Part shown: piece after piece, positions 1 through 64,000 of the stretch
Layout of the letters: each line of letters opens with the position of its first letter
Position numbering within the stretch: position 1 is the stretch's first letter
From: Bolinopsis microptera
Lineage: Eukaryota; Ctenophora; Tentaculata; Lobata; Bolinopsidae
Length of the DNA: 64,000 nucleotides
Assembly (NCBI RefSeq): GCF_026151205.1
Contig: NC_087074.1
Span: 20,267,240-20,331,239, forward strand
Direction: 5' to 3'
Notes under the pieces: generated by a model
Told to the model about the DNA's origin: nothing
The model's input: only the letters and a program-made list of their open reading frames with translations
Database searches by the model: none
Translations under genes and position numbers: made by a program

Positions 1-1424
1 TTTGACAATGTATTCAGTTTTGGGATATGATTAAGCTGCTGTATGCTAGTTTTTATGTTCGTTTTGTTTGTCAGCTGTTTTATTAATTGTGTGTTATTCA
101 ATATTCATGTTGCTAATACTTTTATACTATTCAGCTGTTAAATTTTCGCTCTTTTTTTGTTGTTTAAAAATAAAATTTAACAAAAAATCAAAGCAGAAGA
201 AAGAAAAAGAGAAAAAAGAATTGACTACATATTCAGTTTTGGGATGAGATAAAGCTGCTGCATATTAGTTTTTATGTTCCGTTTTGTTAGTCAGTCGTTT
301 AATTAATTGTGTGTTATTCAATATTCATGCTGCTAATATTTATATACCTATTCAGCTGTTAAATTTTTTTTATTTACTTAAGAGTAAAATTTAACAAAAA
401 TGAGAATAAAGAAAAATAAAAAAATATTGACAACATATTCAGTTTTGGGATATGATAAAACTGCTGTATATTAGTTTTTATGTTCCGTTTTGTTAATCAC
501 TATTACTAGTCAGTTGTTTTATTAATTGTGTGTTATTCAATATTCATGTTGCTAATACTTATATACTATTCAGCTGTTAAATTTTTGCTCATTTTATTTG
601 CTTAAGAATAAAATTTAACAAAAAATCAGAATAATGAAAGAAAAGAACAAATTTGACAACGTATTCAGTTTTGGGATATATGATAAAGCTGCTGTATATT
701 AGTTTTTTGTTCCGTTTTGTTAGTCAATTGTTTTATTAATTGTGACGTGTTATTCAATATTCATGTTGCTAATACTTATATACTATTCAGCTGTTAAATT
801 TTTGCTCATTTTATTTGCTTCAGAATAAAATTTAACAAAAAATCAGAATAAAGAAAAAAAAATTGGCAACGTATTCAGTTTTGGGATATATGATTAAGCT
901 GCTGTATATTTGTTTTATGTTCCGTTTTGTTAGTCAGTTGTTTAATTAATTGTGTGTAATTCAATATTCATGCTGCTAATATTTATATACCTATTCAGCT
1001 GTTAAATTTTTGTTCTTTTTATTTGCTTAAGAGTAAAATTTAACAAAAAACAAAATAAAGAAAAAGAGAAAAAAATGTACAACATATTTAGTTTTGGGAT
1101 ATGATAAAACTGCTGTATATTAGTTTTTATGTTCCGTTTTGTTAGTCAGTTGTTTAATTAATTGTGTATTATTCAATATTCATGATGCTAATGTTTATAT
1201 ACTATTCAGCTGGTAAATTTTGCTCTTTTTTATATTTGCTTAAGAATAAAATTTAACAAAAATCAGAATAAAGCAAAGGAGAAAAAAAATTGACATTGAC
1301 AACGTATTCAGTTTTGGGATATGATGAATCATAAAGCTGCTGTATATTAGATTTTATGTTCTGTTTTTTAGTCAGTTGTTGTATCAATTGTATTTTATTC
1401 AATATTCATGTTGCTAATGTTTAT
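1..1424. repeat. ~212-bp A+T-rich satellite, about 7 copies
   Basis: Each unit opens with a block like GACAACGTATTCAGTTTTGG, passes through TTCCGTTTTGTTAGTCAG and ATTCAATATTCATG, and closes with an AAAATTTAACAAAAA run and an A-rich stretch. Unit starts fall near 2, 222, 428, 652, 864, 1078 and 1288. The first unit is cut by the window edge, so the array continues to the left. No reading frame is conserved between copies. The same family recurs at 8240-8940, 21990-23335, 28570-29490, 29700-29975 and 30893-32082. Confidence 0.9.
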
Positions 1425-1874
1425 ATCACAATGCTGGCAAGCATAACCGTTGCCCTTATATTCACAACACTATTTACCCCCTATACTATTATATCCCCTT
1501 TATTGTTTTCCAGGCATTAAGATTCATCGAAAGTAATTCAGCAGGTATATTTAAGTTCAAAACATTCTAATTCAATGTTAAAGATGACAGGAATAAGAAA
1601 TAGTTATGTGGAGGTTTTTAAGAAATTTGCGCAAAATACGCGCCAGCATGTAATACGAAATTAGGTAAAAAACCCAAAATCGCCATATTCAGGTGCCTTA
1701 AAAACCATGTTAAAATTGAGTTAGAGATCTGAAACTTTGCAGGGCGTCTAGACCTTGTCTAAATCGACTGTAAAAAAAATTTCATGTTGCAGGAGTATCG
1801 GGAAGTGGGTTTTCTGGAACCCCTGTTTTACAACAGATTGTCGTGAAGCATATATATATAATATATATTATATA
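1425..1874. other. Unique spacer, no gene seen
   Basis: No convincing reading frame or RNA gene is visible. The right end (about 1850-1874) is a TA-rich microsatellite that directly abuts the palindromic 5S element and probably supplied its A+T-rich target site. Confidence 0.6.
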
Positions 1875-2759
1875 CAACCCTGGCGCGTGGGGACACGTTT
1901 TTGCTAGTAGTTTGCGACATTATTTTACGGGTATCGAATCTCGCGACTTCAACGAAGTCCTGGGGACACGTTTTCAATAATTGATAATATTTTCAGCCCC
2001 TATCGTTTTAAGCATTGTTAGGGCTTTCCCAGAAACTAACTCTCATCATCCTAGGATAATCGTGTGTCGCACAGCACCTCTTTCAGTAACGAGAGTAGTC
2101 GCATGCAGTCCAGAATGACGTGTACGTTTCGGTCACCTGTGGAAAAAGGAAGTGAGATATCAAAAATCTGAGAAAACCCCGTTGGATAAAAGCCTTTCAG
2201 GTAGGTGCTAGTCAAGATTTCATCTCTTTAGACCTTAAGATGGCTTCTAACACCTCGTAAAAAGTTTTCAAAAGTAAAATGTACTCGCGACTATCAAAAA
2301 ACAACAAAAACGTGTCCCCAATTTGCTTTTTTGAGCGCGCTGAGATCAGCGCACCGAGCTGATCTAGCTACTTATATGTTATATGAACAGACACACAACA
2401 ATATCAGTGAATATAAGTGATTTCGGTTATTGGAGTAATTTCATCAGAGCAGTCACATTTTTGATGGTGATTAATACTTTAATAACATTCCACAACAAGG
2501 CAACCATTAACTATGTAGTGTGTACCGTGTGCAGTGTGAAGTATAATATAGAGTTGGCATGAAGTTAACAGTTTACTTATCACGAAGTTTAATTAGAAGA
2601 TAAGGAAAATATTGTATTGTTATCTGTCAAAGGAATTTAATGTATTCTAACAACTTGTTCTTATAATAACTAATCGATGAACCACATACAGGGTTGGTGT
2701 GAGTGTAATGTGTAAGAGTTTGTGTGAGAAGATATAGAGAAGCAAAATTCAACATCACT

Positions 2760-2877
2760 GGATACGGCCATACTTGGTTGAATACACCCCATCTCGTTCG
2801 ATCTGGGAAGTTAAGCAACTGCAGGCCGGGTTAGTACTTGGATGGGTGACCGCCTGGGAATTCCCGGTGCCGTATCC
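2760..2877 (+). rRNA. 5S ribosomal RNA (left arm)
   Basis: The 118-nt sequence has matching ends (GGATACGG and CCGTATCC, the helix I strands). It contains the conserved AGTTAAGC box A, the internal element, and a canonical box C around TACTTGGATGGGTGACCGCC, which together form the type I Pol III promoter bound by TFIIIA. Structure and length are those of an animal 5S rRNA. A T-run follows at once, as expected for Pol III termination. It differs from the right-arm copy by one base (T versus C in the ACTTGGTTG block). No 5S pseudogene signature is seen. Confidence 0.95.
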
Positions 2878-2881
2878 TTTT
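2878..2881 (+). terminator. Pol III T4 terminator of left 5S gene
   Basis: TTTT starts on the base after the 5S 3' end, and a second T-run (ATATTTTC) follows a few bases later as a possible backup. Confidence 0.75.
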
Positions 2882-3142
2882 GTTATATTTTCGAAGAATT
2901 GCTTTACTGAACAGAAGAATTGTGTACATTGGCTTTTATAGAATTGCAGTGATTATTAAGAATATCATTTTTTCCTAAGCAATATAAGAATATATAGTCT
3001 ATGTTCAAACGGAAGGAAATATTTCCAAATGTCAGAATAACATTGCTTAGAATAGTATAGCTACTAAGTTTTGTCTGAAAGGGCTTTTTTGTTTCTAAGA
3101 TCTATCTTAAACATTCTGCTTAAAATTAACTAGAATGTATTC

Positions 3143-3730
3143 TTAAGTTAACTTGAAGAGTACTGCAAGGTATCCTGGAGTTACCTTGAAAAGTACTACA
3201 AGATATCCTGAAGTTAACTTGAATAGTACTACAAGGTATCCTAGAGTTAACTTGAAGAGTACCACAAGATATCGTGAAGTTAACTTGAAGAGTACTACAA
3301 GGTATCCTGAAGTTAACTTGAAGAGTACTAAAAGGTATCCTGAAGTTAACTTGAAGAGTACTGCAAGGTATCCTGTAGATAACTCGAAGAGTACTGCAAG
3401 GTATCCTGAAGTTAACTTGAAGAGTACTACAAGATATCCTGAAGTTAACTTAAAGAGTGCTACAATGTAGTTAACTTGAAGAGTATAACTGCAAGGTATC
3501 TTGAAATTAACTTGAAGAGTACTGCAAGTTATTCTGAAGTTAACTTGAAGAGTACTACAAGGTATCCTGAAGTTAACTTGAAGAGTACTACAAGGTATCC
3601 TGAAGTTAACTTGAAGAGTACTACAAGGTATCCTGAAGTTAACTTGAAGAGTACTACAAGGTATCCTAAAGTTAACTTGAAGAGTACTACAAGGTATCCT
3701 GAAGTTAACTTGAAGAGTACTACAAGTTAG
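3143..3730. repeat. 33-bp tandem array, left (about 18 units)
   Basis: The unit reads GTTAACTTGAAGAGTACTAC then AAGGTATCCTGAA. It contains two perfect palindromes, GTTAAC and AGTACT. Because 33 is a multiple of 3, long frames stay open (an 11-residue EVNLKSTTRYP repeat), but this follows from the period and both strands are open. The outer part (3153-3470) is an exact mirror of 5301-5618. Confidence 0.9.
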
Positions 3731-3969
3731 CTTCAAAAGTTCAAATTATCCTTTATATGCTTAATTAAACATATAACAACCTTTATGTTGTTGTTGTTGT
3801 GGTAGCCTGCAGGCAAACTTGGATCAAATGAAGATAAAGCTGATCTGATCCTGAAGTTAACTGACAGAAAGCATGAAGTTGACCTAAAATTAGATATGTG
3901 TCGTCTTCCAATTATATCGGTCCCGATATATTTGAAATTTTATCGCCTCTCGGATTTGCAGTACTTGTA
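3731..3969. other. Unique centre of the palindrome
   Basis: About 240 bp between the two oppositely oriented 33-bp arrays, with a (GTT)n run and isolated degenerate 33-bp units. No gene is seen. Confidence 0.6.
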
Positions 3970-5640
3970 AGTTAACTTAAGAATACATTCTAGTTAAAGT
4001 TAATTTTAGGATACTTTGTACTTTGTAGTACTCTTCAAGTTAACTCCAGGATACTTTGCAGTACTCTTCAGGTTAACTTAAGGATACCTTGTAATACTCT
4101 TCAAGTTAACTTCAGGATACCTTGTAGTACTCTTCAAGTTAACTTCACGATATCTTGTGGTACTCTTCAAGTTAACTTCAGGATACCTTGTAGTACTCTT
4201 CAAGTTAACTTCAGGATACTTTGCAGTACTCTTCAAGTTAACTTCAGGATACATTGCATTGTTATAGTACTCTTCAAGTTAACTTCAGGATACCTTGTAG
4301 TACTCTTCAAGTTAACTTCAGGATACCTTGTAGTACTCTTCAAGTTAACTTCAGGATACCTTGTAGTACTCTTCAAGTTAACTTCAGGATACCTTGTAGT
4401 ACTCTTCAAGTTAACTTCAGGATACCTTGTAGTACTCTTCAAGTTAACTTCAGGATACCTTGTAGTACTCTTCAAGTTAACTTCAGGATACCTTATAGTA
4501 CTCTTCAAGTTAACTTCAGGATACCTTGTAGTACTCTTCAAGTTAACTTCAGGATACCTTGTAGTACTCTTCAAGTTAACTTCAGGATACCTTGTAGTAC
4601 TCTTCAAGTTAACTTCAGGATACCTTGTAGTACTCTTCAAGTTAACTTCAGGATACCTTGTAGTACTCTTCAAGTTAACTTCAGGATATCTTGTAGTACT
4701 CTTCAAGTTAACTTCAGGATACCTTGTAGTACTCTTCAAGTTAACTTCAGGATACCTTGTAGTACTCTTCAAGTTAACTTCAGGATACCTTGTAGTACTC
4801 TTCAAGTTAATTTCAAGATACCTTGCAGTTATACTCTTCAAGTTAACTACATTGTAGCACTCTTTAAGTTAACTTCAGGATATCTTGTAGTACTCTTCAA
4901 GTTAACTTCAGGATACCTTGCAGTACTCTTCGAGTTATCTACAGGATACCTTGCAGTACTCTTCAAGTTAACTTCAGGATACCTTTTAGTACTCTTCAAG
5001 TTAACTTCAGGATACCTTGTAGTACTCTTCAAGTTAACTTCAGGATACCTTGTAGTACTCTTCAAGTTAACTTCAGGATACCTTGTAGTACTCTTCAAGT
5101 TAACTTCAGAATAACTTGCAGTACTCTTCAAGTTAATTTCAAGATACCTTGCAGTTATACTCTTCAAGTTAACTACATTGTAGCACTCTTTAAGTTAACT
5201 TCAGGATATCTTGTAGTACTCTTCAAGTTAACTTCAGGATACCTTGCAGTACTCTTCAAGTTAATTTCAAGATACCTTGCAGTTATACTCTTCAAGTTAA
5301 CTACATTGTAGCACTCTTTAAGTTAACTTCAGGATATCTTGTAGTACTCTTCAAGTTAACTTCAGGATACCTTGCAGTACTCTTCGAGTTATCTACAGGA
5401 TACCTTGCAGTACTCTTCAAGTTAACTTCAGGATACCTTTTAGTACTCTTCAAGTTAACTTCAGGATACCTTGTAGTACTCTTCAAGTTAACTTCACGAT
5501 ATCTTGTGGTACTCTTCAAGTTAACTCTAGGATACCTTGTAGTACTATTCAAGTTAACTTCAGGATATCTTGTAGTACTTTTCAAGGTAACTCCAGGATA
5601 CCTTGCAGTACTCTTCAAGTTAACTTAAGAATACATTCTA
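3970..5640. repeat. 33-bp tandem array, right (about 50 units, inverted)
   Basis: This is the same 33-bp unit as 3143-3730 but in reverse complement (GTACTCTTCAAGTTAACTTC core), and nearly three times as long. The block 4254-4830 is very homogeneous, and blocks near 4830-4990, 5130-5260 and 5260-5420 recur as larger duplicated modules. The asymmetry of array length shows that units have expanded or contracted since the arms formed. Confidence 0.9.
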
Positions 5641-5889
5641 GTTAATTTTAAGCAGAATGTTTAAGATAGATCTTAGAAACAAAAAAGCCCTTTCAGACAA
5701 AACTTAGTAGCTATACTATTCTAAGCAATGTTATTCTGACATTTGGAAATATTTCCTTCCGTTTGAACATAGACTATATATTCTTATATTGCTTAGGATA
5801 AAATGATATTCTTAATAATCACTGCAATTCTATAAAAGCCAATGTACACAATTCTTCTGTTCAGTAAAGCAATTCTTCGAAAATATAAC

Positions 5890-5893
5890 AAAA
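5890..5893 (-). terminator. Pol III T4 terminator of right 5S gene
   Basis: AAAA on the plus strand directly precedes the minus-strand 5S 3' end, giving TTTT in the transcript. Confidence 0.75.
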
Positions 5894-6011
5894 GGATACG
5901 GCACCGGGAATTCCCAGGCGGTCACCCATCCAAGTACTAACCCGGCCTGCAGTTGCTTAACTTCCCAGATCGAACGAGATGGGGTGTATTCAACCGAGTA
6001 TGGCCGTATCC
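5894..6011 (-). rRNA. 5S ribosomal RNA (right arm)
   Basis: Mirror copy of the left-arm gene, 118 nt, with box A, intermediate element and box C intact and one C/T difference near position 17 of the RNA. Both genes face the centre of the palindrome, so their transcripts converge on the 33-bp arrays. If both are transcribed they give essentially identical 5S rRNA. Confidence 0.95.
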
Positions 6012-6904
6012 AGTGATGTTGAATTTTGCTTCTCTATATCTTCTCACACAAACTCTTACACATTACACTCACACCAACCCTGTATGTGGTTCATCGATTA
6101 GTTATTATAAGAACAAGTTGTTAGAATACATTAAATTCCTTTGACAGATAACAATACAATATTTTCCTTATCTTCTAATTAAACTTCGTGATAAGTAAAC
6201 TGTTAACTTCATGCCAACTCTATATTATACTTCACACTGCACACGGTAGTCGGTACACACTACATAGTTAATGGTTGCCTTGTTGTGGAATGTTATTAAA
6301 GTATTAATCACCATCAAAAATGTGACTGCTCTGATGAAATTACTCCAATAACCGAAATCACTTATATTCACTGATATTGTTGTGTGTCTGTTCATATAAC
6401 ATATAAGTAGCTAGATCAGCTCGGTGCGCTGATCTCAGCGCGATCAAAAAAGCAAATTGGGGACACGTTTTTGTTGTTTTTTGATAGTCGCGAGTACATT
6501 TTACTTTTGAAAACTTTTTACGAGGTGTTAGAAGCCATCTTAAGGTCTAAAGAGATGAAATCTTGACTAGCACCTACCTGAAAGGCTTTTATCCAACGGG
6601 GTTTTCTCAGATTTTTGATATCTCACTTCCTTTTTCCACAGGTGACCGAAACGTACACGTCATTCTGGACTGCATGCGACTACTCTCGTTACTGAAAGAG
6701 GTGCTGTGCGACACACGATTATCCTAGGATGATGAGAGTTAGTTTCTGGGAAAGCCCTAACAATGCTTAAAACGATAGGGGCTGAAAATATTATCAATTA
6801 TTGAAAACGTGTCCCCAGGACTTCGTTGAAGTCGCGAGATTCGATACCCGTAAAATAATGTCGCAAACTACTAGCAAAAACGTGTCCCCACGCGCCAGGG
6901 TTGA

Positions 6905-7910
6905 TATATGTATAGACGCTTTTGCAGTCAATTGTAGCCTACATTTAAGTGTCCGTAGATTCAAAAGTATAAAAGATACAGTCATTTCGAACCACATGTT
7001 TTAAAGATAATCGTTTATACTTTAGTTTACATTATATCGAAAAATAATTTAACGTCAACATCATCACTTGATGACGTCATCAAGTTAAGTGTTTTTAAAA
7101 CTTGATTTTTGACAAAATAACAACTTTTCAAATCGATTTAACACCATTAAGGAGTAATTTTATTCAAAATCTGAGGGCATTTTTACCTTAGATAAGTGTT
7201 CAAGCATTCTGAAAATCTACCGGAAAAGTTTCCTACCTTACTCCTTCATAAAGATATTCGCTATTGAAGTTAGTGCTTTTTTGAAGAATAATTTTATAAA
7301 AACACAAAAGTTGTGAATTAGTATTCTCTGGTGTTGGGCCATCCCTTGGGTTGTGGAGCTCAATTTTGCGTCCTAAAGGTCTAAATTGTGTTATAGGCTA
7401 GTTTTAAAGTTGAAAATCGAAAAGTTGCACACGTGGGGACACGCGCAAATTGATTTAAAATAGCTAAAATCACTGAAAATTGTTATTTTCACGATTTTTA
7501 CCAACTTTGGAGTCCCGTAGTGATCCAAGTTCTTTTTGAAATCTTCTGAAACTTTGCATGCTTATCAAACTATACATTAAATACCACTATAAAAAAATTT
7601 ATGGTGATTCAACATTTTATGCGCACGCAACGTCCGCTCAAAGTTTGCACGTGCGAAAGGTGAGAATTTTGCTCATTCGTGATTTCGAATATATTCTGCT
7701 TTCCCACGATATTTAAATGGCATTATATATGAATTTAATGCCAACTTGAATGAGTTAAAAGTGCAATATTCAGTCTGTTATTGACAGATATGCCTACCTA
7801 AACACAAGGAAACGTTTTCAAAGGTAAAATTTCGAAATCGTTGAAATTACTTCCTTATTAAGTTTCGACTGTGTAAATTATCCTGACAATATAATCAAAA
7901 AGAGATGATA
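6905..7910. other. Unique A+T-rich stretch, no gene seen
   Basis: No coding frame or RNA gene is recognised. Around 7060 there is a small imperfect palindrome with TGATGACGTCATCA (a CRE/AP-1-like site). Near 7430 the phrase GTGGGGACACGCGCAAA echoes the GTGGGGACACG of the palindrome tips, which may mark an older related insertion. Confidence 0.5.
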
Positions 7911-8237
7911 TTTGACCAAAACCCATAATCATGGGTAGAGTGAACCGCTGCCAGTGTCTCTCTTTTCCAAACAAAAGAAAATGATATTAATTTAAGGAAC
8001 CGTCCGCAAATGCAAATTGATACCGAGAATGAAATCGGTCGCTCGCTTTTCCCATTCATTCACGGCTTACGTATTGTAATAAAGCTTATTGAATGGGAAA
8101 AGCGAGCGACCGATTTCATTCTCGGTATCAATTTGCATTTGCGGACGGTTCCTTAAATTAATATCATTTTCTTTTGTTTGGAAAAGAGAGACACTGGCAG
8201 CGGTTCACTCTACCCATGATTATGGGTTTTGGTCAAA
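7911..8237. repeat. Perfect 147-bp snap-back hairpin element
   Basis: Bases 7911-8057 are the exact reverse complement of 8091-8237 (pair sum 16148), around a 33-nt loop. The satellite resumes immediately to the right (8240). Nothing is encoded. The form is that of a foldback MITE or a recent inverted duplication. Perfect arms imply recent origin or continued gene conversion. Confidence 0.9.
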
Positions 8238-8239
8238 TT

Positions 8240-8939
8240 TACTATTCAGCTGTTAAATTTTTGCTTAAGAATAAAATTTAACAAAAAATCAGAATAAATA
8301 AAATGAGAAAAAAATTGTCGTTGACAACGTATTCAGTTTTGGGATGAGATAAAGCTGCTGTATATTAGTTTTTATGTTCCGTTTTGTTAGTCAGTTTTTC
8401 TATTAATTGCGTGAATATACGTTGTTCAATATTTATGTTGCTAATATTTATTAACTTGGGGACCCCAGGCTATTATATTTATGTTCATAATCCGAATGGA
8501 AATTTGGCGGAATGACAGGCTGAGCTCTTTTTATTTTGTATTTGCTGGAGAGTTATATAAAATTAAACAAAAAATCAGAAAAAAAATTTGATAACGTACT
8601 CAGTTTTTGGATATGATTATGATAAAGCTGCTGTATATTAATTATATTATTATTAGTTTTTATGTTCCGTTTTGTTAGTCAGTTGTTTTATCAATTGTGT
8701 GTTATTCAATATTTATGTTGCCAATATTTGATATCTATATACTATTCAGCTGTTAAGTTTTTGCTCTTTTTATTTGTTTAAGAGTAAAATTTTACAAAAT
8801 ATCAGAATAAAGAAAAAGAGAAAAACAAATTTGACAACGTATTCAGTTTTGGGATGAGATAAAGCTGCTGTATATTAGTTTTTATGTTCCGTTTTATTAG
8901 TCAGTTGCTTTATTATTTTTGTGTTAATCAATTCAGACA
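8240..8939. repeat. Satellite block (~212-bp family) with inserted 75-bp module
   Basis: About three units of the 212-bp satellite. One is interrupted at 8453-8525 by a module starting TTGGGGACCCCAGG (a GGGGACCCC palindrome) and ending GGAATGACAGGCTGAGC. The same interrupted unit is found at 22803 and 31585, marking three copies of one duplicated segment. Confidence 0.85.
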
Positions 8940-9058
8940 ACCTTATAACGTAAATGTGGCACTGTGGCACTTGTGGCACTAACATGTGGCACTTGCGGCA
9001 CTCACATGTGGCACTTGCGGCACTATCATATGTAGCATGTGGCACTGATAGTGCCGCA
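8940..9058. repeat. Left half of GTGGCAC-rich MITE (copy 1)
   Basis: It starts with ACCTTATAACGTAAATGTGG, the same tip as the intact element at 32083, followed by alternating GTGGCAC and TTGCGGCACT blocks. It is then joined to the 3' end of a Gypsy gag frame, so the right half of the element is missing. Confidence 0.75.
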
Positions 9059-10009
9059 AGTACGATTTTCAGCCGGCTTGTAGTAAGTTCGGTTATCATT
9101 GAAATTTCTTCCAGCATAACTACTGCCTGCTCTTTCCCCTCTTTGTGCATTGTTAAATGACTTGTTGCGACGCTCATTTTGAAATTTGAAACAGTTCTGT
9201 TTAATGTGACCTGCTTTGTTACAGTAGTGACAAACTTTCTTAGTCTTTCTTGGTGCTATGCAATTAACAGCCCAGTGGCCATATTTTCCGCAGTTAAAAC
9301 AATTTCCACTAACTTTATTAGAGTTATCAATATTAGGAGCTTCTGCTTTTAAAATTTCAATTTCGTGTCCGCCAGAAGCTTGTTTCCTGGCTTCTAAATT
9401 CTTCTCTAAATCTATAGCGTCCCGATATAAGGTTGCAAAGTCGGGTGTTTTACTATTCATTAAATGAATTGCAATTGAGTTGTTTAGTAGGCCGTACACA
9501 AAAATATTTCGTATATTTGCCTCACGAGCTGCAGATTCAGCTTCGTCGTACGCTTTGCTAGCCATCCTCTGTAATTTTCGGCCAAATTGTTCACAAGTTT
9601 CGGAGGGTAATTGCTTCATTGCAAATAGTTTTGCTCGTGCTTGCTGTCTACTGTCTGGTTCTAGAATATTTCGCAGCCTTTTTTTAAATTCAGTCCAGTT
9701 GTTTTTCTGGTCCGAATTAAGTTTAATAGCGCTCAGTTTCTCATTACTTTCTGTATCGAGATAAGTGAAAAGGAGCCTCCCACGATCCGCTTCCGGAATA
9801 TTTAAAATTCGGGCAAAATTAGACCAACTTTCCAAATATGCATTAAAGTCCTCGCCGTACTTAAAAATTTGAGGTTTCCTGCTTGCATGCGAGGTACTGT
9901 TGTCCCTCCGGAAAACTACTTTACTTAAATCACTTAACAAATTTTCTTTAGCTGCCACTTCTGTTTCTTGTTTAATTACATTAACTTGCTCTTCTGTAAA
10001 AGTTGCCAT
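9026..10009 (-). CDS. Ty3/Gypsy-type Gag, 3'-truncated element (copy 1)
   Basis: Retrotransposon Gag, the structural nucleocapsid precursor. The start is taken at the ATG of MATFTEEQ (10009), because upstream codons of the open frame lie in the leader. The middle of the protein has the helical capsid-like Gag region (FNAYLESWSNFARIL, then LRNILEPDSRQQARAK). Two CCHC zinc knuckles follow, CFNCGKYGHWAVNC and CHYCNKAGHIKQNC, and then a basic glycine/arginine-rich tail. The last ~10 residues (CGTISATCYI) are not Gag but read from the GTGGCAC repeat. No protease, RT or integrase follows. A 5' LTR lies at 10265-10655 in the correct orientation. The frame is intact here but shifted in copy 2 (23403-24384). 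Confidence 0.8.
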   Translation of the reverse strand: MATFTEEQVNVIKQETEVAAKENLLSDLSKVVFRRDNSTSHASRKPQIFKYGEDFNAYLESWSNFARILNIPEADRGRLLFTYLDTESNEKLSAIKLNSDQKNNWTEFKKRLRNILEPDSRQQARAKLFAMKQLPSETCEQFGRKLQRMASKAYDEAESAAREANIRNIFVYGLLNNSIAIHLMNSKTPDFATLYRDAIDLEKNLEARKQASGGHEIEILKAEAPNIDNSNKVSGNCFNCGKYGHWAVNCIAPRKTKKVCHYCNKAGHIKQNCFKFQNERRNKSFNNAQRGERAGSSYAGRNFNDNRTYYKPAENRTCGTISATCYI

Positions 10010-10264
10010 TCTTAATTTTAAACGCCATACTTGATATAAACAATACCTCAAATATCAGTGCGGTAGCAGGTTTATATGTTTGGGCTCTTCCACTTGTCGT
10101 ACTCTGCGTCGGCGGGCTCAGTCAGCAGTTTGTGTTCGTTGGGCGGGCTCTTCGTTGGGCGGGCTCTTCGTTTCTCGTCTCCAGTCTCTGTAGCTGTAGG
10201 TTGGGCGGGCTCCAGTCTCTGATGGTTTAGAGAATGTGCGTGGGCTTTTTATCCTCGTCGCCAA

Positions 10265-10655
10265 TGTTAACGGGGTTCTTCTCTTGTATTGTTTTGGGGA
10301 ACAACGGAAACAACAGTTTAGGAGAAGTGGTTTAAAATAAACTAACTTTTACGACACGAAACATCTGTATTCATATTACCTGCCGTGCAGGTGCTAACTA
10401 GTATTTTGACGTCAAACTAATGTTAGTGCACGAGCTGACCGGGGTTACAATAGTTTAATGAGGCTTAGTCCACCTGCTATGGTCATGTGACCTAGGTCAC
10501 ATGACTTACAACCAATGGACGGCTACCTCGCCTAGTTGTCGACCAATGGTAAAATTCCAGTATATTTTGTAACTATCTCTTTTTCTTTAAAGTACTTTAT
10601 TTAAAGTCAGAGCGGTCACTTAAATGCATGCTTGAATGAACCGACCCTAATGGTC
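10265..10655 (-). mobile_element. 5' LTR of the Gypsy fragment (copy 1, 5'-truncated)
   Basis: On the minus strand the LTR ends in CCCCGTTAACA, directly followed by TTGGCGACGAGG, a primer-binding-site-like start of the internal region that leads into gag. Comparison with copy 2 (24671-25225) shows that about 170 bp of the LTR 5' end, including its TGTTAA tip, is deleted here. Two ATTGG (CCAAT) boxes, a TGACGTCA CRE and a TTTAAATAAAG TATA-like site are visible. Confidence 0.7.
10483..10504. promoter_or_regulatory. 22-bp perfect palindrome in the LTR
   Basis: The sequence is TCATGTGACCT followed by its own reverse complement AGGTCACATGA. It holds two M-box/E-box-like TCATGTGA sites and overlapping AGGTCA half-sites of the nuclear-receptor type. 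It is preserved in copy 2 (around 24889-24910). The layout suggests a dimeric transcription-factor site in U3; the factor is inferred only from the motif. Confidence 0.45.
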
Positions 10656-10960
10656 CCGTGGGCCTATGTGGGTACGTATTTTAAGTCACATACGGACACT
10701 TCATTCAGACCACCATGACAGCCCTGGTATGGTCACAACCGCGGCGGTTACAGGTCTCTTCTGGGTGATGTGGAGTCCTACTGTGGTACGGTTCCACCTC
10801 TATGCTATAAAAGGGGAAGACTCGATACCGGCATGGCTGGAAAAAATGCGGTATCTCTACATGTTGCCCGGTTGGGAGCGTACTTAAACCCGCTTATCTA
10901 AACCTTGACATTTTTTCATCGCCTCAATCAATTAACAATTCTTTAAAAATCTATGATGCG
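10656..10960 (+). promoter_or_regulatory. TATA-box promoter-like region (copy 1)
   Basis: A canonical TATAAAAG box at 10806-10813, followed by GGGG, lies in a less A+T-rich stretch that is conserved in copy 2 (TATA at 25381). It could drive the short frame at 10961 or be the remnant of a captured gene promoter. No other gene begins within 150 bp downstream. Confidence 0.4.
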
Positions 10961-11020
10961 ATGCCCGAGACTGCAGCAGTAGCCGCAACAGAAACTGCAG
11001 ACACCACGATAAAAATTTAA
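10961..11020 (+). pseudogene. Short H1-like N-terminal reading frame, truncated
   Basis: An ATG about 150 bp below the TATA box opens a 19-codon frame (MPETAAVAATETADTTIK, then I and stop) whose composition resembles the N-terminal tail of histone H1 proteins. It stops beside the MITE/Penelope insertion site, so the rest of any gene would be lost. It is present in both duplicated copies. The resemblance is compositional only and may be chance. Confidence 0.2.
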
Positions 11021-11032
11021 TAAATACAGAAT

Positions 11033-11718
11033 CTTATATTTGATCCTTCGAACAGCTGTTGAGCAATGAAACGCAAACATAATCTTAGCAAAATGAATAT
11101 ATTTCTTTTATCTTCAGCATTTAATCAGTCACATAATCTGAGAATATCAATGGTTAGTTTGAAAATGTCAAAAATTCTCATCAAAAATGTAGTAAAGTCT
11201 CAAAAAATTAATTTAGCATCTCGTAAAAATGGAATAGTTTAAAATCGGAACAAAATTAATCGCATATACTATAATAATGTGGAGTCTGCAGTAGTTCATT
11301 AAATCAAAAAGACGCAATTCAAAAATTGATAGACTGCATATATAAACAAAAAATGGACGATTTAAAAATAAAATTCGGGACACCATGAAAAATTAGCTTC
11401 CAGAAACGGAATTCACATTGTTCAGGCCAAACGGATAAAGTGTCTTCAATTTGTTAATATAAAACTGTTCTGACTTTCTAATATTATCTGGGGATGTAGA
11501 ACACAAAATATCAAAATGGAAACTTTCATTGAAAACAGATCTCTCCCTCAAATTATGAACTGAAAAAAGATGTGCCCCTAAAACATTCTCGTCATCAAAA
11601 ACTCTATGGCTCTCAACATTCCCCTTACTACTCGCCTCTAAAATCTCATAATATTTACTGCGATGACCATTCACACGTTGGCTGAGGCTGGTGACTGTTT
11701 TTCCCACGTATACGTTAT
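11033..11718 (-). mobile_element. 5'-truncated Penelope-like element fragment with 12-bp TSD
   Basis: Copy 2 of the duplicated segment lacks this block entirely. In copy 1 it is bracketed by TAAATACAGAAT at 11021-11032 and 11719-11730, a 12-bp target duplication that occurs once in copy 2. The insert is on the minus strand, begins inside the GIY-YIG domain and carries about 360 bp of 3' non-coding sequence (11033-11392). The insertion is therefore later than the segmental duplication. Confidence 0.8.
11393..11718 (-). CDS. GIY-YIG endonuclease domain of a Penelope-like element, 5'-truncated
   Basis: The fragment starts directly in the second half of the GIY-YIG motif (VYVGKTVTSL, with YVG in place of YIG). 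It continues with the conserved arginine region (SQRVNGHRSKYY) and ends with the conserved glutamate segment SEQFYINKLKTLYPFGLN, typical of Penelope-like elements. In these elements the domain nicks DNA to prime reverse transcription. RT and linker are missing because of 5' truncation. The frame happens to extend upstream into the neighbouring MITE, so the ATG there is not native. It is dead on its own. Confidence 0.75.
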
Positions 11719-12125
11719 TAAATACAGAATAAATGTTTATTAATCCACGAATCAACGCTCACGGATCGCGCTTTCTCACAAATCAACGCTCTCTTACTGA
11801 TCAGGATCTTATTCTTAGTGCTTAGTTTTACAAATTTGTTTTTTGATACACCATCAAACATGGAATAATTGCTATTGCAATGAAAGCCAAGCCTCGCATA
11901 CGAATATATGTAATTCAATTATGCATAATGGCAGGCAAAATGCAGCAATTTCATTGGACAAGAGCAACTGTTGGCGACGTTTGACTACAAATGGCAGCGT
12001 TTGATTGAAAACCTGGTTTCAGCAACCCCTGTGATTGATCAAATTATATTATTTTGCTGAGTGGTTTCTTAAAAACAATATCTTCAAGAACGCGAGCGTT
12101 GATTCGTGTATTTATTCTGTATTTA
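11719..12125. mobile_element. 407-bp MITE with ~30-bp imperfect TIRs (copy 1)
   Basis: The left end TAAATACAGAATAAAT and ACGAATCAACGCTC is mirrored at the right end by GAGCGTTGATTCGT and ATTTATTCTGTATTTA. The left copy has a short insertion between the two blocks. No transposase is encoded. It lies directly upstream of the receptor gene in both copies (second copy 25596-26002, same length). Confidence 0.65.
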
Positions 12126-12926
12126 ATAAACTATCTTAGATATAGGGCAGTCGAGTTTTCTTCCTTTTTCTTTCAACGTTGGACAGCTGCACTCGTGCAT
12201 ACCGAATTTTTTGGCAGTCCTTGAAAATTAGTGCCATGACAAGAAGGAGCCATTTAATAATAGGTATATTAATTCAAGTTTTCATCCTTGACCTCGTCCT
12301 CGGCTCCAATGACCCACGAGAACCCTTGTCTAAAGAAAAGGTAATAATAACCACGGAAGTGTACAAAAGTCCACCTCTTTACTCTTCGCTACGTGCAGAT
12401 TTTACGAGAGGAACGTGCAGAGATGATGTTGACTATTTCCTTCATCGGAATGTCAATGACACCTCATTCAGGGAAATGTTTTAATACTTTCAACACTACT
12501 ATATAACAAATAATTTTAGGCATGTACAATGGCATGACGGGCTAGGAAGTACAGCCGATCTCCTGGTATGCGGGTGCGCTGGGGTTCCTGAAGTTCGCCT
12601 CCTGAGTTAGGCTCCTCTCGCCCAGTGCTTGCACTGGGCAACAACACCTTAAACACGATGTAAGTTTCTCTTTTACTTCTTTCTCATTGATAGCTTATTT
12701 TGAATGTGAATTTTTACATCTCTGATATTGCCCCTCTTATCCTTACTCTAGCTATATTTTCACTGGCAAATTTAACTTTACTCCCGACCAGCAGTTTCAT
12801 TACACATTTTCTCGTGCCATTTTCCTTCCAGGTCGTGTTTAGTGTTGTGGGAGGTTGCCTACTCTGAGGTGTTACGGATGGTTCCCTGGCAAACTTTGCT
12901 GCCAGACTCGACAATCTCTGACAACA

Positions 12927-14297
12927 ATGATAAACCTTCAAGAGATTTTCGACTATGTCAAAGCTGCCTCAGTTGAGGATCTACGTCATATCCTTAACTC
13001 TGTTCAAAACGAGCTGCCAAAGCGTGAGGGAAAGGTGGACAATTTTGTGTTACATATAGAGGACTTCTGCGATGATGAGGTTCTCCGTGATGCGGTATGG
13101 GTTGAATGTGAGTCCCTGCAGAAACTGAACACCGAGGGAAGACACAAGGCAACAACAGCTTGGTTGTGCTCACAGGATGCACCCTATATTTACACTGACA
13201 CAAATCCAGTGCACCCACCACAGGATATCAGTGGTTTCCCTAATATCAAAAGACTCCTGAGTCTTGTAAACTCGAGTACGGAGATAACTGGACCTCTGGA
13301 CTCATGTCTGGTCATCAAGTATGGAAACAACCAAGCGAGTACTTCAATACACAATGACGGTGAGAAACTAATGGACCAGGAGAAATCGATTTGCTCTTTC
13401 TCACTGGGATGTGAACGGACGCTTGAGTTTTACGAGGGCACAACTGGGAAACCTAATTGTGTCAAGACGATAAGGATGAAGAACAACAGTCTTGTTGTAA
13501 TGCGGCCTGGGACACAGCAGAATCTGAGGCATGCTGTGCGAGCAGAGCCGGCCACAAAGGGAGAGCCTCCAAAGAAATCGGAGCAAGTAAGATACTCCCT
13601 GTCATTTCGAGCTATTGTGAAATCTGGTGGCCAAGTTAGCTCTCAGAATATCAGCACAGAGACTAGTACACCAGCTTCTGGCACCGAAGCCCAAGTACCT
13701 GCGCAAAGAGTCACGTTGGTTGCTGGAGACTCTTATGCTCAAAGATTGGACTCCGCAAAGCTGGGAAAAGGGAAAGTCACAGTCGTAAATGTTGCAGAAG
13801 GCGGAGCAAAAATGGACAAAGTCCAGAAACAGTTGGAGGACTACTGCACGGCACATCCTGATGTCCACGTTAAGAAGCTTCTGATCAGCGTAGGCACAAA
13901 CGATATTAGGCGTGTGGGGGATATTGGTATTTTGAGGGGACCAGTAAAGCAACTTTTTGGTAAGATAGGCCTATTATTTCCCAACTGTAAGGTATATGTT
14001 CAATCTCTATTGCCATTACCTTTACAGAATGATAACGATAAATTAACTAACAAGAGGGTAATGGATTTTAATAGGATTTTATACAATGAGTGTGTATTTA
14101 GGAGGTTCTTTTTCATGGATGTGTTTTATCCCTTTACAAAGTTTAAGAGAGCTCTAAGTGAGCCTGTTAAGAGATTTGATCCCTTATTTGAGAACAAAGG
14201 CATTCACCCCAATCCTCAGAAAGGTATGGGTGTGATGGCCAGATTTTATATTCGTGCCATCCACAGTAGATATTTTAATCCTTATATCTATCAGTAG
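12927..14297 (+). CDS. LINE ORF1: AlkB-like 2OG-Fe(II) dioxygenase + SGNH hydrolase
   Basis: 456 residues from the ATG at 12927; the frame is open a little further upstream without an ATG. The N-terminal half carries a complete AlkB-family signature: iron ligands HND (about residues 142-144) and H202, and the 2-oxoglutarate arginine motif RYSLSFR (222-228), within the expected strand pattern. The C-terminal half is an SGNH/GDSL hydrolase: block I GDSY (Ser ~269), the glycine block in NVAEGG, block III GTND (Asn ~325), and the histidine block NKGIHPN (His ~426). SGNH (esterase) domains are known in ORF1 of CR1-like LINEs. The fused AlkB-like domain, which in other families repairs alkylated RNA or DNA, is unusual. 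Both catalytic sets look intact. Substrate is unknown. Confidence 0.85.
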   Translation: MINLQEIFDYVKAASVEDLRHILNSVQNELPKREGKVDNFVLHIEDFCDDEVLRDAVWVECESLQKLNTEGRHKATTAWLCSQDAPYIYTDTNPVHPPQDISGFPNIKRLLSLVNSSTEITGPLDSCLVIKYGNNQASTSIHNDGEKLMDQEKSICSFSLGCERTLEFYEGTTGKPNCVKTIRMKNNSLVVMRPGTQQNLRHAVRAEPATKGEPPKKSEQVRYSLSFRAIVKSGGQVSSQNISTETSTPASGTEAQVPAQRVTLVAGDSYAQRLDSAKLGKGKVTVVNVAEGGAKMDKVQKQLEDYCTAHPDVHVKKLLISVGTNDIRRVGDIGILRGPVKQLFGKIGLLFPNCKVYVQSLLPLPLQNDNDKLTNKRVMDFNRILYNECVFRRFFFMDVFYPFTKFKRALSEPVKRFDPLFENKGIHPNPQKGMGVMARFYIRAIHSRYFNPYIYQ

Positions 14298-14379
14298 TTC
14301 TTTTGTGCTGTCTTCTGAACCTTGTTAAGCTAATGATATGCAGTTGTAGTCTGGCAAGTATACTCACCTGTAAAACACC

Positions 14380-17300
14380 ATGATCGATTTAGTAACATAC
14401 AGATTTAGAGTTGGAGTGTTTAGTGGAAATTCTTTTGCAAAATCCATCAAACATCAGAACCGTAGACGTGGTACAGGTAGTATTTTTGATTATTTAGACA
14501 GCTGCATTGATTCTCGCTTATTATTTTATATTTTTTATGTTATATTCATATGTCACTTTTCGCTAATCACTATCACATATGTCGGGGTAAGTGGGTTGGC
14601 TTTTTCTAGGGTCACTTATGATTGCCGAGCCTTTGTACCAACATACCCAGTTCCTAACTTGTGCCGATGCTTTACAGTTTATTTCTTTTTATATTTAGCA
14701 AATATGTATTATCTGAGGAATAATTACAGTTTCGATGGTTTATATAGATTTTGCCAGATTTCAATCCATAAGAACTTAAATTGCATATTTACTGGTAGAA
14801 CCGGCAATACACTCACGGGATGCATAATTTGGTTGTTTTTGATGAATGGTTTTTTGATAGTTTTAGTAAACCCTGGAATTGTAAACCCAGGGCCGTCTCC
14901 CATAGGTGTTAGAGTTGGGAATGGTAATAAATTGAATGTTTACTTTCAGAATGTTCAAGGTCTCATCCCTTTTGGTGAACTGAACAATGCCCATCCAATG
15001 ATTGATACCACTAAATGTCTTGAAGTGTCGACTTATCTTAATGAGGCTAAGATAGATATTGCAATACTTAACGAAACCTGGTTTAAGAGTTCTATTGCTG
15101 ATAGTGAATTTCTGCACCCTGACAGATATTAGATATTTCGCTCTGATAGATCGAATAAAACTCATCCACCAGATCCTTCTAATCCAACCCGGTTTAGGAG
15201 GAATGGTGGAGGGGTCATGATTGCAGTGAGAGCAGACCTTGATCTAACTTCAAAGGAAGTTCGTCTCAAGTATGGTGCAGAAATTCTTGCTGTGGAATTT
15301 AAGACCTCCACTGGAATTAAGTTTGTTGTATGCACATGTTATCGTGTTGGTACACTGGGCTCCGCAAATCATGAAAAAATTGTTGAGTCTTTGAAAACTC
15401 TTCTCAGAAGAAGAGGACTGAGTAAAGTCTTCATACTAGGAGATTTTAACCTGACCGGAGTTTCCTGGTCTACCCTGGCCAGCTCCTGTCCTATTGAGCA
15501 ATCTTTTGTTGAATCTTTTGTTGATCTAGGCCTTCAACAATGTGTGTTAACACCTACCCACTTCAAAGGCAAAACACTTGACCTATTGCTCACAAACTCT
15601 GTGTCAAATATTAATGACCTAATGGTAGGTGAGAGAGATAGTGCTTGCAAGTCTGACCACTTCCCCATCAATTTTAAGATCAACGTTAAAGTTGGTAGGA
15701 AGAAGCCAGTCAGGCGTATGTGCTATAACTTTAAGACTGTGAACTGGGAGAGGCTAAACCATGAACTCCGACACACGAATTGGGATGCATTGCTCAATGG
15801 CACAGAACCTGAAATTGGATGGAAAAAATTTAAGGACAAACTTTTTAATGTCACAGATAAATTTGTTAAAAAATGCTCTGTCAAGACTGATGGCCAAGAT
15901 CCATGGTTTGACTCGGAGTGTTATGATGCATGGCGTAAGAAAGTGAGATTACATAAAGAAAGGCATAAAAGTGATAGAGCTGAAATTGCATTCTCCCTTG
16001 CAGTTGCTAGGAAAAATTTCAAAAATGTGGTTGCTCAAAAAATGAGGGAAACATTAAATGAATCTGATGATAGTGCTTTAATAACAAAAAAATTTTGGTC
16101 CTATGTCAAATCGAAGACAGCTAGTCAGCGGATCCCTGAGTTTGTAAGCCACAAAGGCACTGTCCGCAACTGCCCTGAAGACCAGGCCAACCTATTTAAT
16201 GACTTTTTCTTCGAGCAGTTCTCTGAGGCATCAACTTATGACATAGATATAGATTACTCTAATGATTGGCGCTTTGATATTGAATTTGACCACAGAAGGG
16301 TTCGCAAAATCCTTTCCAATATTAATGCTAATAAAGCTTATGGACCTGATGGTATCCATGGGAAACTTTTGAAAAACTGTGCGGTTGGGCTCGCATACCC
16401 TATATCAATACTTTTTCATTCATGCTACAACATTGGGACACTACCAAGGGAGTGGAAACTGGGGCACATTGTACCAATATTCAAGAAAGGGGATAAACAT
16501 GAGGTTTCAAATTATAGGCCAATTTCTCTTACATGCTTAATCACAAAAGTTCTTGAACGCATAATAAGAGATGAGTTATTGGCACTTACTAATGGCATGA
16601 TCAATGACAAACAGCATGGTTTCCGAGCTGAGAGATCTTGTGCAACTAATCTTGTAGGACTGTGCGACAGCCTAGCGCTCTCACTGAATGAAAATATGAG
16701 AACAGATGTAGTCTACTTTGATTTTGCCAAAGCATTTGACTCGGTTAACCATGATCTTATATTATTTAAGTTAAAGAGCAAATTTGGTATTGATGGGAGG
16801 CTACTGAAATTCATCACTGATTATCTAAGAGACAGGCAACAACAGGTCTTGATAAGTGGCAAGTTTTCTTCTATGAGAAACGCCCAGTCTGGTGTACCTC
16901 AAGGGTCAATTTTGGGACCATTGCTGTTCATTATGTTCATTGATGATATATCAGTGGGGATTTCACCAGGCACACAACTGTCACTGTATGCCGATGATAC
17001 TAAAATTTGGCGTAAGATTGTTTCGGAGTCTGATATCCTGCGACTGCAGAAGGACATTGATTATCTCCATGACTGGTCACTTTCTAATAAAATGAGATTT
17101 CATCCCGACAAATGTAAGGTCCTCACCGTCGCAGGAAGGATATCCGAAACAGTTTCCCTCCTTAGTGTCCTACCACTCTTTAACTTTGTATACTCCATGG
17201 GAAGAATCACACTTGACTATGTTGATCATGAAAAGGATCTGGGTGTAATTGTGACATCAAATCTCGATTGGAAAGATCAGTGCTCCAAAGTCCTTTCTAA

Positions 17301-17916
17301 GGCAAACCAAAAATTAGGCATGGCGAGAAGAAATTGTTATTTTGTCCAAGACGTAAATCGTCGTAGAGTACTGTATCTCACTTTAGTGAGGAGCCTATTT
17401 GAGCATTGCTCGGTTATATGGAGACCAGTCACAAAATCCCAGATAAGCAAGCTGGAGGGCCTCCAAAAGCGTGCTATTAAGTGGATTCTTCACGAGGAGT
17501 ATATGAGTTATCCACCATCCACATACATTCAAAAATGCAGACAGCTGAAGATTATGCCGATTGAAGACCGCTTTGACTTCTTGGATCTCATCTTCTTCTT
17601 TAAAATTGTGAAGCAACATATACCTGTCACTTTACCCTCATATTTGCAACCATTTCAAGGCCACTCAAGGCTCAGAAATAGTCACATGGACTCTCTATGT
17701 TTTGTAAGCTCTATCTCACCTCGAGCAAGCTCCAACGCTTTTGCCAAGAATTTCTTCTATAGGACCCACACTAAGTGGAATCACATTCCTCTAGATATCC
17801 GTGAGATAGAGAGTATCACTGATTTTAAAAGTAAACTTTCCACTTACATGTGGGGGAAAATTATCCCGGTGGATTCGGACTCTGAACTTGACTATTCAAT
17901 AGAAACAAATCCGTAA
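14380..17916 (+). pseudogene. LINE ORF2: AP endonuclease-reverse transcriptase, one in-frame TAG
   Basis: One continuous frame of about 1,178 codons broken only by TAG at 15130-15132. Residues 1-175 are hydrophobic and end in an NPGP motif (about 169-172), as often seen before the endonuclease of CR1-like ORF2s. The APE-type endonuclease follows (FQNVQG, LNETWF, ILGDFNL, SDHFPI). The RT has motif A FDFAKAFDSV, motif B GVPQGSILGPLLF and the YADD motif C (LYADDTKI). The C-terminal thumb region runs to 17916. Family function: target nicking and target-primed reverse transcription. The stop lies inside the endonuclease, so this copy cannot make a full enzyme without readthrough. Otherwise it looks young. 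Confidence 0.85.
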
Positions 17917-18200
17917 AATAGTTTATTCAAGATTATCTATTCTTGCTGTCTGCATTCACATATTTCTCAATTTCATCTCACAGCACAATATTTTATGAAT
18001 TGATTGAATGGGTGTGTGATTTTGTTTAAAGTAACTTATTACAATTTTATAAGGGCCCATGCTTGTGCAGGAGCTGCATTTGCACTCAATATCTGTGTTT
18101 TGGTGACCCTCAGGTCCTTTGGTTACATACACTTTGTCCGAGACAATTTCAACTTTGACAATCCATGCTTAGAGGACAATATTATATTTAACTAATTTTT
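17917..18200 (+). other. LINE 3' UTR candidate
   Basis: About 280 bp after the ORF2 stop, without a supported gene. It ends near a T-run (AATTTTTTTGA at 18195-18204), which read on the minus strand is an A-tail of the oppositely oriented sequence that follows. Confidence 0.5.
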
Positions 18201-18543
18201 TTGATTTGAAACTTTTACAAAATAGCAAGTATACAAATGTACAGCAATTCGAACAAACATATAAAATGGGCCGAAATGTATAAATGCTAAAAAGCGTGGG
18301 TCAGTGAAACAAGTACAGAGGACAACTTTCAAAACAGGAGTTTTTTGGCCGCCCAAAGTCTCAATAACATCACCTCCACCTAGTAATAAAATTATGAAAC
18401 GTGAAAAGTGTGAAACAATCAAATAATAATGTATTTATATAATATAATTGTCTCTCAAATACAGATAACGTCCGTAAACTCTTAAAATATTCCTACAAGT
18501 ACATATTATACTGATCGGTGTCCGAGAAACATGAATTACGTCA
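18201..18543 (-). other. Non-coding tail of the antisense ORF1-like gene
   Basis: Sequence after the minus-strand stop, A+T-rich, ending in an A-run (minus strand) at about 18196-18202. It fits a LINE 3' UTR directly joined to ORF1. Confidence 0.4.
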
Positions 18544-19464
18544 TCATGGTGCCTTCTTAACCCGGCTACAGACCTTCCCGTTACGGATGTAGTGGTCGAG
18601 ATGAGTCTGTTCAGCCCTCTTCTTCTTCAGGTCAGTTACCACGTTCTTCCTTGCTGCACGCTCTTCACTGGATCTATCAGGACAGATCCATACATCTTTG
18701 TGTGCATCAGCCATCCTCAGTCTCCCTGTTTTCATCAGAATCTGATGAACTGCTGTTGAGCTAGGGACGGTGATCTTGACTGGTCGGATAGCCGTGATAC
18801 CTGGCCTCTTCCAGCCGACTCTAGTCGCTTCAAAATGAGGTTTCTCCCCGATCTCCTCCAATACTGCGGTTACCAGAGCTGGAAGCTGTTCTCCATCCTC
18901 TTCTTTCAGTCCAAACACTATCAGATTCTTGCTCCTGTCCTCCTCTGCAGCCACACTCTTTATTACATTCTTCAGAATTTTACTGTTGCAGACCGCGCCA
19001 TTTGTGCTGTTCTTTTGTACAGCGGCACTGTAGCTCTTAATCCCTGTCTCCACCGTTGTTTGTACTGTCTCTTCAACTGACGTCTTAAACAACTGTAGTT
19101 GTTCGTCCTTCTGCACTAGCAACTGGTCCTGCAACCTGACCATCTTTTCCTTGTCTGCTATTGCTTCCGTCTTGAGGCACTCAACGATTTCCATCATAGC
19201 GCTCATCTGACTACTCTGCCGTCGAACGAGGTCTGCTGCTTCCATAACCCATTCTGCCATATACCTTTTATAGATAGACGGAGACATGAGTATTTCTTTG
19301 TCCATATCTCCACGAATTTCGAAGTTTTCTACTTTCAGTTGTCTTGCCATTGAGGTGAACCATCTATCAGCACATCCCTCTACATCTTCCTTTTCTTCAT
19401 AGTTGAAATCCTTGAGTTTCTTCTGAGATCGGGTCAAATGTAAATCATCCTCCGTGGTATACAT
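18544..19464 (-). CDS. LINE ORF1-like RNA-binding protein, antisense to the host LINE
   Basis: About 306 residues from MYTTEDDLHL (19464); an upstream in-frame ATG at 19491 is also possible. An N-terminal acidic/helical region (KKLKDFNYEEKEDVEGCADR) is followed by a long heptad-like coiled coil (KEKMVRLQDQLLVQKDEQLQ). Next comes an RRM-like segment with NLIVFGLKEE and a C-terminal basic domain with DVWICPDRSSEERAARK and LKKKRAEQ. This order matches ORF1 proteins of CR1/L2/Jockey-type LINEs, which coat the element RNA. No matching ORF2 follows on this strand. It may be a separate 5'-part insertion, or an internal antisense gene of the 7.1-kb element, because a plus-strand A-tail lies beyond it at 19597. 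Confidence 0.7.
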   Translation of the reverse strand: MYTTEDDLHLTRSQKKLKDFNYEEKEDVEGCADRWFTSMARQLKVENFEIRGDMDKEILMSPSIYKRYMAEWVMEAADLVRRQSSQMSAMMEIVECLKTEAIADKEKMVRLQDQLLVQKDEQLQLFKTSVEETVQTTVETGIKSYSAAVQKNSTNGAVCNSKILKNVIKSVAAEEDRSKNLIVFGLKEEDGEQLPALVTAVLEEIGEKPHFEATRVGWKRPGITAIRPVKITVPSSTAVHQILMKTGRLRMADAHKDVWICPDRSSEERAARKNVVTDLKKKRAEQTHLDHYIRNGKVCSRVKKAP

Positions 19465-21989
19465 TGTATAGTAATGTACAAGTATACACACGCAAAGGCT
19501 TACTACGCGGTAGCAGCAAACTGAATTTATCGCAAAATTACAACATTGTGTAAACTTGTATGTAATTGACTGATTTGAAAGATTTCAATAAAAAAAATAC
19601 AATAGACCATTTTATAACAACATAATGAAGAATAGGGACACATTACTTCGATCACCTGAAGATATTCATGCTTGCCCCATGTCGATACACATATATCCAG
19701 TATTGGACACAACAAATTGGACTTGTTTGATCCCTGTATATTACGTCTGTGATGGTTTCTCTGACTGCTTAACTGACGAGTGTGATTGCGGAGGGGAGAC
19801 TACCGAGCAGTCAGTAAACCAGACTCCGATTTTCTACTGTGCTCAACAGCCTGGATGTGTCTCATTTCCACAGGTAACGAAAACATAAGAAAATATTTTT
19901 CTTTATGAATACAACAGTGCGAATGATCACAGATTATTAACTCCCCACTTGTTTATCGCACGTTTCTAATAATAATAAACATATCCCTGTCTGTTTTATG
20001 AATATGACTGCACCTCCCACCTCAGATTTGCGATAACATAGAAGACTGTTTAGACGGTAGTGACGAGAGTTTCTGTTCAAACAACGATCAAATAGAACAG
20101 AATAGTTTAAAAAGGGACAATCCAGTTGCGCAATGCATAAACAATTACAGTCTTCCTGAAAATAACATATGGCTTTACCAGCATGAGCAGTTAATAATGT
20201 TCTGTGAAAATAATTGCAGCAGTTATTTTTCAAAATCAGATCAATGGTATAAGTTTTGCAAGCTCCTAGGCTTTAACCATATTTCAATTCCTGCACTATA
20301 TTTGTGTCATTATATGCCTAGCCTGGAATCAATTTGTGACAATAAAATAGACTGTACAAATGGTGAAGATGAAGTTGGATGTCCGGGCAGATTCTACTGC
20401 TATAACCACCTTGAAAATGTGTCTACAAGCGAAAGGACATTGTCGGTTTCACCGGATAAGAAATGCGATCAAGTTAAAGATTGCCCAAATAATATGGATG
20501 AGTGTAATATTGACTGTGACCTAGGCAACATAGCTTCTCCAAAATCCCTCATAAAATCGAATGCTCTCTCGTGTTCAAATCTCATCTTTGGATTAGCTGT
20601 TTTGATTCTGAATGTAAAGAACGGTTATAAAGCAATGAAACGCACAGCCACTAATGTTATTGCGAAAACTGATAGACTTCTTTGCATACAAATATTTGCA
20701 TATGACTTTATGATGGGAGTTTATCTTTGCTTCATCGTGCTGGCATCCCTCGTTCTCCGATAACTGGAGGCTATTGTGTACGCTCTGACTGGTGGAGGTC
20801 GAGCGTTTACTGCGATATTTTGGGGGTGATCTTCTCTTTTGCAAGTCACGGATCTCTCTTGATAGTTTCTTTGATGAGTATTGTAAGGAGCATCCAGTGC
20901 ACTGTATCATTTATCAGGATTCCTTATAAAGCCATAATTTTAAGTTCCTGCATCATTTTCACCCTGAACTTGATTCATGCAATACTTCCAGTTGTAAAGC
21001 TTCCCCTAATTGAACACATCTTCAAATCGAAAATCTTCATGGTGAACATTGCCGAAAATCCCTTGTTGAGCTCCTTTGATGAACAGAACATAACAGATCT
21101 GCATAACAAATTCTTTCCAAACCAGACTACTGAGTACATTACAACGATGCTGGATGATTTGAAGCAAATAACAAATATGCCTGAGATCTTCGACTTCAGA
21201 ATGATTGGGTATTACGGGACCACGCCAATTTGCATAAGCAATATATTCAAGGATCAGGAATCTTACCGAGCTTTTAAAATTGGATATTGTACTGCCATAT
21301 CTGTGCTGTTAGCTGTAGTTTCAGTATCATATATTTTAATAGTGGTGAAGCATAACAAGTCAGCAGCAATTGCAAACGACAACCAGGGAGATCATCAGCA
21401 AAACAAAGACCTCCTTATCAAGGTTTGCTTGATGATCGGATCTCAACTGGTAAGCTGGGTGTCCCTAATAATAACCGCTAACTATTTCATCGGCACTGAC
21501 GGAAGTTCTGTACCAGAATATGTATTTGAAGTTTTCGCCCTGTTTGTGATGCCCATCAACAGTTTGCTTAACCCAATATTTTACAGTGATATGTAATATG
21601 TATAAAATTGTCAAGCAGAATGGTTCATATATTATTAGTGCTATTGTTACTAGAATTAACAAAAGAGTTAATCCATCTGACCAAACAGCAGAGTATGAAA
21701 TGAACAATATCAATCGGCCATGAATTTAACAGACTGAGGAAAGCTGACGAATATATCATAACATTAACATATTATATGAATAATATGGGTCAGAAGTATT
21801 GACACAAATATAGGTAAAAGCATTTACCGCTATGACCGTAAAATGTAAAATAAACAAAATGTCGCTTGTTTTTCTATCAACATTTACCTTGATTAACATC
21901 AGTAATCGTGTGCTATTCATGCTGCTGATATTATACACTGTGGAGCCTTTTATCTGCTCAAGAGGGTTTATGCCAAGGATAAGCACATT

Positions 21990-23335
21990 GCAGTGAATTT
22001 AACAAAAAAAAATAGAATAAAAAAAAGAGAAAACAAATTTGACAACGTATTCAGTTTTGGGATATGATTAAGCTGCTGTATGTTAGTTTTTATTATATAT
22101 ATGTTCGTTTTGTTAGTCAGCTGTTTTATTAATTGTGTGTTATTCAATATTCATGTTGCTAATACGTATACACTATTCAGCTGTTAAATTTTTGCTCATT
22201 CTATTTGCTTCAGAATAAAATTTAACAAAAAATCAGAATAAAGAAAGAGAAAAAAAAATTGGCAACGTAGTCAGTTTTGGGATATGATTAAGCTGCTGTA
22301 TATTAGTTTTTATGTTCCGTTTTGTTAGTCAATTGTTTTATTAATTGTGTGTTATTCAATATTCATGTTGCTAATACTTATACACTATTCAGCTGGTAAA
22401 TTTTGCTCTTTTTTATATTTGCTTAAGAATAAAATTTAACAAAAATCAGAATAAAGAAAGAAAAAAAATTTGGCAACGTATTCAGTTTTGGGATATGATT
22501 AAGCTGCTGTATATTTGTTTTATGTTCCGTTTTGTTAGTCAGTTGTTTAATTAATTGTGTGTTATTCAATATTCATGTTGCTAATGTTTATATACTATTC
22601 AGCTGTTAAATTTTTGCTTAAGAATAAAATTTAACAAAAAATCAGAATAAATAAAATGAGAAAAAAATTGTCGTTGACAACGTATTCAGTTTTGGGATGA
22701 GATAAAGCTGCTGTATATTAGTTTTTATGTTCCGTTTTGTTAGTCAGTTGTTTTATTAATTGCGTGAATATACGTTGTTCAATATTTATGTTGCTAATAT
22801 TTATTAACCTGGGGACCCCAGGCTATTATATTTATGTTCATAATCCGAATGGAAATTTGGCGGAATGACATGCTGAGCGCCGGCCAGTAAATATTTATAT
22901 ACCATTCATCTGTTAAATTTTTGCTCTTTTTATTTTGTATTTGCTGGAGAGTTATATAAAATTAAACAAAAAATCAGAAAAAAAATTTGACAACGTACTC
23001 AGTTTTTGGATATGATTATGATAAAGCTGCTGTATATTAATTATATTATTATTAGTTTTTATGTTCCGTTTTGTTAGTCAGTTGTTTTATCAATTGTGTG
23101 TTATTCAATATTTATGTTGCCAATATTTGATATCTATATACTATTCAGCTGTTAAGTTTTTGCTCTTTTTATTTGTTTAAGAGTAAAATTTTACAAAAAA
23201 TCAGAATAAAGAAAAAGAGAAAAACAAATTTGACAACGTATTCAGTTTTGGGATGAGATAAAGCTGCTGTATATTAGTTTTTATGTTCCGTTTCATTAGT
23301 CAGTTGCTTTATTATTTTTGTGTTATTCAATTCAG
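21990..23335. repeat. Satellite block (~212-bp family), copy-2 flank
   Basis: About six units, the last ones (from ~22600) matching 8240-8939 nearly base for base and including the GGGGACCCC module at 22803. This is the left edge of duplicated segment 2. The right-hand part has an additional ~40 bp (GCCGGCCAGTAAATATT region, ~22880) missing at 8525. Confidence 0.85.
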
Positions 23336-23434
23336 ACAACCTTATAACGTAAATGTGGCACTGTGGCACTTGTGGCACTCACATGTGGCACTTGCGGCAC
23401 TATCATATGTAGCATGTGGCACTGATAGTGCCGC
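23336..23434. repeat. Left half of GTGGCAC-rich MITE (copy 2)
   Basis: Same tip and repeat blocks as 8940-9058, shorter by one TGGCAC period, and again fused to the gag 3' end. Confidence 0.7.
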
Positions 23435-24384
23435 AAGTACGATTTTCAGCCGGCTTGTAGTAAGTTCGGTTATCATTGAAATTTCTTCCAGCATAACTAA
23501 TGCCTGCTCTTTCCCCTCTTTGTGCATTGTTAAATGACTTGTTGCGACGCTCATTTTGAAATTTGAAACAGTTCTGTTTAATGTGACCTGCTTTGTTACA
23601 GTAGTGACAAACTTTCTTAGTCTTTCTTGGTGCTATGCAATTAACAGCCCAGTGGCCATATTTTCCGCAGTTAAAACAATTTCCACTAACTTTATTAGAG
23701 TTATCAATTTTAGGAGCTTCTGCTTTTAAAATTTCAATTTCGTGTCCGCCAGAAGCTTGTTTCCTGGCTTCTAAATTCTTCTCTAAATCTATAGCGTCCC
23801 GATATAAGGTTGCAAAGTCGGGTGTTTTACTATTCATTAAATGAATTGCAATTGAGTTGTTTAGTAGGCCGTACACAAAAATATTTCGTATATTTGCCTC
23901 ACGAGCTGCAGATTCAGCTTCGTCGTACGCTTTGCTAGCCATCCTTTGTAATTTTCGGCCAAATTGTTCACAAGTTTCGGAGGGTAATTGCTTCATTGCA
24001 AATAGTTTTGCTCGTGCTTGCTGTCTACTGTCTGGTTCTAGAATATTTCGCAGCCTTTTTTTAAATTCAGTCCAGTTGTTTTTCTGGTCCGAATTAAGTT
24101 TAATAGCGCTCAGTTTCTCATTACTTTCTGTATCGAGATAAGTGAAAAGGAGCCTCCCACGATCCGCTTCCGGAATATTTAAAATTCGGGCAAAATTAGA
24201 CCAACTTTCCAAATATGCATTAAAGTCCTCGCCGTACTTAAAAATTTGAGGTTTCCTGCTTGCATGCGGTACTGTTGTCCCTCCGGAAAACTACTTTACT
24301 TAAATCACTTAACAAATTTTCTTTAGCTGCCACTTCTGTTTCTTGTTTAATTACATTAACTTGCTCTTCTGTAAAAGTTGCCAT
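23403..24384 (-). pseudogene. Ty3/Gypsy-type Gag, frameshifted copy 2
   Basis: Nearly identical to 9026-10009, with the same two CCHC knuckles and the same repeat-derived C-terminus. The ATG of MATFTEEQ lies at 24382-24384. A 2-bp deletion near 24267 (GCATGCGGTACT here, GCATGCGAGGTACT in copy 1) shifts the frame after about 40 residues. The downstream frame is open but has no native start. The lesion postdates the duplication. Confidence 0.8.
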
Positions 24385-24670
24385 TCTTAATTTTAAACGC
24401 CATACTTGATATAAACAATACCTCAAATATCAGTGCGGTAGCAGGTTTCTATGTTTGGGCTCTTCCACTTGTCGTACTCTGCGTCGGCGGGCTCAGTCAG
24501 CAGTTTGTGTTCGTTGGGCGGGCTCTTCGTTGGGCGGGCTCTTCGTTTCTCGTCTTCAGTCTCTGTAGCTGTAGGTTGGGCGGGCTCCAGTCTCTGTAGC
24601 TATAGGTTGGGCGGGCTCCAGTCTCTGATGGTTTAGAGAATGTGCGTGGGCTCTTTATCCTCGTCGCCAA

Positions 24671-25225
24671 TGTTAACGGGGTTCTTCTCTTGTATTGTTT
24701 TGGGGAACAACGGAAACAACAGTTTAGGAGAAGTGGTATAAAATAAACTAACTTTTACGACACGAAACATCTGTATTTATATTACCTGCCGTGCAGGTGC
24801 TAACTAGTATTTTGACGTCAAACTAATGTTAGTGCACGAGCTGACCGGGGTTACAATAGTTTAATGAGGCTTAGTCCACCTGCTATGGTCATGTGACCTA
24901 GGTCACATGACTTACAACCAATGGACGGCTACCTCGCCTAGTTGTCGACCAATGGTAAAATTCCAGTATATTTTGTAACTATCTCTTTTTCTTTAAAGTA
25001 CTTTATTTAAAGTCAGAGCGGTCACTTAAATGCATGCTTGAATGAACCGACCCTAATGGTCCTAGACAGGTCACGATCAAACCTCCTGTGTCCTGTTCCA
25101 TATTATCTTAATCATAATTATGCAATTCTATTACCTAACATACGGACGAGACATTTCCAACCTTGTTATTAATATTATGAGTCTTCTCACCCTGGTCCCC
25201 TTTACTGTAATCACCGTGATTAACA
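24671..25225 (-). mobile_element. 5' LTR of the Gypsy fragment (copy 2, full length)
   Basis: 555 bp, on the minus strand starting TGTTAATCACGG and ending CCCCGTTAACA, so it has TG...CA ends with a TGTTAA/TTAACA inverted repeat. It is followed by TTGGCGACGAGG and the gag leader. The palindrome described at 10483 is retained. No 3' LTR or pol is present in the window. Confidence 0.75.
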
Positions 25226-25595
25226 TAGTCCCGTGGGCCTATGTGGGTACGTATTTTAAGTCACATACGGACACTTCATTCAGACCACTATGACAGCCCT
25301 GGTATGGTCACAACCGCGGCGGTTACAGGTCTCTTCTGGGTGATGTGGAGTCCTACTGTGGTACGGTTCCACCTCTCTGCTATAAAAGGGGAAGACTCGA
25401 TACCGGCATGGCTGGAAAAAATGCGGTATCTCTACATGTCGCCCGGTTGGGAGCGTACTTAAACCCGCTTATCTATACCTTGACATTTTTTCATCGCCTC
25501 AATCAATTAACAATTCTTTAAAAATCTATGATGCGATGCCCGAGACTGCAGCAGTAGCCGCAACAGAAACTGCAGACACCACGATAAAAATTTAA
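25226..25595 (+). promoter_or_regulatory. TATA promoter-like region and H1-like start (copy 2)
   Basis: Counterpart of 10656-11020, with TATAAAAG at 25381-25388 and the same short ATG frame. The MITE follows directly, without the Penelope insertion. Confidence 0.35.
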
Positions 25596-26002
25596 TAAAT
25601 ACAGAATAAATGTTTATTAATCCACGAATCAACGCTCACGGATCGCGCTTTCTCACAAATCAACGCTCTCTTACTGATCAGGATCTTATTCTTAGTGCTT
25701 AGTTTTACAAATTTGTTTTTTGTTACACCATCAAACATGGAATAATTGCTATTGCAATGAAAGCCAAGCCTCGCATACGAATATATGTAATTCAATTATG
25801 CATAATGGCAGGCAAAATGCAGCGATTTCATTGGACAAGAGCAACTGTTGGCGACGTTTGACTACAAATGGCAGCGTTTGATTGAAAACCTGGTTTCAGC
25901 AACCCCTGTGATTGATCAAATTATATTATTTTGCTGAGTGGTTTCTTAAAAACAATATCTTCAAGAACGCGAGCGTTGATTCGTGTATTTATTCTGTATT
26001 TA
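25596..26002. mobile_element. 407-bp MITE (copy 2)
   Basis: Same length and ends as 11719-12125, with a few substitutions. TAAATACAGAAT occurs once here, which shows the pre-insertion state of the Penelope target. Confidence 0.65.
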
Positions 26003-26112
26003 ATAAACTATCTTAGATATAGGGCAGTCGAGTTTTCTTCCTTTTTCTTTCAACGTTGGACAGCTGCACTCGTGCATACCGAATTTTTTGGCAGTCCTTG
26101 AAAATTAGTGCC

Positions 26113-28298
26113 ATGACAAGAAGGAGCCATTTAATAATAGGTATATTAATTGACACCTCAATGACACCTCATTGACATACAATAGACCATTTTATAACAA
26201 CATAATGAAGAATAGGGACACATTACTTCGATCACCTGAAGATATTCATGCTTGCCCCATGTCGATACACATATATCCAGTATTGGACACAACAAATTGG
26301 ACTTGTTTGATCCCTGTATATTTCGTCTGTGATGGTTTCTCTGATTGCTTAACTGACGAGTGTGATTGCGGAGGGGAGACTACCGAGCAGTCAGTAAACC
26401 AGACTCCGATTTTCTACTGTGCTCAACAGCCTGGATGTGTCTCATTTCCACAGGTAACGAAAACATAAGAAAATATTTTTCTTTATGAATACAACAGTGC
26501 GAATGATCACAGATTATTAACTCCCCACTTGTTTATCGCACGTTTCTAATAATAATAAACATATCCCTGTTTGTTTTATGAATATGACTGCACCTCCCAC
26601 CTCAGATTTGCGATAACATAGAAGACTGTTTAGACGGTAGTGACGAGAGTTTCTGTTCAAACAACGATCAGATAGAACAGAATAGTTTAAAAAGGGACAA
26701 TCCAGTTGCGCAATGCATAAACAATTACAGTCTTTCTGAAAATAACATATGGTTATACCAGCATGAGCAGTTAATAATGTTCTGTGAAAATAATTGCAGC
26801 AGTTATTTTTCAAAATCAGATCAATGGTATAAGTTTTGCAAGCTCCTAGGCTTTAACCATATTTCACTTCCTGCACTATATTTTTGTCATTATATGCCTA
26901 GCCTGGAATCAATTTGTGACAATAAAATAGACTGTACAAATGGTGAAGATGAAGTTGGATGTCCGGGCAGATTCTACTGCTATAACCACCTTGAAAATGT
27001 GTCTACAAGCGAAAGGACATTGTCGGTTTCACCTGGATAAGAAATGCGATCAAGTTAAAGATTGCCCAAATAATATGGATGAGTGTAATATTGACTGTGA
27101 CCTAGGCAACATAGCTTCTCCAAAATCCCTCATAAAATCGAATGCTCTCTTTTGTTTAAATGTCATCTTTGGATTAGCTGTTTTGATTCTGAATGTAAGG
27201 AACGGTTATAAAGCAATGAAAGGCACAGCCACTAATGTTATTGCGAAAACTGATAGACTTCTTTGCATACAAATATTTGCATATGACTTTATGATGGGAC
27301 TTTATCTTTGCTTCATCGTGCTGGCATCCCTCGTTCTCCGATATACTGGAGGCTATTGTGTACGCTCTGACTGGTGGAGGTCGAGCGTTTACTGCAATAT
27401 TTTGGGGGTGATCTTCTCTTTTGCAAGTCACGGATCTCTCTTGATAGTTTCTTTGATGAGTATTGTAAGGAGCATCCAGTGCACTGTATCATTTATCAGG
27501 ATTCCTTATAAAGCCATAATTTTAAGTTCCTGCATCATTTTCACCCTCAACTTGATTCATGCAATACTTCCAGTTGTAAAGCTTCCCCTAATTGAACACA
27601 TCTTCAAATCGAAAATCTTCATGGTGAACATTGCCGAAAATCCCTTGTTGAGCTCCTTTGATGAACAGAACATAACAGATCTGCATAACAAATTCTTTCC
27701 AAACCAGACTACTGAGTACATTACAACGATGCTGGATGATTTGAAGCAAATAACAAATATGCCTGAGATCTTCGACTTCAGAATGATTGGGTATTACGGG
27801 ACCACGCCAATTTGCATAAGCAATATATTCAAGGATCAGGAATCTTACCGAGCTTTTAAAATTGGATATTGTACTGCCATATCTGTGCTGTTAGCTGTAG
27901 TTTCAGTATCATATATTTTAATAGTGGTGAAGCATAACAAGTCAGCAGCAATTGCAAACGACAACCAGGGAGATCATCAGCAAAACAAAGACCTCCTTAT
28001 CAAGGTCTGCTTGATGATCGGATCTCAACTGGTAAGCTGGGTGTCCCTAATAATAACCGCTAACTATTTCATCGGCACTGACGGTAGTTCTGTACCAGAA
28101 TATGTATTTGAAGTTTTCGCCCTGTTTGTGATGCCCATCAACAGTTTGCTTAACCCAATATTTTACAGTGATATGTATAAAATTGTCAAGCAGAAATGTT
28201 CATATATTATTAGTGCTATTGTTAATAGAATTAACAAAAGAGTGAATCCATCTGACCAAACAGCAGAGTATGAAATGAACAATATCAATCGGCCATGA
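26113..28298 (+). pseudogene. LDLa-module GPCR, copy 2, disrupted at other sites
   Basis: The ATG at 26113 matches copy 1, but about 190 bp of the signal-peptide exon is deleted after codon 13. The deletion is joined through a small GACACCTCA duplication that soon gives a stop. Coding then resumes (26172-26453), followed by a GT-AG intron (26454-26605) and the long last exon (26606-28298). An extra T at ~27034 shifts the frame between the third and fourth cysteine modules. From there the seven-helix region is fully open, including TM2-TM3 (intact, unlike copy 1) and a C-terminal tail ending NNINRP. TM7 has NPIFY. As it stands it lacks a signal peptide and a continuous frame, yet its helical half is better preserved than in copy 1. 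Confidence 0.8.
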
Positions 28299-28569
28299 AT
28301 TTAACAGACTGAGGAAAGCTGACGAATATACCTCATAACATTAACATATTATATGAATAATATGGGTCAGAAGTATTGACACAAATATAGGTAAAAGCAT
28401 TTACCGCTATGACCGTAAAATGTAAAATAAACAAAATGTCGCTTGTTTTTCTATCAATATTTACCTTGAATAACATCAGTAATCGTGTGCTATTCATGCT
28501 GCTGATATTATACACTGTGGAGCCTTTTATCTGCTCAAGAGGGTTTATGCCAAGGATAAGCACATTGCA

Positions 28570-29490
28570 GTAAATTTAACAAAAAAATAGAATAAAGAAA
28601 AAGAGAAAACAAATTTGACAATGTATTCAGTTTTTGGATATGATTAAGCTGCTGTATGTTAGTTTTTATGTTCCGTTTTGTTAGTCAGTTGTTTAATTAA
28701 TTGTGTGGTATTCAATATTCATGTTGCTAATACTTTTATACTATTCAGCTGTTAAATTTTCGCTCTTTTTTTGTTGTTTAAAAATAAAATTTAACAAAAA
28801 ATCAAAGCAGAATGAAGAAAAAGAGAAAAAAAAAATTGACTGCATATTTAGTTTTGGGATATGATAAAGCTGCTGTATATTAGTTGTTATGTTCCGTTTT
28901 GTTAGTCAATTGTTTTATTAATTGTGTGTTATTCAATATTCATGTTGCTAATACTTATATACCTATTCAGCTGTTAAATATTTGCTCATTTTATTTGCTT
29001 CAGAATAAAATTGAACAAAAAATCAGAATAAAGAAAGAGAAAAAAAAATTGGCAACGTATTCAGTTTTGGGATATGATAAAGCTGCTGTATATTAGTTTT
29101 TTGTTCCGTTTTGTTAGTCAATTGTTTTTGTTAGTCAATTGTTATTCAATATTCATGCTGCTAATACGTATACACTATTCAGCTGTTAAATTTTTGCTCA
29201 TTTTATTTGCTTCAGAATAAAATTTAACAAAAAATCAGAATAAAGAAAAAGAAAAAAAAATTGGCAGTGTATTCAGTTTTGGGATATGATTAAGCTGCTG
29301 TATATTTGTTTTATGTTCCGTTTTGTTAGTCAGTTGTTTAATTAATTGTGTGTTATTCAATATTCATGTTGCTAATACTTATATACTATTCAGCTGTTAA
29401 ATTTTTGCTCATTTCATTTGCTTAAGAATAAAATTTAACAAAAAATCAGAATAAAGAAAGAGAAGAACAAATTTTACAACGTATTCAGTT
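28570..29490. repeat. Satellite block (~212-bp family)
   Basis: Four to five units after the receptor 3' region, with the same opening and closing motifs as elsewhere. It is interrupted at 29493 by a hairpin. Confidence 0.85.
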
Positions 29491-29492
29491 TT

Positions 29493-29665
29493 GATTTCTC
29501 TTGGAGAATTTCTCTTTAGACTCTTAACTTGCGAACAAATTGAAGCAGCAAACTTTAGGCTAGAAACTTTATTGTTTTCAATTCAATAAAGTTTCTAGCC
29601 TAAAGTTTGCTGCTTCAATTTGTTCGCAAGTTAAGAGTCTAAAGAGAAATTCTCCAAAAGAAATC
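29493..29665. repeat. 82-bp-arm snap-back hairpin inside the satellite
   Basis: 29493-29574 pairs with 29584-29665 (sum 59158), with one mismatch and a 9-nt loop. It interrupts a satellite unit after GTATTCAGTTTT, and the satellite resumes near 29705. It is unrelated in sequence to the hairpin at 7911. Confidence 0.85.
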
Positions 29666-29699
29666 AAGTTCAAATGCGACTCATAAATATAGCCCCCTT

Positions 29700-29975
29700 G
29701 AACTATGTATTCAGTTTTGGGATATGATAAAGCTGCTGTATATTAGTTTTTTGTTCCGTTTTGTTAGTCAATTGTTTTATTAATTGTGTGTTATTCAATA
29801 TTCATGTTGCTAATACGTATACACTATTCAGCTGTTAAATTTTTGCTCATTCTATTTGCTTCAGAATAAAATTTAACAAAAAATCAGAATAAAGAAAGAG
29901 AAAAAAAAATTGGTAACGTATTCAGTTTTGGGATATGATTAAGCTGCTGTATATTTGTTTTATGTTCCGTTTTGT
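29700..29975. repeat. Satellite remainder
   Basis: A little over one unit of the 212-bp family, broken off in the TTTTGTTAGT block where the Penelope-like RT fragment begins. Confidence 0.8.
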
Positions 29976-30328
29976 TAGTTGTTGATTTAAATATTAATAT
30001 TTTCACAGAAGGACTAGAAATATCAGTGTATAACAAAACTGATGATTTTAATTTTCATGTTGTATCCCTTACATTTCCTCACAGTAACATCCCAACTGAG
30101 GTTGGCTACAACGTCTTTTCAAGTCAAGTTCTTAGATATGGTAATGTTTGCACTAGATTGGATATCTTTACCTCCCATCTTCACAAAATATTCAAAATTC
30201 TAATTGATAGAGGATATAGCCGTGATAGACTGATTAAAGGCATTAAACGTTGTCTGAGGAAATATGATAACGTTTTCAGGAAGTTCGGTATTCTAGATGA
30301 CCGTAACATTATTAAAGAACTCCCCTAA
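29972..30328 (+). CDS. Penelope-like RT C-terminal fragment
   Basis: About 118 codons whose first few read from the satellite. The remainder resembles the end of the RT domain of Penelope-like elements: a strand pair like LNINIFTEGLEISVYNKTDD, the FPHSNIP segment, SSQVLRYGNVC (usual pattern SQ.LR...C), and a helical tail with LIDRGYSRDRLIKGIKRCLR. No GIY-YIG domain follows before the stop at 30328. It is a 5'-truncated insertion into satellite DNA. It could belong to the same family as the GIY-YIG piece at 11393, but the two share no overlapping sequence. Confidence 0.6.
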   Translation: MLVVDLNINIFTEGLEISVYNKTDDFNFHVVSLTFPHSNIPTEVGYNVFSSQVLRYGNVCTRLDIFTSHLHKIFKILIDRGYSRDRLIKGIKRCLRKYDNVFRKFGILDDRNIIKELP

Positions 30329-30892
30329 TATCTTTTGATTTATTGAAACACGGGTACTAACTCTGCTAAACTGAACAAATTATGAAACTTAGGTGAATAA
30401 GTGTACAACGTGCTAAACCGAAGTTCAGACTGACCAGTGAAAATGGGCGAGCGTACCAAGTGTCATTTTAATTAGAAGTTTTAGTCAGTGATTTATTATT
30501 GTAGCTTGTAATTACAATATCTAATGCTCCTATAAATACTTTAATTAATTGTTTGTCCCGTTATCCTTTTTCCTTCCTCTTTTCCTTGTCATCCCCTTTA
30601 GTTTTAAGATTCTTGCTATAAATGGCTACAGCTAACACTATTAATGCTAAGTACCAAACAACAAGTGGGAGGTGGATCGTTGGTACCATTAAATCGATTT
30701 AACACCGCAATTCCAGTCGCAAGCCTGGGACCACTACTAGCATAGTCACAACATCTACAAAGCTGCCATATAGCCTGACTGACAATTTTCTCGACTGACT
30801 GACAATGTTTCTTCTTTTTCCCCATTTAGAATACAAAGATTAGTACATTTTAGCTTATGATTAATATTATATTTTTACCTATAGTTTACTTA
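30329..30892. other. 3' region of the Penelope-like fragment, no gene seen
   Basis: About 560 bp of non-coding sequence between the RT fragment stop and the next satellite block. Probably element 3' UTR plus unknown sequence. Confidence 0.45.
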
Positions 30893-32082
30893 GATTGTTT
30901 AATTAATTGTGTGTTATTCAATATTCATGCTGCTAATATTTATATACCTATTCAGCTGTTGAATTTTTGTTCTTTTTATTTGCTTAAGAGTAAAATGTAA
31001 CAAAAAACAGAATAAAGAAAAAGAGAAAAAAATTTACAACATATTCAGTTTTGGGATATGATAAAACTGCTGTATATTAGTTTTTATGTTCCGTTTTGTT
31101 AGTCACTATTACTAGTCAGTTGTTTTATTAATTGTGTGTTATTCAATATTCATGTTGCTAATATTTATATACTATTCAGCTGGTAAATTTTGCTCATTTT
31201 TATATTTGCTTAAGAATAAAATTTAACAAAAAATCAGAATAAAGAAAGAGGAAAAAAATTGGCAACGTATTCAGTTTTGGGATATGATTAAGCTGCTGGA
31301 TATTTGTTTTATGTTCCGTTTTGTTAGTCAGTTGTTTAATTAATTGTGTGTTATTCAATATTCATGTTGCTAATGTTTATATACTATTCAGCTGTTAAAT
31401 TTTTGCTTAAGAATAAAATTTAACAAAAAATCAGAATAAATAAAATGAGAAAAAAATTGTTGTTGACAACGTATTCAGTTTTGGGATGAGATAAAGCTGC
31501 TGTATATTAGTTTTTATGTTCCGTTTTATTAGTCAGTTTTTTATTAATTGCGTGAATATACGTTGTTCAATATTTATGTTGCTAATATTTATTAACTTGG
31601 GGACCCCAGGCTATTATATTTATATTCATAATCCGAATGGAAATTTGGCGGAATGACAGGCTGAGCTCTTTTTATTTTGTATTTGCTGGAGAGTTATATA
31701 AAATTAAACAAAAAATCAGAAAAAAAAGTTGACAACGTACTCAGTTTTTGGATATGATTATGATAAAGCTGCTGTATATTAATTAAATTATTATTAGTTT
31801 TTATGTTCCGTTTTGTTAGTCAGTTGTTTTATCAATTGTGTGTTATTCAATATTTATGTTGCCAATATTTGATATCTATATACTATTCAGCTGTTAAGTT
31901 TTTACTCTTTTTATTTGTTTAAGAGTAAAATTTTACAAAAAATCAGAATAAAGAAAAAGAGAAAAACAAATTTGACAACGTATTCAGTTTTGTGGGATGA
32001 GATAAAGCTGCTGTATATTAGTTTTTATGTTCCGTTTTGTTAGTCAGTTGTTTTATTATTTTTGTGTTAATCAATTCAGACA
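30893..32082. repeat. Satellite block (~212-bp family), third copy of the segment edge
   Basis: Five to six units. The portion from ~31390 matches 8240-8939 and 22600-23335, including the GGGGACCCC module at 31585. It leads into the complete GTGGCAC element. Confidence 0.85.
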
Positions 32083-32626
32083 ACCTTATAACGTAAATGT
32101 GGCACTGTGGCACTTGTGGCACTAACATGTGGCACTTGCGGCACTCACATGTGGCACTTGCGGCACTATCATATGTAGCCTGTGGCAATTGCGGCACTCA
32201 CATGTGGCACTTGCGGCACTATCATATGTAGCCTGTGGCAATTGCGGCACTCACATGTGGCACTTGCGGCACTATCATAAATGATAGTGCACATGTTACA
32301 AATGATAGTGCCGGAAGTGCCGCATGTTATATAAGATAGTGCCGCAAGTGCCACATGTGAGTGCCGCAATTGCCACAGGCTACATATGATAGTGCCACAA
32401 GTGCAACATGTGAGTGCCGCAAGTGCCGCATGTTACATATGAAAGTGCCACATGTGCCACATGTTAGTGCCGCAAGTGCCGCATGCTACATATGAAAGTG
32501 CCGCAAGTGCCACATGTTAGTGCCGCAAGTGCCACATGTGAGAGTTGCAAGTGCCGCATGTTACATATGAAAGTGCCACAAGTGCCACATGTTAGTGCCG
32601 CAAGTGCCACATTTACGTAATAAGGT
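32083..32626. mobile_element. Complete palindromic GTGGCAC-rich MITE
   Basis: The ends ACCTTATAACGTAAATGTGG and its near reverse complement (ending ...TTACGTAATAAGGT) form TIRs. The interior consists of GTGGCAC / TTGCGGCACT / ATCATATGTAGC blocks in one orientation up to the turn at ~32280 (ACTATCAT|ATGATAGT) and in the other orientation afterwards. No transposase is encoded. Truncated left halves of the same element sit at 8940 and 23336. Confidence 0.7.
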
Positions 32627-32736
32627 CGGCTCAGAAGTCTTTTTTCTTCGTAGGGGACAGTGGTCTTTACTACTAAGGAATAGATCAAAACCACTATAAG
32701 ATAGAGCATTGAAGCCCTGTGCTTACCCCGGTAAAG

Positions 32737-34315
32737 TTAATATGCGAAGAAAGCAAGGTTAAGCCTTGTCCTCTCCACATTTGGTAAAAAGTTTTGTTGC
32801 TTGAGTTGTATGAAACCGATGATCCTTGGTAATGAGAACTTGTCCACTATATCTGTCACACTGAGGTAGAAGGAGTCAAAGTATCCTCCTCGCTGGTAAG
32901 ACCATTTCGGGCACTGACCAATAAAGTGGTTCATTGTCTCCTCTTCCATGAGACAGTGTGGACAAGTTTTAGGGACCGTTGTCGGCTTGTACTTATTGAT
33001 GTGGTAGTTTAGTTCACAATGTCCCGTGAGGAATTGTGTTGCTCTTCTTGTGCTCTCTTTGCCAAGTTTCGGGATTGATCTGGCGAACTTTTGTCTCCAT
33101 ACTCGTTTAAAGTGAGTGTTGGGTAAAGTTCTCCATCTTTCCCTCATCTTCCGATGACTTATACTCCGCAGTGCTCCCTTCCATAATACTTCTGGTATTG
33201 GTAGTTGCACTTGAGCGGAGTCCAGATTTTCGGAGCCTTTTTTGGAAAAAGAGTCTGCCTTTTCGTTGCCATCGTAGCCTTTGTGAGCTGGTATCCATCG
33301 TAGTAGGACTTGATTGTCCATTGCTAGTTGGTTAAGCTCACTTGTAGCCGTGCTGGTGCTTTTAGGTTTGACTTTGATGTTGCTCATTGCCATTATTGTC
33401 ACCTGGCTATCGCAGTTTATGATTATTTTTCTAGTTTTGGTCCCAGATTCCCGTAATATTTTTGCCGCAGTGCCTACGGCAAAGGCTTCGGCCTGGAACT
33501 TGGAAGACGGTTGAGTTGATTCCTAGGTGGTATGACTCCTCACATGTGGATGTGTCGTTGTCCACAATGTACACTCCTGCTCCAACTTTTTCATTCATTT
33601 TGGAGCCGTCTGTGTAACATTGTATAGTATTGGTGTCATTCTCGATTACCTCATACTCAGAGAGTCGGGGAATTTCTGTGTTGAAACCAATGTCAACATT
33701 CAGTGATTTTGTCTGTTGATCTTGTCCTTCAGAGTTGAGACTGATAGCCTTTAGTAACTGTTCATTAAGTTTTGTGTGGGTGGTTAGGTTGCCCTTCTTG
33801 TTTACCATCGGCTCATATATCCACTGGTTGTTGGATTTGAGTCTGAGAGCTCCTTTTGCTGCTTCCTCTTCCATCACCAGATCAATAGGGATGATTCCGG
33901 TGATGATGTCTAGCGCTGCTCCAGGAGTCGATGGTAACCCTCCTGTTATGAGGATGTTCCCCAGCCGCTGTACACTGCTAAGGATTGTTAGGTTATGTTT
34001 TTTGGACACACCATTGAGCCAGATTGTCGCAGCGTATGTCAGAGAAGGTCTGACAACGGCTGTATAAATCCATTTCATGGTCTTGGGGGTGAACCCCCAT
34101 GTTGGTCCAATGGCTCTCCTGCATTGCATGAGTATGCCCTTAGCTTTTTTACATTGATTTTTGATGTGCTCATTCCACGTGAGTTTGCTATCGAGTGTTA
34201 CCCCTAGAAACTTAGTGGAATTTCGCATGCTAATTTCCGTTCCGTTCACTGTTAGAGGTTCTGAGAATTCCCATTTCCTCCTCCAAGTGAACATTACGGT
34301 GTGTGTTTTAAGTGT
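32737..34315 (-). pseudogene. I-group-like LINE: RT thumb, RNase H and zinc finger (3' half)
   Basis: Continuation of the LINE that begins at 38215. The segment 34315-33431 gives the region after the RT palm (KFLGVTLDSKLTWNEHI, VRPSLTYAATIW) and the start of an RNase H domain (CYTDGSK). A ~5-bp duplication (TTCCA twice, ~33500) shifts the frame. The RNase H continues in 33402-32737, with AEAF, NCDSQ and NEKAD giving the DEDD carboxylates. The C-terminal zinc-binding segment CPHCLMEEETMNHFIGQC follows. RNase H in LINEs is typical of the I group. The gene is split from its 5' half by the TIR transposon at 34320-36999 and is not functional. Confidence 0.8.
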
Positions 34316-34501
34316 ACTTGGACACGTTCATTGAAGTTTGAGGATATTGGTAAATTTCTAAAATAGCGTTTTCGACGATAGTGGCTTAATTTTAGCATCT
34401 ATTAATCTAGCGTGTTCATAAGTTCTGAACATTAGCCACGTGACCCATACTCCCATATGCACTGCTCAGAAATAAAATGTATTGCTTTTAGGCACTATAA
34501 T

Positions 34502-36940
34502 GTAAAAAATGTCACATTTTTGTGACATTGTTTACCATAGCTGCCCAATTATCATTCCTTGGTCTGAAATATAGTAGATTAGGTCAATCTAACAATTATG
34601 ATACAACATTGGTTAAAGGGCACGGATCGAACGGCTTTAAGGCAATATTTCGTAAACTTTGTCACACTCAGAATACGAGACCTCTTTTCTACTGTGAGGT
34701 GTCCTCAAAACCCTTTCAACTCATTATTTGATGGTTCTTCTGCCAATCATAGCCCTAAAATATGTTGTTTTGAAAAGTTAGCTAATACATGCACTTGGTT
34801 ATTGGGAAATGATGTAAATTCTGTCACATTATATGGAATTTGAAATTCTGGGTGAATTTCCGAAATCATTTATATCTGATTTTGGTTTGGAAGGCGGGAA
34901 AACTCTATATAAGGACGATACACGGATACAGTTTATTCAATTATAGGGCAGTTGATGTAAACATCGTCACAAAATGATACGACATCGTAAATAGGTTACA
35001 TTTTGCGGGGAAAATCTATATAAGGACGATACACGGATACAGTTTATTCAAGTATAGGGCAGTTGTTGTAAACATCGTCACAAAATGATACGACATCGTA
35101 AATAGGTTACATTTTGCGGGAAAACTCTATATAAGGACGATACACGGATACAGTTGATTCAGGTATAGGGCAGTTGATGTAAACATCGTCACAAAATGAT
35201 ACGACATCGTGAATAAGTTAAATTTTGCGGGAAAACTCTATATAAGGACGATACACGGCTACAGTTGATTCAAGTATAGGGCAGTTGATGTAAACATCGT
35301 CACAAAATGATAAGACATCATAAATAGGTTAAATTTGGAAACAATGATTATAGAATGAAATAGTCTGTGATTAACATATTACATACATTATAAAATGGGC
35401 AGGGGTTTTTATATTTCCTGTATCTCTGTATTAATCATTTCGGACTGTAATTAGGACTGTTCACGTGAAAGAAATTGTATCTAAATTTTACAATGACGTA
35501 CTCGTATGTGACGAAATTTACATTTCTTGACCCTATTTTGAAGAACCATACCTCGGTTAGAATTCAATGTTCTTCCAGGAATTATTGGTTGGTTATTGTT
35601 TAGCAAAATAGAACTCAAGTTTAACAATGCTGAGTTTAATTTTACTAAGTTACTGAAATGTGACGAAATTTACTTTTCCTGCCCCAACAGTATAATTTCA
35701 ATGTGATGAAAAATTGGCATGGGTTTCTATATTTCCTGTATAAATCCATTCTAACTATAATAAGGACTATTGGTAGGAAATAAAATCTATCTAAATTTTA
35801 AAATTACGTATGTGACGAAATTTACATTTCTTGCCCCTATTTTAAAGAACCATACCTCAGTTAAAATTCAATTTTCTTCCAGGAATTATTGGTTGGTTAT
35901 TTTTCAGCAAATCAGAACCCAAGTTTAACAATGCTGAGTTTGATATCACTAATTTACCGAAATGTGACGAAATTTACTTTTCCTGCCCCAACAGTATAAT
36001 TTCAATGTGATGAAAAATGGGCATGGGTTTCTATATTTCCTGTATAAATCCATTCTAGCTATAATAAGGGCAGTTGATATGAAAGAAAATCTATCTAACT
36101 AATGCTATGGCTGATGTGACGAAATTTACATTTCTTGCCCCTATTTTGAAGAATCATACCTCAATTAGTATATAATGTTACTTTATCACCATCACTATGT
36201 CGATAAATTAGTTATTTTGCCAACACGGAGCAAATAAAGTTATAATATTTTTTTTGTGACGAAATTTACAAATTTTTACCCTGTTCAGGTGTTGAAATTT
36301 TGCCAATGTTAACATATCACTGCCATATAATAATTTATATGACCGGGCGACCGGCGTATGGTTGAAATATTGTTAATTGATCCATAGTACGTAATATAGG
36401 GTGTTTAAGTTGGTATACTAATATTTACTCAATTTCACACATGTTGAGATATCATACAAATTTATGTGACTAAATTTACCTATTTCTGCCTTCTGTATTT
36501 GTATTTGCCTATAACAATGAAGTATGTGAACAATTCCAAACACATTCAGCTCACAAAATAATGCTAGACTATTCGGCATTTCTTGTCAGGATGTCATAAA
36601 CATCCCTCATATAAATTTCTTAAATGTGTGACGGAGTTTACATGGTGCTACCATTTAACGAAAAAAGTCGCTAAATATGTAGATAATAGTCATATGCAAC
36701 TATCCTATAAATTTGAAATTCGAAAATTTGGTCAAACACGGCAACAAGGGGTCCATATAAACTCTGTCACGTTTTTATAGTGTGACAAAGTTTACAACTC
36801 ACTGCCGGCCGCATTTAAGCGATATCTTATCGTCTGATAAAGATATCGTTATGCGACAAAGTTTATCTAGAGGATGAAACGATTATCCTAACCATTGAGG
36901 GTTTATATAGTTTTATAGTGTGACACATTTTACATCATCG
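34502..36940. promoter_or_regulatory. Oriented array of a TGTGACGAAATTTACA motif
   Basis: Right half: TGTGACNAARTTTAC copies near 35513, 35661, 35814, 35962, 36117, 36256, 36463, 36629, 36781, 36852 and 36918. Left half: the reverse complement (GTAAANNNNGTCACA) near 34502, 34652, 34814, 34958, 35069, 35180 and 35291. This head-out arrangement toward each end is what subterminal transposase-binding sites look like. Confidence 0.7.
34901..35340 (+). repeat. Four tandem 111-bp repeats, each with a TATA-Inr-like core
   Basis: Unit starts are 34901, 35012, 35123 and 35234. Each contains CTATATAAGGACGATACACG, then about 30 bp further a TCAATTATAGGGCAG-type start-site-like element, then GTAAACATCGTCACA. 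The TATA-to-initiator distance suits Pol II. No gene follows within the transposon. Confidence 0.75.
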
Positions 36941-36999
36941 TGCCATTTAGTAGGGTCACTAATATTTACCAATATCCTCAAACTTCAATGAACGTGTCC

Positions 37000-38215
37000 A
37001 CTTAGTTTCAGCCCGTTATCGGTACACCAGCTCATGATGGCTTCAAGACTTTTCTGCGTCATCTCCCTGAGATGATCTGCATCAAAGCCCTGATTTCCAC
37101 CTTTTGCCGGTCCCTCCAACGTGGCTAGTAATGCGAGGTCGTCCGCAAACCCTTGCAGGTCACATGGGATCTTGTCTCTGGTGTATGACAGGAGACTGTC
37201 GACCAGGTTCCATAAGAATGGTGACAGGATTCCACCTTGCGGACAGCCTTTTCTAATGACGATGGATTTCTTGCATCCGTTTAGTTCCACGTTTGTGGTC
37301 CTATTTTGGAGTAGAGACATAATCCATTTATTGACTGACGATGACTCACATTTCCGGTTCAGGGCCTTCTCTATAGATTTGAATGCTACATTGTCGAAGG
37401 CCCTTTTGACGTCTAAAAACGTTCCTAGAGCCATACCGGAGCTTATGATTGTTCGTTCTATTTTGTGTACTATTTTGTGTAAAGCTGTCTCAGTTGAGGC
37501 ACCTTTCACAAATCCGTATTGTTTTTTGTTAAGCTTTGAGTATATCTTAAGGTCTACCTCCATATGCCACAACACTATACGTTCCATCCACTTGAGTGGT
37601 ACTGGAGCCAGGGTGATGGTTCTCAGTTCTGTAGGATTTAGGGTTATAGTAGTCAGTTTTCCCCGGTTTTGGTAGGAAAATACCTGTCGAGTTGCGCCAA
37701 CTGTCAGGAACGTATCCACTTTCAAAGCTTGCCTTTGCTAGTTTTGTGAAGGCATCGCTTATGAGTGGTAGTCCCTTCTGTAGCATTATTTGGCGAACTC
37801 CGTCAGGTCCACTGGCTTTTAAACCGTAAAATTCTTGTACTGACTTCTCAACTCTACCTCTGGAGAAGATAGTGTTGGATGTCCATTTATTGGTACTAAC
37901 TGCCGGAGTCTCTACGGCAGTCGGATTGTTGTTTTGGTCCTGCTGAGATCCTGGTGTCGTGGCGAAGTGGGCGTCCACCATGACTGCCAGTGTTTCAGCT
38001 GGGGATACTGTAAGATTGCCACCAGGCTTTCTCACTGTCCCCAATCGGGAAGTTTTGTTGTTTTTCATAATCGCAGATATTCTCTTTGAACATGACTTTG
38101 CTTCCATGTTCTTACAGAATTCCTTGAATTTGGATGATTCAGTGCGTCCTATTAGTCTGTTGTACTCCGCTTGGTGAGAGCGTAGTTCAGACCATTCTTT
38201 GACTCAGAAGTCACA
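37000..38215 (-). pseudogene. I-group-like LINE: reverse transcriptase (5' half), frameshifted
   Basis: 5'-truncated near 38215, with no endonuclease. The first frame (38215-~37620) has the pre-palm region including KASGPDGVRQIMLQKG and FLPKPGKTDYYNPKSYR. A frameshift near 37620 moves the reading to the second frame. That frame has RT motif A FLDVKRAFDNV, motif B KGCPQGGILSPFLW and motif C GFADDLALLA, and ends at the transposon boundary (37003). The order and motif types place it in the RNase H-containing LINE group. At least two frameshifts plus the insertion make it dead. Confidence 0.8.
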
Positions 38216-39213
38216 AGGGGGTTAAATAATAGGAGACAAAGAAGGGCTAAAATTGGTTTTTAATTATAAGCTTTCTTTCTCAAACTCTCTTACAAATAAT
38301 TAATTCAAAAATTAAATCTCTGGTACACCCACGGAATTCCGATTCGTACTCATCACTACTCAGACCAGATTTTTAATTTAAACATCTCGGTCATCACTAT
38401 GTAACTATTATAAATAACTAAGTTGAAAACGGGTTTACAAAAGAAATTAATGTTCCCAATTAAATCTAGGTACATAAATATAATCAATAATCATCATCAC
38501 TCAGTTAAACAAAAAATTTCAGTTAAACAAAAATTTCAATTTTATGCCATTTATTACAGATTAAACAAGTTTACAATAAATCAATTTGATATTTAACGGA
38601 ATCCTAATTCAATGTGCAGTATGGTTGTCACTCTTTAAATAGATTAGATATAGGTTGACGGGGCAAAGGAGTGTGCGTGCTGTTCGCTATTGCTCACACC
38701 AAACGGCAACCTAGTAAATGTTTTGTATGAACACCGGTCTCCATAACGATACAAAATTAGGATTGTAGAATTTATTGTATAACTATTAGTGCAGTGGAGG
38801 TAGCGGTGTGGTGCATTAATAGAGTGACAGCCTACTGATTTAGAGTTGTTTTTAAGTGAGCATAATGGGTGTATTTTTAGATCTAATGGCAACTTTAAAA
38901 TTTCTTTTAATCATTTATTAAATATCAGTTTAAAAATATATAAATCTGGAATCTGTTCACTCTGTGAACCAGTCCTATAAAAATTTCAAAAACCCTCCTA
39001 AATTAAATATTAAAAACGTCTCAGTAATGGAAATAGTCATACAATTAAAAATTAACCAAATTCTTAATATCTACCTAAGAGAAAAATACCTACCTAAGTC
39101 AATTTCTACCTGTAATACACTAAATATTAGGTTAAATACATAGGTGGTGGAGTCAGCACACATTTACCAAAATCAAAATTGTTCAATAGGAGGAGCCTGT
39201 GGGCCGAGATCAC
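38216..39213. other. A+T-rich non-coding stretch
   Basis: No gene is recognised. On the minus strand it follows the LINE C-terminal fragment at 39214-39440 and may be that element's long 3' UTR. Confidence 0.4.
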
Positions 39214-39440
39214 TGGATTAAATTTGATGAAGGGGATTGTTTTCAAATGACAGCTGCATTATGTCATAATCGCTTGTGGTCCATGCCGAATCATTATAAG
39301 CATGTTGCAGCTTTAGAAGTGCCTTTTTCAGGCGACTTTTAGCAAGGCTAATCTTGTAGGAGTAGTCAAAGAGCTTAAGTTTAGGTGCAATTGTGTTCCA
39401 AATTTTGGTGGAGAGACTCAGTTCATAGATTTGAATTTAT
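39214..39440 (-). pseudogene. C-terminal end of a LINE ORF2 (fragment)
   Basis: A minus-strand frame of about 70 codons reads YELSLSTKIWNTIAPKLKLF, continues with LAKSRLKKALLKLQ, and stops after NNPLHQI. The W-N and the FK..L..L-like helix match the usual C-terminus of CR1/Jockey-type RT proteins. Upstream the frame is closed, so only the end is left. Confidence 0.4.
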
Positions 39441-39604
39441 TTATCGTAATATAGTCATGGTATCTCGAATGAAAGTAATAAAAAACCCATCTTCAAATTA
39501 AAAACAAAAATCAAAATAACTGCTATATTATTAATAACAATAATAATAACTATCTTAACATGTCTCAGCAGTAAGCGTGCCTCTCTTTGCTTAAACTCAC
39601 TGTA

Positions 39605-42600
39605 TCATCCAGCACTACATTCCCCGACTGTGTCCTCTGTCTGTGCTCCTTGTCGTCCTGTACCAGGTCCCCGGACTGTGCCCTCTGTCTGTGCTCCTTG
39701 TCGTCCTGTACCAGGTCCCCCGACTGTGTCCTCTGTCTGTGCTCCTTGTCGTCCTGTACCAGGTCCCCGGACTGTGTCCTCTGTCTGTGCTCCTTGTCGT
39801 CCTGTACCAGGTCCCCGGACTGTGTCCTCTGTCTGTGCTCCTTGTCGTCCTGTACCAGGTCCCCGGACTGAGTCCTCTGTCTGTGCTCCTTGTCGTCCTG
39901 TACCAGGTCCCCGGACTGACGGACTGTGTCTGTGCTCCTTGTCGTCCTGTACCAGGTCCCCGGACTGTGTCCTCTGTCTGTGCTCCTTGTCGTCCTGTAC
40001 CAGGTCCCCGGACTGTGCCCTCTGTCTGCGCTCCTTGTCGTCCTGTACCAGGTCCCCGGACTGTGTCCTCTGTCTGTGCTCCTTGTCGTCCTGTACCAGG
40101 TCCCCGGACTGTGTCCTCTGTCTGTGCTCCTTGTCGTCCTGTACCAGGTCCCCCGACTGTGCCCTCTGTCTGTGCTCCTTGTCGTCCTGTACCAGGTCCC
40201 CGGACTGTGTCCTCTGTCTGTGCTCCTTGTCGTCCAGCACTACATTCCCCGACTGTGTCCTCTGTCTGTGCTCCTTGTCGTCCTGTACCAGGTCCCCGGA
40301 CTGTGTCCTCTGTCTGTGCTCCTTGTCGTCCTGTACCAGGTCCCCGGACTGTGTCCTCTGTCTGTGCTCCTTGTCGTCCTGTACCAGGTCCCCGGACTGT
40401 GCCCTCTGTCTGTGCTCCTTGTCGTCCTGTACCAGGTCCCCGGACTGACGGACTGTGTCTGTGCTCCTTGTCGTCCTGTACCAGGTCCCCGGACTGTGTC
40501 CTCTGTCTGTGCTCCTTGTCGTCCTGTACCAGGTCCCCGGACTGTGTCCTCTGTCTGTGCTCCTTGTCGTCCTGTACCAGGTCCCCGGACTGTGTCCTCT
40601 GTCTGTGCTCCTTGTCGTCCTGTACCAGGTCCCCGGACTGTGTCCTCTGTCTGTGCTCCTTGTCGTCCTGTACCAGGTCCCCGGACTGTGCCCTCTGTCT
40701 GTGCTCCTTGTCGTCCTGTACCAGGTCCCCGGACTGACGGACTGTGTCTGTGCTCCTTGTCGTCCTGTACCAGGTCCCCGGACTGTGTCCTCTGTCTGTG
40801 CTCCTTGTCGTCCTGTACCAGGTCCCCGGACTGTGCCCTCTGTCTGTGCTCCTTGTCGTCCTGTACCAGGTCCCCGGACTGACGGACTGTGTCTGTGCTC
40901 CTTGTCGTCCTGTACCAGGTCCCCGGACTGTGTCCTCTGTCTGTGCTCCTTGTCGTCCTGTACCAGGTCCCCGGACTGTGCCCTCTGTCTGTGCTCCTTG
41001 TCGTCCTGTACCAGGTCCCCGGACTGTGTCCTCTGTCTGTGCTCCTTGTCGTCCTGTACCAGGTCCCCGGACTGTGTCCTCTGTCTGTGCTCCTTGTCGT
41101 CCTGTACCAGGTCCCCGGACTGTGCCCTCTGTCTGCGCTCCTTGTCGTCCTGTACCAGGTCCCCGGACTGTGCCCTCTGTCTGTGCTCCTTGTCGTCCTG
41201 TACCAGGTCCCCGGACTGTGTCCTCTGTCTGTGCTCCTTGTCGTCCTGTACCAGGTCCCCGGACTGTGTCCTCTGTCTGTGCTCCTTGTCGTCCAGCACT
41301 ACATTCCCCGACTGTGTCCTCTGTCTGTGCTCCTTGTCGTCCTGTACCAGGTCCCCGGACTGTGCCCTCTGTCTGTGCTCCTTGTCGTCCTGTACCAGGT
41401 CCCCGGACTGACGGACTGTGTCTGTGCTCCTTGTCGTCCTGTACCAGGTCCCCGGACTGTGTCCTCTGTCTATGCTCCTTGTCGTCCTGTACCAGGTCCC
41501 CGGACTGTGCCCTCTGTCTGTGCTCCTTGTCGTCCTGTACCAGGTCCCCGGACTGTGTCCTCTGTCTGTGCTCCTTGTCGTCCTGTACCAGGTCCCCGGA
41601 CTGTGTCCTCTGTCTGTGCTCCTTGTCGTCCAGCACTACATTCCCCGGACTGTGTCCTCTGTCTGTGCTCCTTGTCGTCCAGCACTACATCCCCCGGACT
41701 GTGCCCTCTGTCTGTGCTCCTTGTCGTCCACCACTACATTCCCCGGACTGTGCCCTCTGTCTGTGCTCCTTGTCGTCCTGTACCAGGTCCCCGGACTGTG
41801 CCCTCTGTCTGTGCTCCTTGTCGTCCTGTACCAGGTCCCCGGACTGTGCCCTCTGTCTGTGCTCCTTGTCGTCCTGTACCAGGTCCCCGGACTGTGTCCT
41901 CTGTCTGTGCTCCTTGTCGTCCTGTACCAGGTCCCCGGACTGTGCCCTCTGTCTGTGCTCCTTGTCGTCCTGTACCAGGTCCCCGGACTGTGTCCTCTGT
42001 CTGTGCTCCTTGTCGTCCTGTACCAGGTCCCCGGACTGTGCCCTCTGTCTGCGCTCCTTGTCGTCCAGTACCAGGTCCCCGGACTGTGCCCTCTGTCTGC
42101 GCTCCTTGTCGTCCTGTACCAGGTCCCCGGACTGTGTCCTCTGTCTGTGCTCCTTGTCGTCCTGTACCAGGTCCCCGGACTGTGTCCTCTGTCTGTGCTC
42201 CTTGTCGTCCTGTACCAGGTCCCCGGACTGTGTCCTCTGTCTGTGCTCCTTGTCGTCCTGTACCAGGTCCCCGGACTGTGCCCTCTGTCTGTGCTCCTTG
42301 TCGTCCTGTACCAGGTCCCCGGACTGTGCCCTCTGTCTGTGCTCCTTGTCGTCCTGTACCAGGTCCCCGGACTGTGTCCTCTGTCTGTGCTCCTTGTCGT
42401 CCTGTACCAGGTCCCCGGACTGTGCCCTCTGTCTGCGCTCCTTGTCGTCCTGTACCAGGTCCCCGGACTGTGCCCTCTGTCTGTGCTCCTTGTCGTCCTG
42501 TACCAGGTCCCCGGACTGTGTCCTCTGTCTGTGCTCCTTGTCGTCCTGTACCAGGTCCCCGGACTGTGTCCTCTGTCTGTGCTCCTTGTCGTCCAGCACT

Positions 42601-42787
42601 ACATTCCCCGACTGTGTCCTCTGTCTGTGCTCCTTGTCGTCCTGTACCAGGTCCCCGGACTGTGCCCTCTGTCTGTGCTCCTTGTCGTCCTGTACCAGGT
42701 CCCCGGACTGACGGACTGTGTCTGTGCTCCTTGTCGTCCTGTACCAGGTCCCCGGACTGTGTCCTCTGTCTATGCTCCTTGTCGTCC
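39605..42787. repeat. 48-bp minisatellite, left block (~66 units), open in six frames
   Basis: The unit reads GTCCTGTACCAGGTCCCCGG, ACTGTGTCCTCTGTCTGTGC, TCCTTGTC. Variants: T/C in GTGTCC/GTGCCC; TG/CG in CTGTGCTCC; a CAGCACTACATTCCCC form replacing TGTACCAGGTCCCCGG; and an 8-bp ACGGACTG insertion at unit ends (39918, 40447, 40736, 40881, 41410, 42710). No frame on either strand has a stop because 48 is 3 x 16. A higher-order period of ~1.30 kb is visible (41411 and 42711 start matching blocks). Confidence 0.95.
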
Positions 42788-42906
42788 TGTTATATTTCTT
42801 GTTTATTTGTTTCAGTTATTTTAATACTAATGTTTATAATGTTTCAGAATGTTTTAACCTCAGTGTGATTAAGTCTAAATGAACAAAGAGTTTTACTTAT
42901 ACTTCA
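42788..42906 (+). repeat. 5' LTR
   Basis: 119 bp, TG...CA ends, identical to the 3' LTR. Contains TTTATAATG (~42832), a possible weak TATA, and ATGAACAAAGAG near the 3' end. Confidence 0.85.
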
Positions 42907-42934
42907 TTTAATCACACTGAGGTTAAAACATTCT
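42846..42934 (+). promoter_or_regulatory. 27-bp LTR/leader complementarity: candidate self-primer and PBS
   Basis: LTR bases 42846-42872 are the exact reverse complement of 42908-42934, which begins one base after the LTR, exactly where a primer-binding site should lie. The 35-nt loop spans the LTR end. No tRNA-like PBS (TGGCGCC or TGGTATC type) is seen there. Tf1/sushi-type elements prime from the 5' end of their own RNA folded onto the PBS, and this layout would allow the same. Confidence 0.55.
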
Positions 42935-42942
42935 CAAATTAT

Positions 42943-45900
42943 TTGTTATATAGTAGTGTTGAAAGTATTAAAACTCTATTAAAAAGTTCATCTCTCAACG
43001 CAATTGTTAATAACAATGAATCAGTGTCAGATTCAGAAGGGTGTGCTAACCATGATGACAACTTCGTAGTAGCTGCCCCATTTCAATTCTCCTGTTATTT
43101 CTGCGGTGGGCCCAAACCGCACACAAACAGACAGGCCTGTCCTGCTTTTAACTCTAACTGCAACGGTTGTGGAATTCAGGGACATTTCCAGAAAGTCTGC
43201 AAAGCCGGTCGCCAATCTCAAGTTCGGGGCGGCAGTGCCCGCGGCAAGAATCGACGTAACAATCAATATCGTAGCTCTCAGAATATGACATCATCAGCAG
43301 TCCCTCACAGTAGCTCTCAATCCCAAAACGGGACATCATCGGCTCTTCACAACCATTATCTTGCAGCTTCGCCTCCATGCTTGTCCAAGAGTATTACCAG
43401 AGTCCTTGTCAATGGAAGAGAGCTTGATGCCTTGGTAGATTCTGGAAGTTCAGCAACTTTTCTCAGTAATGCCAGTGTCCGGAAGCATCAATGGGACATT
43501 AATCGCGGAGACCATGCACCTGTCAGTATGGCCTCTTCATCCCACATCTCTCATCCTGTCGGTCACTGTACAGTAGATGTTCATTTCAATGGTGAATTAT
43601 TACCAAATCAAACGATTGTGGTAATGAAGGACTTATGTGCTGATATGATCATAGGACTAGATATCCTTTCTGATTACAAATCCGTGACATTGGAGTTTGG
43701 AGGCCACAAACCTCCTACTATTGTATCTGCAGCTGCTTGTCTCATCAAAACACCTAAGCTCTTTGGACAATTAGAGGGAGACAGCCACCCTATAAGTATC
43801 AAATCAGGGAGATATTCTAACATTGATAAAACATTTATCAGAGTCGAGGTTAAAAAGCTGCTAGAAGCAGGAATCATTAAAGAGTGCGAGTCTCCATGGA
43901 GAGCCCAGGTCCTGGTCCACCAAGGGAATGAGAATCACAAGAAACGCCTTGTCATCGATTACTCCCAAACGATAAACAGATTTACTAAATTGGATGCTTA
44001 TCCAGTCCCTCGAATCGACGAGATGGTAGAAGATATCTCAAAGCGCAAGTACTACAGTACACTTGATCTCTCATCTGCTTACCACCAGGTCCCTATTGCC
44101 GAAGACGAGCAAGAATATACCGCTTTCGAAGCTGATGGTAAGCTCTACTGTTTCATGTTTATCCCTTTCGGGGTGACTAACGGAGTGTCTGCCTTTCAAA
44201 GAACTGTCAACGATATCATAGCTGCAGAACACCTATCTGGTGTATACGTATATGTTGATAATATCACCATCGTAGGCATGACTAAGGAGGAGCATGATAA
44301 TAACCTAGCAGAATTCCTTACAGCTGCTGCTAAGTACAATCTTGAATTTAATGATAGTAAAACAGTGTCCGGGGTCACTTCGATTAAGCTTCTTGGATAT
44401 CTTGTTAGTCATAATTCCATAAAGCCCGATCCTGACAGAATACAACCTCTCCTGGGTATGCCTGCACCCAACAATGACAAATCCCTAAAGAGTGTACTTG
44501 GCTTGTTCGCTCATTACTCTAGGTGGGTCAAGAACTTTTCAGACAAGATTCACCCCCTGTCCCATGTCACTTCATTTCCTCTCAATGACAAACAGATAAA
44601 AGCATTTCAACTGTTAAAATCTGAAATTGCCAAAGCTGTCCTGGCCACGCCTGATCCTAATCTTCCTTTTACTCTAGAAACGGATGCATCAGACTATGCA
44701 ATTGGCGCTACTCTCTGTCAATCCACTCGACCGATTGCATTCTTCTCCAGAACTCTTAACTCATCGGAGCGCAATCATCACTCAGTAGAGAAAGAAGCTT
44801 ACGCTATCGTGGAGGCAATTCGTAAATGGAAACACTACCTCCTAGGGTCCCAATTCACTGTCATCACGGATCAACAGTCAGTTTCCTTCATGTTCGGTCT
44901 CTTAAACCATGGTAAAATTAAGAACGATAAAATAACCCGTTGGAGGATCGAACTTTCGCCTTATGCATTTGACATTATGCACAGGCCTGGAAAAGATAAC
45001 CTTCCAGCCGATGCTTTATCTCGATTAGTGTATCCTCATTGCTCAGCGATCACTAGTCTAAAAGCCTTACATGATCAGCTTTGCCATCCAGGAGTAACGC
45101 GTATGTCTCACTTTGTTCGCTCTCGGAATCTTCCTTTCTCTGTGGAAGATATTAAGAAAATGACAAGATCCTGCAGGGATTGTGCCGAGGTTAAGCCACG
45201 TTATTTTAAACCTCAACAGCCCCAGCATCTTATAAAAGCTACGGCCCCATTTGAGCGTTTGAACCTGGATTTCAAGGGACCACTCCCAACAAACACGAAA
45301 AACAAATTCATCCTCACTATCGTAGATGAATATTCTCGCTACCCCTTTGCTTTTCCCTGTACCGACACTTCCACCGATTCTGTCAAAAGCTGTCTAACGT
45401 CAATCTTTGGAGTATTTGGCATGCCGTCCTTCATTCACTCCGATCAGGGTAGTGGGTTCATGTCTGCAGAACTCAAGAAATGGCTACTAGAAAAAGGCAT
45501 TGCTACAAGCCGTTCTTCACGTTTTAATCCCCAAGGAAACGGTCAAGTGGAGAAATACAATGGAACAGTGTGGAAGGCTGTACAATTAGCCTTAAGGACG
45601 AGAAAACTTCCACTAAAACTTTGGGAGCAGGTGATTACTGATGCTTTACATTCTATACGGTCCCTCCTATGCACTGCAACTAACGATACCCCTCACGAAC
45701 GTGTGTTTAATTTTCCTCGTAAATCAACAACTGGTAGCTCTCTTCCTGGGTGGCTAACAGATAACTCTAAAGCACTAATGAAACGTCACACCAATCGATC
45801 AAAGTACGATCCTCTCGTAGAAGAAGTGGAGCTTCTGGACGTCAATCCTAACACCAGTCATGTCAGAACTGGAGAAGGGGTAGAGCTGACGGTCTCCAAT

Positions 45901-46143
45901 AAACACCTAGCTCCTATTGGTGATGATTCCCGGCCTAATGCTTTTGACAATATTGTGACTTCCGATGTTCATGACAGTATTGTGCCTTCAGATAATGTGA
46001 TTAATGAAAACGAAAGTAATAATGAGGCTGTAACCAAAACTATTGACAATCCTATAAGACTGCGTAGATCTGGTAGAGACAGAACTCCCACAGTGTTGTA
46101 TCCATCACCTGATAGCACGTCTAGTAACTCTGGCTATCAGTAA
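42943..46143 (+). CDS. Ty3/Gypsy-like Pol with minimal Gag remnant
   Basis: A continuous frame of ~1,066 codons without an early ATG; it opens after a stop in the LTR. Order: cysteine clusters CYFCGGPKPH (51-60) and CNGCGIQGHFQKVC (73-86); aspartic protease LVDSGSSATF (DSG 166-168); RT with LDLSSAYHQV (374 on) and YVDN (437-440) in place of the usual YVDD/YIDD; RNase H with TDASDYAIGA (580 on); integrase with H710, H715, C744, C747 zinc ligands and the catalytic triad D776, D834, E870. The C-terminus ends RLRRSGRDRTPTVLY, a Copia/Gypsy-type tail motif. The capsid part of Gag is missing. Enzymatic domains look intact. Confidence 0.9.
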   Translation: MLYSSVESIKTLLKSSSLNAIVNNNESVSDSEGCANHDDNFVVAAPFQFSCYFCGGPKPHTNRQACPAFNSNCNGCGIQGHFQKVCKAGRQSQVRGGSARGKNRRNNQYRSSQNMTSSAVPHSSSQSQNGTSSALHNHYLAASPPCLSKSITRVLVNGRELDALVDSGSSATFLSNASVRKHQWDINRGDHAPVSMASSSHISHPVGHCTVDVHFNGELLPNQTIVVMKDLCADMIIGLDILSDYKSVTLEFGGHKPPTIVSAAACLIKTPKLFGQLEGDSHPISIKSGRYSNIDKTFIRVEVKKLLEAGIIKECESPWRAQVLVHQGNENHKKRLVIDYSQTINRFTKLDAYPVPRIDEMVEDISKRKYYSTLDLSSAYHQVPIAEDEQEYTAFEADGKLYCFMFIPFGVTNGVSAFQRTVNDIIAAEHLSGVYVYVDNITIVGMTKEEHDNNLAEFLTAAAKYNLEFNDSKTVSGVTSIKLLGYLVSHNSIKPDPDRIQPLLGMPAPNNDKSLKSVLGLFAHYSRWVKNFSDKIHPLSHVTSFPLNDKQIKAFQLLKSEIAKAVLATPDPNLPFTLETDASDYAIGATLCQSTRPIAFFSRTLNSSERNHHSVEKEAYAIVEAIRKWKHYLLGSQFTVITDQQSVSFMFGLLNHGKIKNDKITRWRIELSPYAFDIMHRPGKDNLPADALSRLVYPHCSAITSLKALHDQLCHPGVTRMSHFVRSRNLPFSVEDIKKMTRSCRDCAEVKPRYFKPQQPQHLIKATAPFERLNLDFKGPLPTNTKNKFILTIVDEYSRYPFAFPCTDTSTDSVKSCLTSIFGVFGMPSFIHSDQGSGFMSAELKKWLLEKGIATSRSSRFNPQGNGQVEKYNGTVWKAVQLALRTRKLPLKLWEQVITDALHSIRSLLCTATNDTPHERVFNFPRKSTTGSSLPGWLTDNSKALMKRHTNRSKYDPLVEEVELLDVNPNTSHVRTGEGVELTVSNKHLAPIGDDSRPNAFDNIVTSDVHDSIVPSDNVINENESNNEAVTKTIDNPIRLRRSGRDRTPTVLYPSPDSTSSNSGYQ

Positions 46144-46570
46144 ACATTTCATATTCACGGTTTTCATATTTACGTTTCATACTTATGTTTCACATTCATG
46201 TTTCATATTCACCTGAATTGGGTATTTCCGAAGTAGATGTTTTTCTCTTTATTAGAATTGAATTCTGATTGTTTTGTATTCCGTTCAATAGAGCGTGACT
46301 GACGTATTTATTATATTTAGCCTGTCGGAGGTTTAATTGAATTTTTACCCGAGTAGGGAAATCGGCATTATTCTTAGATCCTGTGTTAGGAAGGTAATTT
46401 ATATTTGTGCCGTGCACATTTTAAATTGGCACTTTGAAAGGGTCTACTCTAGGACGCCATCTTAGGTCAAAGTTTTTGTAAGCACTTCTGTTTTAAACTT
46501 TGCGCGCGCACGCGCACGGGATCACTTTTCGATCTTGATTTTGTAGTTGTGTTTATTTATTCGGGGAGAT
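46144..46570 (+). other. Retrotransposon 3' untranslated region
   Basis: Non-coding; includes a G+C-rich GCGCGCGCACGCGCAC run near 46502 and a short purine stretch CGGGGAGAT directly before the 3' LTR as a candidate polypurine tract. Confidence 0.6.
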
Positions 46571-46689
46571 TGTTATATTTCTTGTTTATTTGTTTCAGTT
46601 ATTTTAATACTAATGTTTATAATGTTTCAGAATGTTTTAACCTCAGTGTGATTAAGTCTAAATGAACAAAGAGTTTTACTTATACTTCA
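46571..46689 (+). repeat. 3' LTR
   Basis: Identical to 42788-42906. Directly followed by array sequence ACCAGGTCCCC. Confidence 0.85.
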
Positions 46690-49600
46690 ACCAGGTCCCC
46701 GGACTGTGCCCTCTGTCTGTGCTCCTTGTCGTCCTGTACCAGGTCCCCGGACTGTGTCCTCTGTCTGTGCTCCTTGTCGTCCTGTACCAGGTCCCCGGAC
46801 TGTGTCCTCTGTCTGTGCTCCTTGTCGTCCTGTACCAGGTCCCCGGACTGTGTCCTCTGTCTGTGCTCCTTGTCGTCCAGCACTACATTCCCCGGACTGT
46901 GTCCTCTGTCTGTGCTCCTTGTCGTCCAGCACTACATCCCCCGGACTGTGCCCTCTGTCTGTGCTCCTTGTCGTCCAGCACTACATTCCCCGGACTGTGC
47001 CCTCTGTCTGTGCTCCTTGTCGTCCTGTACCAGGTCCCCGGACTGTCCCCTCTGTCTGTGCTCCTTGTCGTCCTGTACCAGGTCCCCGGACTGTGCCCTC
47101 TGTCTGTGCTCCTTGTCGTCCTGTACCAGGTCCCCGGACTGTGTCCTCTGTCTGTGCTCCTTGTCGTCCTGTACCAGGTCCCCGGACTGTGCCCTCTGTC
47201 TGTGCTCCTTGTCGTCCTGTACCAGGTCCCCGGACTGTGTCCTCTGTCTGTGCTCCTTGTCGTCCTGTACCAGGTCCCCGGACTGTGCCCTCTGTCTGCG
47301 CTCCTTGTCGTCCAGTACCAGGTCCCCGGACTGTGCCCTCTGTCTGCGCTCCTTGTCGTCCTGTACCAGGTCCCCGGACTGTGTCCTCTGTCTGTGCTCC
47401 TTGTCGTCCTGTACCAGGTCCCCGGACTGTGCCCTCTGTCTGTGCTCCTTGTCGTCCTGTACCAGGTCCCCGGACTGTGCCCTCTGTCTGTGCTCCTTGT
47501 CGTCCTGTACCAGGTCCCCGGACTGTGCCCTCTGTCTGTGCTCCTTGTCGTCCTGTACCAGGTCCCCGGACTGTGCCCTCTGTCTGTGCTCCTTGTCGTC
47601 CTGTACCAGGTCCCCGGACTGTGCCCTCTGTCTGCGCTCCTTGTCGTCCTGTACCAGGTCCCCGGACTGTGTCCTCTGTCTGTGCTCCTTGTCGTCCTGT
47701 AGCAGGTCCCCGGACTGTGTCCTCTGTCTGTGCTCCTTGTCGTCCTGTACCAGGTCCCCCGACTGTGTCCTCTGTCTGTGCTCCTTGTCGTCCTGTACCA
47801 GGTCCCCGGACTGTGTCCTCTGTCTGTGCTCCTTGTCGTCCTGTACCAGGTCCCCGGACTGTGTCCTCTGTCTGTGCTCCTTGTCGTCCAGCACTACATC
47901 CTCCGACTGTGTCCTCTGTCTGTGCTCCTTGTCGTCCTGTACCAGGTCCCCGGACTGTGTCCTCTGTCTGTGCTCCTTGTCGTCCTGTACCAGGTCCCCG
48001 GACTGACGGACTGTGTCCTCTGTCTGTGCTCCTTGTCGTCCAGCACTACATTCCCCGACTGTGTCCTCTGTCTGTGCTCCTTGTCGTCCTGTACCAGGTC
48101 CCCCGACTGTGTCCTCTGTCTGTGCTCCTTGTCGTCCAGCACTACATCCTCCGACTGTGTCCTCTGTCTGTGCTCCTTGTCGTCCTGTACCAGGTCCCCC
48201 GACTGTGTCCTCTGTCTGTGCTCCTTGTCGTCCTGTACCAGGTCCCCGGACTGACGGACTGTGTCCTCTGTCTGCGCTCCTTGTCGTCCTGTACCAGGTC
48301 CCCGGACTGACGGACTGTGTCCTCTGTCTGCGCTCCTTGTCGTCCAGCACTACATTCCCCGACTGTGTCCTCCGTCTGTGCTCCTTGTCGTCCTGTACCA
48401 GGTCCCCGGACTGTGTCCTCTGTCTGTGCTCCTTGTCGTCCTGTACCAGGTCCCCGGACTGACGGACTGTGTCCTCTGTCTGTGCTCCTTGTCGTCCAGC
48501 ACTACATTCCCCGACTGTGTCCTCTGTCTGTGCTCCTTGTCGTCCTGTACCAGGTCCCCCGACTGTGTCCTCTGTCTGTGCTCCTTGTCGTCCAGCACTA
48601 CATCCTCCGACTGTGTCCTCTGTCTGTGCTCCTTGTCGTCCTGTACCAGGTCCCCCGACTGTGTCCTCTGTCTGTGCTCCTTGTCGTCCTGTACCAGGTC
48701 CCCGGACTGACGGACTGTGTCCTCTGTCTGCGCTCCTTGTCGTCCTGTACCAGGTCCCCGGACTGACGGACTGTGTCCTCTGTCTGCGCTCCTTGTCGTC
48801 CAGCACTACATTCCCCGACTGTGTCCTCTGTCTGTGCTCCTTGTCGTCCTGTACCAGGTCCCCGGACTGTGTCCTCTGTCTGTGCTCCTTGTCGTCCTGT
48901 ACCAGGTCCCCGGACTGTGTCCTCTGTCTGTGCTCCTTGTCGTCCTGTACCAGGTCCCCGGACTGTGTCCTCTGTCTGTGCTCCTTGTCGTCCTGTACCA
49001 GGTCCCCGGACTGTGCCCTCTGTCTGCGCTCCTTGTCGTCCTGTACCAGGTCCCCGGACTGTGCCCTCTGTCTGCGCTCCTTGTCGTCCTGTACCAGGTC
49101 CCCGGACTGACGGACTGTGCCCTCTGTCTGTGCTCCTTGTCGTCCTGTACCAGGTCCCCGGACTGTGCCCTCTGTCTGTGCTCCTTGTCGTCCTGTACCA
49201 GGTCCCCGGACTGTGTCCTCTGTCTGTGCTCCTTGTCGTCCTGTACCAGGTCCCCGGACTGTGTCCTCTGTCTGTGCTCCTTGTCGTCCTGTACCAGGTC
49301 CCCGGACTGTGCCCTCTGTCTGCGCTCCTTGTCGTCCTGTACCAGGTCCCCGGACTGTGTCCTCTGTCTGTGCTCCTTGTCGTCCTGTACCAGGTCCCCG
49401 GACTGTGTCCTCTGTCTGTGCTCCTTGTCGTCCTGTACCAGGTCCCCGGACTGTGTCCTCTGTCTGTGCTCCTTGTCGTCCTGTACCAGGTCCCCGGACT
49501 GTGTCCTCTGTCTGTGCTCCTTGTCGTCCTGTACCAGGTCCCCGGACTGTGTCCTCTGTCTGTGCTCCTTGTCGTCCTGTACCAGGTCCCCGGACTGTGC

Positions 49601-51155
49601 CCTCTGTCTGTGCTCCTTGTCGTCCTGTACCAGGTCCCCGGACTGTGTCCTCTGTCTGTGCTCCTTGTCGTCCTGTACCAGGTCCCCGGACTGTGTCCTC
49701 TGTCTGTGCTCCTTGTCGTCCTGTACCAGGTCCCCGGACTGTGCCCTCTGTCTGTGCTCCTTGTCGTCCTGTACCAGGTCCCCGGACTGTGTCCTCTGTC
49801 TGTGCTCCTTGTCGTCCTGTACCAGGTCCCCGGACTGTGTCCTCTGTCTGTGCTCCTTGTCGTCCTGTACCAGGTCCCCGGACTGTGTCCTCTGTCTGTG
49901 CTCCTTGTCGTCCTGTACCAGGTCCCCGGACTGTGTCCTCTGTCTGTGCTCCTTGTCGTCCTGTAGCAGGTCCCCGGACTGTGTCCTCTGTCTGTGCTCC
50001 TTGTCGTCCTGTACCAGGTCCCCGGACTGTGTCCTCTGTCTGTGCTCCTTGTCGTCGTGTACCAGGTCCCCGGACTGACGGACTGTGTCCTCTGTCTGTG
50101 CTCCTTGTCGTCCAGCACTACATTCCCCGACTGTGTCCTCTGTCTGTGCTCCTTGTCGTCCAGCACTACATTCCCCGACTGTGTCCTCTGTCTGTGCTCC
50201 TTGTCGTCCTGTACCAGGTCCCCGGACTGTGTCCTCTGTCTGTGCTCCTTGTCGTCCTGTACCAGGTCCCCGGACTGTGCCCTCTGTCTGTGCTCCTTGT
50301 CGTCCTGTACCAGGTCCCCGGGCTGTGCCCTCTGTCTGTGCTCCTTGTCGTCCTGTACCAGGTCCCCGGACTGTGTCCTCTGTCTGTGCTCCTTGTCGTC
50401 CTGTACCAGGTCCCCGGACTGTGTCCTCTGTCTGTGCTCCTTGTCGTCCTGTACCAGGTCCCCGGACTGTGTCCTCTGTCTGTGCTCCTTGTCGTCCTGT
50501 ACCAGGTCCCCGGACTGTGTCCTCTGTCTGTGCTCCTTGTCGTCCAGCACTACATTCCCCGACTGTGTTCTCTGTCTGTGCTCCTTGTCGTCCTGTACCA
50601 GGTCCCCGGACTGTGTCCTCTGTCTGTGCTCCTTGTCGTCCTGTACCAGGTCCCCGGACTGTGTCCTCTGTCTGCGCTCCTTGTCGTCCTGTACCAGGTC
50701 CCCGGACTGTGCCCTCTGTCTGCGCTCCTTGTCGTCCTGTACCAGGTCCCCGGACTGTGTCCTCTGTCTGCGCTCCTTGTCGTCCTGTACCAGGTCCCCG
50801 AACTGTGCCCTCTGTCTGCGCTCCTTGTCGTCCTGTACCAGGTCCCCGGACTGTGTCCTCTGTCTGTGCTCCTTGTCGTCCTGTACCAGGTCCCCGGACT
50901 GTGCCCTCTGTCTGTGCTCCTTGTCGTCCAGTACCAGGTCCCCCGACTGTGTCCTCTGTCTGTGCTCCTTGTCGTCCTGTACCAGGTCCCCGGACTGTGT
51001 CCTCTGTCTGTGCTCCTTGTCGTCCTGTACCAGGTCCCCGGACTGTGCCCTCTGTCTGTGCTCCTTGTCGTCCTGTACCAGGTCCCCGGACTGTGTCCTC
51101 TGTCTGTGCTCCTTGTCGTCCTGTACCAGGTCCCCGGACTGTGCCCTCTGTCTCT
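46690..51155. repeat. 48-bp minisatellite, right block (~93 units)
   Basis: Same unit and variants as the left block. The first ~1 kb repeats the variant order found from 41490 on, so it is the rest of the higher-order copy interrupted by the retrotransposon. Between 48000 and 48830 a ~460-bp subarray (with CAGCACTACAT units and ACGGACTG insertions) is itself duplicated. The array ends abruptly at CTCTGTCTCTAATCC. Confidence 0.95.
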
Positions 51156-51507
51156 AATCCCTCTCACCACCCTGGAACGGGTCTCTGGAGGGGGTGTTCT
51201 GTCTATAATCTAGTTTGTTGAAGATGTTGAAGTCTACCCCTGAATCAGGAACATTACTGTTTCGAGCGAGGAAGAAACCGTTGAACGCGTTTTCTTGTCC
51301 TCCTCTATGATTCTTAGAGTTGTAGTTTCCCCTCAGAGTGATCATTTCCTGCTCCCCTGACAAATGTTCACCTTTAGCAAGACCCCGCCAGTCCTGTAAC
51401 GCAAACATATGTCTCCCGTTATTGCTGAACTTACCAGACGAATAAACACAACGTACAAGGTTAGCATGTTTAGTGAAGGATGAAAGTTTGTACTCTAGGT
51501 AGGGTCA
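51154..51507 (-). CDS. Unrecognised minus-strand frame abutting the minisatellite
   Basis: About 117 codons open from a stop near 51507, reading PYLEYKLSSFTKHANLV and then VYSSGKFSNNGRHMFALQDW. It continues with an asparagine/glycine-rich part (LRGNYNSKNHRGGQENAF) and ends at GGERD with TAG. Composition looks protein-coding and unlike the array. After the stop, the same frame runs straight into the array's RQRAQSGDLVQDDKEH repeat. No family is recognised; a mobile-element protein end or a repeat-bearing host protein are both possible. Confidence 0.4.
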
Positions 51508-51766
51508 GATCATGTGTTACTGAGGGTTACGTGGAATGGATGCTTTGGCCATGTTCGTACTACACGCCTTTTGTCAGAGCAACAAAGACGGGATTGCTAT
51601 TGTCCAGACATTTGCGGTTTAATTTATCAATTTACTCCTCAATCCTCATCTATCCCTCCTGGACACGCACCATTATTACGTATCTGAAGCTGAGCCACGA
51701 ATCTCACTGCCCATTATATTGTTTCTAAAGTAGTTTGTTTGAGAACCAAACAGTGAACAACTACCT

Positions 51767-51860
51767 ACGTCATGCACGGTATATTAACGTCATGATTACG
51801 TCATACACGGTATATTAACGTCATGATTACGTCATGCACGGTATATTAACGTCGTGATTG
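51767..51860. repeat. Three 31-bp tandem repeats with ACGTCA sites
   Basis: Units start at 51767, 51798 and 51829, each ACGTCATGCACGGTATATTA then ACGTCATGATT. Each carries two CRE-half-site-like ACGTCA blocks. They lie just upstream of the LINE RT fragment. Confidence 0.8.
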
Positions 51861-51875
51861 ACAATTAAATTATAC

Positions 51876-53448
51876 ATGGGTATGCAGGGATGCACTTCTG
51901 TTCAAACTGGGCAACATGGGTCTCTCAGGCAATTTCTTCACTTGCATCAGCCACATGTATAACAACTCGTCAACCCGAGTTAAGCTGATCCAAAAGCTCT
52001 CCGCTGCTATCGACGTTACCATCGGCACAGAACAAGGGCACCCGATGTCCCCTGAGCTCTTCAAAGTTTATATCCACGAGCTTTCCATCAGACTGGAACA
52101 AATCGAAGAGTTGAATGTCCCAATTTTAAACGGCATCAAAGTAAGCCACCTCCTATGGGCTGACGACTTAGTCCTCCTAGCACTTGACGCGTTCAGCCTA
52201 CAATCGTTGCTGAATTGCTTGCACGACTATGCAGAAAAATGGGAGTTATCAGTTAACATCGACAAAACCAGTGTGATGGTCTTCAATACAAGCTCACGAA
52301 CACTTAAATGTTCTTATGGCTTTAAACTAGGAAGCCTGGACATTATACCAGTAAAAAGATACTGCTATCTCGGAATCCAATTCTCTCTGAATGGATCGTT
52401 TAAGCAAGCTATTGACGAACTTAGGAAGAAAGCTCTACGCTCATTCTTCTCAATGAGGCGAATTATCAACACGAAAGCGCTCACTACCAGCACGATGCTT
52501 AAACTCATCGATAGTCTAGTAAAGCCTGTAGCGACCTATGCATGTCCCGTCTGGCTCTCATCAACAAACATCGTAAAGGCTATCCTGTCGAAAAAAGAAG
52601 AAGTGAGCCTGCCTAAATCTGCAGCTAAAGATCCGCTCGAAACAACTCACCTGAAGATTCTCAAATGGATACTAGGCGTTCACAAGAAAGCTAATAACAA
52701 CTTCTGCTATGGTGACACTGGTAGAACCCCCTGGACAGTTACCGTCATTCCCCAATGTTTAGCTTACTTCCATCGGGCATCCCTGGCGGTAGAAGGTAAC
52801 GTGAACACTCTTTTGCACCACACCTTTCAAGAGCAAAAGCTACTGAATCTAACCTGGTATGATGCGTGGTCAACTATTGCCAAGATGAGTACAGTCTCCA
52901 AGCCGCAGTTATCACCCACCCTAGACGCTTGTGAGTACATACATGAGACATTTGTTGACCATTGGAAGAGAGATCTCCTCAACCAGCCCAAAATGTCTTT
53001 CTACACAGCGGTTAAATTCGAGTTTGGCGAAGAACCCTATTTACAGCTCCCCTGCCGGCTTAAAAGGGTCAATATTGCTAAACTCCGATCTAGCAGTCAC
53101 GATCTTAGGATAGAAAAAGGTCGCTACACCAAAGATCAACTCAACACAGCTCTTAAAACGTGTCGCTTCTGCTGCTCCTCAGAAACGGATGTCATACGTT
53201 TTTTAGAGGAGCTCCCCTTCTTTGAAACTCCTATTCTAGAAACCGAAGACCACGTCCTAACTGAGTGCCCCTACTACCATCAACTCAGGTCCAACCTCTC
53301 TGACAACCTCAAAAGCCTGTTGATGCTAAAAGAATATGGAGCAATAATGAACTCACCCCATATAAAAGAGTTCGGGAAGTACCTTACAGACTCCTCAAAT
53401 CTACGTAATCCTCCTAAAACGTCCCTTAACCCTCGCAAACAGATGTAG
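51876..53448 (+). pseudogene. 5'-truncated LINE reverse transcriptase (RT palm to C-terminus)
   Basis: The frame opens inside the RT domain just after motif A (RDALLFKLGNMGL), so the first ATG at 51916 is internal. Motif B is GTEQGHPMSPELFKVYI and motif C is LLWADDLVLLA. A thumb region and a long C-terminal domain follow, with CRFCC and EDHVLTECPYYHQLR, a CCHC-like zinc motif common at the end of LINE ORF2s. The C-terminus at 53448 is intact (PPKTSLNPRKQM). It is distinct from the other LINEs in this window. 5' truncation is the normal outcome of target-primed insertion. No activity is expected. Confidence 0.8.
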
Positions 53449-54895
53449 TACTCGAACTTTATTTACTGTATTACCTTAAATTATTATAGACGATCTTCTT
53501 TTATTTTCGTGAAATTGTAAACGGTTAAATTTTTCTATTTTGAAATGATTCAGTTTTGATAATTTTATTTATTCATTTATTCATTCTTGTATAGCCAAGA
53601 CGAGTCCGTTAGTGTTCTCTCTGGTAATTTCATGTTTAATCCTGTTTAATCCTGTTTAATCCATGGGTGACGATACATATTGTATGACGATATAGTTACA
53701 GTGTTATAGTAACTTTTGTGTTATATTACTTCTAACTCCTACCATTTAAAAGTAAAACAACCATATTGCAGATCTTCATTGTGCATACGAACTCACGAAT
53801 TTAACAAGTACTGGATTGTACTGGAGTTAAATAGAACTGCTGAGTAAATAACAAAACAGATGTTCGAATTATTGTCGTATGGTTTGTAGTGGATTTATCT
53901 ATCATATTGCTATATTGGATTTCGTTCGGCTCCGTCAATTTAACGTTCCGTTTCTAGTTTATAAGGATTTTTTATCAGTTTGGTTTTGGTTGCTTAAATA
54001 GGATTGGACAGGTAGAAGAGTTGCCGCTGTTCAGTATACAGAAAATCAAGTGGTCTATCTACATGTTATATATAAATCATGGAATGGACTAAAAAGATTA
54101 AAGTTGTTCCTATCTACCAAACGTGAGTTCTGCCTTTAAGTATAAATTTGAGAAATAGGGGCCGACCAGACCGACACTTTCTAACCGGATCAGCAATAAT
54201 AAATTCAGAGTAATTCAAACAATCAGACACAACTATAATTATTGTAAAATGCTAGTTGATAAGCAAGACCCTGACCAATGGGTGCACTTCTTTAAAAGTT
54301 TAGTCATAATTTGTCGGGATCGAGCACTACGGCAGAGTTTTATGCATATGCAATGGTTGTCATGGTAACGAACAATGGAGTCCAAGTGGCTTCCCCAGAG
54401 TAACGGACATCCCCTCAGTCATCAAGGGACACCTGCACTTACAAACCCTTTCTTCGTAATAAATGATCTCCTGAGAAAAATAAGAAGGTGAATTCTTATA
54501 TAGCAAAATGCAGAGCCAGCAGTTAATTCTTGTAAAGAAACCGGACTGTATGATGAGGCTGGTCGGCTCCTCACGAGGCTGGTCGGCTCCTATGATATTA
54601 ATGATACTTTAATCAACCTAACAACCTTAAAACTATGCTATCAAGCATAAATGAGCAGTATCTCATAATCAAGCATAATATAGGACGTGTCTTAAAGAAT
54701 TAAATCGAGTTACTTGACTAGTTGACTGTTGACTTATCGGGTTATTTAGATTCGAATAGATCAATTGTTGAATGAATTGTAATTTTAAAAAGCAAACTGG
54801 ACGCTTTTATAATTTATTTACTTTAACGAGTTAGATTCATGTGCATATATTTAACAACATTAATAAGCCGAAACGAATTCTGACGAATTCAGCCG
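53449..54895. other. Non-coding stretch, LINE 3' UTR then unknown
   Basis: The first ~130 bp, ending in TTTATTTATTCATTTATTC repeats near 53580, is probably the LINE 3' end. Beyond it no gene, RNA or repeat family is recognised. A short duplicated GAGGCTGGTCGGCTCCT lies at ~54558. Confidence 0.4.
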
Positions 54896-55445
54896 TCACG
54901 GCGACAAACTTGAAAGTTTCATTTTTAAATGGGACTCACATATATTATATACAAGGAAAAACTTGGACTTCCCCTTACCGAATATTCGAGGGATTGTATC
55001 ACACCCGGAGTTGGCACGAAGACTGATGATCGAATGCTTCATGAAGGGCTTTTCCTTGATGCTATCAGTAAGGAGGGCTATATCCCAGCTCCATTTCTTG
55101 GTCTGGAAGTACAGCTTTCCTGCTGCAGGCACATGCATCTTGGTGCGCTGTAGGAGTAGCACTATGAGATCGGTATCATCACCAACCACTGTTACACACT
55201 TAGCTGGGCATTCGATTAGTGCGGTCATTGCAGTGTCTACAATCAAGCAGTCGGCATCACTTCGTGCGCTCACAACCTGTAATCCTTCGATGTCGGTCAA
55301 CTTCAAGCTCGACGAAGCTTCGAAATATCTAGGACCATTTCATCAACCACTCTTATCTTGGTGCAGGATTGGCGAGTCCTCCTTAGATGGGTCGAATCCT
55401 TCGTTGTTGGTTCCTCGGGATAAGAGTCAAAAACGACTGACATAA
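54896..55445 (-). pseudogene. PIN/XPG-like nuclease-related transposon gene, fragment
   Basis: A 5' piece (~55445-55310) reads SVVFDSYPEEPTTKDSTHLR, and a 3' piece in another frame (55306-54896) carries SARSDADCLIVDTAM, VTVVGDDTDLIVLLL and SGCDTIPRIFGKGKSKFF. The order VFDGY / TKDxTHxRR / DAD / GDDTDL / GCDTTSRIFGxGK is that of a large uncharacterised family, PIN/FEN1-like in its acidic residues, that is multicopy in many invertebrate genomes. A frameshift or small deletion near 55310 separates the pieces. Family function is not established. Confidence 0.5.
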
Positions 55446-55620
55446 TTGCCCTAAATGAGACTTGGCTCAAAAAATCTATTTCTAGCAACGAAATCTTTCC
55501 TTCTTCTCAATATGAAATCTTCCGCAATGACCGCACGAGAAAGACTCATCCTCAAGATCCTAATAACCCTAAAAAGTTTAGGGAAAATGGAGGTGGTTAT
55601 AACGGGACTTTTGCCAGTTA
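55426..55620 (+). pseudogene. CR1-like LINE endonuclease fragment
   Basis: The frame reads IIALNETWLKKSI, then YEIFRNDRTRKTHPQDPNNP and ends at FRENGGG. It aligns with the endonuclease of the 14380-17916 LINE (LNETWF ... PTRFRRNGGG) across the very position where that copy has its stop. It is a scrap of ~65 codons with no RT, overlapping the end of the PIN-like fragment on the other strand. Confidence 0.65.
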
Positions 55621-57102
55621 CCCGATTATATGCCCCGTGGTCAAAAGAATGTTACGCTGCTCCTTATTTTTTAAAACTATTTCGAAACTTTCCTTCCTAC
55701 ATGAAAACAACGATTTGCTGACTTCTAAATTAATTTTATTTCCCTCCGTGAGTAAACTGAATTATTGCACGTTTTAAAAAGGTAAGATCACCAATCACGG
55801 CTCTCGACGTCTAATATCAGGACGGGAAAAATAAGTAGTACAAATGACTGGCTAGAATAAACTCTTCTTACGTTCCATTTTGTGTATATGTCTATGAGTT
55901 CGTACGTGTAGCTCTCCTCTCAACTATTCAAAATATGCTAGTGGTTACTGATATATAGAATGTACACATATATCATATATACCGGTCGTTAGTTTATCTG
56001 AGGTCTGGCATAACACAGCCACACGAGAACTGAGCAGTTTAAATCGTCTCTAAACGGGTCTCTAGACCAGTTATACAATATACCTATTTGCTTGTTATAG
56101 TTGTACTTCCATTTTGTCCGGTTTAGGTGTCGGGAGACCAGTGAGTCGTGGTGTTTGCCGTTTTTTATTTATGGGCGGCGCGCTGTTGAGCGGTGCACAT
56201 TTGGGACAGTTACATGGCTCAGTTGCACGACTCACCCTATATCTGAATTATAAGACTATCAGTAACAGACATCAGTCATTTGATTACATGATTCAATCTC
56301 TACCGCAAAGCATCGACAAATTATTTGAATATAGAACGTTTTACCTTAGTTTTAGTGGGATCAGGTACATCAAGTTTGCCCTATGGTCCATTTATTGCTG
56401 TAACTGTTCAATTAATTTATTATCAATAGGAGTGTGTTACAGTGTTACAGTGTGTTACAGTGTTACACTTACATCGTAATCTTTATGCATACTAGCAGGA
56501 ACCCGTGTATCAGTATAGCGGTGTCAACAGAATTTATTTATTTTGCGATTTTGACACCATTCGTCGGCCCAAATTTCGGTACATAAACATATTCACCTTT
56601 ACGCTCTAGAATAATACCTATTTGATCATTTAAAGTCATTAGTTTTGGTAAAATCCTGTTATAAATTAAAACAGTAAAACAATATAAATAAGGAACAAAT
56701 TCACTCTTAATTGAAAACGTTATTTTTCTCTATTGTGTTTTCTCGGCATTTCGTCACTTATATTATCATGCTCATAAAGTTATCAGTTATATTTCAACAG
56801 TTAAAATAACAACAGTCACGCATACTGCACAAGTAACCTCAATGGAAAGAGTAAACTGTACGAGCTGAGCTTTATTGACTTGAAAACAAGCACTCAGCAA
56901 CGATTGCACAATAACACGATACACATGCAACCACCTCAGCACGCACATAACGTGATGAGAATCACTATGTTAACTGTTTAAGTAAAGCTCTATTAAAACC
57001 AGTACTTTTGCTCGGTTGATTTTTTGCACATCACGTATCTGGAAAATTCAGTCGTGATTTGCGTAAATACGTATTTATTCGCGTACCTTAACACTTGGTT
57101 TA
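55621..57102. other. Intergenic region upstream of the GH31-like gene
   Basis: No gene is supported; the open frame at 56114-56479 has no recognisable feature. The last ~300 bp before the ATG must hold the promoter or 5' UTR of the downstream gene, but no clear TATA box is seen. Confidence 0.4.
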
Positions 57103-60100
57103 ATGGACAGCGGGACGATGAACTCCCATCACGCCCCGACGGACATCAGAAGGAACTTCGAGACTAGCAGTCTTGGTTCTCCTTCTCCAGAGAACAAGAA
57201 AGCTCCTGGATATATTCTCGACTCTGGACAACCGTACGTAACATTCCTTTTTACACATAGTTTCAGTTCTTATTTTGAAAATGGTTTGTTTGTAGCCACA
57301 TGCTACTTTCTGTGTTATTAACCGTTTTTTAGACCGAATTTGTTATCTTATATTCATTATATTGTCGGGTAGTACTAATAACAGTTTGATTATGGGTATT
57401 ACTAGTAACAGTTTGACTATGGGTATTGTAACATGGGTCTAATTAACTCTAAGTGGTGTAGCGAGTATGTAAGATATATCTTAAATTATATAGTCGCTGA
57501 TAACTAAAACAATGGAACGTTTGTAGTTCAAAACTGGAACGAAAGTGGAGCAAAGAAAAAGAAGTCGAGGACGAGAAAAGGAGAAAGAAAATAAAAAGTT
57601 AGCAACATCCAACTTAAAATCAATTTTCTTCTGATTCAGCTCTCTGTTATGTTTGTGCTATACACTTATAAAGTTATGAAATGAAATGAATTGAAAGCAG
57701 GATACATGAAGAATTATAGTAGTTTGATTACAATGATTACAATGATTACAATGGTTACAATGATTACAATGGTTACAATGATTACAATGATAATAATCAT
57801 TACACTATGTATTACCTCTAATTTATATCTCTATTGAATTTCAGAGTTTCTGGTTTATTTCCTGACATTTCTCGCTGTCTTAATCACTGTCGTTGTCATT
57901 GTTCTTGTCCTCCTGTACTTCCTAACCTGTATTTTTGGGAACTGTCCAGAAGGATGCTACGATTGTAAGGTAATTAATTAGTAGTATACCTTATATGGTA
58001 ATGTCACTATGGTAACTAGTAGTGTTACTATGCTACGAATGTGAGGTAGTTGCCCTAATTTATACAGAGTTTCGGAAAAATTTAACAAAGATAGTTTAAT
58101 GTCTCATTATTCTTTAATTTCGTTATTTTCGCGTCACGACTTAATAATTCACAAGCTGCACGGTTTATAAACTTTGATAAATAAATGAAATAAAAATAAA
58201 ATAAAATAAAGAAATAAAAAATAAAACCACCAGTATGCGGAGAAGTCGGATTGGAAGAGAAAAGGAAACTCGTATTCAGGGAAAAAGAGGCACTGTGGAG
58301 ACGCCCTTAAACTTCATGTTACAGACAATTCCTTTATCGTGAGTTCAATTATTCGGGGGTCGTGGGTCACAACACGTTTACACTTACAGTTTATCAGATA
58401 TTATACAAATTATTAAATTCATTGTGATTGCTCTTCCAATTTTAAAATGATCACCTTACACGGGCGAGATAAAACTATTTGCAATTCTTTACAGTTACCA
58501 TAGTAACATTACCATATAAGGTATACTACTAATTCTTTACAGTTAGATAGTTCTGTCAAGGGGTCCGGTGGTACCGGTGATATGGACACAACAGCCCCCC
58601 TTATTCACTCATTTTCCTCCATGGTAGACGAGAAGGAGACAAATACAATGGAACTTTGTGAGTGAACAAAGCACAGTTCACCTTTTTAGACAAAAAATGG
58701 CATTTTTTCATCACTCCTTTCGCACACCTTTATCACTACTGTGTCACACCTGTGTCACAATTCACAGTAGACTAGTGACACTGCTGTGACGCTGCTGTGA
58801 CACTGCTGTGACACTGGTGTGACACTGCTGTGACACTGCTGTGACACTGCTGTGACACTGATGTAACACTGCTGTGACACTGCTGCAACACTGCTGTGAC
58901 ACTGCTGCAACACTGCTGTGACACACCTGTGTCACAATTCACAGTAGACTAGTGACACTGCTGTGACACTGCTGTGACACTGCTGTGACACTGCTGTGAC
59001 ACTGCTGTGACACTGCTGTGACACTGCTGTGACACTGCTGTGACACTGATGTAACACTGCTGTGACACTACTGTGTCACACCTGTGTCACAATTCACAGT
59101 AGACTAGTGACACTGCTGTGACACTGCTGTGACACTGCTGTGACACTGCTGTGACACTGCTGTGACACTGCTGTGACACTGATGTAACACTGCTGTGACA
59201 CTGCTGCAACACTGCTGTGACACTGCTGCAACACTGCTGTGACACTGCTGTGACACTGCTGTGACACTGCTGTAACACTGCTGTAACACTGCTGTGACAC
59301 TGCTGTGACACTGCTGTAACACTGCTGTAACACTGCTGTAACACTGCTGTAACACTGCTGTAAGTGTGACACTGCTGTGACACTGCTGTAACACTGCTGT
59401 GACACTGCTGTAACACTGCTGTAACACTGCTGTAACACTGCTGTAAGTGTGACAATGCTGTTACACTGCTGTGACACTGCTGTAACACTGCTGTGACACT
59501 GCTGTGACACTGCTGTGACAATGCTGCAACACTGCTGTAACACTGCTGTAAGTGTGACAATGCTGTTACACTGCTGTGACACTGCTGTAACACTGCTGTA
59601 ACACTGCTGTAACACTGCTGTAAGTGTGACAATGCTGTTACACTGCGGTGACACTGCTGTGACACTGCTGTGACACTGCTGTGACACTGCTGTGACACTG
59701 CTGTGACACTGCTGTGACACTGCTGTGACACTGCTGTGACACTGCTGTGACACTGATGTAACACTGCTGTGACACTACTGTGTCACACCTGTGTCACAAT
59801 TCACAGTAGACTAGTGACACTGCTGTGACACTGCTGTGACACTGCTGTGACACTGCTGTGACACTGCTGTGACACTGCTGTGACACTGATGTAACACTGC
59901 TGTGACACTGCTGCAACACTGCTGTGACACTGCTGCAACACTGCTGTGACACTGCTGTGACACTGCTGTGACACTGCTGTAACACTGCTGTGACACTGCT
60001 GTGACACTGCTGTAACACTGCTGTAACACTGCTGTAACACTGCTGTAAGTGTGACACTGCTGTGACACTGCTGTAACACTGCTGTGACACTGCTGTAACA

Positions 60101-63100
60101 CTGCTGTAACACTGCTGTAACACTGCTGTAAGTGTGACAATGCTGTTACACTGCTGTGACACTGCTGTAACACTGCTGTGACACTGCTGTGACACTGCTG
60201 TGACAATGCTGCAACACTGCTGTAACACTGCTGTAAGTGTGACAATGCTGTTACACTGCTGTGACACTGCTGTGACACTGCTGTAACACTGCTGTAACAC
60301 TGCTGTAACACTGCTGTAAGTGTGACAATGCTGTTACATTGCTGTGACACTGCTGTGACACTGCTGTTCACTGCTGCAACACTGATGTGACACTGCTGTG
60401 TCACTGCTGTGTCACTGCTGTGACACTGCTGCAACACTGATGTGACACTGCTGTGACACTGCTGTGAAACTGCTGTAACACTGCTGTGACACTGCTGTGA
60501 CACTGCTGTAACACTGCTGTAACACTGCTGTGACACTGCTGTGACGTATTAATTCACTCAGACTGGTATATGGAGCAGACGGTTCGTAACAATGACAGCC
60601 TGAAGCTGGTGTTCAGTGATAATGGTGACAGATACGCTGGACTCGGTGACCTGGGTGATGCTGTGTTCCGACCTAAGGGAGAAGAGGCTCACCACACGGT
60701 TAGTTACCATAGTAACACTCCCACACGGTAATTTAAATCATCCTGCTCATAAAATTCTTTATTATTTTTAGTTACCGTTCAACACGGTATTTTAATTCCA
60801 TACAAACTGTTCTAATAACAAATACATGTCTTCAGTTGTGGGTAAATGATGACAATCCAATCTATCTCCCCTTCTATCTATCCCGCAATAAAGAATCGAG
60901 TCTGTGCATGTTCGCTGATGCCGGCGGTAAGTAAATCCTATGTAATTTCCAAAAATAATTTAAAACAATTTGGCACTTGTCATGTCACACTGAAACCTTT
61001 GGCCGGGCTCCTGTGCATCTTTTTTTACAGAATTTTACGTTTTAAAATCAGAGTTCAAACAATTTTACGGTCTGAGATTTAATTCTAAGGTAGTTCAACA
61101 CATTTTTTTGCTCATTCATCATAGTGTAATGGGCAATAATAGATTTGAATAATCACACTCATTTAAATTAGAAATGATTATACAAAATGTTAATCCCTTG
61201 GATTCCCGCACTATATAGTGACAACACTATATTATAATGATAAGCACTTTATAATGGCATGTCACTATATGGTGCTGTCATTATAAAGTGCTTGTCACTA
61301 TATAGTGTTGTCACTATATAGTGCGATTACCAATCCCTTGATCCAGGAGCTCCAATGGAAGTCTCAGTAAAAGGGTCCCGGACTGAATGGTTGATATACA
61401 AGCATGACAAAGTGTATTTCCACATCTACTCTGCCAGTACCTCTCTCAAAGCAATGACAAAGTGCACTGAGAAGTGGAGGGAGCTTTATCCTAGTCCTGA
61501 CGCTTCCTGGACAGATCACTTCATTATTGGCAGGTATGTTATTGTAAACTGTAGAGTGTAGAGTGTAGAGCTTGTAGTAGAGACTGGTAATAACAGGAAT
61601 ATAATTTAAAATAAGGTATTTGAGCTAAATAAAATAAATTATTTGAGAGTTTGAATACCAAGCCCAAAGGCACTTGTTAGTTTTCTAATTCTCTATTATT
61701 TTCTCGTAAGTAGGCAAGATTTACAGTTTATTATTTCCAGTTTAAGTACAGATAAAATAAAAGCCGCAAGAAACAAGGATGGAATATTGGGGACTCATTA
61801 CATATTGGCCCCTGATAGTATCTCTATCAATGGTAATATATTTCATGTTATGCAGCTTCTCATCTTCTTCTAAAATTATGTAGACTTTTCAGTTTTCATA
61901 CTGAATACTTATTCAAAAGAAAAGAAAAGCATTCTGAATTGCACTATTTTTAGACGGAGACCTAAAAATTGAGAACAAAGACGAAATCTCTAATTACGAT
62001 AAAGTTTTCCTGCCATGGACTGCTAAACAAAATCTCAAAGGTGAGATCTTTTAAAAGTTTAAACCCTTTCTTTGTTTCATTTCCTGTAATTTTGATAACT
62101 TCTTAAAGTCATAATTACATAATCACATAATTATGATCAACACGAGGCCATAACGAATGATTACATTTAGATCCCCAACTTTAAACGATCTTTGAAACAA
62201 AATATCTATGAGAGCGGTAATAATTAAATGTCATAAATTGCAAAAATGGTAGCGTCCAGAAAATGTATTTAATACATTTTCTGAAAATTAGTTTTTAGTT
62301 ACATTCACTTCAAACTAAAATATAACCTGGTGTTAACTTAAACCTTTCCTTATATTAGACTCTGGCTACGAACATCTGAACTCTAGAAACGGGTACTTCA
62401 AAACTGACGAAGAAGACGTGTACTTCTTGGATTACGACAATGACATGGTAAATTGGGACATCAGCTCAGCAATTAGTACTCAAACGATGGCGGGAGTTAT
62501 CCTTCAGAACGATTTCTATCACAATATGACTCCGTCAGGTGAGATTATAACTTTACTAGTGTAATTCTTGCTTACGGCTGGGACTTCACTATCGCAGTTG
62601 AAATGCAAAAGTATAAACCCGCAATGAGTGACCCCTCCCCTAATAAGCTTATATATATGACAGTGAATATTACGCGGCTAACCTAATTATAATTAGGTTA
62701 GCCAATCCCATAACTCTTACCGTTTTTTATTAAACCGCTCGGAAATTACACGCGCACAGACATACAGACACACACACAGGCAGACACACAGGCAGACACA
62801 CATTCTCAGATTATTATTGAAATTTGTTAAAGCGCATGCTTGTCAGAATGAAGCAAAAAGTTTTCAATGATGTTTTGAAACACATAGGGTTTAAAATGTT
62901 CCTTTTTATCATAGATTATGAAAAACATTAAATTTAATGATTAAAATACATTCTCTCTGATTTCAGAGACATGTCCCCAGTATAACTACTGCTCTACCAA
63001 CTCTGCCTTCTTTGACTGGGACTCAGATCTTTGCATGGGTGATGAGTTTGGGGAGAAGGTCCTGTTCCAGAGACACAACTACTACGACACGTCGCGAAGT

Positions 63101-63747
63101 AAAGTTGTAAGGCGGACTAGTTCAATGGTAGTTGAGTCTGTAGCTGCTCCTGGTACAACTCATTTCCACAGGTAAGTTCTAATAGTGTGCTCATTTCCAC
63201 ACTCTGATAATACACACTGCTTTTTATAATTTAGATGATATGTTTCTCAATAACAGCCTAATATCACACAGTGGCAGTTCATCGTGTATTTCATACAGAC
63301 CTTAATCGATAGTTTACAAACTTTTTACGGTGCTTTTATAACAATTTTACACGGTTTCAGGGGAAATATAGAGCTAACACCAGAAGGTTTGAGCACGTGC
63401 TTCCACAACATCCTAAACTTGCAACTTATTGGAATACGAGCTGTGAGTTGCAACATGTGTGGCGGACTCATTCCTCAGGAGACTGACATTGAGCAGACTA
63501 GGGTCTGTAACAGGTAGTCCCCTCTGTAACGGTATTTTGTAACCTGTAACAGGTACAGTAGTCCCCTCTGTAACGGTATTTCTTGTGTGTCTTTTGTAAC
63601 CAATTTTCCTATTTTGATATGACTCAAACTTATATTAGTTTTGACACATTCCTAAAATAAAAGGTATGATTCTCAGATTAAGTCAGCTCGCATTCCTGAT
63701 GCCCTACGTGATAATGACAAATGATGAGGAGCCCCCACTGATAACAG
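57103..63747 (+). CDS. GH31-like (MYORG-type) type II membrane protein, 13 exons, 3'-partial
   Basis: Exons: 57103-57233, 57527-57597, 57845-57969, 58543-58657, 60562-60698, 60836-60926, 61347-61533, 61741-61832, 61954-62040, 62359-62538, 62967-63171, 63361-63513, 63677-63747. All have GT-AG ends and all phases agree, giving ~548 codons; the rest lies beyond the window. The product has a cytosolic N-terminus with a basic patch (KLERKWSKEKEVEDEKRRKK), one membrane helix (FLVYFLTFLAVLITVVVIVL), then a lumenal or extracellular domain. The last exons resemble GH31: SAFFDWDSD (nucleophile strand), VVRRTSSM, ILNLQLIGIRAV, CNMCGG, and LSQLAFLMPYV. The acid/base Asp region and the usual D-x-GG aspartate appear replaced, so it may be catalytically inactive. 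Confidence 0.7.
57721..57807. repeat. 9-bp microsatellite (ATTACAATG)n in intron 2
   Basis: About eight units of GATTACAAT / GGTTACAAT before a degenerate end, ~40 bp upstream of the exon 3 acceptor. Confidence 0.8.
57977..58533. mobile_element. 557-bp TIR element in intron 3
   Basis: 41-bp terminal inverted repeats, 57977-58017 and 58493-58533 (sum 116510), one mismatch, containing ACCTTATATGGTAATGT and CTATGGTAACT. No transposase. The right TIR ends nine bases before the exon 4 acceptor. Related ACCTTATATGGTAGTGTTAC blocks occur at 63765-63905. Confidence 0.75.
58757..60545. repeat. 11-bp minisatellite (GTGACACTGCT)n in intron 4
   Basis: About 160 units with GTAACACTGCT, GCAACACTGCT and AAGTGTGACAATGCT variants. 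A marker CCTGTGTCACAATTCACAG recurs at ~58748, 58925, 59080 and 59787, showing higher-order duplication (~707 bp between the last two). Open minus-strand frames (VTAVSQQCHSS, 11 residues = 3 units) are by-products. The array ends 16 bp before the exon 5 acceptor. Confidence 0.9.
61208..61324. mobile_element. 117-bp hairpin MITE in intron 6
   Basis: It starts GCACTATATAGTGACAACAC and ends with the reverse complement. The interior (AAGCACTTTATAATG) also pairs, so almost the whole element is one hairpin. It sits 22 bp before the exon 7 acceptor. Confidence 0.75.
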
Positions 63748-63754
63748 GTTATAA

Positions 63755-63912
63755 TCTAGTAGTTGGTAGTGTTACTATGGTAATAGTTCCTTATATGGTG
63801 GTGTTACTATGGTAACACTACCTTATATGGTAGTGTTACTAAAGAGACATTACCTTTTAAGGTAGTGTTACTATGGTAACATTACCTTATATGGTAGTGT
63901 TACTTTGTTGAC
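63755..63912. repeat. Tandem GTTACTATGGTAAC / CCTTATATGG repeats
   Basis: Five to six copies of a ~30-bp block in both orientations, related to the TIRs of the intron 3 element. Located in the intron after exon 13. Confidence 0.7.
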
Positions 63913-64000
63913 GTTATGGTTACCAAATAGTTCAGAATTATTATTTTGATTCGGAGTCCGGTATTTGGTATTTGGTTCGACCGAATATTCGGTGATTCGG

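Follow-up and report, generated by a model that had tools for sequence, protein, structure and literature searches.

Among the closest described systems is the esterase-type (type IV) ORF1 of CR1/L2 LINEs, for example that of zebrafish ZfL2-1. Little is understood about LINE ORF1 proteins, and the 2013 paper on this esterase, as far as its accessible text goes, knew of one enzymatic activity among them and presented the esterase ORF1 proteins as unique among ORF1 proteins in having an enzymatic function (PMC3905857). The accessible parts of two papers thus describe an SGNH hydrolase in a LINE ORF1 (PMC3905857; PMC4120745); the second reports this type of ORF1 from vertebrate L2/CR1 groups only, with neither AlkB nor oxygenase occurring as a term in its available text (PMC4120745). 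According to the accessible sections of the first paper, the ZfL2-1 ORF1 is composed of a coiled coil and an esterase, with no AlkB domain; the esterase requires S143 and H282, the triad Asp (D279) is present three residues before the His (D279/H282), turnover is low, and the authors favour a role in membrane targeting (PMC3905857).

An AlkB domain has also been described in a transposable element, i.e., in a Ty3/Gypsy LTR retrotransposon of the orchid Phalaenopsis, where the accessible text reports a separate ORF (ORF2) encoding an ALKBH5-like protein with intact catalytic residues that demethylates m6A in vitro (PMC9289625). The same text covers the AlkB domains of plant RNA viruses (Alpha-/Betaflexiviridae, Closteroviridae), which are held to repair viral RNA; the likeness considered here is that a copied RNA genome carries an AlkB domain (PMC9289625). 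Another parallel is provided by the Vesta LTR and Athena elements of bdelloids with their GDSL or DEDDy ORFs, in which one accessory enzyme is common to unrelated retroelement types in one genome; these enzymes are a GDSL protein and an exonuclease, and dioxygenase and Helitron do not occur as terms in the accessible text (PMC5408684).

We analyzed a LINE in a stretch of 64,000 nucleotides (the window) from the ctenophore Bolinopsis microptera. As in ZfL2-1, an SGNH ORF1 lies upstream of an ORF2 that encodes an endonuclease and a reverse transcriptase; the ORF1 of the window, however, also contains an AlkB-like domain. This arrangement differs from the orchid element as well, because the AlkB domain is found in LINE ORF1s and in Helitrons, resembles ALKBH2 and ALKBH3, and is fused to an SGNH hydrolase. 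The original prediction for this locus held that an AlkB domain in a LINE ORF1 was undescribed. In agreement with it, we found no AlkB domain in a LINE ORF1 or in a Helitron in the open-access literature searched, and such a case may be in print elsewhere (subscription papers, repeat-database reports); an AlkB domain in an LTR retrotransposon has, though, been published (PMC9289625, accessible text).

The LINE copy in the window and its ORF1

The features of the LINE copy are as follows (coordinates in the window).

12479..19593, plus strand: whole copy, made up of some 5.76 kb of LINE sequence and a nested insertion
12479..12926, plus strand: 5' UTR (5' ends of eight copies aligned, the window copy among them)
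12927..14297, plus strand: ORF1, AlkB-like dioxygenase joined to SGNH hydrolase, 456 aa
13149..13610, plus strand: AlkB / 2OG-Fe(II) oxygenase domain, aa 75-228 (PF13532, 4.3e-16)
13350..13358, plus strand: HxD iron ligands H142 and D144 (invariant in family alignments)
13530..13532, plus strand: third iron ligand H202 (family alignments)
13590..13610, plus strand: RxxxxxR, i.e., R222 and R228 (RYSLSFR), 2-oxoglutarate binding (family alignments)
13728..14219, plus strand: SGNH hydrolase domain, aa 268-431 (PF13472, 9.5e-11)
13731-13733, plus strand: SGNH Ser269 (residue table)
13899-13901, plus strand: SGNH Asn325 (residue table)
14205-14207, plus strand: SGNH His427 (residue table)
14380..17916, plus strand: ORF2, endonuclease and reverse transcriptase (Pfam); start also placed at 14374
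14884..14895, plus strand: NPGP motif near the ORF2 N-terminus, after hydrophobic stretches (in all five ORF2s read)
15328..15669, plus strand: endonuclease domain Exo_endo_phos_2 in ORF2 (Pfam, 4.4e-11)
16492..17127, plus strand: reverse transcriptase domain RVT_1 in ORF2 (Pfam, 2e-29)
18187..19543, no strand assigned: nested insertion splitting the 3' UTR of the window copy; other copies continue without it

With an endonuclease and a reverse transcriptase in ORF2 and an A-rich 3' end, the element is an APE-type LINE (non-LTR retrotransposon). Aligned copies share a 5' end at about 12477-12484, and some of them start later. The last 50 bases of the window copy resume after the nested insertion (approximately 18187-19543), and its 3' terminus AATAAAA is found at 19544-19593; AATAAAA followed by an A-run of variable length closes all six other aligned copies of the family. 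No clear target-site duplications were detected by eye in five copies. A single in-frame TAG (15130-15132) breaks the ORF2 of the window copy; L051, a second copy from this family, has both frames open, with 485 and 1178 codons from stop to stop.

Two side observations concern this copy. Most of a 346-codon frame on the minus strand (18544-19584) lies in the nested insertion; by eye, the frame is similar to a LINE ORF1, and it has no Pfam match at 0.001. The opening 170-190 aa or so of ORF2 (14380-14895 in the window, and likewise in L051, L052, L053, L033 and L042) consist of hydrophobic stretches ending in NPGP, with the endonuclease directly after; we take this motif to resemble a 2A-type recoding site whose consensus has been partly lost.

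ORF1 begins with an ATG at 12927 and ends with a stop codon at 14295-14297, in the position originally given. The prediction that it joins an AlkB-like dioxygenase to an SGNH hydrolase, and that it belongs to a LINE, was borne out by Pfam matches for both domains and by the endonuclease and reverse transcriptase of ORF2. The profile search proposed for the N-terminal half yielded a match of 2OG-FeII_Oxy_2 over aa 75-228 with 60.1 bits, compared to the curated cut-off of 31.2, and Lipase_GDSL_2 matched aa 268-431 with 43.0 bits (cut-off 32.9). In addition to the iron ligands and the two arginines, E146 and R164 are present in the AlkB domain.

Both catalytic signatures had been considered complete, and this holds for AlkB and only in part for SGNH. 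The SGNH blocks G267-D-S269, G292-G293, G323-T-N325-D and H427 supply S, G, N and H, whereas the Asp of DxxH is missing from the window family, which has K at position -3 (N in the sister family with 80% identity). Four other families (470, 455, 521/523 and 513 aa) have an Asp at position -2, and the 478-aa family has DWLH, with GTS in place of GDS. Since the DxxH Asp is missing from both the window family and its 80% sister, hydrolysis by the SGNH domain of the window family is less sure than the dioxygenase chemistry predicted for its AlkB domain.

Recurrence in LINE families and Helitrons

A search of the genome that contains the window (264.65 Mb, 232 contigs) with ORF1 produced at least 96 matches at E <= 0.001; 93 of 704 first-look candidates were scored, and the 96 include the window copy and some second pieces of one locus. 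The matches were sorted into seven families with roughly 99, 80, 40, 38, 40, 42 and 30% identity to the ORF1 of the window, and there is one further copy with 66% identity that contains stops. Many matches have open frames of 455-526 codons, and 10 of the 12 top full-length matches are without a stop in ORF1. These seven families (window, 80%, 470, 455, 521/523, 513 and 478 aa) are referred to below as the window clade.

The AlkB Pfam profile detected at least 151 matches in the same genome (150 of 587 candidates scored). Among the 150 matches listed, all are above the cut-off, 149 are without a stop in the match, and no place is common to them and the ORF1 matches, as compared by eye. Both Helitron proteins and LINE ORF1s with a range of architectures are represented among them. 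Nineteen of the listed loci were read, namely L061-L072, eight of which (L064 and L066-L072) belong to a single family, and L073-L079, and 59 of the 150 lie outside the frame-length classes that were counted and are mostly unread. Grouping by frame length and identity resulted in 15 element families, the window clade included.

Several combinations of the two enzymes are found in ORF1-like frames beyond the window clade. In the frames of 646, 611, 551 and 593 aa, AlkB is followed by SGNH; the 843-aa frame has AlkB, a long linker and SGNH; the 676- and 707-aa frames have a PHD-like finger, AlkB and SGNH, and the next frame contains a finger and a stretch that is endonuclease-like by eye. An endonuclease frame lies directly downstream in the 593, 551 and 843 families; the 646 and 611 families are presumably LINEs, too. 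Pfam detected AlkB in all eight non-window element frames scanned, at 1e-18 or better, and SGNH at E 0.01 in seven of them, all seven under the curated SGNH cut-off. In the remaining one, of 707 aa, the motifs GDS, GIN and DIVH can be made out only by eye. The AlkB and SGNH pair was thus recognised in 14 of the 15 families read (all seven of the window clade, and seven others with a weak SGNH match). It should be noted that, when ORF1s of the window clade were scanned singly, Pfam AlkB was found at E 0.01 in only three of the seven. By eye, DxxH is present in the SGNH domain of seven of the eight non-window families and absent in the 593-aa family, and the first SGNH block reads SSS (646, 611 and 551) or HDS (593 and 843) instead of GDS.

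Three of the listed AlkB matches look like host or non-element genes. L061 is the host ALKBH2 (PDB, 4e-60) and L062 is the host ALKBH3 (PDB, 2e-40). Of two glutamate receptor frames that were also compared, one is most similar to vertebrate kainate receptors and the other to ML032222a of the ctenophore Mnemiopsis. The third, L063, has a 296-codon AlkB frame (1063-1950) with the host-type RLNLTFR and, about 700 bases further on, a separate frame that is SGNH-like by eye (2662-3438); it may belong to the host, or to an element whose two enzymes lie in separate frames. Beside a copy of the 646-aa family there is one more AlkB-SGNH frame (L070:71-688, minus strand), which by eye represents an additional family.

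One long frame (L073, C10:16874300-16884200; 3388 codons in the genome, 3273 of them read) is a Helitron, with Helitron_like_N and a PIF1-like helicase in one protein. Its domains are arranged as SGNH, Pro/Ala repeats, AlkB, Helitron_like_N and PIF1 helicase (Pfam: SGNH 1e-5, AlkB 7e-21, Helitron_like_N 5e-22, PIF1 1e-21), so that the order of SGNH and AlkB is opposite to that in the LINE ORF1s. Among 41 Helitron_like_N matches in the genome, fragments counted, six share one open frame with AlkB, and these frames have 3388, 3366, 3321, 3226, 2459 and 2225 codons. Two more Helitron places (C12:816078 and C10:4306300) have an AlkB match less than 4 kb away in another frame, and the remaining ones have no AlkB among the 150 matches listed. 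As a side observation, a frame on C12 near 2469580 (L065) likewise opens with SGNH, Pro/Ala repeats and AlkB.

Conservation and relationships of the AlkB domain

Relatives had been expected to retain the iron ligands, and they do so in every case covered. H142, D144, E146, R164, H202, R222 and R228 are present in all 23 ORF1s of the seven families; this residue table omits near-identical copies (such as L003-L013, L015-L017, L026, L031, L032 and L039) and fragments (such as L019-L021, L023, L024, L028 and L048-L050). In the alignment of the seven families, 29 of 236 columns are invariant, all five AlkB catalytic residues among them. For 17 element AlkB domains representing the 15 families, 12 of 160 columns are invariant, including the catalytic five, and 148 vary; when the three host-like rows are added (20 rows), 10 of 160 remain invariant, and the catalytic five are still included. 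The chance that five random columns are all invariant is 2e-5 for 7 rows and 3e-7 for 20 rows.

The expectation of purifying selection in related LINEs holds in the closest comparison and not throughout. Between the window family and its 80% sister, dN/dS is 0.188 for AlkB (bootstrap 0.10-0.32), 0.109 for SGNH and 0.106 for ORF2; thus, SGNH and ORF2 change more slowly than AlkB. In the 521/523 cluster, AlkB dN/dS is 0.14-0.19 for three pairs, two of which were bootstrapped and have upper limits of 0.45 and 0.57. Conversely, AlkB dN/dS is 0.7-1.5 in the 478-aa family, on six or seven changes, and 0.8 for L014-L018, on eleven changes. More distant family pairs are saturated.

Outside the catalytic five, two contacts differ between element and host domains. 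The Asn of RxNxTFR is replaced by Ser in all 17 element rows and retained in all three host-like rows. In the N-x-Y contact, the Asn is gone in all eight window-clade rows, and the Tyr is also gone in the 513-aa family; the roles of the corresponding ALKBH5 residues are taken from the accessible text of PMC9289625. Because these contacts have changed, cofactor or substrate handling may differ from that of the host enzymes, judging by the residues.

The best solved-structure matches of the element domains are human ALKBH3 and ALKBH2, with which they have HxDxE, H and RxxxxxR in common. A profile of the window clade searched against PDB matched ALKBH3 best (1.4e-13), followed by ALKBH2 (3e-9) and E. 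coli AlkB; a profile of the other families likewise matched ALKBH3 best (5e-30), then ALKBH2 and E. coli AlkB, with ALKBH8 (4.8e-10), ALKBH7, ALKBH1 and a DNA 6mA demethylase (5e-4) far behind. No ALKBH5 or FTO chain in PDB was matched within E 1 by the window-clade profile or within 0.01 by the other-families profile. The PHROG family "alkylated DNA repair" matches all seven window-clade AlkB domains. Unlike the human enzymes, the element domains have Ser for Asn in RxNxTFR, are fused to SGNH and are mobile; we file them as ALKBH2/ALKBH3-like and, because of this Ser, not as members of either subgroup.

A tree built from 20 domains recovers the window clade (100/99) as one group and both Helitron rows (100/95) as another, and the union of these two groups has a support of 67/38, a weak deep fork at which long branches meet. 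The best outsiders for the window-clade profile were Helitron domains (87-91 bits), followed by the 707 and 676 families (75) and host ALKBH3 (69). In one scan of viral contigs with the same profile, 10 stretches fit the pattern and none of them was a relative. All element AlkB domains may descend from a single capture, as the Ser of RxSx(S/T)FR in all 17 element rows would suggest; the weak deep forks, the long branches meeting and the reversed order of SGNH and AlkB in the Helitron make it less certain.

Possible functions and other features of the window

LINE RNA is coated by ORF1 proteins, and reverse transcription is stopped by m1A and m3C. Helitrons move via single-stranded DNA, which is also accepted by ALKBH3-like enzymes. 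We propose, with roughly even chances of being right, that the AlkB domain removes copy-blocking m1A and m3C from the single-stranded template of the element, with SGNH acting in the same particle; the original suggestion of an action on element RNA is thus the one we favour. ORF1 would be the RNP protein of the LINE, carrying a dioxygenase of the ALKBH2/ALKBH3 kind fused to the hydrolase; the AlkB domain would sit on the single strand of the element itself, i.e., LINE RNA in the RNP or single-stranded DNA in the related Helitrons, and would oxidatively strip the methyls on the base-pairing face (m1A, m3C) that block reverse transcriptase and translation. Since a single-stranded intermediate is common to LINEs and Helitrons, one repair rationale would cover both classes. 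Catalytic activity, substrate, any advantage for the element and the connection of the two enzymes are all inferred here. In keeping with the proposal, ALKBH3 clears aberrant m1A and m3C from mRNA (PMC8254245, accessible text), and viral AlkB domains are held to repair viral RNA (PMC9289625, accessible text). Within the particle, the SGNH domain might work on an acyl group or at membranes, in line with what has been put forward for the ZfL2-1 esterase. Several observations count against this reading: the host has ALKBH2 and ALKBH3 genes of its own, the RxNxTFR and N-x-Y contacts have changed, AlkB evolves faster than the other parts of the element, its dN/dS is high in the 478-aa family and for L014-L018, and Pfam recognises it in only three of the seven window-clade ORF1s scanned singly.

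The AlkB domain could instead be an eraser of m6A, or of another mark written by the host, in element RNA, or of 6mA in DNA, that lets the element escape silencing; such evasion has been proposed for the orchid Gypsy AlkB, and we consider it rather unlikely here. The Ser of RxSx(S/T)FR, which separates all 17 element rows from the host-like rows, fits such a function, in that specificity may have shifted, and so does the DNA 6mA demethylase among the weaker PDB matches of the other-families profile. RNA m6A, given how Helitrons are understood to move, would not account for the Helitron AlkB, whereas DNA 6mA could. A precedent for m6A demethylation in vitro is available from the plant LTR retrotransposon, although the orchid domain is ALKBH5-like in the accessible text (PMC9289625), and the element domains are nearest to ALKBH3 and ALKBH2, with no ALKBH5 or FTO chain matched. 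Action on a host molecule (tRNA wobble bases, host mRNA, DNA or protein) that favours mobility, with SGNH perhaps directed to the same target, is improbable in our judgment. In favour of a host target, the substrates of the AlkB family are diverse and include methyl-ester wobble uridines, esters are what SGNH enzymes hydrolyse, and the other-families profile matches ALKBH8, far under ALKBH3 (4.8e-10 versus 5e-30); however, the main target of LINE ORF1 proteins is their own RNA, and the analysis found no tRNA link.

It is similarly doubtful that either domain, or both, has lost its enzymatic activity and is kept as a fold that binds nucleic acid or membranes. The DxxH Asp missing in the window family, the partial loss of secondary 2OG contacts, and the slow ZfL2-1 esterase, for which membrane targeting is favoured in the accessible text (PMC3905857), point in this direction, whereas all 17 element rows keep the five catalytic residues of AlkB although 148 of 160 columns vary, which speaks against it. 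An artefact, whether a false domain hit or a piece of a host ALKBH gene that was captured and now drifts in a single element, has a negligible probability. A chance match is ruled out by the score of 60.1 bits versus 31.2, the at least 96 genome matches, the catalytic invariance and the low dN/dS, and a host fragment caught in one copy is ruled out as well, ALKBH2 and ALKBH3 being separate host genes.

Returning to repair of the single-stranded template, the recurrence in two transposon classes leads us to suggest, tentatively and at slightly less than even chances, that AlkB and SGNH form a portable two-enzyme kit. In one animal lineage, transposon classes that are unrelated to each other would have attached this kit to their RNP or replication proteins, with the two enzymes in either order and the linkers differing, and its removal of alkyl lesions or of methyl marks written by the host would allow their single-stranded genomes to be copied. 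If this is true, base methylation is a battleground between host and transposons in that lineage. A conserved ORF1 dioxygenase across LINE families and Helitrons would show that methylation or alkylation of nucleic acids limits transposons enough for them to carry an eraser of their own. The AlkB domain of ORF1 also provides an assayable handle, as a single domain with known chemistry and clear point mutants.

Other features were observed in the window. Two arrays of one 48-bp tandem repeat (39621-42790 and 46690-51153; 66 and 92 copies with 93-94% similarity) can be read through in many frames of either strand and flank a Ty3-like pol frame (42883-46143) with protease, reverse transcriptase, RNase H and integrase; the arrays may be LTRs built of satellite, or a satellite invaded by the Ty3-like element. 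A short minus-strand frame (11393-11758) is GIY-YIG endonuclease-like by eye and has no Pfam match at 0.001. There is also a gag frame with a CCHC knuckle at 9026-10054 (minus strand) and a reverse transcriptase fragment at 51862-53448 (plus strand).
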